A DNA stretch of 35,840 nucleotides. Source: Sphaerisporangium sp. (GTDB taxonomy: Bacteria; Actinomycetota; Actinomycetes; Streptosporangiales; Streptosporangiaceae). The notes beneath the pieces were generated by a model. It did no database searches, was not told where the DNA came from, and worked only from the letters and a program-made list of their open reading frames with translations. Location: assembly GCA_025964675.1 (NCBI GenBank), contig JAOPYI010000217.1, positions 1 to 35,840 on the forward strand. Reading direction: 5' to 3'. Made by a program: the position numbers and the translations under genes. How positions within the stretch are numbered: the first letter of the stretch is position 1; every line of letters begins with the position of its first letter. Positions 1-35,840 of this stretch are shown here, one piece after another.

Positions 1-761
1 GCGCGCGGCCGGTGACGGGCGTCGAAGGCCAGCGCGACGCCACCGAAGAGCAGGATCAGCGACGGGATCTCGCTGAACGTCGTGCGCGAGGTGTAGAGGA
101 TCGGCAGCGCGACCGCGAAGACCAGGGCGGCGAGCGGGGCCCATCGCGCCCCCACCAGCCGGGTGACGACCCCCGCGAGGGTCAGCACGGCCAAGGCGCC
201 GAGCACGGGGGGGACCAGCAGGAGGCCGGTAACGCCTCCGAGCCAGTGCCCGGCGGCGTCGATGATCGGTGCCCCCGGCATGAACTGGGGCACCACCGAG
301 CCGCCGTAGTCGTAGAAGCCCACGCTGCCGTGGCGCAGCGCCGGGTCGGGCCCGCCGAACGCCGCCGTGCCGTACGGGATCGGGAGCGACCCGTGCCGGG
401 CCAGCCACAGGGCGTACTGCGCGTAGGTGGCCGGGTCGCGGCGGACGACGAGCTGCTCGCTGTGGAAGACGGCGTTGAACACGCCCGAGGCGACCGCGAT
501 GGCGGCGACGGCCGCGACGTGCCACACCGTGGCGTCCTCCCCCTCACCCTCGCGGGCGAGCCGCGCGCCGTACACGCAGAGGGCGACGGCGAGCGCTCCG
601 CCGGCCAGCAGCACGGGAAGCGGGCGGAACCAGCCGAGCATGAGCAGGGGAAGTCCCGCGAGCAGCAGGCCCGTCAGGGCGAGGGCGGGCATGATGGAGA
701 CCGCGGCGAGCACCCGGCCCGCCGTCGGCCGTCGCGAGTCGTCGAGCCAGGTTCCGTTCAT
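1..761 (-). CDS. Polytopic GT-C type glycosyltransferase-like membrane protein (3' end cut by window edge)
   Basis: Reads leftward from an ATG at 759-761 and stays open for about 253 codons to the window edge, so the C-terminus is missing. The protein starts MNGTWLDDSRRPTAGRV and then shows repeated hydrophobic stretches (for example ALTGLLLAGLPLLML and LLLVPPVLGALAVLTLAGVV) separated by short loops. The first long loop carries RRDPATYAQYALWL, with an Asp-Pro of the kind found in the catalytic loop of GT-C enzymes that use polyprenyl-phosphate sugars. Family assignment to ArnT/GT39-like proteins is by overall style, and the acceptor is unknown. A TAGGCT -10-like hexamer lies at 773-778 on this strand, 11 bases before the ATG, with no clear Shine-Dalgarno sequence, so a very short leader is likely. 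It is divergent from the next gene, another GT-C-like protein. Confidence 0.8.
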   Translation of the reverse strand, partial: MNGTWLDDSRRPTAGRVLAAVSIMPALALTGLLLAGLPLLMLGWFRPLPVLLAGGALAVALCVYGARLAREGEGEDATVWHVAAVAAIAVASGVFNAVFHSEQLVVRRDPATYAQYALWLARHGSLPIPYGTAAFGGPDPALRHGSVGFYDYGGSVVPQFMPGAPIIDAAGHWLGGVTGLLLVPPVLGALAVLTLAGVVTRLVGARWAPLAALVFAVALPILYTSRTTFSEIPSLILLFGGVALAFDARHRPR

Positions 762-886
762 CTGTGCCCGCGAGCCTAACCTCCGCGGCTCCGTGCGTGG
801 ATTCCGGCGCGGCCTGGTGGACCAGGTAGCGTACGGCCCTGTTGTACGGCTCTCACGGGGCGACGAGCTGACGAGCGGGGGATGCG

Positions 887-2362
887 TTGGTAGCTGCGGG
901 GTGGGCTCCCGTCGTGCGGGCCGGTGACCGCGTGCGTGCCGCCGCCGGGGGGCACCGGTGGTTCCTCGCGGTGCTCTCGCTCGGGGCGGCGCTGCGGCTC
1001 GTCGCCATGCTCGGCTACCGGCCCGCGATCTGGTTCCCCGACTCCTACACCTACGTGGTCACGGCCCTGCGGCCACGGCCCGACCTGGTGCGTCCCGCCG
1101 GGTACTCGATGTTCCTGCGGCTGCTGGAGCCGTTCCACAGTTTCGGGTTCGTGGTGTTCGTCCAGCATCTGCTCGGGCTGGCCACCGGGGTGCTGGTCTA
1201 CGCCGCCGTGCGGCGCGGGCATGGCCTGGCCTGGGCCGCGACGCTTGCCGCGACCCCCGTGGTGCTGGACGCCTACCAGGTGCAGCTCGAGCATCTACTC
1301 GTCTCGGACACGCTGTTCACCTTTCTGGTCGTCGCCGCCGTCTTCGCCGGGATGGGCACCCTCACCTGGCGTACGGCCTGCGCCGCGGGCGCTCTGCTGG
1401 CCGCCGCGACGCTGACCAGGACGGTGGGGCTGCCGCTGATCATTATCGTGGGGGCGTTCCTGCTCGTCCGGCAGGTGATCGCGGCGCGCGGGCCGGTCGG
1501 CCGGTCCCGCCCGCTGCTGGTGGGGTTGTTCGCGATCGTGGCCCTGGCGCCGATCGCGGGGTACGCGGCCTGGTTCTCCGCGACCTACCACCGCTTCGGC
1601 ATCGTCGGTTCCAACGGGGTGTTCCTCTACGCCCGCACCATGTCGTTCGCCGACTGCGGGGTCATGCGCCCGCCGCCGGATCTCGCGGTGCTGTGCGACG
1701 ACACCCCACCGAGGCGACGGCCGCCCTCGCAGGAGTACGTCTGGGCGCCGGACGCCCCCCTGGTCGCGCTGCCGGGCATCACCTTCACCGGGGAGACCGA
1801 CCGGCTCGCCGGGCGGTTCGCGTTCCTGGCCCTGCGCAGCCAGCCGGCCGACTACGCGGCCTCGGTGCTCTCGGAGTTCGGCCGGTCGTTCACCTGGGGG
1901 CGTCCCGTGTACCCGGACCAGGAGATCTACGACTACTACCAGTTCCCCGCCAACGTCCCCGCGCCACCCGGCCGCTACCCCGCCACGGTCGGCGCGGAGC
2001 TGGCCGTGCGATACGAGCGCGGTCCCATCGGGACCCAGATCGTCGAGCCCTTCGCGGGGGTGATGCGGGCCTACCAGGACGCGGTCAGGCTGCCAGGAGG
2101 CGCGCTGGGGCTGATCCTGCTGCTGCCCCCGGCGATCGTGCTCGGGCGCAGGTGGCGGGGCGCGCGGACGGAGACCTCCTGGGCGCTGCCGTGGGTGACA
2201 TCCGTGTCGTTGCTGGTGATCCCGGCGGCGACCGCGGAGTTCGACTACCGCTATGTCCTGCCGGCGGTTCCGCTGGCGTGCCTCGCCGCGGCTCTCATGA
2301 CCGCCGGACACACGCGTCCGTCAGAGACGCCGCGACCTGCGGATCCTGTGAACATCAAGTAA
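887..2362 (+). CDS. GT-C / ArnT-like glycosyltransferase family membrane protein
   Basis: 491 residues from a TTG start that follows a purine-rich GAGCGGGGGA stretch. The protein is strongly hydrophobic with about ten predicted membrane segments, for example FLAVLSLGAALRLVAML near residues 25-42 and LVGLFAIVALAPIAGYAAW near 210-230. The first extracytoplasmic loop contains PAIWFPDSYTYV around residues 46-58. The Asp before Ser-x-Tyr is in the position of the conserved acidic residue of GT-C folds. The substrate is probably a polyprenyl-phosphate-linked sugar used outside the membrane, which is inference from the fold class. The neighbours (LCP ligase, acyltransferase, GT4) suggest a role in a cell-surface polymer. 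It lies back to back with the other GT-C-like gene, with 125 bp between their starts holding both promoters. Confidence 0.8.
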   Translation: MVAAGWAPVVRAGDRVRAAAGGHRWFLAVLSLGAALRLVAMLGYRPAIWFPDSYTYVVTALRPRPDLVRPAGYSMFLRLLEPFHSFGFVVFVQHLLGLATGVLVYAAVRRGHGLAWAATLAATPVVLDAYQVQLEHLLVSDTLFTFLVVAAVFAGMGTLTWRTACAAGALLAAATLTRTVGLPLIIIVGAFLLVRQVIAARGPVGRSRPLLVGLFAIVALAPIAGYAAWFSATYHRFGIVGSNGVFLYARTMSFADCGVMRPPPDLAVLCDDTPPRRRPPSQEYVWAPDAPLVALPGITFTGETDRLAGRFAFLALRSQPADYAASVLSEFGRSFTWGRPVYPDQEIYDYYQFPANVPAPPGRYPATVGAELAVRYERGPIGTQIVEPFAGVMRAYQDAVRLPGGALGLILLLPPAIVLGRRWRGARTETSWALPWVTSVSLLVIPAATAEFDYRYVLPAVPLACLAAALMTAGHTRPSETPRPADPVNIK

Positions 2363-2507
2363 AGCCAACCGACTACGATATTCCCGCAAATATGCTGGTG
2401 TCGGTAAGCTTGGGCGCCGATCGACCCTCTGGAGTATTCATGATCATGAGCCTATTCACCCGATCATGCTGCCCAGAACCGGGCCGGTGACCTAACCTCA
2501 TGACGAA
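2363..2507. promoter_or_regulatory. Relatively AT-rich upstream region of the LCP gene
   Basis: This gap is visibly less GC-rich than its surroundings. It holds a perfect 12-bp palindrome TCATGATCATGA at 2438-2449 and two GATCATG words starting at 2442 and 2462, exactly 20 bp apart. A TAACCT hexamer at 2493-2498 fits an actinobacterial -10 (TANNNT) and lies 9 bases before the ATG of the LCP gene, so the transcript would begin almost at the start codon. I see no convincing -35 hexamer and no Shine-Dalgarno sequence. The palindrome could be a regulator site; this is inference. Confidence 0.4.
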
Positions 2508-4328
2508 ATGAGCGAGCACCGACACGGCGCCACGGTCAGCGACCACCGCGGTGAGCCGCCACCGTCCGGCCGCAGGTCGAGTCGTGGCCGTCCGGCGGAA
2601 ACCCCGAACGGCCCCCCTCCCGGCGAGGGCGAGCGCCGCCGCCGCCGGGGCGCCACCCATGTCCCGCAGGCCCCCGAGGAGCAGCCGGGCGCGTACGACG
2701 CCTACGGTTCACCGGGCGTGCCGCCCGTCGAGGAGCAGCACACCCCGCGTCGCCGCAGGGGCGGGCCTCCCGAGCCCCCTCCGCCCCCTGAGAATCCCGG
2801 CAGAGGGCGCCGCCGCGGCGGCGGGAACGGCCCCGGCGACGCCGGCAACGGCCGCATGCGGGTCATGGCCTGGATCAGCATCGCGCTCACCTGCGTTCTG
2901 GTCCTGCTGGCGCTGACGGGTTACACGCTCTACCGCAGCCTGCTCGGCAACCTCCGCACGCAGGACGTCACCGGCGACCTCAACGCCAACCGGCCGGTCA
3001 ACAGCACCGGAGCGCTCAACGTGCTGCTCGTCGGATCCGACTCCCGGGCGGGCGACAACAAACAGTACGGCCAGCACATGGTCGGCGGCGGCGAGCGCAC
3101 CGACACGATCATCCTCATGCACGTCTCGCCGAACCGCGACAAGGCGACGCTGATCAGCTTCCCCCGCGACTCGATGGTGCAGATCCCGTCGTGTAAGAAC
3201 GCCACGACCAAGGCGGCCCTCCCTCCCCGCCTCGACATGATCAACTCGGCGTTCAACGAGGGCGGCATGAGTTGCACGATCAACACGATCGAGGCCACCA
3301 CCAACATCCGCGTCGACCACTACATCAAGGTCGACTTCACGGGCTTCAAGAGCATCGTGGATGCGCTCGGCGGCATCCAGATCTGCGTGCCGCAGGTCGT
3401 CGACGACAAGCAGGCCAAACTGCACCTCCAAAAGGGGAAGCAGATCGTGCAGGGCGAGACCGCTCTGGCGTACGTGCGGGCGCGCCACTCCCTCGGTGAC
3501 GGCAGTGACATCAGCCGCATCAAGCGCCAGCAGATCTTCCTGTCCCAGGTGGCGAAGAAGGCCACCAGCGGCGACACGCTCACCAACCCCGTCAAGCTGG
3601 GGAGCCTCATCACCGCCGCCGCCAAGGCGGTCGTGATGGACCCGCAGCTCGACGTCGACACCCTGATCCAGATCGCCCAGAGCGCCCGCAGCCTCACCGC
3701 CAAGGGTGTCAAGTTCGTCACGGTTCCCTGGGAGGCCTACCCCACGGACAAGAACCGCGTGCAGTGGAAGCAGCCGGACGCCAGCAGGATGTTCGAGTCG
3801 CTCCGCACCGACGTCGAGGTCACCCCGACGGCCAAGCCGAGCGCGGCGTCGTCCGCCTCGGCCGGGCCCGCCAAGCCGGCGATCAAGCCGGGCCAGGTGC
3901 AGATCCAGGTGCTCAACGGCACCAACACCTCGGGCAAGGCCAAGGAGGTCGCCGAGGCTCTGGCCGCCCAGGGCTTCAAGGTCACCCAGGTGGGCGACGC
4001 GCGGCAGGCGGACGGCACCGACCGGCCGCAGACCATGGTCCTGTGGGCCAAGAAGGCGACCGACGGCGGCGACTACGCCGCCCCGTTGGCCGCCAAGCTG
4101 CTGACCAAGGTGACCCCCGCCGCGGGCAAGGTGAAGACCGGGCTCGTCACGCCCTTCACCCCCTCTGCGACGGCCACGCCTCCCGCGGGCGCGGCCGTCA
4201 CGCCACCGGCCGGAGCACCCGTGATCCAGCTGGTCATCGGCGCCGACTTCAAGGGAGTCAAGGTTCCTGTCACCATCCCGGACAGCGCCCGCGTGGTCGA
4301 CTCCAAGACCGACGTCTGCAGCACCTGA
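2508..4328 (+). CDS. LytR-CpsA-Psr (LCP) family wall-polymer ligase with LytR_C domain
   Basis: 606 residues. LCP enzymes move glycopolymers from polyprenyl phosphate carriers to peptidoglycan outside the membrane. Residues 1-118 are a Pro/Arg/Gly-rich cytoplasmic region. Residues about 119-142 form one membrane helix (MAWISIALTCVLVLLALTGY). The LCP domain follows from about 165, with VGSDSRAGDN near 175, GERTDTIILMHV near 195 and FPRDSMVQIP near 218. An Arg-rich block, YVRARHSLGDGSDISRIKRQ, comes at roughly 325-345. These Asp and Arg residues bind the pyrophosphate head of the lipid substrate in known LCP structures. A LytR_C-like domain (IQVLNGTNTSGKAKEVAEAL) follows a Ser/Ala/Pro linker near residue 465. 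The ATG at 2508 lies just after a -10-like TAACCT. A strong terminator follows at once, so this is probably a single-gene transcript. Confidence 0.93.
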   Translation: MSEHRHGATVSDHRGEPPPSGRRSSRGRPAETPNGPPPGEGERRRRRGATHVPQAPEEQPGAYDAYGSPGVPPVEEQHTPRRRRGGPPEPPPPPENPGRGRRRGGGNGPGDAGNGRMRVMAWISIALTCVLVLLALTGYTLYRSLLGNLRTQDVTGDLNANRPVNSTGALNVLLVGSDSRAGDNKQYGQHMVGGGERTDTIILMHVSPNRDKATLISFPRDSMVQIPSCKNATTKAALPPRLDMINSAFNEGGMSCTINTIEATTNIRVDHYIKVDFTGFKSIVDALGGIQICVPQVVDDKQAKLHLQKGKQIVQGETALAYVRARHSLGDGSDISRIKRQQIFLSQVAKKATSGDTLTNPVKLGSLITAAAKAVVMDPQLDVDTLIQIAQSARSLTAKGVKFVTVPWEAYPTDKNRVQWKQPDASRMFESLRTDVEVTPTAKPSAASSASAGPAKPAIKPGQVQIQVLNGTNTSGKAKEVAEALAAQGFKVTQVGDARQADGTDRPQTMVLWAKKATDGGDYAAPLAAKLLTKVTPAAGKVKTGLVTPFTPSATATPPAGAAVTPPAGAPVIQLVIGADFKGVKVPVTIPDSARVVDSKTDVCST

Positions 4329-4331
4329 TCC

Positions 4332-4382
4332 GATCATGGAAACGGCCCGATCCCCCTGTGGGGCCGGGCCGTTTCAATGATC
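4332..4382 (+). terminator. Long hairpin terminator after the LCP gene
   Basis: A perfect 11-bp stem, GAAACGGCCCG at 4339-4349 with CGGGCCGTTTC at 4365-4375, encloses a 15-base loop. After one G/A mismatch the stem continues with GATCAT at 4332-4337 pairing with ATGATC at 4377-4382, giving 18-base arms in all. It begins 3 bases after the LCP stop codon. There is no long T tract, which is common for actinobacterial terminators. Confidence 0.8.
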
Positions 4383-4408
4383 CTGTTCGTCGGACTTCCG
4401 GCTCAGTC

Positions 4409-4437
4409 GCGACATTTTCTGACGAGAGCGTTAAAGT
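4409..4437 (+). promoter_or_regulatory. Possible sigma-70-type promoter for the acyltransferase gene
   Basis: GCGACA at 4409-4414 (4 of 6 to the -35 consensus) and TAAAGT at 4432-4437 (4 of 6 to the -10 consensus, fitting TANNNT) are separated by 17 bases. Transcription would start near 4444, leaving a leader of about 105 bases before the GTG at 4549. I see no riboswitch-like structure in that leader. Confidence 0.35.
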
Positions 4438-4548
4438 GGCTGATCTGGCAGGCGCCCCCACCAGTCCCTCCCGCCGCATGCTTCGAGGGCGACTTCCAGT
4501 GTCAGAAGCTACCCCTGGTCTCCCGACAGATAGCCGAGCGTTTCCCCC

Positions 4549-6303
4549 GTGAGTGACACCAGATCCTCCTTTCAGGTTCCGGCTCCACGCACCGACGGCG
4601 TCTCCACCGACGCCGACGAGGTTCAAGCCCCCGGCGAACGAGGACAGCAGCCGATCGATCCCGGCCGGGACGCGGACGTCATCGAGGAGGAGGCGCCGAC
4701 GGCCCGCTGGCCCGTGCCCGACTACGCCGAGCCTCCGACAGGCTCATGGGATCGGCAGCGACCCCGGACCGGCGAGCACGCCCATGAGCCTCTGTGGCCG
4801 GTGGCCGAGCCGCCCGAGACCGCCAAGGGAGCCGACCGCCCCGGGCCGGGCCAGCACGCCGGCCCTGCCTCGCTCGACGACGATCCCGAGACCTTCACCT
4901 TCGCCAGGCCCACGTGGGAGGAACCCTCCCCTCCCGCCTCGTCCCCTTCCCCCGCCCCACCATCTCCCGCTCCGTCGCATCCCGCCTCCGCGTCTCCGGC
5001 CTCGCGGGACGTGCCGCCGTCCGGGAGGACCGCCGGAGACCTGCCGCAGCCCGCCGAGTTCGCACGGGACGCGCCCCAGCCTCCGGTGCCCGCGTGGGAG
5101 GCTCCACGCGGGCCGCAGGAGGAGGCCGCAGGCGGTTTCTCCTACTGGGAGCGGCGCCCGCTCCCGGACGACCCCGCGCCCGCCACCTGGGGCGGTCAGC
5201 CCTGGGGCCAGGAGCCCGAACGCGGCGGGAAGCCCGCGTGGGACGGCCCCGCGCCCGAGCCCGAGCAGGCTCCGGCGCCCGCGCCCGTGAAGCGGCCCCG
5301 TGAGCCGTACCTCGACAACGTGAAGTTCGTGCTGATCGCGCTGGTCGTGACCGGGCACTCGCTGGTGCCCACGCTCGCGACCCACTCCTCCCGGTCGGCC
5401 TACCTGTTCATCTACGTGTTCCACATGCCGCTGTTCGTCCTCATCAGCGGCTACCTGAGCAGGAACTTCTGGAACTCCAACGCCAAGACGAACAAGCTGG
5501 TCGACACCTTCCTCGTGCCGTACGTGATCGTGGAGGTCGGCTACGCCGCGCTCCGCTTCGCGCTCGGCCACGCGTGGAGCCTGACGATCATGGACCCGGC
5601 CTGGCTCAACTGGTATCTCCTGGCCCTGCTGCTCTGGCGGCTTTCCACGCCGGTGTGGAAGCGCATGCGCTATCCCCTGCCGATCGCGGTCGCCATCTAC
5701 CTGCTCGCGGGTCTGTCCGACCTGCCCGGAGACTTCAGCATGGACCGCTTCTTCGGCCTCATGCCGTTCTTCGTGCTCGGCCTGTGGCTCCAGCCGCACC
5801 ACTTCGAGATGCTCAACCGTGTCTGGATCAAGATCCTCTCGGTGGGCGTCATCGTCGGAGCGGCCGGAGTGGCGATCTTGGTCTCCCCCCGCCTCCCGCT
5901 CGCTCCGATCTACTTCAAGGACAGCTACGCCGCGCTGCACTTCTCATGGTGGATGGGCATGGCCATGCGCACGGCCCTGCTGGTCGCCGCCCTGACGGTC
6001 TCCGCGGCCATCCTCGCGCTGGTCCCGCGCCGGAACACCTGGTTCTCCGACCTCGGCACGCGCACGCTGTACTGCTACCTGCTCCACGGCGTGCCGGTGC
6101 TCATCGCCAAGGACATGGGCTGGCTGAGCTTCCCGTGGCTGCACGGCCCGCTCGGCGTCATGGCCATCATGAGCGGCTGCTTCGCCCTCGCCATCGTCCT
6201 GTGCCTGCCGGAGACCCGCACGCTGTTCAAGTGGCTGCTGGAGCCGCGCCTGGTCTGGCTCTACCGCAGACCTTCCTCCGAGGCCACTGGAAGCGCTCCC
6301 TAG
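4549..6303 (+). CDS. Membrane acyltransferase (acyltransferase-3 family) with long disordered N-terminus
   Basis: 584 residues from a GTG start; the Shine-Dalgarno is weak. Residues 1 to about 248 are low complexity, rich in Pro, Glu, Asp, Arg and Trp, and probably disordered in the cytoplasm. The catalytic part begins at KRPREPYLDNVKFVLIALVV and contains VTGHSLVP, where His is the conserved residue of acyltransferase-3 enzymes. FHMPLFVLISGYLSRNFW follows, then about ten membrane segments. These enzymes O-acylate sugars of surface polymers, with the acyl group delivered through the membrane; the acceptor here is unknown. The protein resembles fucose 4-O-acetylase-like members more than the larger OafA type with a C-terminal SGNH domain, which is absent. 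Position between an LCP ligase and a glycosyltransferase supports a role in modifying an envelope polymer. Confidence 0.85.
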   Translation: MSDTRSSFQVPAPRTDGVSTDADEVQAPGERGQQPIDPGRDADVIEEEAPTARWPVPDYAEPPTGSWDRQRPRTGEHAHEPLWPVAEPPETAKGADRPGPGQHAGPASLDDDPETFTFARPTWEEPSPPASSPSPAPPSPAPSHPASASPASRDVPPSGRTAGDLPQPAEFARDAPQPPVPAWEAPRGPQEEAAGGFSYWERRPLPDDPAPATWGGQPWGQEPERGGKPAWDGPAPEPEQAPAPAPVKRPREPYLDNVKFVLIALVVTGHSLVPTLATHSSRSAYLFIYVFHMPLFVLISGYLSRNFWNSNAKTNKLVDTFLVPYVIVEVGYAALRFALGHAWSLTIMDPAWLNWYLLALLLWRLSTPVWKRMRYPLPIAVAIYLLAGLSDLPGDFSMDRFFGLMPFFVLGLWLQPHHFEMLNRVWIKILSVGVIVGAAGVAILVSPRLPLAPIYFKDSYAALHFSWWMGMAMRTALLVAALTVSAAILALVPRRNTWFSDLGTRTLYCYLLHGVPVLIAKDMGWLSFPWLHGPLGVMAIMSGCFALAIVLCLPETRTLFKWLLEPRLVWLYRRPSSEATGSAP

Positions 6304-6306
6304 AGG

Positions 6307-6351
6307 CGGATGTTCAGCCGCATTTCTACCGTGATTAACGGTACGCATCCG
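6307..6351. repeat. Nested inverted repeats between acyltransferase and GT4 genes
   Basis: TACCGT at 6327-6332 and ACGGTA at 6338-6343 form a 6-bp inverted repeat around GATTA. An outer pair, CGGATG at 6307-6312 and CATCCG at 6346-6351, flanks it. No T run follows, so it may be a weak terminator of the upstream gene or an operator for the downstream one. Confidence 0.4.
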
Positions 6352-6383
6352 GGCAGGAAGGGAACACCGCGCAGCATCGATAC

Positions 6384-7499
6384 ATGAAGGTATGTGTCGG
6401 CACGATCGTCCACCACCCGGAGGACGCCCGGATCATGCACCGGCAGATCCGCGCGTTGCTCGACGCCGGGCACGAGGTGACCTACATCGCGCCGTTCACC
6501 CACTGCAACGTCACCCCGCCCCAGGAGATCCGCGCGATCGACGTGCCGCGCGCCGTGGGTCTGCGCCGGGGGCGCGCGCTCAACGCGGCACGCGCCGCGC
6601 TCAGGCAGGGCTCCAAGGACGCCGACCTGCTGCTCGTCCACGACATCGAGCTGCTGTTCGCCCTGCCGCGACGACGCCCCACGACCGTCTGGGACGTGCA
6701 CGAGGACACCGTGGGCGCCCTGGAGACCAAGCCCTACCTGTCCGACTCCGCGCGCCGGATGCTCCCCCACCTGATCCGCCGGATCGAGACCCGGGCGGAG
6801 CGCCGCCTGCACCTGATCCTGGCCGAGGCCGCCTACCGCGACCGTTTCGCCGGGGACCATCCCGTGATACCGAACACCACGTACGTGCCGGCCACACCGC
6901 CGCCCGTGCCCGGTGCCAACCGGATCGTCTACGTCGGCCACCTGTCCGAGGCCAGGGGCGTCGTGGAGATGATCGAGCTGGCCCGCAGGCTCCGGCCGCA
7001 CGGGATCCGGCTGGACCTGATCGGAGCCGCCGACGCCCCGGTGCGCCCGCTGCTGCGCGACGCGCAGCGGGAGGGCCTGCTCGACTGGTTCGGGTACGTG
7101 CCCAACAACCACGCGCTGCGGATGGCCCAGGGAGCGCTGGCGGGGCTCTCGCTCCTGCACGACGTGCCGAACTACCGGCAGTCCCTCCCCACCAAGATCA
7201 TCGAGTACATGGCGAGGGGCGTGCCCGTGATAACCACGCCGCTGCCCATGGCCGCCTCGATCGTCGGCCGGGTCGACTGCGGCCTGATCGTGCCCTACGG
7301 GGACGTGGACGCGGCGGCGCAGGCCGTACTCCGGCTGCGGGACGACCCGGAGCGGCGGGCCGTGATGGGCGCCCGGGGCTACGCCGAGGCCCGTGGCCAC
7401 TACCACTGGCCTGACCACGCGCGGGACTTCGTCGCCAGGCTGGAGGAATGGGCCGTCCGCGTCCCGGCCTCAGCCGTCAACCGCGTCGTCCCGGTCTGA
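6384..7499 (+). CDS. GT-B fold glycosyltransferase, family 4-like
   Basis: 371 residues, starting MKVCVGTIVHHPEDARIMHRQ. The N-terminal Rossmann half (about 1-170) carries the acceptor-side loop HPEDARI, which is typical of GT4 proteins. The C-terminal half (about 175-365) holds the nucleotide-sugar site: IVYVGHLSEARGV near 183-196, then LPTKIIEYMARGVPVITT near 267-285, where the first Glu matches the conserved Glu of the E-x7-E-like motif. It is a soluble or membrane-associated cytoplasmic enzyme that would add a sugar to a lipid-linked precursor. Donor and acceptor cannot be read from the sequence. The only good ribosome-site-like run (GGAAGGGAA) is about 20 bases upstream of the ATG, further than usual. 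The gene follows the acyltransferase by 80 bp on the same strand. Confidence 0.9.
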   Translation: MKVCVGTIVHHPEDARIMHRQIRALLDAGHEVTYIAPFTHCNVTPPQEIRAIDVPRAVGLRRGRALNAARAALRQGSKDADLLLVHDIELLFALPRRRPTTVWDVHEDTVGALETKPYLSDSARRMLPHLIRRIETRAERRLHLILAEAAYRDRFAGDHPVIPNTTYVPATPPPVPGANRIVYVGHLSEARGVVEMIELARRLRPHGIRLDLIGAADAPVRPLLRDAQREGLLDWFGYVPNNHALRMAQGALAGLSLLHDVPNYRQSLPTKIIEYMARGVPVITTPLPMAASIVGRVDCGLIVPYGDVDAAAQAVLRLRDDPERRAVMGARGYAEARGHYHWPDHARDFVARLEEWAVRVPASAVNRVVPV

Positions 7500-7559
7500 G
7501 GCTGTCTACCCGAGCCCCATGTACGGCCGGCGCTCATGTCTGACGCCTTTGCAGGGCGG

Positions 7560-7582
7560 AGGCCTCGGCTTGGGCTTTTTTT
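7560..7582 (+). terminator. Short stem with T run after the GT4 gene
   Basis: AGGCC at 7560-7564 can pair with GGCTT at 7573-7577, with one G-U pair, followed by a run of seven T ending at 7582. The stem is short, but the T run is conspicuous in such GC-rich DNA and fits an intrinsic terminator between the GT4 gene and the next one. Confidence 0.4.
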
Positions 7583-7623
7583 ACGGCTGGCGCCCCGCAC
7601 CACGGATTGGTGTACTTGACCTT

Positions 7624-8364
7624 ATGGCTAGCCATCTCATCCAGGGGCGCCTGGTCACCATGCCTGTGGAAGTCAGGGACGCCACGGTCTGCAGCGCGAT
7701 GTACCTCGTGCGGGCCGACGCCGCCCGGGCGGTGCTCGCATACTCCGACCTCGACGTCACCGAGGTGCTCCCCGGCAAGGCGCTGTGCACGCTGATGTTC
7801 GTCAGGTACGGCGACAGCGATCTCGACTCCTACCACGAGTTCGGCGTGGCGTTCGCGGTCCGCCCTCCGGACGCCGGCCGCCGGCGCGCCCGTAGCGTGC
7901 TGTCGGGGCTGATGGACCTTCGCGCACACGGCACCGGAGCGTTCATCCACTGGCTCCCGGTCGACCAGGGCTTCACCATGGAGGCCGGCCGCGCGATCTG
8001 GGGTTTCCCCAAGGAGCTGGCCGAGATCGACCTCCGGCTGTCCTCGCCGTACAAGCGGTGCGTCCTGCGCAAGGACGGGCGTCTGGTCCTCGACCTGCTG
8101 ATCCGTCCCGGCGTGCCGGTGCCCGGCGGTGCCCCTCCGATGGACGCCTATTCGCACCTCGACGGGGTCACCCGGCGCACCCGCTGGACGATGCGCCCAC
8201 ACGGCGTACGGGCACGACCCGGCGGGGCGCTGATCAGGCTCGGCAACCACCCCATAGCCAAGGAACTCAGCGAACTGGGCCTGCCGAAGCGGGCGCTGAT
8301 GACCACAACGGCCTCACATTTGACCATGACCTTCCACGAGCCGGAACAGATCCCGCATCCGTGA
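7624..8364 (+). CDS. Acetoacetate decarboxylase-like protein
   Basis: 246 residues from the ATG at 7624. The frame stays open further upstream into the previous gene, but the intervening terminator-like element and family length favour this start. The acetoacetate decarboxylase superfamily uses a Schiff-base lysine. Here the motif GRAIWGFPKELAEIDL contains Lys130 in the expected place. The second lysine that lowers the pKa of the active-site lysine in classical acetoacetate decarboxylase is replaced by Glu131, so the reaction may differ (some family members are aldolase-dehydratases or of unknown function). Other family-like stretches are DSYHEFGVAFAV near 68-80 and the C-terminal HPIAKELSELGLPKRALM. 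There is no obvious operon partner. A decayed piece of a related gene lies about 250 bp downstream. Confidence 0.8.
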   Translation: MASHLIQGRLVTMPVEVRDATVCSAMYLVRADAARAVLAYSDLDVTEVLPGKALCTLMFVRYGDSDLDSYHEFGVAFAVRPPDAGRRRARSVLSGLMDLRAHGTGAFIHWLPVDQGFTMEAGRAIWGFPKELAEIDLRLSSPYKRCVLRKDGRLVLDLLIRPGVPVPGGAPPMDAYSHLDGVTRRTRWTMRPHGVRARPGGALIRLGNHPIAKELSELGLPKRALMTTTASHLTMTFHEPEQIPHP

Positions 8365-8475
8365 TCGTCGCTGGGATGATACTCGCGGGGTAGGACAGTT
8401 CCCGCCGCAGGGAGTCTCGCGAGTTCGTGAGCGTTTCCTCGCGGAGCGTAGTCAACTTCCTTTTGGAATGGGTGC

Positions 8476-8610
8476 ATGAGCAAGGCGCACACCGAGAAGC
8501 CGTTCGAGGACGTGATCGAGAGCACCCTGCTCAACTCCGGTTGGAGGAAGGGCAGCTCCTCCCACTACAACCGCGACCTCGGGTTCGACACCGGTGAGAT
8601 GTTCCCCTAG
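8476..8610 (+). pseudogene. Remnant of a type I restriction endonuclease subunit (HsdR N-terminus)
   Basis: A 44-codon frame from the ATG at 8476 to the TAG at 8608-8610 encodes MSKAHTEKPFEDVIESTLL followed by NSGWRKGSSSHYNRDLGFDT. The pattern FEDxIExxLLxxGW, then Yxx-x-LGxDT, is that of the extreme N-terminus of HsdR proteins, which are usually about 1000 residues. Only this short piece remains; the nuclease and helicase domains are absent and no hsdM or hsdS is near. It ends abruptly and the following bases resemble the end of an unrelated gene, so this looks like a deletion scar. It could still be translated as a short peptide, but I see no reason to expect a function. Confidence 0.65.
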
Positions 8611-8691
8611 CGCCGGTCAGCTCGCGACCACCCCGTCGTCCAAGAGCTCAGCGAGCTGGCGTGGCCCTCACCTGGGCGTCAAGGATGGTAG
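8611..8691 (+). pseudogene. Degraded C-terminal fragment of an acetoacetate decarboxylase-like gene
   Basis: Read in frame from 8611, the stretch gives SARDHPVVQELSELAWP. This matches IRLGNHPIAKELSELGLP near the C-terminus of the acetoacetate-decarboxylase-like gene upstream (nucleotides about 8234-8288), with clear DNA-level similarity between 8617-8665 and 8234-8280. No start, catalytic lysine or full domain is present. It follows the HsdR remnant directly, so two unrelated gene ends are joined here. Assignment rests on a short match. Confidence 0.5.
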
Positions 8692-9911
8692 GCGTCTCGG
8701 CAGGTGCGCGGCCCCCCGCCGAAGGCGTCGACGCAGAGTTGAGCGAACCAGCCGACCCCCGGCAGCATGAGCAGCCAACCGCCCAGCGCCCATCCAAGGT
8801 GAATGTGGGTCAGCACATGCGCGAACGCGGCCACCCCTTCAGCGTGGACGCCGTCGCCGCGCTCGTACGTCATCCGCCGCAGGCCCCAGGGATGGCTCTC
8901 GGCGGCCACTACCCGCAGCGCCACGGGTGCGTGCCGGACGATCCACTTCCCCACCTCGGAGCACTGCCCGCAGGTCGCGGCCACATAGATCGAGGCGGGC
9001 GGCATGGCGGGCCGTGCACGCGGCAGCCACGGCCGCACCTCGCGCCGGTAGTCGTCCCAGGCGCCGCCGAAGCGCCGCCCGAGGCTCTCGCGCTCGTGCC
9101 AGGACGCCAATCCGGCTCCATAGGCGAAGGAGACGACGGCCGCCGCCAGGAAGGCCACATCCAGCGGGGCCAGCACGACGTAACCCGCGGTCATCGCGAC
9201 CTGCATCGGGTTGCGCACGTAGGCGTAGGGTCCGCCGGTCACCAGCCGTGCCGGCGGATCGTACGGGAGCGGCGTCCCCCGGCCCACGACGGCGAACTCC
9301 CGTACGGCGGCCAGCCCGAGCACCATGGGAACAGCAAGCGCCTGTGCCACGAGCGCGAGCATCCACGCGGGCCGCCGCCACACGTCTGTCATCATGATGG
9401 GCGCCAACAGCCCGAACGCACCCGCGAGCACGACCTGGAACAGGGCCCTGGCCGGCAGCCTGTGCCCCGCCTCGGTCCAGCGGGCCAGCAGCAGCCCGGG
9501 CACCAGCCCGAACGCGATGGCCGACGCCTCCCCGGCGAGCCATAGCGGGCTCAGCACGACCACGGGATCGCCCAGCGGCATCAGCGCCAGGTCCGACCAG
9601 GCCAGCAGGGCCACGGTGAGGGGCAACGGCGAGCGCGGCGCCACCAGCGCGGGAATCGCACCCCACAGCAGCGCCCAACCGAGCAGCATGTCGGCCGGCA
9701 AGCCCGCGACGACCGCTCCCTGCGCGTGAAACTGCCACCACCCTCGCGAGACCGCCACCACGTTGACCGCGGAGAGAGCGAGCAGGTTCCAGGCGGTGGC
9801 CAGGATGGCGGCGGCGATGCGGGATTCGCCCGGCCGCCGCACGCGCGTGGCCACGATCAGGGCGATCATCGGCCCCATCAGCGCCACGCCGCGGATCAGA
9901 GCCGGGCTCAT
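8679..9911 (-). CDS. Membrane methyltransferase-like protein fused to a DCC-type thiol-oxidoreductase-like domain
   Basis: 410 residues. The first ~290 residues are hydrophobic with many membrane segments. They include LVTGGPYAYVRNPMQVAMT near 238-258, the signature of isoprenylcysteine carboxyl methyltransferase / phospholipid methyltransferase-like proteins, followed by the ExLGRRFGGAWDDYRREVRPW type C-terminal stretch of that family. A second domain (about 312-410) starts IYVAATCGQCSEVGKWI with a Cys-x-x-Cys and continues with LRRMTYERGDG and a terminal LPGVGWFAQLCVDAFGGGPR. This is the layout of DCC (DUF393) proteins. The role is unknown; methyl transfer and thiol redox are family-based inference. 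The start codon overlaps the stop of the upstream gene by 4 bp (ATGA), so the two are translationally coupled. Confidence 0.75.
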   Translation of the reverse strand: MSPALIRGVALMGPMIALIVATRVRRPGESRIAAAILATAWNLLALSAVNVVAVSRGWWQFHAQGAVVAGLPADMLLGWALLWGAIPALVAPRSPLPLTVALLAWSDLALMPLGDPVVVLSPLWLAGEASAIAFGLVPGLLLARWTEAGHRLPARALFQVVLAGAFGLLAPIMMTDVWRRPAWMLALVAQALAVPMVLGLAAVREFAVVGRGTPLPYDPPARLVTGGPYAYVRNPMQVAMTAGYVVLAPLDVAFLAAAVVSFAYGAGLASWHERESLGRRFGGAWDDYRREVRPWLPRARPAMPPASIYVAATCGQCSEVGKWIVRHAPVALRVVAAESHPWGLRRMTYERGDGVHAEGVAAFAHVLTHIHLGWALGGWLLMLPGVGWFAQLCVDAFGGGPRTCRDAYHP

Positions 9912-10804
9912 CGTGTGAACGTCCCCGCCAGGTACTCGGCGGCCTGCCCGGCCGCGAACCGCTGAAGCGGGCCGAAGTACCAGGCGGGATCGAAGGTCCT
10001 GCGGTAGCGCAGCCGGACGCTCAGCTGTGTGCGCGTCCAGGTGAACTCGGCCTCTCGCAGATCGAGCCAGCGAGCCAGAGTCGTGTCCCGTACGACCTCG
10101 AACACGACCCGCCCCGGCGACCGCTCGCTCACGCGCAGACTCATCGACCGGGGCTCGGCCACGGCTCCTATGCCAAGAGAGCGACGCGGGGTGAACGTGA
10201 TCTCGCGGGTGGCGCCGACCTGCAGTCCCTGACCTCGCGCGGCCAGCGGCTGGGGGAAACCCATCCGCAGGAAGGGCGACTCGAACGCGACGAACACCGG
10301 CGGCGCGGTCAGCGCGCGCTCGACGTCCACCGCGCCGACCACGCGGATCGCGCTCACCTCCTCGCCCCGGGGCAGGGACGTGGCGCCGGTGGCGCCCTCG
10401 GCCATGGCGAGCAGGAGCAACGGCACAACGATCATGTTCACGCCGCGACGCCGGCGGTAGAACTCGACCAGCCCCCCGACGACCAGGCCGACGACATAGA
10501 AGAGCGGCGCGGCGAAGACCAGGCAGACGATCCCCTCGCCGAGCAGCGGGCCCGCCAGTGCAAGCCCGATCGTGATGGTGGCCATGATCAGTCCGGTGGC
10601 GGACCTTGGCCGCACTGTGAGTGCGACGGTGATCGCGATGACGGCGGGGATGCCGACGTAGAACACCGCCGTCTGCTCGAGACGCCCCGCGTGCAGCACC
10701 TTGTAGACCACCATCGCCGCGAACAGGGCCGCGAGCACGCCCGCCAGAATCCGGCGCGCTCGCTTCTCGTCCTTCTGGTCGGGTTCCACCACGGCCTCTT
10801 TCAT
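9908..10804 (-). CDS. Membrane protein of unknown function with C-terminal soluble domain
   Basis: 298 residues, not recognised as a named family. Five hydrophobic segments occupy roughly residues 19-165 (for example ILAGVLAALFAAMVVYKVL and GIVCLVFAAPLFYVVGLVVGGLV). A predicted soluble domain of about 130 residues follows. It is rich in beta-like alternation (REITFTPRRSLGIG, GRVVFEVVRDTTLARWLDL) and ends ATWYFG-like: DPAWYFGPLQRFAAGQAAEYL. The soluble part could be a lipid- or polyketide-binding (SRPBCC-like) fold, but that is only an impression. It is the first gene of a two-gene operon, divergent from a TetR regulator with only 63 bp between starts. A palindrome covers its likely promoter, so repression by that regulator is likely. 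Confidence 0.8.
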   Translation of the reverse strand: MKEAVVEPDQKDEKRARRILAGVLAALFAAMVVYKVLHAGRLEQTAVFYVGIPAVIAITVALTVRPRSATGLIMATITIGLALAGPLLGEGIVCLVFAAPLFYVVGLVVGGLVEFYRRRRGVNMIVVPLLLLAMAEGATGATSLPRGEEVSAIRVVGAVDVERALTAPPVFVAFESPFLRMGFPQPLAARGQGLQVGATREITFTPRRSLGIGAVAEPRSMSLRVSERSPGRVVFEVVRDTTLARWLDLREAEFTWTRTQLSVRLRYRRTFDPAWYFGPLQRFAAGQAAEYLAGTFTR

Positions 10805-10808
10805 CGAA

Positions 10809-10832
10809 CGATTTAATCAGTCGATTAAACCG
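10809..10832. promoter_or_regulatory. Palindromic operator, probably for the adjacent TetR regulator
   Basis: CGATTTAATC at 10809-10818 and GATTAAACCG at 10823-10832 are inverted repeats with 9 of 10 matches around AGTC; the inner TTTAATC/GATTAAA arms are perfect. On the minus strand the palindrome includes TTAAAT six bases before the ATG at 10804, a -10-like position for a leaderless transcript. On the plus strand it ends one base before the TATGAT of the tetR promoter. A repressor bound here would block both genes. Confidence 0.7.
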
Positions 10833-10838
10833 TATGAT
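10833..10838 (+). promoter_or_regulatory. -10 element of the tetR-type gene
   Basis: TATGAT matches the TATAAT consensus at 5 of 6 positions and lies 29 bases before the ATG at 10868. The spacing leaves room for the ribosome site at about 10858-10866 in a short leader. The -35 region would fall inside the palindrome. Confidence 0.5.
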
Positions 10839-10867
10839 TAGCAGGCACGGCGGCGCAAGGGGGGACC

Positions 10868-11482
10868 ATGACCAAGCAGACGGGCGCGGAGACGCGCGAA
10901 CGGCTTATCGACGCGGCGGCGCGCACGTTGTGTTCCGAGGGGTACGCCGGGACCAGCGCCCGCACCATCGCCAGGGCCGCGGAGGTCAACTCGGCGCTGG
11001 TCTTCTATCACTTCGGCGGCGTCGATCCGCTGCTCCTCGCCGCGCTCGACCGCTCCTCAGAGCAGCGGATGGCGGCCTACCAGGTGGCCGTGGACAGAGC
11101 CCGTACGCTCGAGGAGCTGGTCGAGGTCGCGACCGACATCTACCGCGCCGACCTCGAGGGCGGGCACATCACGCTCTTCTCCGAGCTGGTCGGCGCCAGC
11201 ATCGCCCGCCCCGAGCTACGCGAGGAGATCGTCAAGAGGGCGGAGCCGTGGATCGACTTCATCGAGCAGACCCTCGACCGGGTCATCGGCGGGTCGCCGC
11301 TGGCCAAGCTCCTGCCGCCGCGTGACCTGGCTTACGCGTCCATCACGTTCTACCTCGGGGTGAACCTCTTCACCCACCTCGATGCGGACCGCTCGCGCAC
11401 CGAGGCGCTCTTCGCGCTCGCGGAACGCGTCGCACCCCGAGCCAAGCTACTCACCGTACGACTACCGCGCCGCCGCGGGTAG
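10868..11482 (+). CDS. TetR/AcrR family transcriptional regulator
   Basis: 204 residues from an ATG preceded by a strong AAGGGGGGA ribosome site. The N-terminal helix-turn-helix is clear: ETRERLIDAAARTLCSEG, then YAGTSARTIARAAEV, then NSALVFYHFGGVDPLLLAAL. This matches the TetR pattern, with the recognition-helix Tyr-His-Phe at about residues 42-46. The C-terminal ligand and dimer domain (about 60-200) shows no named subfamily. It is divergent from the two-gene membrane operon (ends at 8679), and the shared palindrome at 10809-10832 suggests it represses itself and that operon. The ligand is unknown. The gene converges with a glycosyltransferase gene, with 39 bp between stops. Confidence 0.93.
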   Translation: MTKQTGAETRERLIDAAARTLCSEGYAGTSARTIARAAEVNSALVFYHFGGVDPLLLAALDRSSEQRMAAYQVAVDRARTLEELVEVATDIYRADLEGGHITLFSELVGASIARPELREEIVKRAEPWIDFIEQTLDRVIGGSPLAKLLPPRDLAYASITFYLGVNLFTHLDADRSRTEALFALAERVAPRAKLLTVRLPRRRG

Positions 11483-11521
11483 GACTCCGCGGCTGCGGCG
11501 CGGGATCCAGCCCGGACTTTG

Positions 11522-12421
11522 TCAGACGATGGGGGGGCGGCCGAGGCGGAGCATGCGCCAGGCGGTGCGCCAGGCCATCGGGCGGCGTTCTCCGGCGGAC
11601 TGCTGGAAACCTTCCTTGAAGCCCCGGAACCACGATCTGATGGCCAGCGAGGACCGCTCCCGCACGAGCGTCAGCACGACCCAGTCGAGGAGGTAGAGGA
11701 CCGCCAGTGCCCACGGAAGGTTGCGGCGGGCCAGCCAGACCCGGTTGCGCGCGTTCAGCCGGTAGAAGTCGGCGTGGCGCGTCGGTGGGACCTGCGGGTG
11801 GTACATGACGGCGTCCGCGTCGTACTCGATGCGGTAGCCCTCCCCGAGGAGGCGCCAGGCCAGGTCGGTCTCCTCATGGGCATAAAAGAAGCGGCCCGGA
11901 AGGCCGCCGACCTGCAGGAACGCCGCGCGCCTGATGGCGCAGGCGCCGCCTAGGAAGGTCGTCACCGGTGAGGATCGCTGCGGGTCGCCGGCGCGCAGCC
12001 GGGGCACGTGGCGCCGCTGGCCGACGCCGCCGTCGGGGTCCATGACGCGGAAGGAGATCACCGCGAGGTCGGGCTCGGCGGCGAACCGCTCCCGGACGTG
12101 CGCGGCCACCTTGTCGTCGGCGTACCAGCCGTCGTCGTCCAGGAACAGCACGACGTCGCCCGTGCACTCGCGGACCCCGTGGTTGCGGCCCTCGGGGATG
12201 CCGACGTTGTGCGGGATGCGCACGATGCGCACGGAGGCGGAGCCGGGCTTGGAGAAGTCGGCCAGCCGGGGCACGTCAGCGCCGTTGCCGACGACCACGA
12301 CCTCGACGTCGCCGTCGGTCTGCGTCAGCGCGGACTCGACAGCCCGGTCGAGCTCGGCGACCCGGTTGCCCATGGTGAGGATGACACACGAGATCTTCAA
12401 CGCGTCATCGCCTGGACGCAC
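11522..12421 (-). CDS. Family 2 glycosyltransferase (GT-A fold)
   Basis: 299 residues from a GTG at 12421. A TTG at 12400 would give MKISCVILTMGNR, the usual N-terminus of this family, so the true start may be there. The GT-A domain shows ISCVILTMGNR (nucleotide-binding strand), VGIPEGRNHGVRECTGDVVLFLD with the DDD metal site at about residues 94-96, and a later FYAHEETDLAWRLL carrying the catalytic-base-like Glu/Asp. The C-terminus has a hydrophobic segment (LPWALAVLYLLDWVVLTLV, about 233-251) and a basic tail, so it is probably membrane-attached. Rhamnosyl- and galactofuranosyl-transferases of wall polymers look like this, but the sugar cannot be assigned. It is transcribed in the same direction as the CDP-alcohol phosphotransferase group upstream of it, after a 189-bp gap. 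Confidence 0.87.
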   Translation of the reverse strand: MRPGDDALKISCVILTMGNRVAELDRAVESALTQTDGDVEVVVVGNGADVPRLADFSKPGSASVRIVRIPHNVGIPEGRNHGVRECTGDVVLFLDDDGWYADDKVAAHVRERFAAEPDLAVISFRVMDPDGGVGQRRHVPRLRAGDPQRSSPVTTFLGGACAIRRAAFLQVGGLPGRFFYAHEETDLAWRLLGEGYRIEYDADAVMYHPQVPPTRHADFYRLNARNRVWLARRNLPWALAVLYLLDWVVLTLVRERSSLAIRSWFRGFKEGFQQSAGERRPMAWRTAWRMLRLGRPPIV

Positions 12422-12610
12422 GGAGAACGCATGGAATCATGATCACCGAGTCTTGGTAAGCGGGCCATCCGGCTTGTGTCTGCATACTGCGAAATAAGGG
12501 TATCGGAACTGCCAGCAAACGCTTGCCAAACATTGACCGGGAATTCGGCGGGGGCTCTTGACAGAGATAGGACGCCGGAGAGCCGCCTCAGGTTCCGAAG
12601 CTTTCTCATC
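12422..12610. other. Intergenic region upstream of the GT2 gene with a LacI-like palindrome
   Basis: This gap is less GC-rich than its surroundings. It contains GCAAACGCTTGC at 12515-12526, an imperfect palindrome (5 of 6 per arm) around a central CpG, which is the form of LacI-family operators. No LacI gene is in the window. It probably carries the GT2 promoter, but I cannot name a convincing -35/-10 pair. Confidence 0.3.
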
Positions 12611-13378
12611 TCACGCAAGCCGCCTCGACGCCAGGATGCTCACGAGGTGGAGAACCGTCTGGAGCCCGGCGAAGATCACGCACGCCACCATCAGCACCTG
12701 GGTCGCGGTCACACCCCCCGCCACGGCGTCCCAGACGGCGGCGATCACGGCGATGATCGACAGCTCCACGGCCTGGATGACCCGGTGGAAGCGCAGCGCC
12801 CCAACTACCTTCCTCGCCATGCCGAGGCGGCGCGACTGGAAGTGCTCGGCCGCCGCCTCCGTGGTCGCGACCAGGCCCGAGCGGGCGCGGGCGACGTCGA
12901 CCAGGTCGGTCTCCGACTTGATCAGGATGGCCCCGAGCGCGGCGGCGAAGCCGAGCACGGTGTACCAGTCGGGCAGCGTGGCGGAGGCCCGGAACCCGAG
13001 CCCGATCAGCAGGGCCGCCTCGGCGAAGTAGTGGCCGACACGGTCGAGGTACACCCCGGTGATCGAGGTGCGGTTCGTCCACCTCGCCAGCTCGCCGTCG
13101 GAGCAGTCGAGCAGCAGGTAGACCTGGATCAGCACCGCCGCCGCGACGGCCGCCCACAGGCCCGGGAGGGCCAGCACGGCGCCCGCGAGCAGCCCGGCCA
13201 GGATCATCAGGCCGGTGACCTGGTTGGGCGTGAGCGGCGTGCGTGCCAGTGCCCACGTGACGTAGATCGACAGCTTGCGCATGTAGAGCGCGCCGGCCCA
13301 GTGCTCGCCGGAGTTGCGGTCCATGGTGGTCTGCGGCTGGGCGACCGCGCGCAGCTCAATGACCGACGGCCCGGACAT
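12611..13378 (-). CDS. CDP-alcohol phosphotransferase family membrane protein (variant active site)
   Basis: 255 residues from the ATG at 13378; a GTG at 13396 is an in-frame alternative adding 6 residues. CDP-alcohol phosphotransferases move a phospho-alcohol from a CDP-linked donor to a second alcohol. The signature D-x2-DG-x2-AR-x8-G-x3-D-x3-D is present as LLDCSDGELARW (D91, D94, A98, R99), then G108 and D112. The fourth Asp, the proposed catalytic base, is His116 (LDRVGHYF). About six membrane segments surround it. The 5' end overlaps the end of the G1PDH-like gene by 23 bp, showing tight coupling. With the dehydrogenase and nucleotidyltransferase genes upstream it forms a plausible make-activate-transfer set. 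The arrangement recalls the IPCT/DIPP-synthase pair that makes phosphodiester-linked polyols in thermophiles. Confidence 0.87.
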   Translation of the reverse strand: MSGPSVIELRAVAQPQTTMDRNSGEHWAGALYMRKLSIYVTWALARTPLTPNQVTGLMILAGLLAGAVLALPGLWAAVAAAVLIQVYLLLDCSDGELARWTNRTSITGVYLDRVGHYFAEAALLIGLGFRASATLPDWYTVLGFAAALGAILIKSETDLVDVARARSGLVATTEAAAEHFQSRRLGMARKVVGALRFHRVIQAVELSIIAVIAAVWDAVAGGVTATQVLMVACVIFAGLQTVLHLVSILASRRLA

Positions 13379-14414
13379 ATTCCTCCACCCGGTCACGCGC
13401 CTCCGCCTCGGAGAGGCGCAGGTGCTCCAGAATCGTGTATCGCCCGGGACGGGTCGACGGTGCCAGCATCACCGCGGCGGTGAACTGCTCGGCCGTCAGG
13501 CCGACGTCGCCAGGGGTGACCGGCAGGTCATGGCCGCGCAGGCAGTCGGACACCAGCGAGAGCCGGCGCTCGTCCTCGCGCAGGAAGAAACAGAAGGCCG
13601 CTCCGACTCCGGCGAGCTCGCCGTGGTTGGAGGTGCCTGGATAGAGCTGATCCACGGCATGCAGGATCTCATGATCTCCACCACTGCCGGGACGGGACGA
13701 ACCCGCGACCACCATGGACATGCCCGACAGGATCAGCGACTCGGCCAGGACCGTCAGGAACGCGTCGGACTCGATCGAGTCGGTGCGCCCGAGCACGGCC
13801 TCGGCGCTGGTGCGCGCCATGGCGACGGCCAGGCCGTCGATGGGCTCGCCGCGCTCGACGTTGCCGAGCTGCCAGTCCTCGATCGCCGACAGGTTGCTGA
13901 TCACATCGCCCGCGCCCGCCCGTACGAGCGAGGGGGGCGCGCCGTGCACGAAGTCGAGGTCGACCAGGATCGCCAGGGGCATCGGAACGCCGAACGACCC
14001 CTTGCCGGCCTCGTGCTCCAGCGAGGAGACGGGCGAGCAGATGCCGTCGTGGGAGAGGTTCGTGGCCACGGCGACCATCGGGATGCCGGCGAGCGACGCG
14101 GCGTACTTCGTCACGTCGATCGTCTTGCCTCCGCCGATGCCTACCACGGCTTCGTACGCGCCCTTGCGCAGGTCGGCGCCGAGCGAGACGGCGGCGTCCA
14201 CCGAGCCGTCCGGCACCCGGAACACCTCGGCCTCGCCCAGCGTGGGCGCGATCATGCTGGAGATGTGGTCGCCCTGCCCCGCGCCGACCGCGACCGCGAC
14301 CCGGCCGGAGGTGGCCACCCGGCTGTCGGCGAGCAACGCGCCGAGCTGCGCCACCGCGCCGCGGCGGACCTCGACGGTCAGCGGGGCCATGAGCATTCGT
14401 GCTAGGAGCGGCAT
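13356..14414 (-). CDS. sn-Glycerol-1-phosphate dehydrogenase-like (EgsA/AraM-type) enzyme
   Basis: 352 residues; the ATG at 14414 follows an AAGGGAG ribosome site. The fold is that of metal-dependent group III alcohol dehydrogenases. GIGGGKTIDVTKYAA at about 92-106 binds NAD(P). ATNLSHDGICSPVSS at 117-131 is the characteristic glycerol-1-phosphate dehydrogenase loop. The metal ligands are Asp170 (GAGDVISNLS), His248 (SGGDHEILHA) and His264 (GTSNHGELAG). EgsA-type enzymes reduce dihydroxyacetone phosphate to sn-glycerol-1-phosphate. Related enzymes act on other ketose phosphates, so the exact substrate is open. The gene overlaps the CDP-alcohol phosphotransferase gene downstream and follows the nucleotidyltransferase gene by 58 bp, which argues for one pathway making and using an activated polyol phosphate. 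Confidence 0.88.
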   Translation of the reverse strand: MPLLARMLMAPLTVEVRRGAVAQLGALLADSRVATSGRVAVAVGAGQGDHISSMIAPTLGEAEVFRVPDGSVDAAVSLGADLRKGAYEAVVGIGGGKTIDVTKYAASLAGIPMVAVATNLSHDGICSPVSSLEHEAGKGSFGVPMPLAILVDLDFVHGAPPSLVRAGAGDVISNLSAIEDWQLGNVERGEPIDGLAVAMARTSAEAVLGRTDSIESDAFLTVLAESLILSGMSMVVAGSSRPGSGGDHEILHAVDQLYPGTSNHGELAGVGAAFCFFLREDERRLSLVSDCLRGHDLPVTPGDVGLTAEQFTAAVMLAPSTRPGRYTILEHLRLSEAEARDRVEEYVRAVGH

Positions 14415-14472
14415 GCGCGCTCCCTTACGGTCGTCGTTCCGTCGACCGGCCTAGAGCCGGTGGACGGCTCGG

Positions 14473-15207
14473 CTAGTAGGTGCACGCGATCTCCCGGGCC
14501 TTCGCGAGGTCGTCGTGGTTGTCGACCTCGACCCAGTCGACCTTGCCGATGGGGGCGACGGCGATCTTCTCGCCACGGGTCACCATCTCGCCGTACCCGT
14601 CCTCGTAGTAGAGCTGGGGGTCGCGCTCGAAGGTGGCCTTCAGCGCGTCGGCGAGGCGCTCGGCGGCTCCCGCGCGGATCAGGGTGGCGCCGATGTACTC
14701 GCCGAAGGACTCGGACGGGTCCATCAGCTTGGTGATGCGCCGCAGGTGGCCCGCCTCGTCGAGCGTGACCTTCATCTCCTCGTCGGCGAGCGACTTGACG
14801 TTGTCGACGGCGAGCAGGATGTCGCTGGTCACCGGGGCCTCCAGCAGCGTGCGCTCGACCGAGACCGGGTGGACGGTGTCGCCGTTGACCAGGAGCGCGC
14901 CCTCGGAGAAGTGGTCACGCGCGCACCACAGGGAGTATGCGTTGTTCCACTCCTCCGCCTTGTCGTTGTGCACGAGTGTGAGTTTCACGTCGTGCCGCCG
15001 CTCGAGCTCCGCCTTGCGGTCGTGGACGGCCTGCGCCGCGTAGCCGATGATCACCACGACGTCCCTGAGGTCGACCGCCGCGAGGTTCCGCAGGGCGATG
15101 TCAAGGATCGTGGTTTCTCCGTCGACCGGCACGAGCGCCTTGGGCAGCGTGTCGGTGTACGGCCGCAGGCGTCGTCCGGCCCCGGCGGCCAGCACCATTC
15201 CCAGCAA
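14473..15207 (-). CDS. Sugar/polyol-phosphate nucleotidyltransferase, LicC/IPCT-like (probable cytidylyltransferase)
   Basis: 244 residues from a TTG at 15207, chosen because GAGGGG lies 7 bases upstream and the protein then starts MLGMVLAAGAGRRLRPYTD. The frame is open further upstream, but no family sequence is there. The nucleotide-binding signature is LAAGAGRRLRPYT...LPKALVPV (Lys23). Metal-binding Asp110 is in LLVNGDTVHP and Asp229 in VDWVEVDNHDD. EEWNNAYSLW at about 85-94 resembles the N-x-YSL segment of LicC and inositol-phosphate cytidylyltransferases, which favours CTP as co-substrate. It would activate the polyol phosphate made by the dehydrogenase encoded next. It is the first gene of a run of three or four genes on this strand. 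Confidence 0.87.
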   Translation of the reverse strand: MLGMVLAAGAGRRLRPYTDTLPKALVPVDGETTILDIALRNLAAVDLRDVVVIIGYAAQAVHDRKAELERRHDVKLTLVHNDKAEEWNNAYSLWCARDHFSEGALLVNGDTVHPVSVERTLLEAPVTSDILLAVDNVKSLADEEMKVTLDEAGHLRRITKLMDPSESFGEYIGATLIRAGAAERLADALKATFERDPQLYYEDGYGEMVTRGEKIAVAPIGKVDWVEVDNHDDLAKAREIACTY

Positions 15208-15344
15208 CGTGCACCCCTCAATCAAGCCAGAATCTGTAGGCCAAAGGTTAGTTGCCTGCAGGTGGTGATCGTGTAATCCGATGTTCACCTATTCCGTAAC
15301 AACACCAATCGTTGGCATTGACCGATCGCATCGGAGGGGGGCCT

Positions 15345-15968
15345 TCAGTCCTGCCCGCCGAGGTCGGCCGCCTCTACCCCGGATCGTGGCGCGGCGAGCC
15401 AGCAGGTGACGCTCTCCCAGCAGAACAGCCCCGTGAGGTAGACCGCGGCCAGCGCGAAGACGGGCGTGACGACGCCCAGCAGGGCGCCCATGGCCACCAG
15501 GAGCATCCGGCCCTCCCAGCCGAGCCCCGCCGATGCGAGCCAGGCGGGCGGGTAGACGTGCTGCCGGCAGCGGTAGACGACGTCGTAGTGGTGGAACAGC
15601 ATCGCGCCGAGCACGGCGAACAGGAGCACCCTCGGCACGTCGCACGAGAAGCCCACGCAGGCGATGAAGCCGTACTCCGTGAGCCGGAGGATCGGCGGCA
15701 CCAGCCAGTCGAGCCGCCCATCGTGTGGATGGGAACTGCCCGGGCCCGCGAGCAGCAACGCCACGGCGGGCGCGAAGACGGACGGCCCGTCGGCGCCCGC
15801 GACGCCGAGGAACAGCATCACGCCGGTCACGAACGCCCCGGCGAGCGCGGGCGGCAGCGGCGGCAACTGCCCCGCGACGAGCAGGCCCATGCCGCGCGCC
15901 AGCACCCCGTCGTCGCGGTACGTCACCACGGAGCTGCTCGGCACCGGCGCCATGTGCACCCTGGTCAT
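15345..15968 (-). CDS. Small polytopic membrane protein, DUF5941-like
   Basis: 207 residues from the ATG at 15968, just 2 bases after the stop of the upstream CDP-alcohol phosphotransferase gene. The start is MTRVHMAPVPSSS, followed by VTYRDDGVLARGMGLLVAGQLPPLPP and then four to five membrane segments (LAGAFVTGVMLFLGVAG, LTEYGFIACVGFS, VLLFAVLGAMLFHHYDVVYR, MLLVAMGALLGVVTPVFALAAVYLTGLF). The RDDG...GQLPPLPP start and HHYDVVYR helix look like the C-terminal domain of actinobacterial proteins annotated DUF5941, which I recall as fused to a CDP-alcohol phosphotransferase; that name is from memory. Here the two parts are separate coupled genes. The function is unknown and probably accessory to the phosphotransferase. 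Confidence 0.75.
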   Translation of the reverse strand: MTRVHMAPVPSSSVVTYRDDGVLARGMGLLVAGQLPPLPPALAGAFVTGVMLFLGVAGADGPSVFAPAVALLLAGPGSSHPHDGRLDWLVPPILRLTEYGFIACVGFSCDVPRVLLFAVLGAMLFHHYDVVYRCRQHVYPPAWLASAGLGWEGRMLLVAMGALLGVVTPVFALAAVYLTGLFCWESVTCWLAAPRSGVEAADLGGQD

Positions 15969-15970
15969 GA

Positions 15971-17632
15971 TCAAAACGACCTCGCGATCCTGCCGGTGAG
16001 CGTGTAGAGCGCGGCCAGCCCGCCCCAGGCCAGCAGCGCGAGGAAGGTCACCCGGGCGTTGAACAGCGCCGCGGTCACGGCGATCAGCACCATGCGCTCG
16101 CCGATGGGCAGCACGACGATCTTCTTCAGCCAGCGGGACGCGGTGTTCCTGTCGAGGCGGGCGGACAGCCGCACCACGGAGCCGTCCGCCCGCCCCGGCG
16201 GCGTCCCCGCCTTCCACGGCCCGCCGGTGTCTCCCCTGAGCGGGACGGAAAGCCCCAGCGAGTCCCCGTGCCCGGGACGCTCCCAGACAGGGTCGGTGCC
16301 CACGGCGTCCGCCCGCGCCCCGGCGTACGAGAAATCGATCATGTGGCGGATGGCCTGGACCAGCATGGCCGCCACCGCGAGGGCCCAGACGCCGTCCGGG
16401 CCCGCCGAGCCCCGCTCGACCCCCCCGGCGTACCCGAGGGCGAGCCCGACGTAGACGACGTACTCCTTGACGCGGTCGAACGTGGCGTCCAGCCAGGCGC
16501 CGAGGGGCGAGAACATGCGGGTGTAGCGGGCGAGCTGCCCGTCCACGCAGTCGAGGACGAACGACAGGTAGACCAGCACGGCTCCGGCGACCTGAGCGGG
16601 GCGCTGCCCCGCGGAGAAGGCGATGGCCGCGAGGCCCGCCAGGCCGACGGACAGCCCGGTGACGGAGTTCGGGGTGAGCCCCATATGCGCGGCCAGCCGT
16701 ACCACGTGGCCCGACCACGAGCTCACGAGGTAGGTCGCGACGAAGCCGTCGTCGGACTTCACGGCCGCCGACAGGCGGGCCTGGTCCTCGTCGATCTCGC
16801 TCAGCCTCGCGATGGCGGCGTCGGCGCCAAGCTGTCCCGTGACCCTGTCGCAGTGCAGCCGCCCGAGTGGCGCCGCCCGAACGGGCACGCCGACGCGTAC
16901 GAGCCCGGCGAGCAGCAGCTCTGGCACCTCCGTCTCGGTCGCACCGCCGAGACCGTGGTCGTGGGCGAGGTCGGCCAGTTCGTCCGCGACCTCGGCGAAG
17001 CTCACGAGATCGGCCTCCCCCACGTGCAGCACGCCAAGGAAGCCGCCGTTGGCACTGCTCACGGTGTGGAAGGAGTTGCCGGCGGCGGTCACCCGGCCCC
17101 GCTCGGTCCTGACCGGGGGGCCGTCGTGGTCGGGTGAGACGAGCGCGCCCGTGCCGTGGGCGGGATCGGCCAGAAGAAGGGCCAGCGCCTCGGTGTGGGC
17201 GACCAGGTCTCCCGGCAGCACCGCCACCGGGCCCGAACCGGCCCGGGCGATGGCGGCGACCGCGCGCAGGTCACCGGTGAGCCCGCCGCTCCACGTCATC
17301 TGGGGCACGGTCACCGGCTCCGTCAGCGGCACGGTGAACCGCTCGGTCGCGGGCTCGGTCTCCGGCTCGGCGACGAGCACGGCCGGACGTGACGGCGGGG
17401 CCGGCCGCTCGGCGGACCTGGTCACGATGTGCGACCGGCGGACCTGTAGCGTGACGAGCTGCCGTGACAGCCGATCGACCAGAGTGCCTTCAGCGCACGC
17501 CAGGCCGGTCGACGGGGTGGTGGCGAGCACGACCGCGACGGCCGCCGGCGCTTTGGTCTCGGGAGGTTCCGCGGAGGCGGGGAGAGGCTTTCTGGGAGGC
17601 TTCACAGGGGGTGGGTACGCGGAATCAGGCAA
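15971..17632 (-). CDS. CDP-alcohol phosphotransferase with N-terminal degenerate nucleotidyltransferase-like domain
   Basis: 553 residues from a TTG at 17632, chosen because GGAAGGAG lies 8 bases upstream and a good promoter (17673-17702) sits just before. A GTG at 17719 would add 29 residues but would place the promoter inside the gene. Residues about 30-290 have the size and alternating strand pattern of a nucleotidyltransferase domain (AVAVVLATTPS, PVAVLPGDLVAHTEALALLL) but lack the G-x-G-x-R and PK signatures, so this half is probably inactive or regulatory. The C-terminal half has the full CDP-alcohol phosphotransferase motif: FVLDCVDGQLARYTRM, then G, then WLDATFDRVKEY with the fourth Asp intact. 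About six membrane helices follow. The stop is 2 bases from the DUF5941-like gene. The donor and acceptor are unknown; a wall-polymer linkage step is likely from context. Confidence 0.85.
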   Translation of the reverse strand: MPDSAYPPPVKPPRKPLPASAEPPETKAPAAVAVVLATTPSTGLACAEGTLVDRLSRQLVTLQVRRSHIVTRSAERPAPPSRPAVLVAEPETEPATERFTVPLTEPVTVPQMTWSGGLTGDLRAVAAIARAGSGPVAVLPGDLVAHTEALALLLADPAHGTGALVSPDHDGPPVRTERGRVTAAGNSFHTVSSANGGFLGVLHVGEADLVSFAEVADELADLAHDHGLGGATETEVPELLLAGLVRVGVPVRAAPLGRLHCDRVTGQLGADAAIARLSEIDEDQARLSAAVKSDDGFVATYLVSSWSGHVVRLAAHMGLTPNSVTGLSVGLAGLAAIAFSAGQRPAQVAGAVLVYLSFVLDCVDGQLARYTRMFSPLGAWLDATFDRVKEYVVYVGLALGYAGGVERGSAGPDGVWALAVAAMLVQAIRHMIDFSYAGARADAVGTDPVWERPGHGDSLGLSVPLRGDTGGPWKAGTPPGRADGSVVRLSARLDRNTASRWLKKIVVLPIGERMVLIAVTAALFNARVTFLALLAWGGLAALYTLTGRIARSF

Positions 17633-17672
17633 CCGGGGGTCTCCTTCCGCGACCGGGGATCGTCCACCCCGC

Positions 17673-17702
17673 AAAGTAACCGAGCCGTCACGCACCTCGC
17701 AA
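17673..17702 (-). promoter_or_regulatory. Promoter for the CDP-alcohol phosphotransferase operon
   Basis: On the minus strand TTGCGA (17702-17697) and TACTTT (17678-17673) are spaced by 18 bases, matching 4 of 6 positions at both elements. Transcription would begin near 17666, 18 bases before the ribosome site GGAAGGAG at 17648-17641 and 34 before the TTG start at 17632. The geometry supports the shorter start choice for that gene. Confidence 0.55.
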
Positions 17703-17897
17703 TCCCATCGGCGAGTCACGCGGCGCGCCGCTGGTCACGGGGCTGCCGTCATCGAGCCGCCGGTCACCCGAGAGCACGGGCGGTGACGCGGCGCCATCGG
17801 GCCACGGGGCCGGGGCGCGGGGCGGTGACGCGGGTACCGCCTCCGGGTAGTGATCAGTAGGGTCAGCCGTGAACGAGTCACTGAAGGAAGTCCTACC

Positions 17898-19310
17898 TTG
17901 ACCGCACTGGAACCACGCCTCCGGACCGTCGGAGTGGTCCTCGCCGGCGGAATCGGGCAACGCGTCGGGCTCAACACGCCGAAGCAGCTCCTGAAGATCG
18001 CCGGACGCACCATCATCGAGCACACCCTGACCGTCTTCAACGCGGCGCCCGAGATCGACGAGATCATCGTCCTGATGGCCCCCGGCTACACGGCCCAGGT
18101 CGAGCAGCTCGTCAAGCGCGGCGGCTTCCACAAGGTCAGCAAGATCGTCGAGGGCGGTGCGAGCCGTACCGAGTCGACCTGGCGGGCCCTGCAGGCGCTC
18201 GGCCCCGAGGAGTGCGACGTGCTCCTGCACGACGCCGTGCGCCCGCTGCTGGAGCATCGCATCATCTCCGAGTGCGTCGAGGCCCTCAGGGTGTACTCCG
18301 CGGTCGACGTCGCGATCCCGTCCTCCGACACGGTGGTGGTGGCCGCGCCCGGCCCGCGAGGCGAGATCATCCGCGACATCCCGGACCGCTCCCGCCTGCG
18401 GCGGGGGCAGACGCCGCAGTGCTTCCGGCTGTCGGTGATCCGTGAGGCGTACGAGCGCGCCTTCGCCGACCCCGACTTCGACAGGCAGCCCGCCACCGAC
18501 GACTGCGGCGTGGTGCTGCGCTACCTCCCTGACGTCCCGATCTACATCGTGCCGGGCAGCGAGCACAACATGAAGGTCACCCACCCGGTCGACGTCTACA
18601 TCGCCGACAAGCTCTTCCAGCTCGCCTCCAACACCGCGCCGGTGCCCGCGGGCCCGGCCGCCTACCGGCGGGCTCTCGCGGGCAAGACCGTGGTCGTCTT
18701 CGGCGGCAGCTACGGCATCGGGGCCGAAATCGTCGACCTCGCCACCGGGTACGGCGCCAACGTCCACTCCTTCTCGCGCACCCAGAACGGCGTGCGCGTG
18801 GAGAACGCCGTCTCGGTGTCCGAGGCCCTGGACCAGGCGGCGAAGGAAAGCGGGCGCGTCGACTACGTGATCAACACCGCCGGCGTGCTCCACATGGGCA
18901 AGCTCGGCGAGGCGGACGACCTCACCGTCGAGGAGACCGTCGGCGTGAACTACCTCGGCCCGGTCAACATCGCGAGGGCGGCCATCCGCCACCTCCGCGA
19001 GACCAAGGGGCACCTGCTGCTCTACACCTCCTCGTCCTACACCCGGGGCCGCGCCGACTACAGCCTCTACTCCTCCACCAAGGCGGCCGTGGTGAACCTC
19101 ACCCAGGCGCTGGCGGACGAGTGGGCCGAGTACGGGGTCCGCGTCAACTGCGTCAACCCCGAGCGCACCGGCACGCCCATGCGGCACAGGGCCTTCGGCG
19201 ACGAGCCCCCGGCCAGCCTGCTGTCCGCCCGCGCGGTCGCCCAGACCTCCATCGATCTGCTCGTCTCCGACCTCACAGGCCAGGTGATCGACGTACGCCG
19301 CGCCCCGTGA
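17898..19310 (+). CDS. Bifunctional cytidylyltransferase (IspD-like) / SDR reductase, CDP-ribitol-synthase-like
   Basis: 470 residues from a TTG at 17898, with AAGGAAG 7 bases upstream; an upstream ATG in frame at 17850 has no ribosome site. Residues about 8-235 form an IspD/TarI-type domain: VVLAGGIGQRVGLNTPKQLL binds CTP, VLLHDAVRPLL lies near 108-118, and an Asp-containing end follows (KVTHPVDVYIADKL). Residues about 262-470 form a short-chain dehydrogenase: GGSYGIG at 269-275, NTAG at 326-329, and the catalytic Ser plus Tyr391-x3-Lys395 (YSSTK). The same fusion order is found in Haemophilus Bcs1/Acs1, which reduces ribulose-5-phosphate and makes CDP-ribitol. By analogy this enzyme makes CDP-ribitol or a related CDP-polyol for the TagF-like polymerase next door. 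The last 25 bp are repeated in tandem just after the stop. Confidence 0.87.
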   Translation: MTALEPRLRTVGVVLAGGIGQRVGLNTPKQLLKIAGRTIIEHTLTVFNAAPEIDEIIVLMAPGYTAQVEQLVKRGGFHKVSKIVEGGASRTESTWRALQALGPEECDVLLHDAVRPLLEHRIISECVEALRVYSAVDVAIPSSDTVVVAAPGPRGEIIRDIPDRSRLRRGQTPQCFRLSVIREAYERAFADPDFDRQPATDDCGVVLRYLPDVPIYIVPGSEHNMKVTHPVDVYIADKLFQLASNTAPVPAGPAAYRRALAGKTVVVFGGSYGIGAEIVDLATGYGANVHSFSRTQNGVRVENAVSVSEALDQAAKESGRVDYVINTAGVLHMGKLGEADDLTVEETVGVNYLGPVNIARAAIRHLRETKGHLLLYTSSSYTRGRADYSLYSSTKAAVVNLTQALADEWAEYGVRVNCVNPERTGTPMRHRAFGDEPPASLLSARAVAQTSIDLLVSDLTGQVIDVRRAP

Positions 19311-19335
19311 GATCGACGTACGCCCTGCCCCGCGA
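19286..19335 (+). repeat. 25-bp tandem duplication spanning the stop codon of the CDP-polyol synthase gene
   Basis: The 25 bases at 19286-19310, which end in the TGA stop, are repeated at 19311-19335 with 3 mismatches. In the second copy the TGA has become CGA. The shared core is GATCGACGTACGCC. It looks like a local slippage duplication. Confidence 0.85.
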
Positions 19336-19383
19336 GTGGGTACAAGACCATCAACGCGCGGGGACACGACCGGGGGGCCGTCG

Positions 19384-21258
19384 ATGGGGTGGGTGCGTCG
19401 AAACATGCGTGGAGCGTTCCTCGCGGGACTGCTGCTGCTGTCGTTCCCGGCGCTGATGGTCACCGCGCTGTACCCATTCCCCGTGGCGTTCGCCATCGTG
19501 GTGGCGTTGTCGTACGGCGCGGAGGTGGCGTCCGGGCGCGTGGCGCGGCCGGTGCTCGATCGGCTCGGCATGATCCACCTCGGGGTCAGCGTGCGGTTCC
19601 TGGCCCGGGAGGTCGGCGCGGTGCTCCTCGTGGCCCGCACGGCGGGCACGGGCCGGTGGTTCGTCCTCCTGTGCGCAGGGCTCCTGCTCATGCACGTGCT
19701 TCGCGTGCTCCAGGCCGGTACCGCGATCTACCTCGACCGCTGCCTCAACCTGATGCCCGTGGCGACCAGGAACATCGACGTGCCCGCGCTGCGGATCCCC
19801 GGGGAGCCTCCGGGAGGGCTGGCCGGATGGCGCGGCGCGCGGCTGTTCTACATCGACGTCCTCCCCGTGGGCGCGATCGCGGCCGGCGCGCTCACCGGTC
19901 AAGAGGCCCTCGCCCCGGGTACGGCGGGGCTTGGCACGGCCGGAAACGCCGCTGCGGGCTTGGGTACGGCCGCGCTGGGCGGGGCGGGGCTCGGCGCGGC
20001 CATCGCGCTGCAGGCAGCCGCCGTGCTCGTGCTGCTGCTGCACGCGCGGCGGGCGGTGCCGCTGGCGAACGGCGAGCGCGTGATCACGGTGGTCGACCGG
20101 CGGGTCCAGGCCTACCACCCTGAGGTGATCTTCTACTTCTCGGGCCCGGCCACCTCCGCCTACCAGGCCACCATGTGGCTCGACACGCTGTCACGCCTGA
20201 CCCGCCGCACGATCGTCGTGCTGCGGGAGCGGGAGCTTCTCCCCCTGCTCGGGCCGACGACGCTCCCGGTGCTGTGCGTGCCGTCCGCGATCGATCTGAT
20301 GAACCTGCGCGGGCTCGACAGCGCCCGTCTCGCCCTCTACGCCTCCAACGTCGGCAAGAACATCCACCTGCTGCGGGTGCCGGGCCTGCGCAGCGTCTTC
20401 GTCGGCCACGGCGACAGCGACAAGGAGGCCTCGTTCAACCCGTTCTCCAAGGCGTACGACGAGGTGTGGGTCGCTGGGCAGGCCGGGCGCGACCGCTACC
20501 TCCGCGCCCAGGTAGGCGTGCGCGACGAGGACATCGTCGAGGTCGGCCGCCCGCAGCTCTCGGGGATCAGGACAAGGGGGCCGGGCCTGCCGGCCGTCAG
20601 CGTGCTCTACGCGCCCACGTGGGAGGGCTGGACCGACGACCTGTTCCACACCTCGCTCATCACGATGGGCCCGAAGCTCGTACGGGCCCTGCTCGCGCAC
20701 TCCCCGGCCGTACGGCTCATCTACAAGCCGCATCCGCTGACGGGTGAGCGGGACCCGCGCGCCACCACGGCCCACCGGAGGATCATCGAGATGCTCGGGG
20801 CCGCCTCGGTCCCCAGCCGTCCCGCCGGGGTGGCGGCCTCACCCGGGACGGCGCCGCACACCGCACGACATCGGGTGGTCACCGGTCCCGAGCCGCACCT
20901 GTACGACTGCTTCAACGACTGCGACCTGCTGATCAGCGACATCTCCAGCGTGGTCGCCGACTTCATCGCGAGCGGCAAGCCGTATGCCGTGACCAACGTC
21001 GCCGGGATGGCCGGCCACGTGTTCCGAGAGCGCTATCCGAGCGCGGAAGCGGCGTACCTTCTCGGCCCGGACCTGGTGGAGCTGCCCGGAATCCTCGCTC
21101 AGCTGCGGCGCGCGGGCGAGGACGACCTGGCCGGGGCCCGGCGCGAGATGAAGACCTACCTGCTCGGGCCCGACAATCCGGACGCGATGACCCGCTTCGA
21201 CGAGGCGGTCAACCGCGCCTACGACATGGCGACGCTCAACGGCACGCTGCGGCTCTAA
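19384..21258 (+). CDS. TagF-like CDP-glycerol/CDP-polyol glycerophosphotransferase family polymerase
   Basis: 624 residues from the ATG at 19384, which follows a GGGGGG run; a GTG at 19336 is a longer alternative. Residues 1 to about 225 are hydrophobic, with several membrane segments and an odd Gly/Ala/Thr-rich stretch at about 178-205 (TAGLGTAGNAAAGLGTA). The polymerase domain follows. It has HGDSDK at 342-347, YAPTW at 409-413, KPHP at 448-451 and DLLISDISSVVADFIASGKP after residue 500. These are the conserved blocks of the CDP-glycerol glycerophosphotransferase family, which builds poly(polyol-phosphate) chains of teichoic acids. The N-terminal membrane region is unlike Bacillus TagF, which is peripheral. 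It lies 73 bp after the CDP-polyol synthase gene on the same strand, so substrate supply and polymerisation are probably co-expressed. Its stop overlaps that of the convergent GT2 gene. Confidence 0.9.
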   Translation: MGWVRRNMRGAFLAGLLLLSFPALMVTALYPFPVAFAIVVALSYGAEVASGRVARPVLDRLGMIHLGVSVRFLAREVGAVLLVARTAGTGRWFVLLCAGLLLMHVLRVLQAGTAIYLDRCLNLMPVATRNIDVPALRIPGEPPGGLAGWRGARLFYIDVLPVGAIAAGALTGQEALAPGTAGLGTAGNAAAGLGTAALGGAGLGAAIALQAAAVLVLLLHARRAVPLANGERVITVVDRRVQAYHPEVIFYFSGPATSAYQATMWLDTLSRLTRRTIVVLRERELLPLLGPTTLPVLCVPSAIDLMNLRGLDSARLALYASNVGKNIHLLRVPGLRSVFVGHGDSDKEASFNPFSKAYDEVWVAGQAGRDRYLRAQVGVRDEDIVEVGRPQLSGIRTRGPGLPAVSVLYAPTWEGWTDDLFHTSLITMGPKLVRALLAHSPAVRLIYKPHPLTGERDPRATTAHRRIIEMLGAASVPSRPAGVAASPGTAPHTARHRVVTGPEPHLYDCFNDCDLLISDISSVVADFIASGKPYAVTNVAGMAGHVFRERYPSAEAAYLLGPDLVELPGILAQLRRAGEDDLAGARREMKTYLLGPDNPDAMTRFDEAVNRAYDMATLNGTLRL

Positions 21259-22286
21259 GATCGGGGCGGCCTGCCAAGGCTCGGCGGGCTGGTGAGGAAG
21301 CCCCAGCCCCACGAGACGTGCATGGTGGCGTACACCAGCGGCAGCCGCGCCAGAGCGCCCGGGGACAGCCCCCGGCCGGTGAGCACCGAGCCGGCGAGGA
21401 TCGCCAGGATGTACGCCCCGGGGACCAGCAGGCCGTACGGGAAGAACGGCGACACGACCAGGCCGAGCAGCATCGCCAGGACCGCGAGCGGCGGGGCGAG
21501 GTAGCGGAGGTTGATCGTGCCTTCGTGGGTGCGGGCCACGACCCGGCGCCAGCGACCGTAGTGGAAGTACTGCTTGGCGAGGGCCTTGACCGTCGGCCGC
21601 GGCCGGTAGGAGACGCGCATGCGGGGCTGGAACCACACCAGGCCGCCGGTCTCGCGGATGCGGTGGTTCATCTCCCAGTCCTGCGCGCGCTCGAAGTGCT
21701 CGTCGTAGCCGCCGACCCGCGCCAGCGCCTCCCGGCGGAAGACCCCGAGGTACACCGTGTCGGCCGGCCCCGGCTCCCCTCCTGTGTGGAACCGGGCGTT
21801 GCCCACGCCGATCCTGGAGGTCATGGCGCACGCCACGGCCTGCTCGAACGGCGTGACGCCCTCGGCGGCCATGATGCCGCCCACGTTGTCGGCGCCGGTG
21901 CGTTCGAGCGTGTCGACGGCCACCTGGAGGTAGTCCTCCGGGAGCATGGCGTGGCCGTCGACGCGGGCGATGATCTCGTTGCGGGACGCCCCGATGGCGG
22001 CGTTGAGAGCGTTCGGCGTGCGTCCCGTGGGGTTGGGCACCACCGTCACGCGGGGATCCTCGGCCGCGAGGGCGTCGGCCACCTCCTGCGTGCGGTCGCG
22101 AGACGGGCCGATGGCGAGGACGACCTCGATCGGTCCGTCGTAACGTTGAGCGAGCACCTGTCGTACGGCCTCACGCAGATGGCGCTCCTCGTTGAGCACC
22201 GGCATGACGACCGAGATCGGCGGCCAGACTCGTGTGGTCCGGCTGGTTCGGGGCGAGTCGGGGAACTCCTTCATGGCGGCGCTCAC
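21255..22286 (-). CDS. Family 2 glycosyltransferase, ExoA-like, with C-terminal membrane helices
   Basis: 343 residues from a GTG at 22286; an ATG at 22274 (MKEFPDSPRT) is an alternative. A TACAGT -10-like hexamer lies only a few bases upstream, so the leader is short either way. The GT-A domain includes ISVVMPVLNEERHLREAV at about 24-41, IGPSRDRTQEVADAL, IIARVDGHAMLPEDYL with the metal-binding D-x-H/D at about 108-112, and HFERAQDWEMNHRIRETGG with the catalytic acidic residues near 196-202. The C-terminus has about three helices (LAPPLAVLAMLLGLVVSPFF onward). ExoA-like enzymes extend lipid-linked surface glycans. Stops of this gene and the TagF-like gene overlap tail to tail by 3 bases (21255-21258 in all). 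Confidence 0.88.
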   Translation of the reverse strand: MSAAMKEFPDSPRTSRTTRVWPPISVVMPVLNEERHLREAVRQVLAQRYDGPIEVVLAIGPSRDRTQEVADALAAEDPRVTVVPNPTGRTPNALNAAIGASRNEIIARVDGHAMLPEDYLQVAVDTLERTGADNVGGIMAAEGVTPFEQAVACAMTSRIGVGNARFHTGGEPGPADTVYLGVFRREALARVGGYDEHFERAQDWEMNHRIRETGGLVWFQPRMRVSYRPRPTVKALAKQYFHYGRWRRVVARTHEGTINLRYLAPPLAVLAMLLGLVVSPFFPYGLLVPGAYILAILAGSVLTGRGLSPGALARLPLVYATMHVSWGWGFLTSPPSLGRPPRS

Positions 22287-22371
22287 GCTACTGTACGAGC
22301 GGGTGGGGTCGGCAACCCACGGACTGAATCGTCCTCACCGATGAGCGTTCTCGGCCTGAGGGGGCACCACG

Positions 22372-23859
22372 TTGAGCGACGACGACTCTGGTGTTCACGT
22401 CGGCGGCGACGCGTACGGCGGCGTGAGGCTGTCACAGCGCCGCTCGAAACGGGCGCGGTCGAGCGTCCGCACGCTGATGGTGACCGGCGCCCTTTCCAGC
22501 GCCGTGCTGCTCGGATCGGGCGTGCTGTGGTTCCTGTCGGCCTACGCCTCGAACCAGATCAAGCGGGTCAACGCCGGCACCGCCGGGTCCGACGCGCGTG
22601 GCGCGATGAACATCCTTCTCGTGGGCGTCGACAAGCGCGACGACCTGACGCGGCAGCAGCAGAACCAGCTCCGCCTGGGCCGGGAGGTGGGCCAGCGCAG
22701 CGACACGATGATGGTGATCCACCTCTCGGAGGATCACTCGAAGGTCACGGTGGTCAGCCTGCCCCGGGACAGCTGGGTCGACATCCCAGGGAAGGGCACC
22801 CACAAGATCAACGCAGCGTACTCCCTCGGCGGGGCCCGTCTGGCCGTCCGCGCCGTGCAGAACGCCACGGGGCTGACCATCAACCACTACGTCGAGGTCA
22901 ACGTGCTCGGGTTCATCAACGTCGTGGACGCCCTCGGCGGAGTCTCGGTGTGCACCCCCGTCGCGATCAACGACCTGCACACCAAGTTCCAGCTCCAGCC
23001 GGGCACGTACGAGCTCAACGGGGTCAAGGCGCTCTTCTACGCGCGCACCCGCGCCACCGCGCGTTCCGACCTCGACCGCATCGACCGGCAGCAGCAGGTC
23101 ATCTCGGCCCTGCTCCAGCGGGCGCTCTCTGGCGGCACCCTCGCGAACCCCGCGAAGCTCACGGGTCTGGTCAGCTCCACGCTGAAGACCCTCACCGTGG
23201 ACGAAGCCCTTGCCAAGGACCTGATCGGGCTCGCCGGCCAGCTCAAGGACGTGTCGACCGACGATGTGGCCTTCACCACTGTCCCGCTCGCGGACGTGAA
23301 CTACACCGCTCCCACAGGGGAGTCGGCCGTGCTGTGGGACAAGACCGCGGCGCGCGAGCTGTTCAAGCGGATCGGGGCCGACGAGCCCCTGGTCAAGCCG
23401 ACGGTCTCCAGCAGCGCCTCGCCCACGCCGTCCGCTTCGGCCTCCGCCACAGCCTCCGCCACCGCCACCGCCCCGAGCGTGTCGCCCTCCCGCATCGTGG
23501 TCCGCGTCGTCAACGGCACGGCCATCACCGGCCTCGGCGCCCGCGCCAAGACCGACCTGCGGAAGGTGGGTTTCCAGGTGCCGGCCGCGCCGGGCGACAC
23601 CAGCACCAGGGACGCCACGAACACAGTGGTGCGCTACCCCGCCGGGCGGGAGGACTCCGCCCGCACCGTCGCCGCCGCCATCCCCGGAGCCGACCTGCGC
23701 CAGGCCGACGTCCAGGGCATCGAGGTCGTCGTCGGCACCAAGTACTCCGGCACGAAGAAGGTCACCGTCAAGGAGACCACCGCCTCCCCCTCCACCACCC
23801 CCTCAGCCTCCGGCACCCCCGTGGCCAAGACCGCCACCCAGAACATCTGCAAGAAGTAG
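22372..23859 (+). CDS. LytR-CpsA-Psr (LCP) family wall-polymer ligase (second copy)
   Basis: 495 residues from a TTG at 22372 preceded by GAGGGGG. A short basic cytoplasmic tail is followed by one membrane helix at about 34-57 (LMVTGALSSAVLLGSGVLW). The LCP domain starts near 78 with NILLVGVDKRDDL. It continues with QRSDTMMVIHLSEDHSK, VSLPRDSWVDIPG, HKINAAYSLGG, then INHYVEVNVLGF and YARTRATARSDLDRIDRQQ. A Ser/Ala/Thr linker (about 345-375) leads to a LytR_C-like domain (IVVRVVNGTAITGLGARAK). It lacks the long Pro-rich N-terminus of the LCP protein encoded at 2508-4328. Its place beside the polymerase and glycosyltransferase genes makes it the likely attachment enzyme for that polymer. It converges with the next gene, with 8 bp between stops and no hairpin. 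Confidence 0.93.
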   Translation: MSDDDSGVHVGGDAYGGVRLSQRRSKRARSSVRTLMVTGALSSAVLLGSGVLWFLSAYASNQIKRVNAGTAGSDARGAMNILLVGVDKRDDLTRQQQNQLRLGREVGQRSDTMMVIHLSEDHSKVTVVSLPRDSWVDIPGKGTHKINAAYSLGGARLAVRAVQNATGLTINHYVEVNVLGFINVVDALGGVSVCTPVAINDLHTKFQLQPGTYELNGVKALFYARTRATARSDLDRIDRQQQVISALLQRALSGGTLANPAKLTGLVSSTLKTLTVDEALAKDLIGLAGQLKDVSTDDVAFTTVPLADVNYTAPTGESAVLWDKTAARELFKRIGADEPLVKPTVSSSASPTPSASASATASATATAPSVSPSRIVVRVVNGTAITGLGARAKTDLRKVGFQVPAAPGDTSTRDATNTVVRYPAGREDSARTVAAAIPGADLRQADVQGIEVVVGTKYSGTKKVTVKETTASPSTTPSASGTPVAKTATQNICKK

Positions 23860-23867
23860 ACCCGCCT

Positions 23868-24527
23868 TCACGCGAGCGCGGGGGTGTCGGGACCGCCGCT
23901 CATCGAGCCCTCCCCGGCCTGCACCAGCCGCCACCCCACCGGTGCCAGCGCGAGCCAGTAACAGGCCGCGCCGAGTGGGATCAGGTCCATGTTCACCGCC
24001 ATCGCGGCGGTGCCGGCGACGACCAGCACGGGGCTCCAGCCGCTGACCCGTCTCGGTGTCGCCATGGCGAGCAGGACGACCAGCGCCAGCAGGCCGACGT
24101 AGAACAACACCGGTCCCACGGTGTAGAACGCGGGCTTCACGCCGGGGTACGCCTGGACCTGCTGGAACAGGAGATTCATCTCCGGACGGTCGGCCGCCCG
24201 GAGCCCGACGACGAGATCGACGACGATCTGCCCGGCCGTGGCCGCCATCCCGAGCAGCGCGATCACGGTTCCCACGCTGGCAGTGACACTCAGGTTCGTC
24301 GTACGGGTGACCACCAGGCGGCGCAGTCCGAGGACGACCGGCCCGTACAGCAGCAATCCGATCAGGAAGGCCGCGTGGCCGGTGGTCCAGGCGACGCCCG
24401 GGCCCCTGGTCCCGTCCAGCCCGTCGAGCAGCCGGATGCCCCCGTAGGCCAGCAGGAAGACAGGCGCAGTCACGAACGTCATCCCGATGAACACGTCACG
24501 ATGGGTGATGGATGATCCATTCGTCAT
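23868..24527 (-). CDS. Membrane protein of unknown function
   Basis: 219 residues from the ATG at 24527; the frame is open further upstream, but that part is Gly/Arg-rich and unlike a membrane protein. About six hydrophobic segments are visible, for example DVFIGMTFVTAPVFLLAYGGIRLL at 11-34, AAFLIGLLLYGPVVLGLRRLV, VGTVIALLGMAATAGQIVVDLVVGL, VLFYVGLLALVVLLAMA and LIPLGAACYWLALAPVGW. No catalytic motif or family is recognised. The ribosome site is poor. The neighbours (an LCP gene converging from the left and purC on the same strand 219 bp away) give no clue. The 219 bp upstream contain no other gene I can support. Confidence 0.75.
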   Translation of the reverse strand: MTNGSSITHRDVFIGMTFVTAPVFLLAYGGIRLLDGLDGTRGPGVAWTTGHAAFLIGLLLYGPVVLGLRRLVVTRTTNLSVTASVGTVIALLGMAATAGQIVVDLVVGLRAADRPEMNLLFQQVQAYPGVKPAFYTVGPVLFYVGLLALVVLLAMATPRRVSGWSPVLVVAGTAAMAVNMDLIPLGAACYWLALAPVGWRLVQAGEGSMSGGPDTPALA

Positions 24528-24746
24528 GCTCCGATGATGAGCCGGACGGGCCCCCGCTCCCATCAGGGATCCCCCGGGCCGAACCCTGGCCCCTCCCCCG
24601 CCCCACCCCCAGACGAGCCCCTGACGCTCCTGGACTGCTCCCTTAGTCGAGGCACGTGAGTCTGGCCATGATCCGATGGGCGCCCTGTTTCCGGCGGACC
24701 TGACCAAGGCTCCGTCCCGGGCCTGACTCCGGCGTACCCGGCCGGG

Positions 24747-25577
24747 TCACCAGGCTTTGCCGGTGATGCGTTCGTACGCGTCGATGTAGCGGGCGCGGGT
24801 GGCGTCGACGATCTCCTGGGGGATCTCGGGGGCCGGCTCCTTCTTGTCCCACCCGGTGCCGGTGGCCCAGTCCCGTACGAACTGCTTGTCGAAGGCGTAC
24901 TGCGGGCGCCCCGGCTCCCACTGGGCGGCCGCCCAGAACCGCGAGGAGTCGGACGTCAGGACCTCGTCGCCCAGCACCAGCGTGCCGTCTCCCGTACGTC
25001 CCAGCTCCAGCTTGGTGTCGGCGATGACGATGCCGCGCTCGGCGGCGAGCCCGGCGCCGCGCCGGTAGACCTCCAGCGTGATGCGCCGCAGTTCCTCGGC
25101 GGTCTCGGCGCCCTCCTGCTCGACCACGTCGCCGAAGGTGATGAACTCGTCATGGGCGCCCAGCGGTGCCTTGGTGGTCGGCGTGAAGATCGGCTCCGGC
25201 AGCTTCGAACCCTCGACCAGCCCCGGCGGCAGCTCCACGCCCGACACCGAGCCCGTCGCCTGGTACTCCTTCAGGCCGAGCCCGGCGAGGTAGCCGCGCG
25301 CGATGCACTCCACGGGCACCATGTCGAGCCTGCGGCAGCGCACGGCCCGGCCCGCGAACTCCTCAGGCACGTCGGTCGCGGAGATCACGTGATTGGGGAC
25401 GACGTCCGCCAGCTGCTCGAACCACCACAGCGAGAGCTGAGTGAGGACCTTGCCCTTGTCGGGGATCGGAGTCGGCAGGATGACGTCGTACACCGAGACC
25501 CGGTCGGACGCCACGAGGATGACATCCCCGCGGTCCTCGTAGACGTCCCGTACCTTCCCGGAATGGAGAAGCTTCAC
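24747..25577 (-). CDS. purC: Phosphoribosylaminoimidazole-succinocarboxamide synthase (SAICAR synthetase)
   Basis: 276 residues from a GTG start. The enzyme joins CAIR and aspartate with ATP to make SAICAR in de novo purine synthesis, in the cytoplasm. The N-terminal KLLHSGKVRDVYED is the ATP-binding start typical of the family. Further signatures are SDRVSVYDVILPTPIPDKGKVL, VECIARGYLAGLGLKEYQ at about 89-106 and IADTKLELGR near 188-197 (metal and substrate site). The C-terminal SSRFWAAAQWEPGRPQYAFDKQFVRDW is as in actinobacterial PurC. Length fits the family. A TAGCCT -10-like hexamer lies at 25623-25628 on this strand, and three spaced repeats lie further upstream. No other purine gene is in the window. 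Confidence 0.97.
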   Translation of the reverse strand: MKLLHSGKVRDVYEDRGDVILVASDRVSVYDVILPTPIPDKGKVLTQLSLWWFEQLADVVPNHVISATDVPEEFAGRAVRCRRLDMVPVECIARGYLAGLGLKEYQATGSVSGVELPPGLVEGSKLPEPIFTPTTKAPLGAHDEFITFGDVVEQEGAETAEELRRITLEVYRRGAGLAAERGIVIADTKLELGRTGDGTLVLGDEVLTSDSSRFWAAAQWEPGRPQYAFDKQFVRDWATGTGWDKKEPAPEIPQEIVDATRARYIDAYERITGKAW

Positions 25578-25666
25578 CCTGCCCCCAAGCTCGCGACCAC
25601 CGACGGCCTTACGGCCGGGACCAGGCTACCGCCGGGCCCCGCACGGCTGTTCCTCGCCCACCGTCC

Positions 25667-25722
25667 GGCGACCGACCGTGCCCACCGCAGGCGACCGACC
25701 GTGCCCGCGTCGGCGACCGACC
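25667..25722. repeat. Three phased direct repeats upstream of purC
   Basis: GGCGACCGACC occurs at 25667, 25690 and 25712, spaced 23 and 22 bp. The first two copies extend to GGCGACCGACCGTGCCC. Relative to the -10-like TAGCCT of purC (25628-25623, minus strand) they lie roughly 40 to 95 bases upstream, on nearly the same helix face. They may bind an activator, or be a simple local duplication. Confidence 0.7.
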
Positions 25723-25743
25723 TTCGAGGAACCACGACTGCGA

Positions 25744-27042
25744 TCACACGCGGGCAGCAGTCCGCAGGTCACGGTTGAAGGCCGTGATGTCCTCGTCGGT
25801 CAGCGAGGACCTGGTGCTCGATATGGCGTCCAGGTAGTCACCGGTGACCTGTGCGGCATCGGCGTGGGCAGCCGCCTGCCCGCGTTCCGCCGTCGCGAGG
25901 TGGCGCTCGAAGGCCGTCTGCGCCGCCGTACGAGCGGCGTACTCGATGTCGGCCGGTGTGAACCGGGCGCTGGCCCGCACCAGAGCGTCCAGGTCCACGT
26001 GCGCGAGCCGGTCGGGACCGATGTAACGGGTCCAGATCGCCCTGCGAGCGTCGGCGTCCGGCGGGCCGATCGGGATCAGGTAGTCGAACCGGCCGGGACG
26101 CAGGAAGGCCGGGTCCAAGCTGCGCACCGCGTTGGTGGCGCAGATCAGCAGCCGGCGGTCACCGCGCCGGAAGACCGGGATCAGCTTCAGCAGCTCATTG
26201 GTGATCCGGTGGGCCAGTGACGTGGGGTCGCGCCGTTCCGAGGCGATCTCCTCCGCCTCGTCGAAGAACAGGACCACCTGTTCCAGGTGGTCGACGCGGG
26301 CGAAGAGCTGCCGGAGGGCGCCCGCGACGCCGTGCGGATCGGTGGCGAGCTGGTAGGGGAAGACCTCGACGAACGGCCATCGCAGCCGCGACGCGACCGC
26401 CCTGGCGAATGTGGTTTTGCCCGTGCCCGGCGGCCCGAACAGGACCACGGCCCGAGGAGGCTCCAGGCTGTAGTGCTCCGCTACGTCGCGGTGCTCGAGC
26501 GGCATCACCAGCCGGCGCTCGATGAGCGTCTTCTCCGCGTCCATCCCGGCGATCCGGTCCCAGAGACCGGTCTCGGGAACGGCGCCGCCGACCTGGTCGA
26601 GGATGATGGCCTCCGCCCGAGCGAGGGGCAGGACCTTCTCGAAGTAGATGGTGTCGGGCCGGCTCGCGTAGCCGGAGTTGAGGAACGCCGCCTCGCCGGT
26701 CTCGTGCGCCGGCAGCAGTGCCCCTATACGGCGCACGCCCCGGTGGGCCAGGCGTTCCTCCAGCACGGAGAGCAGGCCGGAGCCGATGCCGTGATAGCGC
26801 CATTCGGGGTCGATAGCCAGGCGCAGGACCCAGGCACGGTCCCCGGCCGCCAGCGACACCGCCGTACCCACGAGCCGGGTGCCCACCGCGGCCACGACCG
26901 CGGGCATGCCGTCCCGGATCGCGCCGACGGCTTCCGTCAGGGTCACCACGGGCTCCGCAGCCGTTTCCCGCGACTCTTCCAAAAGCCGGACGATCTGATC
27001 CAAGTCATCTTCTTGAAGGTCACGGAGATGCCATGGAGCCAT
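25744..27042 (-). CDS. GNAT acetyltransferase fused to an AAA+ ATPase
   Basis: 432 residues from the ATG at 27042, preceded by AGGAG at 8 bases; the frame is open upstream without family sequence. Residues about 1-135 are a GNAT domain: WVLRLAIDPEWRYHGIGSGL contains the R-x-x-G-x-G acetyl-CoA loop at 82-87, and ETGEAAFLNSGYASRPDTIYF is a typical GNAT C-terminus. Residues about 165-400 are an AAA+ domain. Walker A is GPPGTGKT at 203-210, Walker B is VVLFFDEAEEI at 257-266 with Glu262, sensor 1 is CATN at 301-304, and arginines are in DPAFLRPGRFD (Arg315, Arg318). The AAA part resembles FtsH/Cdc48-type ATPases. There is no protease domain. A substrate-remodelling ATPase that carries its own acetyltransferase is an unusual combination; the role is unknown. 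Confidence 0.85.
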   Translation of the reverse strand: MAPWHLRDLQEDDLDQIVRLLEESRETAAEPVVTLTEAVGAIRDGMPAVVAAVGTRLVGTAVSLAAGDRAWVLRLAIDPEWRYHGIGSGLLSVLEERLAHRGVRRIGALLPAHETGEAAFLNSGYASRPDTIYFEKVLPLARAEAIILDQVGGAVPETGLWDRIAGMDAEKTLIERRLVMPLEHRDVAEHYSLEPPRAVVLFGPPGTGKTTFARAVASRLRWPFVEVFPYQLATDPHGVAGALRQLFARVDHLEQVVLFFDEAEEIASERRDPTSLAHRITNELLKLIPVFRRGDRRLLICATNAVRSLDPAFLRPGRFDYLIPIGPPDADARRAIWTRYIGPDRLAHVDLDALVRASARFTPADIEYAARTAAQTAFERHLATAERGQAAAHADAAQVTGDYLDAISSTRSSLTDEDITAFNRDLRTAARV

Positions 27043-27308
27043 AGCCTTCACTCCTGATCGAGATATCCTGGGCGTACGCCGGACCGTCACCGCTCCTCTT
27101 CCGGGCCGGCCGACGGACGCGTACGACTCCACGCGCCAGGGCTCTTCACCACCGAGACCCAGTGGTCCGCCCCCGGATGCCTTCTCGCGCCTCTCTACGG
27201 CAGCGAGAATTACGTCACCCTCTTCCCACCCACGCTCGCCCTGAAACCGCACGACCAGCACTCCGCGCCGCCCGCCATGGGACGACCAGCAGAAGCTTCA
27301 CGTCGGGT
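27043..27308. other. Intergenic region with no recognisable gene
   Basis: 266 bases between the GNAT-AAA+ start and the DUF3592-like stop, both on the minus strand. Apart from the AGGAG ribosome site of the GNAT-AAA+ gene I see no conserved coding segment, hairpin with T run or repeat. Confidence 0.5.
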
Positions 27309-27758
27309 CTAAGCCGGAAGCGCGTTGGCCAGGACAAACGTGAGACGCACTCCGATCACGAGCAACAACAGGCCGATGCCGATCAGGATGCCCCCGAGGA
27401 GCGTTCCGCCGCCCCGCGCGCTGTCGATGCGCACCTGCGTGGGGTCGGCCGAGTCGTACAAGATCGAGACTTGCTCGCCGACCTTGGCAGGTGGCGGGTT
27501 GCTGCCGATGGGAGATTCGGCCTCGACCTGTTCGCCGTCCGCGGTGGTGAACCGCAGGATCGGGTGGTAGACGGGGCTACCGCGCCTGTCGCTCCCGGAC
27601 ACGCCAGTCCGGGTCGCACGCAGCCGGACCACTCGGCCCTGTCCGCGGTGGGCTCGTCTGCGGAAGTCGCGGGCGTTGAGAACCACCGCGCCCCCGACGA
27701 CAGCGAGGATCACACCGATGGTTACGAGAATGAGCGGGACATCGTCATTGGGTGACAC
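27309..27758 (-). CDS. DUF3592-like membrane protein
   Basis: 149 residues from a GTG at 27758. A first membrane helix (VPLILVTIGVILAVVGGAVVL, about 7-27) is followed by a short basic stretch. A soluble beta-rich domain follows, with GRVVRLRATRT, YHPILRFTTADGEQVE and VGEQVSILYDSADPTQVRID, then a second helix (GTLLGGILIGIGLLLLVIGV, about 117-136). The GxVV...P.v.F.t.dG...e...G..V.v.YdP..P...r order is the usual DUF3592 pattern; the function of that family is unknown. TACCCT at 27765-27770 (minus strand) lies exactly 6 bases before the GTG with no ribosome site between, so the mRNA is probably leaderless. Confidence 0.82.
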   Translation of the reverse strand: MSPNDDVPLILVTIGVILAVVGGAVVLNARDFRRRAHRGQGRVVRLRATRTGVSGSDRRGSPVYHPILRFTTADGEQVEAESPIGSNPPPAKVGEQVSILYDSADPTQVRIDSARGGGTLLGGILIGIGLLLLVIGVRLTFVLANALPA

Positions 27759-27764
27759 GCACGA

Positions 27765-27770
27765 AGGGTA
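27765..27770 (-). promoter_or_regulatory. -10 element placing the transcription start at the GTG of the DUF3592-like gene
   Basis: TACCCT fits TANNNT and ends 6 bases before the GTG at 27758, the spacing of leaderless actinobacterial transcripts. No Shine-Dalgarno sequence is present. Confidence 0.45.
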
Positions 27771-27874
27771 TGGCGGAGCACTTGATCACCGCTTGCAGCC
27801 GGTCCGGCGGCGCCACCGATCCGGCCACCGGAACCGGCTTGGTACGGCCGGCCGAACCGGCCTCCGACCGGTGA

Positions 27875-28444
27875 TCACATTTCTTCCAGGATCCTCGCCT
27901 TCGCCAGTTCGAACTCGGCCTGGGACAGCGTGCCGGCGTCCAGGAGCGTCTGAAGCTTCCTGAGCCGGTCGAGTGGATCCTGGCCGGGCATGGAATCCGC
28001 GCTGGACATGAAGTCCGCGGCCGACTTGAACTGCCCGGCGGACGGGTAGCCCTGACCGGACGTGGATAGCCGGGGCATCCACTCGTCCGGGATGAGCTGC
28101 CCCCTCACCACGTTGGCTCTGCCCCCGAAGAGGCTCGCCGGGTCGAGCGGCGTCGCGTCGCTGGCGCGGGCTCTGGCCATGGCTGAGAGTCCGGCAAGGA
28201 TGTCATCGGTCTTGGGCGTCGGCTTCCACGCGGCCAGGAAGAGGCCGAGGAGCCCGCCGATGATCGCGCCTGGCAGGACCCAGGCCCACGTCGTGGTGCC
28301 GGGCGGGCACTGGCGCAAGGAGACGTAGTTGCCGCCCGAGGCACAGCTTCCGCCGCGGATCAACTGATACAACGCATAAATTGCGAACCCCAAGCAGACC
28401 AAGGAGATCAGTGAGCCGATGCAAACGCGGACGTAGTACCTCAT
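27875..28444 (-). CDS. Membrane protein with C-terminal SHOCT domain
   Basis: 189 residues from the ATG at 28444. Two membrane helices occur near the start: VCIGSLISLVCLGFAIYALY (about 6-25) and WAWVLPGAIIGGLLGLFLAAW (about 53-73). Between them is a short Cys-containing loop (SCASGGNYVSLRQCPPG). After a linker of about 85 residues, the end DPLDRLRKLQTLLDAGTLSQ, then AEFELAKARILEEM, is a clear SHOCT domain, a short helical module seen at the C-terminus of many bacterial membrane proteins and thought to mediate interactions. The function is unknown. TACGGT at 28451-28456 (minus strand) lies exactly 6 bases before the ATG, again pointing to a leaderless mRNA. The promoter sits in the 24-bp gap after the glycogen-debranching-like gene. 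Confidence 0.83.
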   Translation of the reverse strand: MRYYVRVCIGSLISLVCLGFAIYALYQLIRGGSCASGGNYVSLRQCPPGTTTWAWVLPGAIIGGLLGLFLAAWKPTPKTDDILAGLSAMARARASDATPLDPASLFGGRANVVRGQLIPDEWMPRLSTSGQGYPSAGQFKSAADFMSSADSMPGQDPLDRLRKLQTLLDAGTLSQAEFELAKARILEEM

Positions 28445-28450
28445 TCGCGC

Positions 28451-28456
28451 ACCGTA
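28451..28456 (-). promoter_or_regulatory. -10 element for the SHOCT-domain gene (leaderless spacing)
   Basis: TACGGT fits TANNNT and ends 6 bases before the ATG at 28444. It allows separate transcription of this gene from the glycosidase operon that ends at 28469. Confidence 0.45.
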
Positions 28457-28468
28457 TAGCACAGCGGC

Positions 28469-30490
28469 TCAGCAGGGGGTGCTCTGGCGATGTCCGTCGG
28501 TATGGCAGTACGTGTCGCGGACGGCGCCGGAGGGGCGTGCGGAAGTGGTGGCGGCTTCCCGCAGGGCGGTGAGGAGAGCGAGCGGTGTCGCGGCGGCCCA
28601 GGCCTGGGGGGAGGACGAGTGCGGATAGGGCACCGGGTCCGGGTGGTCGTCGCGCCCATACCCGGCCATGACCTCCGGCAGCCGCCAGTCGTGGAGGGCC
28701 GTCGCCCGGACCAGGCCGCGGGCGACGGAGCGGGCCTGATCGAGGAGCCCGCAGCGTGCCAGGCCAAGCACGATGACGGCGTTGTCGTGCGGCCAGATAC
28801 CGCCCCGGTGGTAGGAGAGCGGATGGTAGGGGACCTGGCCTGCGGCGAGCGTGCGGATGCCGAAGCCGGAGAAGAAGTCCGGCCGCAGAAGCCGGTGGCC
28901 CACCACCTGCTCCTCCTCCGGGTCCAGGATGCCGGACCACAACAGGTGTCCGGCGTCGGAGGCGAGCGTGTCGACCTGCCGACCCCGGCCGTCCAGGGCG
29001 AGCGCGGGGAAGGCGTGTCCGGGCATCCAGAAGTCGCGACGGAAGCGGGCCCGCAGGTCGGCGGCGGCTTCCTCGAGGCGATCGGCCTCGCGCGGGTCCT
29101 CCCACACCGTGCGGGCGAGCCCTGCCGTGCGGACTAGAGCGTCGTAGGCGTATCCCTGTACCTCGGAGACCGCCAGGGCGCCCTCGGCCTGACGCCCGTC
29201 GGAGAAGCAAATGGCACCGGGCGAGTCCTTCCAGTTCTGGTTCACCAGGCCGCCGCGTGCCGCGTCGGAGGTGTAGCGAAGGTATCCGTTCTCGCCGAGG
29301 CCGCCGTCGCGGAACATCCATTCCACCGCCGCGCGTGCCTGCGGCTCGAGGCGCCGGGCCAGAGCCGGGTTGCCGGTGGTCGCGGCGTGGGCTTCCAGCA
29401 GCACCAGGAACAGCGGGGTCGCGTCAACGCTTCCGTAGTAGCGGCCGTAGGGGACCTGCCCAAAGTGTGCGAGCTCGCCATACCGCACCTCGTGCACGAT
29501 CCTCCCCGGCTGCTCCAGGCGCGCCGAGTCGTTCCGCGTCCCCTGGGTGGCGGCCAAGGCGAGCAAGGTATCGGCGGCCAGCCCGGGCCGGTACGGCAGG
29601 GCGAAGAGCGAGGTCAACAGGGAGTCGCGGCCGAAGAGGCTGAGGAACCAGGGGATGCCGGCCGCGGGCACCCGCAGCGCCTCACCGTGGGGTCCCGCGA
29701 TGGGGATGCGCAGCTTCGCAAGGTCGGTCAGGCCCTGCTCGCAGGCTCGGCCCAGCTCCGTCCAGGAGGTGAGGCAGCGTGGGCGGGGCTGTGCGTCAAC
29801 GAATCCGTCAGTGTCGGCCTCCTGTTGCTTCCGCACGGTGGTGGGGGTACCGGGGAGGGGTGGTTCCGGCGTCCCGTGCGGGACGGCCCGGGCGGTGAGC
29901 GCGAGATCCGCCGTGCCGTGGGCCGGCAGCGCCAACCGCCAGGCCAGGACGCGGGCGGTGCCGCCTTCGTCCGCCGGGCGGATGCGGTGCGGCAGGGGTG
30001 AGGCGGTGACGGTGGTACGCGAGGACCAGGTTTCGCCGCGCCGGTAGTGGAAGGCGACCCCGCCCGGCGTGTCGTGCGCCGTGTGGTGGGCGTCGGGTTT
30101 CTCGTACGTACGGTGGTCGGCGCGGAGCTCGAACTGGTCCGCGAAGTCGGCGTCGACATGGAGTTCAAGCTCCACGACGGTGGGTTCGCCTCGATTGCTG
30201 ACCAGCTGGATGTGCTCGGTGAGGGCTCCTGCGGCCACCGCCTGCCGCCGGAAGAGGGTGTAGGCGGGAGGATGGTCACGGGTGCCGGCCGGGGCGAGCA
30301 CGCAGACGTCGTCTGAGGAGGTCAGAAGGGTCAGTGCCGCACCGCCCGCGGTCAGCAGCCATCGGCTCAGGTGCCGGGCGTCGCGGATGAACAGCCCGTC
30401 CGTCGAGGTGCCCCGGGTGCCGTGGATGTTCCCGTGGGAGGTCATGGCGGCGAAGGTGCCGCTGTTGACCAGCAGGCGGTCGGCGGTCAT
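28469..30490 (-). CDS. Amylo-alpha-1,6-glucosidase / glycogen-debranching-like glycoside hydrolase
   Basis: 673 residues from the ATG at 30490, which overlaps the stop of the upstream gene (ATGA). The N-terminal beta domain (about 1-220) shows the GDE_N pattern: NSGTFAAMTSHGNIHGTRG, GLFIRDARHLSRW, RRGETWSSRTTV. The C-terminal (alpha/alpha)6 domain (about 250-650) has GIPWFLSLFGRDSLLTSLFAL, GSVDATPLFLVLLEAH, GHLLWSGIL and HRGGIWPHDNAVI, as in bacterial amylo-alpha-1,6-glucosidases, where an Asp of FGRDSL and a later acidic residue act. There is no signal peptide, so it acts in the cytoplasm on an imported glucoside. It is the last gene of a four-gene operon with a dehydrogenase, an epimerase and a second glycosidase. 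True glycogen debranching is therefore less likely than breakdown of a specific transported glycoside. Confidence 0.88.
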   Translation of the reverse strand: MTADRLLVNSGTFAAMTSHGNIHGTRGTSTDGLFIRDARHLSRWLLTAGGAALTLLTSSDDVCVLAPAGTRDHPPAYTLFRRQAVAAGALTEHIQLVSNRGEPTVVELELHVDADFADQFELRADHRTYEKPDAHHTAHDTPGGVAFHYRRGETWSSRTTVTASPLPHRIRPADEGGTARVLAWRLALPAHGTADLALTARAVPHGTPEPPLPGTPTTVRKQQEADTDGFVDAQPRPRCLTSWTELGRACEQGLTDLAKLRIPIAGPHGEALRVPAAGIPWFLSLFGRDSLLTSLFALPYRPGLAADTLLALAATQGTRNDSARLEQPGRIVHEVRYGELAHFGQVPYGRYYGSVDATPLFLVLLEAHAATTGNPALARRLEPQARAAVEWMFRDGGLGENGYLRYTSDAARGGLVNQNWKDSPGAICFSDGRQAEGALAVSEVQGYAYDALVRTAGLARTVWEDPREADRLEEAAADLRARFRRDFWMPGHAFPALALDGRGRQVDTLASDAGHLLWSGILDPEEEQVVGHRLLRPDFFSGFGIRTLAAGQVPYHPLSYHRGGIWPHDNAVIVLGLARCGLLDQARSVARGLVRATALHDWRLPEVMAGYGRDDHPDPVPYPHSSSPQAWAAATPLALLTALREAATTSARPSGAVRDTYCHTDGHRQSTPC

Positions 30491-31851
30491 CGGGCGGGGT
30501 CCCCTTCGTCGGACGCGTGGAGCAGGTCCAGTGCCAGAGCGGCGGTCCAGCTGAAGCGCCGGATGCCGCGTCCCTCCCCCGTGTACGGCTCCAGGTACTC
30601 GGCGAACCGCGAGCGGTACGCCGCGGTCAGGACCTGTGCGCGCAGCCGACGAGCTGCTCCCGCTTCGCCGTGCTGCACGAGGCCGCGGTGGATCAACCAG
30701 GCCGTGTTGAACCAGCTGGGCCCGCGCCAGTAGCGGTTGCCGTCGAATTCCTTCGCCGTCAGGTCGTAACTGGGCACGAGATGCACCTGTCCCAGCCGGA
30801 AGCGCGGACCGCGGGCGGTCCGCGCCAGGGCCGCCGCGATGTCCCGCGGCAGCCCGGGAACGACCAGGGGGATGAGCCCGGACACGCTGTGCCCGGCGAT
30901 GGGTTCGCCGCGCACCAGGTCCCGGGCGAGGAAGATGCCGCCGGCCGGGTCCCACAGCCGGCTGATCAGGGCGGCGGTCGCCGCTTCGGCCCGCCGCCGG
31001 TGCGCCTCCGCATCCGCGCCGACCGCTCGGGCGATCGCGGCGAGCGCGTGTTCGGACGCGATGAGCAGGGCGTTGAAGGAGGGGTCCTCGATGGCGAATG
31101 CGTGTGGGGTGCGCGCGTCATCGTAGGCGTGGTCGCGGTAGGCCGTGGCGAGGCGCACGTACCGCGCGTAGTCCAGGTCGGTGGGCCGGTCCGCGGCGGA
31201 GCTGTGGTCGAGGTCGGCCCGGCGGAAGGACCGCTGCGGTGCGGGTTCGACCCGGGCCAGGGCCGCGTCCCACGACGGGCTGTTGTCCAGCCCCGCCTCC
31301 CAGGGGTGCACCACCGCGGCCAGCGCGCCGCCGGCCAGGTCCCTGGAGGTCGACAGGTAGCGGTGCCAGGCCGCTAGCCGGGGGTACACGCGGGGCAGGA
31401 AGCCCCGGCGCCGCGACTCCGCGGGGTCCGCGAGGTGCACCTGCCAGGCGGCCAGGGCGTGGACAGGTGGCTGAATGATTCCGGAAGTTTCGGTGGTAGA
31501 GGGCGCGCCCGCGGTCCGGCCGGCGGTGGAGGAGCGCCAGAAGTCGGGGCTGGGGAAGTAGGCGCCGAACGGTACGGACGGGTTGAAGACGATGTGCGGG
31601 ATCCGGCCGTCGCCCCACTGCGCGCCCAGGAGCGTCTCCAGTTCCCGCTGGGCCCGGCGCGGGGCGATGTGGCGCAGCCCGATGGCGATGAAGGCCGAGT
31701 CCCAGCTCCACTGGTGCGGGTACAGGGCACGCGAGGGAACGGTCGCCGCCCCGGTCCAGTTGTCGAGGAGGACATGCGTGGCGGCTTGGCGCAGGTGTGC
31801 CCGGCGGCCGGCGCCGGGGCTGGGGACGGCCGCTTCGAGGACCGTGGTCAT
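30487..31851 (-). CDS. GH63/MGH1-like (alpha/alpha)6 glycoside hydrolase
   Basis: 454 residues from the ATG at 31851, which overlaps the stop of the upstream gene by 4 bp. The fold is the (alpha/alpha)6 barrel of mannosylglycerate/glucosylglycerate hydrolase-like proteins. Blocks are PHQWSWDSAFIAIGL near 68-82, FFPSPDFW-like FGAYFPSPDFWR, VHPWEAGLDNSPSWDAAL near 207-224 (acidic cluster), and GNRYWRGPSWFNTAWLIHRG near 370-390. The last is the conserved YWRGP-W segment of GH63 relatives. No signal peptide is present. Trehalose, glucosylglycerate and glucosylglycerol are all possible substrate types for this group; the sequence alone does not decide. It is coupled on both sides by ATGA overlaps, showing that the products are needed in fixed ratio. 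Confidence 0.83.
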   Translation of the reverse strand: MTTVLEAAVPSPGAGRRAHLRQAATHVLLDNWTGAATVPSRALYPHQWSWDSAFIAIGLRHIAPRRAQRELETLLGAQWGDGRIPHIVFNPSVPFGAYFPSPDFWRSSTAGRTAGAPSTTETSGIIQPPVHALAAWQVHLADPAESRRRGFLPRVYPRLAAWHRYLSTSRDLAGGALAAVVHPWEAGLDNSPSWDAALARVEPAPQRSFRRADLDHSSAADRPTDLDYARYVRLATAYRDHAYDDARTPHAFAIEDPSFNALLIASEHALAAIARAVGADAEAHRRRAEAATAALISRLWDPAGGIFLARDLVRGEPIAGHSVSGLIPLVVPGLPRDIAAALARTARGPRFRLGQVHLVPSYDLTAKEFDGNRYWRGPSWFNTAWLIHRGLVQHGEAGAARRLRAQVLTAAYRSRFAEYLEPYTGEGRGIRRFSWTAALALDLLHASDEGDPAR

Positions 31852-32648
31852 CCGGCAGACCGGTGGAGGAAGGACGGGATCGAGCGCACGGCCTGGAAAG
31901 GGTCCCCGGCGAGCCGGCACTCGACGGCCAGGTAGCCGTCGTAGCCGATGGCGTCCAGGGCGCCCAGCCAGGCGGGCCAGTCGAGGTGGCCGGCTCCGGG
32001 CTGGAGGCGGTTGGAGTCGCTGACCTGGGCGTGGCCGACCAGGGGCGCGGCGGCGAGGACGGCGGCCGCGGGGTCGGCCTCCTCGATGTTCATGTGGTAG
32101 CTGTCGATGCCGATGCGGACGGAGTCCAGGCCGACGGCGCGGATCAGGTCGGCGGCCTGCTCCAGCCGATTGACCATGTGGTCCTCGTAGCGGTTGAGCG
32201 GCTCGAGGAAGAGCATGACGCCCTCCTTGCGGGCGTGCTCGCCCAGCTCTGTGAGCCCTTCCAGCAGCACCTCACGGTCCTGCTCCTCGCTGCGCGGCGG
32301 GTTGAACGGCGGCAGCCGGCGCGAGAACATGCCATAGGAGGCGGGGGTCTGGGCGCCGAGTCCGCCGAGCTCACCGATCACGGACAGCTGGGACTTCATC
32401 TGCTCGATCGCGTCGCGGCGCAGGTCGTCGTCGAAGGCGCCGAAGAAGTGCGGCATGTCCACGCACACGGTCGGCATGACGACGCCCTCGGCGCGGGCCT
32501 TGCGGAGTTCGGGCAGGCGGTCGCGGAAGTGGAAGTCGCCCTTGCCGCGCAGCTCGATGGCGTCGTAGCCGGCACTCCGCGCGAACTCCCACTTCTCCTT
32601 CAGCGTCTCGCCCGGGAGCAGCTGTTCCTGGCACGCGGTCTTGAACAT
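31848..32648 (-). CDS. Sugar phosphate isomerase/epimerase-type TIM-barrel enzyme
   Basis: 266 residues. This is the xylose-isomerase-like TIM barrel used by ketose 3-epimerases, hydroxypyruvate isomerase and inosose isomerases. The four metal/catalytic residues are visible: Glu149 (MLFLEPLNRYEDHMVN), Asp182 (RIGIDSYHMNIEE), His206 (VGHAQVSDSNR) and Glu243 (LAVECRL). The EPLNRYE and DSYHMNIEE segments are closest in style to D-tagatose/D-psicose 3-epimerases, but related enzymes also act on keto-sugars made by dehydrogenases. It acts in the cytoplasm. The gene starts 14 bases after the stop of the dehydrogenase gene and its stop overlaps the next start, so the pathway order oxidation, isomerisation, glycoside cleavage is plausible. 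This is inference. Confidence 0.88.
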   Translation of the reverse strand: MFKTACQEQLLPGETLKEKWEFARSAGYDAIELRGKGDFHFRDRLPELRKARAEGVVMPTVCVDMPHFFGAFDDDLRRDAIEQMKSQLSVIGELGGLGAQTPASYGMFSRRLPPFNPPRSEEQDREVLLEGLTELGEHARKEGVMLFLEPLNRYEDHMVNRLEQAADLIRAVGLDSVRIGIDSYHMNIEEADPAAAVLAAAPLVGHAQVSDSNRLQPGAGHLDWPAWLGALDAIGYDGYLAVECRLAGDPFQAVRSIPSFLHRSAG

Positions 32649-32662
32649 GGTCGTCAGCCCTC

Positions 32663-33709
32663 TCAGAACTCCAGCACGACCTGGAGAGCGTCAGCGGGAC
32701 GCTCTTCCAGGAGGACGTAGGCCTCGGCCGCGTCGGCGACCGGTACGACGTGGGTCACCAGGGACTCCACGTCGACGAGGTCGTCGGCGACGAGCCGCAG
32801 GAAGGTCTGCTGGAGTCTGTCCACGCTCCAGCGTCCGGCGAACTGCGGCGGGACTCCACCGATTTGAGAGGAGACGAGCTGCACGCGGTTGTGGTGGAAC
32901 TCGTCGCCGAGCCGCAGGCCCACGCCGTCGCCTTGGTAGAAGCCCGAGGCGACGACGCGACCGCCCACCGCCACGGAGCGCACGGCTTCGTGCAGAGCCG
33001 GGTAGGCGCCGCTGATCTCGACGGCGACGTCGGCGCCGCGCCCGCCGGTGGCCTCGCGGATCCGCTCCGCGACGGCGTCGGTGCGCGCGTTCAGGGTGCG
33101 CGAGGCGCCGTACTGCGCCGCCTTGGCGAGCCGGGAGTCCAGCGCGTCGACGGCGGTGACGCGGGCGCCGTTCAGCTGTGCCAGCCGTGTGGTGAGCAGG
33201 CCGATCACGCCCTGGCCGAAGACGGCGACGTCCTCACCGACGTGGATGTCGCCGGCGAGTACGGCGTTGTACGCGATGGCCCCGACCCGGGCGAAGGCGC
33301 CGGCGAGTGGAGCCAGTCCTTCGGGGAGCTGGTGGCCCGCCATTCGCTCGGCGGGGACGATGCCCTCGCTGCGATGCCCCCAGATCCCCCACACCAGTTC
33401 ACCGGGCTTGGGCATCCCGGGGGTGTCCACGAGCTCCGGGGAGACCTCGATGACCTCCCCGACCTCCGAGTACCCCCAGCCCGCCACCGGGTACGAGATG
33501 CCGGGCCCGCCGTCACGGAAGAGCCGGGCCTCGGGGTCCCAGGTGCGGGTCAGGTAGGGGTTGGTTCCCCTGTAGGCGGTGAGCTCGGTGCCCGCGGAGA
33601 TGCCGGAGTAGCGGGTCCGGACGCGTAGGTGGCCGACTGGCAGAGGGGCGGATTCGCCGGTGACGACCTCCACCTGGCGTGGGCCGGTGAACTGGACGAC
33701 GCGTTCCAC
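32663..33709 (-). CDS. Medium-chain dehydrogenase/reductase (BchC-like, lacking canonical zinc ligands)
   Basis: 348 residues from a GTG with CCGGAG five bases upstream. The N-terminal GroES-like domain is followed by a Rossmann domain: DVAVFGQGVIGLLTTRLAQL at about 161-180 with the G-x-G-x-x-G loop, then VTAVDALDSRLAKAAQYGA. In zinc alcohol dehydrogenases the catalytic Cys sits in a C-G-x-D-x-H motif. Here the place is taken by SGISAGTELTAYRGT, as in BchC-like and related threonine-dehydrogenase-like proteins, and no four-Cys structural zinc lobe is present. It probably oxidises or reduces a sugar hydroxyl with NAD(P). It is the first gene of the four-gene catabolic operon and has a TTGACA/TATCTT promoter, divergent from the transporter genes. 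Confidence 0.87.
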   Translation of the reverse strand: MERVVQFTGPRQVEVVTGESAPLPVGHLRVRTRYSGISAGTELTAYRGTNPYLTRTWDPEARLFRDGGPGISYPVAGWGYSEVGEVIEVSPELVDTPGMPKPGELVWGIWGHRSEGIVPAERMAGHQLPEGLAPLAGAFARVGAIAYNAVLAGDIHVGEDVAVFGQGVIGLLTTRLAQLNGARVTAVDALDSRLAKAAQYGASRTLNARTDAVAERIREATGGRGADVAVEISGAYPALHEAVRSVAVGGRVVASGFYQGDGVGLRLGDEFHHNRVQLVSSQIGGVPPQFAGRWSVDRLQQTFLRLVADDLVDVESLVTHVVPVADAAEAYVLLEERPADALQVVLEF

Positions 33710-33739
33710 AGGGACTCCGGAAGATTGTTTATGGCGTGC

Positions 33740-33772
33740 TGTTCAACATAACTGGCTGATTTATGTCGAAGA
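33740..33772. promoter_or_regulatory. Inverted-repeat operator in the sugar locus
   Basis: TGTTCAACATAA at 33740-33751 and TTATGTCGAAGA at 33761-33772 are inverted with 10 of 12 matches around a 9-base spacer. The repeat covers most of the -10 element of the left-going promoter and its start region. A further half-site, CAACATAA, lies at 33831-33838, downstream of the right-going promoter. This arrangement fits repression of both operons by one dimeric regulator. Confidence 0.65.
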
Positions 33773-33796
33773 TATCTCAAACTTAGGTCTTGTCAA
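33769..33796 (-). promoter_or_regulatory. Promoter of the dehydrogenase-epimerase-glycosidase operon
   Basis: On the minus strand a perfect TTGACA (33796-33791) and TATCTT (33774-33769, 4 of 6) are separated by 16 bases. The leader to the GTG at 33709 would be about 53 bases. The operator at 33740-33772 overlaps the -10 and start. Confidence 0.65.
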
Positions 33797-33818
33797 TAAG
33801 CAAAAGTGGTGCTGTGAT
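33790..33818 (+). promoter_or_regulatory. Promoter of the binding-protein/permease operon
   Basis: TTGTCA at 33790-33795 and TGTGAT at 33813-33818 are spaced by 17 bases (5 of 6 and 4 of 6 to consensus). Its -35 shares the same bases as the -35 of the opposite promoter, so the two polymerases would compete for it. A CAACATAA half-site lies just after the expected start. Confidence 0.6.
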
Positions 33819-33858
33819 GCAACGCGTACGCAACATAAGGCGGCAGTGAGGACAGTTC

Positions 33859-35259
33859 ATGCGCATGCGGTCCCGAGGGTCGAGGGCACTGGCGGCTGGG
33901 TTGGCCGCCGCGCTGGGGGTCGGACTCATGTCCGGTTGCGCCGCACAGGGGAAGAGCAGTCCGGACAACAGGATCACGGTCTGGAGCCTGGAGAACCTCA
34001 CTCCGCGCATGGAGGCGACCAAGAAGATCGTCACGGCCTTCGAGAAGGAGACCGGTGTCCAGGTGAAGCTGGTCGGGGTCGACGAAGGCCAGCTGCCGCA
34101 GCTGATCATGTCCGCGGCCGCCGCCGGGACCCTCCCCGACGTCATCGGCGGCGTCCCGCTCGCCCCGGCCTGGCAGATGTACACCAACGGGTTGCTCGAC
34201 ATCGCCGCCACCAACAAGGTCGTCGATCACCTCGGCGCAGGCACCTTCAACAGCAACGCCCTGGCGCTGACCAGCGACGGCGCCACCCACCTCGGCGTTC
34301 CCAGCGACGCCTGGATGCAGGTACTCGTCTACCGCAAGGACCTGTTCGCCAAGGCGGGCCTCGCCGCCCCCGACTCCTACGCCGCCATGCTCCAGGCCGC
34401 CAAGACCCTGAACAGCGGCGGCAACAGCGGCATATCGCTCGCCACTGACCCGAGCGACGTCTTCACCCAGCAGAGCTTCGAGGACCTGGCGCTCGCCAAC
34501 GGCTGCCAACTCGTCGGCTCCGACGGCAAGGTCGGCCTGGACAGCCCCCAGTGCCGGCAGACCTTCACCACCTACGGTCAGCTCGCCGCCGACTACGGGG
34601 CCGCCGGCACGCAGAGCGTGGACTCGACCCGCGCCACCTACTTCGCCGGCCGCTCCTCGATGATCCTCTGGTCCACCTTCCTGCTTGACGAGCTGGCGGG
34701 CCTGCGCAACGACGCCCTGCCCAGCTGCGCGCAGTGCGCCAAGGACCCGCACTATCTGTCGGACAACAGCGGGATCGTCACGGCCCTGAAGGCCCCGGGC
34801 GCCGCCAAGCCCGCACAGTTCGGGGAGATCTCCTCCTGGGTGGTCACCCGGACAGCGGAGACCGCGGCCTCGGAGAAGTTCATCGAGTACATGATGAGCA
34901 CCGGGTACGAGGGCTGGTTCGGCATGGCCGCCGAGGGCAAGATCCCGGTCCGCAACGGCACGGCCGAGGATCCCGGCAAGTACCGCAAGGCCTGGCGCGC
35001 CAGCGACATCGGCGTCGACACGAAGAAGCCCTTGCAATCCGTCTACTCCGCCGGCCTCCTCGACGAACTCGCCTCCGGCGTCAGCAACATGCAGCGCTGG
35101 GGCATCACCCAGGGCCAGGGCGCACTGGTCGGCGCGACGCTCGGCGAACTCCCGATACCGAAGGCGGTCGGCGCCATGACCGCCGGTCAGACCTCCCCCG
35201 GCCAGGCCGCCAAGGAGGCGCACGACGAAGTCACGGCCCTGCAGAAGTCCCTCCAGTGA
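33859..35259 (+). CDS. ABC transporter sugar-binding lipoprotein (extracellular solute-binding protein family 1)
   Basis: 466 residues from an ATG with GAGGA seven bases upstream. The N-terminus is a lipoprotein signal: a basic start (MRMRSRGSR), a hydrophobic core (LAAGLAAALGVGL) and the lipobox MSGC with Cys27 as the lipid-anchored first residue. The mature protein starts with a flexible QGKSSPDN stretch, then ITVWSLENLTPRMEATKKIV and FEKETGVQVKLVGVDEGQLPQLI, as in family 1 carbohydrate-binding proteins. Later blocks such as VPSDAWMQVLVYRKDLFAKAGL and FAGRSSMILWSTFLLDEL fit the same group. It delivers an extracellular sugar or oligosaccharide to the membrane permease encoded 34 bases downstream. 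The divergent operon of cytoplasmic glycosidases points to a glycoside as cargo. Confidence 0.93.
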   Translation: MRMRSRGSRALAAGLAAALGVGLMSGCAAQGKSSPDNRITVWSLENLTPRMEATKKIVTAFEKETGVQVKLVGVDEGQLPQLIMSAAAAGTLPDVIGGVPLAPAWQMYTNGLLDIAATNKVVDHLGAGTFNSNALALTSDGATHLGVPSDAWMQVLVYRKDLFAKAGLAAPDSYAAMLQAAKTLNSGGNSGISLATDPSDVFTQQSFEDLALANGCQLVGSDGKVGLDSPQCRQTFTTYGQLAADYGAAGTQSVDSTRATYFAGRSSMILWSTFLLDELAGLRNDALPSCAQCAKDPHYLSDNSGIVTALKAPGAAKPAQFGEISSWVVTRTAETAASEKFIEYMMSTGYEGWFGMAAEGKIPVRNGTAEDPGKYRKAWRASDIGVDTKKPLQSVYSAGLLDELASGVSNMQRWGITQGQGALVGATLGELPIPKAVGAMTAGQTSPGQAAKEAHDEVTALQKSLQ

Positions 35260-35293
35260 GCCGCCCCCGGCCCTGTCTCCTTAGGAACCCGCG

Positions 35294-35840
35294 ATGAGCA
35301 CCGTACAAGGCGCCGACCAGCGCCGATCCCCCGCGACGACCGCCGGACAGGAGGCCCGGCAGCGCCGAACCCCCACCCTGGCCCAGCGTGAGAACCGAAC
35401 CGGACTGGCCTTCGTGTCTCCCACCGTGCTCGTGGTCCTGGTCGTCGTCGTCCTGCCCATCGCCTGGACCGTGCTGCTCGCCTTCCAGCACGCGCGGCTG
35501 GTCGACATCCAGAGCATGAGCTTCCTGTCCAACTGGACCTGGGGGAACTTCACCGCGGTCTTCACCTCGCCCGGCTTCTGGAGCTCGCTGTGGACCACCC
35601 TGATCTACACCGTGGGCGGCACCGTCGGCTCGATTGCCCTCGGGCTGGTCGCCGCCCTCGCCCTGCGCCGGCCCTTCCGCGGCCGGGCCCTGCTGCGCGG
35701 ATCGATGCTGCTGCCCTACGTCGCGCCCGTGGTGGCCGTCACGTTCGTCTGGGAGATCGCCCTCAGCCCGCAGTTCGGCATCGTCAACGAGTGGGGCGGC
35801 AAGCTGCTCGGCTGGGACAAGCCGATCGCCTTCCTGTCGA
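35294..35840 (+). CDS. ABC sugar transporter permease, MalF-type (3' end cut by window edge)
   Basis: Starts at ATG 35294, with AGGAA about 7 bases upstream, and stays open for 182 codons to the window edge. A hydrophilic N-terminus of about 38 residues (MSTVQGADQRRSPATT) precedes a first helix, TGLAFVSPTVLVVLVVVVLP. NFTAVFTSPGFWSSLWTTLIY and VGSIALGLVAALALRRPFRG follow, leading into RALLRGSMLLPYVAPVVAVTFVW, which is typical of binding-protein-dependent sugar permeases. The EAA loop that contacts the ATPase would lie beyond the window. It is in the same operon as the binding lipoprotein. A second permease gene probably follows, as in other systems of this family. Confidence 0.9.
   Translation, partial: MSTVQGADQRRSPATTAGQEARQRRTPTLAQRENRTGLAFVSPTVLVVLVVVVLPIAWTVLLAFQHARLVDIQSMSFLSNWTWGNFTAVFTSPGFWSSLWTTLIYTVGGTVGSIALGLVAALALRRPFRGRALLRGSMLLPYVAPVVAVTFVWEIALSPQFGIVNEWGGKLLGWDKPIAFLS

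Follow-up and report, generated by a model that had tools for sequence, protein, structure and literature searches.

A conserved six-gene operon of Streptosporangiales and its putative role in a cell-envelope CDP-polyol pathway

Closest described systems

For Archaeoglobus, the passages of PMC4634129 that deal with Af2299 give CDP-glycerol as its donor; they also report soluble acceptors for the characterised six-helix CDP-alcohol phosphotransferases and extra C-terminal helices for the eukaryotic enzymes with lipid acceptors. A 2021 paper assumes that by far most bacteria lack free sn-glycerol-1-phosphate and that CDP-1-glycerol probably does not occur in bacteria, Rodrigues 2017 being cited there for the stereochemistry of glycerol-phosphate cytidylyltransferase (PMC8262930, in the passage concerned). 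According to the relevant part of PMC6431249, the bacterial G1PDH clan has an actinobacterial part, and there are Streptomyces species that possess G1PDH, GGGPS and DGGGPS together. Finally, a Streptomyces block of araM, tagG, tagH, a CDP-alcohol phosphotransferase and a GT2 has been termed teichoic-acid related (PMC13118837). Judging from its gene content, this crtB-tagH-tagG-araM block appears to be the same as one of our loci, L033; the passage on it names the genes and contains no analysis of pathway, motifs or folds.

The window, i.e. the stretch of DNA analysed, is a whole contig of 35,840 bases from a genome of 7.77 Mb; "the order" below is that of the source organism (Streptosporangiales), of which 200 genomes were scanned. 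The locus resembles the Archaeoglobus IPCT-DIPPS/Af2299 system in combining an NTase with a CDP-alcohol phosphotransferase, its protein CAPT1 fitting the structure 4mnd over both domains, but the NTase half of CAPT1 lacks the signature and the operon adds a G1PDH, DUF5941, a His-type CAPT2 and the glycosyltransferase GT2a, to which related loci join an exporter. With wall teichoic acid clusters it shares the CDP-polyol logic, a TagF-like protein, LCP ligases and, in related loci, a TagH-like exporter. Unlike them, it has a G1P-type dehydrogenase and phosphotransferases of the CDP-alcohol family, and TagD exceeded the cut-off in none of the 200 order genomes, its own included (five weak matches), the cut-off being a strict one (165 bits) that a divergent glycerol-phosphate cytidylyltransferase could escape.

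The dehydrogenase is of the AraM/EgsA family, as in the Bacillus AraM-PcrB ether-lipid pathway, but activation would be of the CTP type rather than by prenyl transfer. Bacteria that combine G1PDH, GGGPS and DGGGPS have been proposed to use sn-glycerol-1-phosphate for ether lipids of archaeal type. Such a use agrees with the Streptomyces species having all three genes and with the actinobacterial part of the clan (PMC6431249, same part). It is nevertheless highly improbable here: in the scan, which covered order genomes only, GGGPS/PcrB exceeded the cut-off in 0/200 (own genome included; one weak match) versus a G1PDH relative in 199/200, and the operon contains a cytidylyltransferase and phosphotransferases instead.

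The operon and its conservation

The minus-strand operon at 11522-17719 (CAPT1, DUF5941, NT, G1PDH-like, CAPT2, GT2a) is referred to as module 1 and the IspD-SDR/TagF-like pair as module 2. The features are as follows:

2508-4328, plus strand: LCP1, LCP-LytR_C ligase on the outer flank (domain search)
11522-12421, minus strand: GT2a glycosyltransferase, final gene in the conserved six-gene order
12611-13396, minus strand: CAPT2, CDP-alcohol phosphotransferase with His at motif position four, 261 aa (Pfam)
13356-14414, minus strand: G1PDH-like dehydrogenase of the EgsA/AraM family, 352 aa (Pfam Fe-ADH_2, NCBIfam)
14473-15288, minus strand: NT, LicC/IPCT-like cytidylyltransferase, 271 aa, GTG start as listed (Pfam NTP_transferase)
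15345-15968, minus strand: DUF5941, modelled CDP-alcohol-phosphotransferase fold without catalytic motif, 207 aa
15971-17719, minus strand: CAPT1, NTase-fold domain without motif plus CDP-alcohol phosphotransferase, 582 aa (Pfam and fold)
17850-19310, plus strand: IspD-SDR fusion, divergent from the operon (Pfam, NCBIfam)
19336-21258, plus strand: TagF-like protein with hydrophobic N-terminal part, 640 aa (Pfam)
21255-22286, minus strand: GT2b glycosyltransferase, neighbour conserved in the order
22372-23859, plus strand: LCP2, LCP-LytR_C ligase (domain search)

Pfam and NCBIfam recovered all genes named in a first-pass annotation (G1PDH-like, NT, two CAPTs, IspD-SDR and TagF-like), and the flanking LCP ligases and GT2 glycosyltransferases it had mentioned are in place; it had, however, overlooked DUF5941, the ATG of which lies 2 nt past the CAPT1 stop. 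Among the 38 translations of the window, Pfam found no exporter, and hence no TagGH pair as in wall teichoic acid clusters; this counts against the pathway proposed below.

By rank against a single Nitriliruptorales sequence, the best 80 of 551 relatives were taken; together with 40 selected stretches (within the order mostly one per genus) and three from a plasmid collection they form an uneven sample of 123 mapped loci, which includes short contigs and in which at least two contigs are present twice (L087/L118, L093/L121). NT adjoins G1PDH in 117 of the 123 loci (best 80 of 551 relatives included), a CDP-alcohol phosphotransferase in 108 and both in 105, which supports the view that the three genes form a make-activate-transfer trio; NT lies beside G1PDH also in Streptomyces, Micromonospora and deeper-branching loci. 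The search for the gene set with a test of conserved order, suggested along with the first-pass annotation, revealed that the order of module 1 is kept, all six genes being present in 59 of the 123 loci (sample with the best 80 of 551 relatives) when the degenerate CAPT1 orthologue c31 is counted. Since CAPT1, DUF5941 and CAPT2 sit in one conserved gene order, the idea of three separate polyol-phosphate routes found no support: the named genes form two modules.

The grouping is more than a chance one: a G1PDH relative occurs in 199/200 order genomes and, within the order, tblastn of 24 stretches detected NT, G1PDH, CAPT2, DUF5941, GT2a, IspD and GT2b in all of them, LCP2 in 23, CAPT1 in 22 and TagF in six. 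Module 2 is a separable, lineage-variable neighbour of module 1, 14 of the 59 complete loci (from the sample with the best 80 of 551 relatives) having no IspD within 8 kb, and the wall polymer of two mixed polyol phosphates suggested with the first-pass annotation is to be seen as conjecture. Module 1 without IspD-SDR/TagF was seen in Streptomyces and others, often next to a TagGH-like exporter; such an occurrence had been named as evidence against the first interpretation if coupled with an unrelated known function, but no established function was found for it there. The exporter ATPases of loci L033 and L159 have TagH-type top models, with scores under the model cut-offs.

Proposed pathway and competing readings

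To judge from its sequences, the operon of this soil-type actinobacterium probably serves to produce and activate a small sugar-alcohol phosphate, perhaps glycerol phosphate in its archaeal-type mirror form, and to attach it to part of the cell envelope. There is about an even chance that it represents one envelope CDP-polyol pathway, likely running from sn-glycerol-1-phosphate through CDP-1-glycerol to an envelope phosphodiester. In the first step, the dehydrogenase would reduce a ketose phosphate, the family pointing to dihydroxyacetone phosphate (DHAP) as the most likely one and, in line with the original suggestion, to sn-glycerol-1-phosphate as the most likely polyol. The protein matches the archaeal G1PDH structures 4rgq/4rfl (E 3e-41, query residues 80-345) and PRK00843 (E 1.6e-70), in the latter case with 237.8 bits and thus below the NCBIfam equivalog cut-off of 413. 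In 16 aligned sequences His248 and His264 are invariant and Asp170 nearly so (first-row numbering); these are metal-site residues of G1PDH. In the second step, NT would convert the product with CTP to CDP-1-glycerol; it matches LicC (1jyk, E 4.3e-14) and the NTase signature is present in 14/14 sequences, its scores being under every NCBIfam cut-off shown.

With the dehydrogenase under the equivalog cut-off and NT under all cut-offs shown, a different ketose phosphate or nucleotide may be used instead. A different polyol is unlikely. In that reading the dehydrogenase would reduce the phosphate of a tetrulose or pentulose, and NT would supply a teichoic acid of actinobacteria with CDP-tetritol or CDP-pentitol; it is favoured by the missed equivalog cut-off, by a best alignment to archaeal G1PDH that begins only at residue 80 and by the occurrence of other polyols in wall polymers of actinomycetes. 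Against it, the catalytic half is near archaeal G1PDH, the blocks SSRPxSGxxH and HGE being conserved, and Af2299, the nearest solved relative of both CAPT1 and CAPT2, has a CDP-glycerol donor (PMC4634129, passages cited above).

In the third step of the glycerol-phosphate pathway, CAPT2 and CAPT1, the latter with DUF5941 as a pseudo-phosphotransferase half, would transfer glycerol phosphate to an acceptor that is either a membrane component or a glycan. CAPT1 gives a CDP-alcohol phosphotransferase Pfam match of 39.8 bits (cut-off 22), its N-terminal domain being seen by fold only, and has the full eight-residue class I motif D..DG..AR...G...D...D in 40 of 42 cluster members (DDDD in the window copy). 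The likeness to IPCT/DIPPS and Af2299 was borne out by structure and fold matches. In CAPT2, the fourth motif Asp, the presumed catalytic base, is replaced by His in 57 and by Ala in 8 of 65 cluster members and retained in none; the best profile matches per locus comprise 61 His, 9 Ala and 2 Asp of 72, both Asp matches being weak (37 and 44 bits). This replacement counts against the pathway. DUF5941, a name not met in our literature search, exhibits in a model carrying two extra N-terminal residues a CDP-alcohol-phosphotransferase fold, with D..DG..AR in 0/20 sequences. New here are this modelled, motif-less fold, which gives the Pfam family a structural identity, the His/Ala at the presumed catalytic aspartate of CAPT2 and the motif-less NTase-fold domain of CAPT1.

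The IPCT-DIPPS architecture of CAPT1 by fold would also suit a compatible solute, soluble and of the glycerophosphoinositol or di-inositol-phosphate type, as in Archaeoglobus. So would the Arg that follows its fourth Asp in 45/45 sequences; in PgsA1 the corresponding Arg has been reported as critical to acceptor-phosphate binding (PMC6506517, in the part on this residue). By analogy, the soluble acceptors of the characterised six-helix relatives fit a solute no less than a polymer, which counts against an envelope product. A solute is, however, very unlikely, the signature being found in 0/45 of the CAPT1 NTase halves and the neighbours being GT2, exporter and LCP genes.

If an envelope product is made, as preferred here, GT2a would glycosylate it and, in many lineages, the TagGH-like ABC exporter and LCP ligases would export and attach it, as the neighbourhood suggests. 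Unlikely, too, is a membrane lipid, i.e. a phosphoglycolipid formed from CDP-1-glycerol and diacylglycerol or a glycolipid; with diacylglycerol, ordinary phosphatidylglycerol stereochemistry would result. The pairing of CAPT1 with DUF5941 would, in the models, double the membrane helices, reminiscent of the eukaryotic lipid-acceptor enzymes (PMC4634129, same passages), and hopanoid genes lie near module 1 in 7/7 Streptomyces-type loci (two from Streptomyces, five from one genus), but not in the Embleya locus L170. A wall polymer is favoured instead by LCP genes at most 12 kb away in 43/123 loci and a TagGH-like pair near module 1 in 29/123, both counts including the best 80 of 551 relatives and depending on locus length.

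Should the sn-glycerol-1-phosphate pathway be true, it would represent a route thought absent from bacteria. With G1PDH in 199/200 order genomes and an adjacent cytidylyltransferase in 24/24 stretches, the presumed absence is directly testable, and actinobacterial G1PDH gains a possible destination besides archaeal-type lipids.

The IspD-SDR/TagF-like module and TagF-type polymerases

The IspD half of module 2 scores higher with TarI (4jis, 113 bits) than with mycobacterial IspD (2xwl, 97 bits) and lies outside the canonical IspD clade, together with free-standing IspD-SDR proteins (branch 100/100). In this it resembles the Bcs1/TarI-type CDP-ribitol synthases, which are IspD-SDR proteins. Clade and fused SDR domain agree with the CDP-ribitol-synthase type given in the first-pass annotation, but a CDP-ribitol role is doubtful because in 10 of the 13 genomes compared within the order no IspD other than that of module 2 is strong, although all 13 have IspF. 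Judged by this distribution, it may be an isoprenoid enzyme; the window's genome itself has two IspD of the module-2 clade and none of the canonical one. Also unlike the Bcs1/TarI type, SDR is often missing: among the 123 loci (best 80 of 551 relatives included), 76, some being short contigs, have no IspD, and the 47 with IspD contain SDR in 21, TagF-like in 16, GDPD in 19 and none of these in six.

TagF-type polymerases occur in 194/200 order genomes; they could draw on CDP-ribitol, and the operon is a candidate CDP-glycerol source for such genomes with no TagD over the cut-off. A broader scheme is tentative and rather doubtful: CDP-1-glycerol would be the main CDP-glycerol of operon-bearing Actinomycetota, replacing the TagD product, the His-type CDP-alcohol phosphotransferase and TagF-type polymerases would build wall polymers that are mirror images of Firmicute glycerol wall teichoic acid, and CAPT1-DUF5941 would be an active/inactive pair replacing the usual homodimer. 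The TagF-like protein of the window matches Pfam PF04464 weakly and partially (23.1 bits, cut-off 22.1; profile positions 194-289 of 367) and shares 42% and 46% identity with two tandem proteins that follow the second IspD-SDR of the same genome.

The two modules of the window

The window is one complete contig out of a 7.77-Mb actinobacterial genome, and the genes listed by the first-pass annotation are present in it according to both Pfam and NCBIfam. The minus-strand operon, designated here as module 1, consists of the CDP-alcohol phosphotransferase CAPT1, a DUF5941 protein, the LicC/IPCT-like cytidylyltransferase NT, the G1PDH-like dehydrogenase, a second CDP-alcohol phosphotransferase CAPT2 and the glycosyltransferase GT2a. 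One of its genes was absent from the earlier list:

15345-15968, minus strand, DUF5941 protein, beginning 2 nt past the CAPT1 stop

The IspD-SDR and TagF-like genes (module 2) are divergent from this operon, with the glycosyltransferase GT2b and an LCP ligase next to them; no exporter was found among the 38 window translations scanned with Pfam. The original interpretation is supported in part: in place of the three polyol-phosphate routes claimed, there are two modules. Module 1 is conserved and separable; module 2 is variable and may have a housekeeping role. There is about an even chance that module 1 encodes one CDP-polyol envelope pathway, probably using sn-glycerol-1-phosphate, with the polyol, product and acceptor all being putative; the full mirror-image wall-polymer reading, with its putative product, is rather unlikely.

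Elsewhere in the window, a single protein (25744-27261) combines GNAT acetyltransferase and AAA ATPase domains, and the stretch 6384-10804 encodes a GT1, an acetoacetate-decarboxylase-family protein, a PEMT-like membrane protein and an unknown protein, with a TetR regulator adjoining. Several members of the family also have relatives of the GT1 and the acetoacetate-decarboxylase-family protein close to the module.

Conservation of module 1 and its phosphotransferases

A G1PDH relative is present in 199 of 200 genomes drawn from the order Streptosporangiales and, across the phylum, in 32 of 296 (E <= 1e-40). The 123 loci mapped comprise 40 genome stretches, 80 named loci (the best 80 of 551 relatives, from one contig scan) and three plasmid-collection records, all locus counts being lower bounds owing to short contigs. 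G1PDH and NT are adjacent in at least 117 of these loci, at least 108 have a CDP-alcohol phosphotransferase gene on the same strand no more than 400 bases away, and both partners stand beside G1PDH in at least 105. The full six-gene set was recovered in at least 59/123 loci, the degenerate CAPT1 orthologue c31 being counted as CAPT1, and 14 of these 59 are without IspD inside 8 kb. An LCP gene inside 12 kb (at least 43 loci), an exporter pair (at least 29) and hopanoid genes (at least 7) complete the picture. A different phosphotransferase with the full motif, cluster c8, is the partner in 40 loci, mostly of Micromonosporaceae.

The Streptomyces loci carry the six genes together with a TagGH-like exporter, adjoining hopanoid genes; the exporter ATPase is fitted best by TagH models, with a score below the cut-off. 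A Streptomyces block of matching gene content is termed teichoic-acid related in PMC13118837. The hopanoid (hpn) genes were seen near the module in seven Streptomyces-type loci (L032, L033, L088-L091 and L099).

The closest solved structures to the window's G1PDH are archaeal G1PDHs, its score falling below the equivalog cut-off, and the closest solved relative of NT is LicC, the NTase signature being present in 14/14 aligned sequences. Both CAPT2 and CAPT1 have Af2299 as their closest solved relative, described with a CDP-glycerol donor in PMC4634129, where the eight residues of the motif D..DG..AR...G...D...D are called absolutely conserved and a change of the fourth Asp to Asn is reported to abolish activity almost wholly. 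CAPT2 departs from the conservation stated there: of 65 family members, 57 have His at the fourth position and the other 8 have Ala; taking the best profile match per locus (n = 72), the residue is His in 61, Ala in 9 and Asp in 2, both Asp matches being weak. All four Asp residues are present in 40 of the 42 CAPT1 members; the orthologue c31 (HHalign probability 99.6), found in 18 loci including Nocardiopsis, has lost the motif. No locus was found combining a degenerate CAPT1 with an Ala-type CAPT2, the independent events being few. The DUF5941 protein itself looks like a motif-less CDP-alcohol phosphotransferase.

Possible destination of the proposed polyol phosphate

The searches for G1PDH, GGGPS/PcrB, TagD and TagF in the 200 genomes drawn from the order name the same genomes wherever these are listed. 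GGGPS/PcrB reached the cut-off in none of the 200, with one weak match, and therefore an ether-lipid use of sn-glycerol-1-phosphate is disfavoured in this order, the only group covered by the census; GGGPS together with G1PDH is reported from Streptomyces in PMC6431249. TagD likewise reached the cut-off in 0/200 genomes (five weak matches, E <= 1e-15), and TagF-type polymerases occur in 194/200, which makes the G1PDH-NT pair the best candidate for the CDP-glycerol source of the order, an alternative being a divergent cytidylyltransferase. In PMC8262930, CDP-1-glycerol is assumed to be likely absent from bacteria.

The IspD-SDR/TagF module

The IspD-SDR (17850-19310) branches with free-standing actinobacterial IspD-SDR proteins, away from 11 canonical IspDs (100/100 branch); a twelfth sequence labelled canonical, L230, is positioned on the IspD-SDR side on a long branch. 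The IspD half of the window's protein scores higher with the TarI structure than with IspD structures, and canonical IspD adjoins IspF in both Streptomyces-type genomes searched. Since the window's genome carries another IspD-SDR gene with two TagF-like proteins encoded in tandem behind it (locus L237, 9426-14853), and one Streptomyces-type genome has a similar pair, IspD-SDR with TagF-like represents a real actinobacterial pair.

The locus IspD is kept in 24/24 stretches of the order, the SDR and TagF being variable, and it is the only IspD above ~45 bits in 10 of 13 order genomes, all 13 having IspF; its role may thus lie in the MEP pathway. No canonical-clade IspD was found in the 13 order genomes searched (G000, G184, G050, G113 and others), and a TarI-like paralogue encoded here may have taken the place of the canonical enzyme. 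The earlier proposal that IspD-SDR supplies a second polyol is weakened by this pattern, but may still hold for the window's protein, whose SDR domain matches its Pfam profile in full. A GDPD (GlpQ-family) gene lies near IspD at L159 (3925-4680) and at 18 other loci, of the Nocardiopsis type and others.
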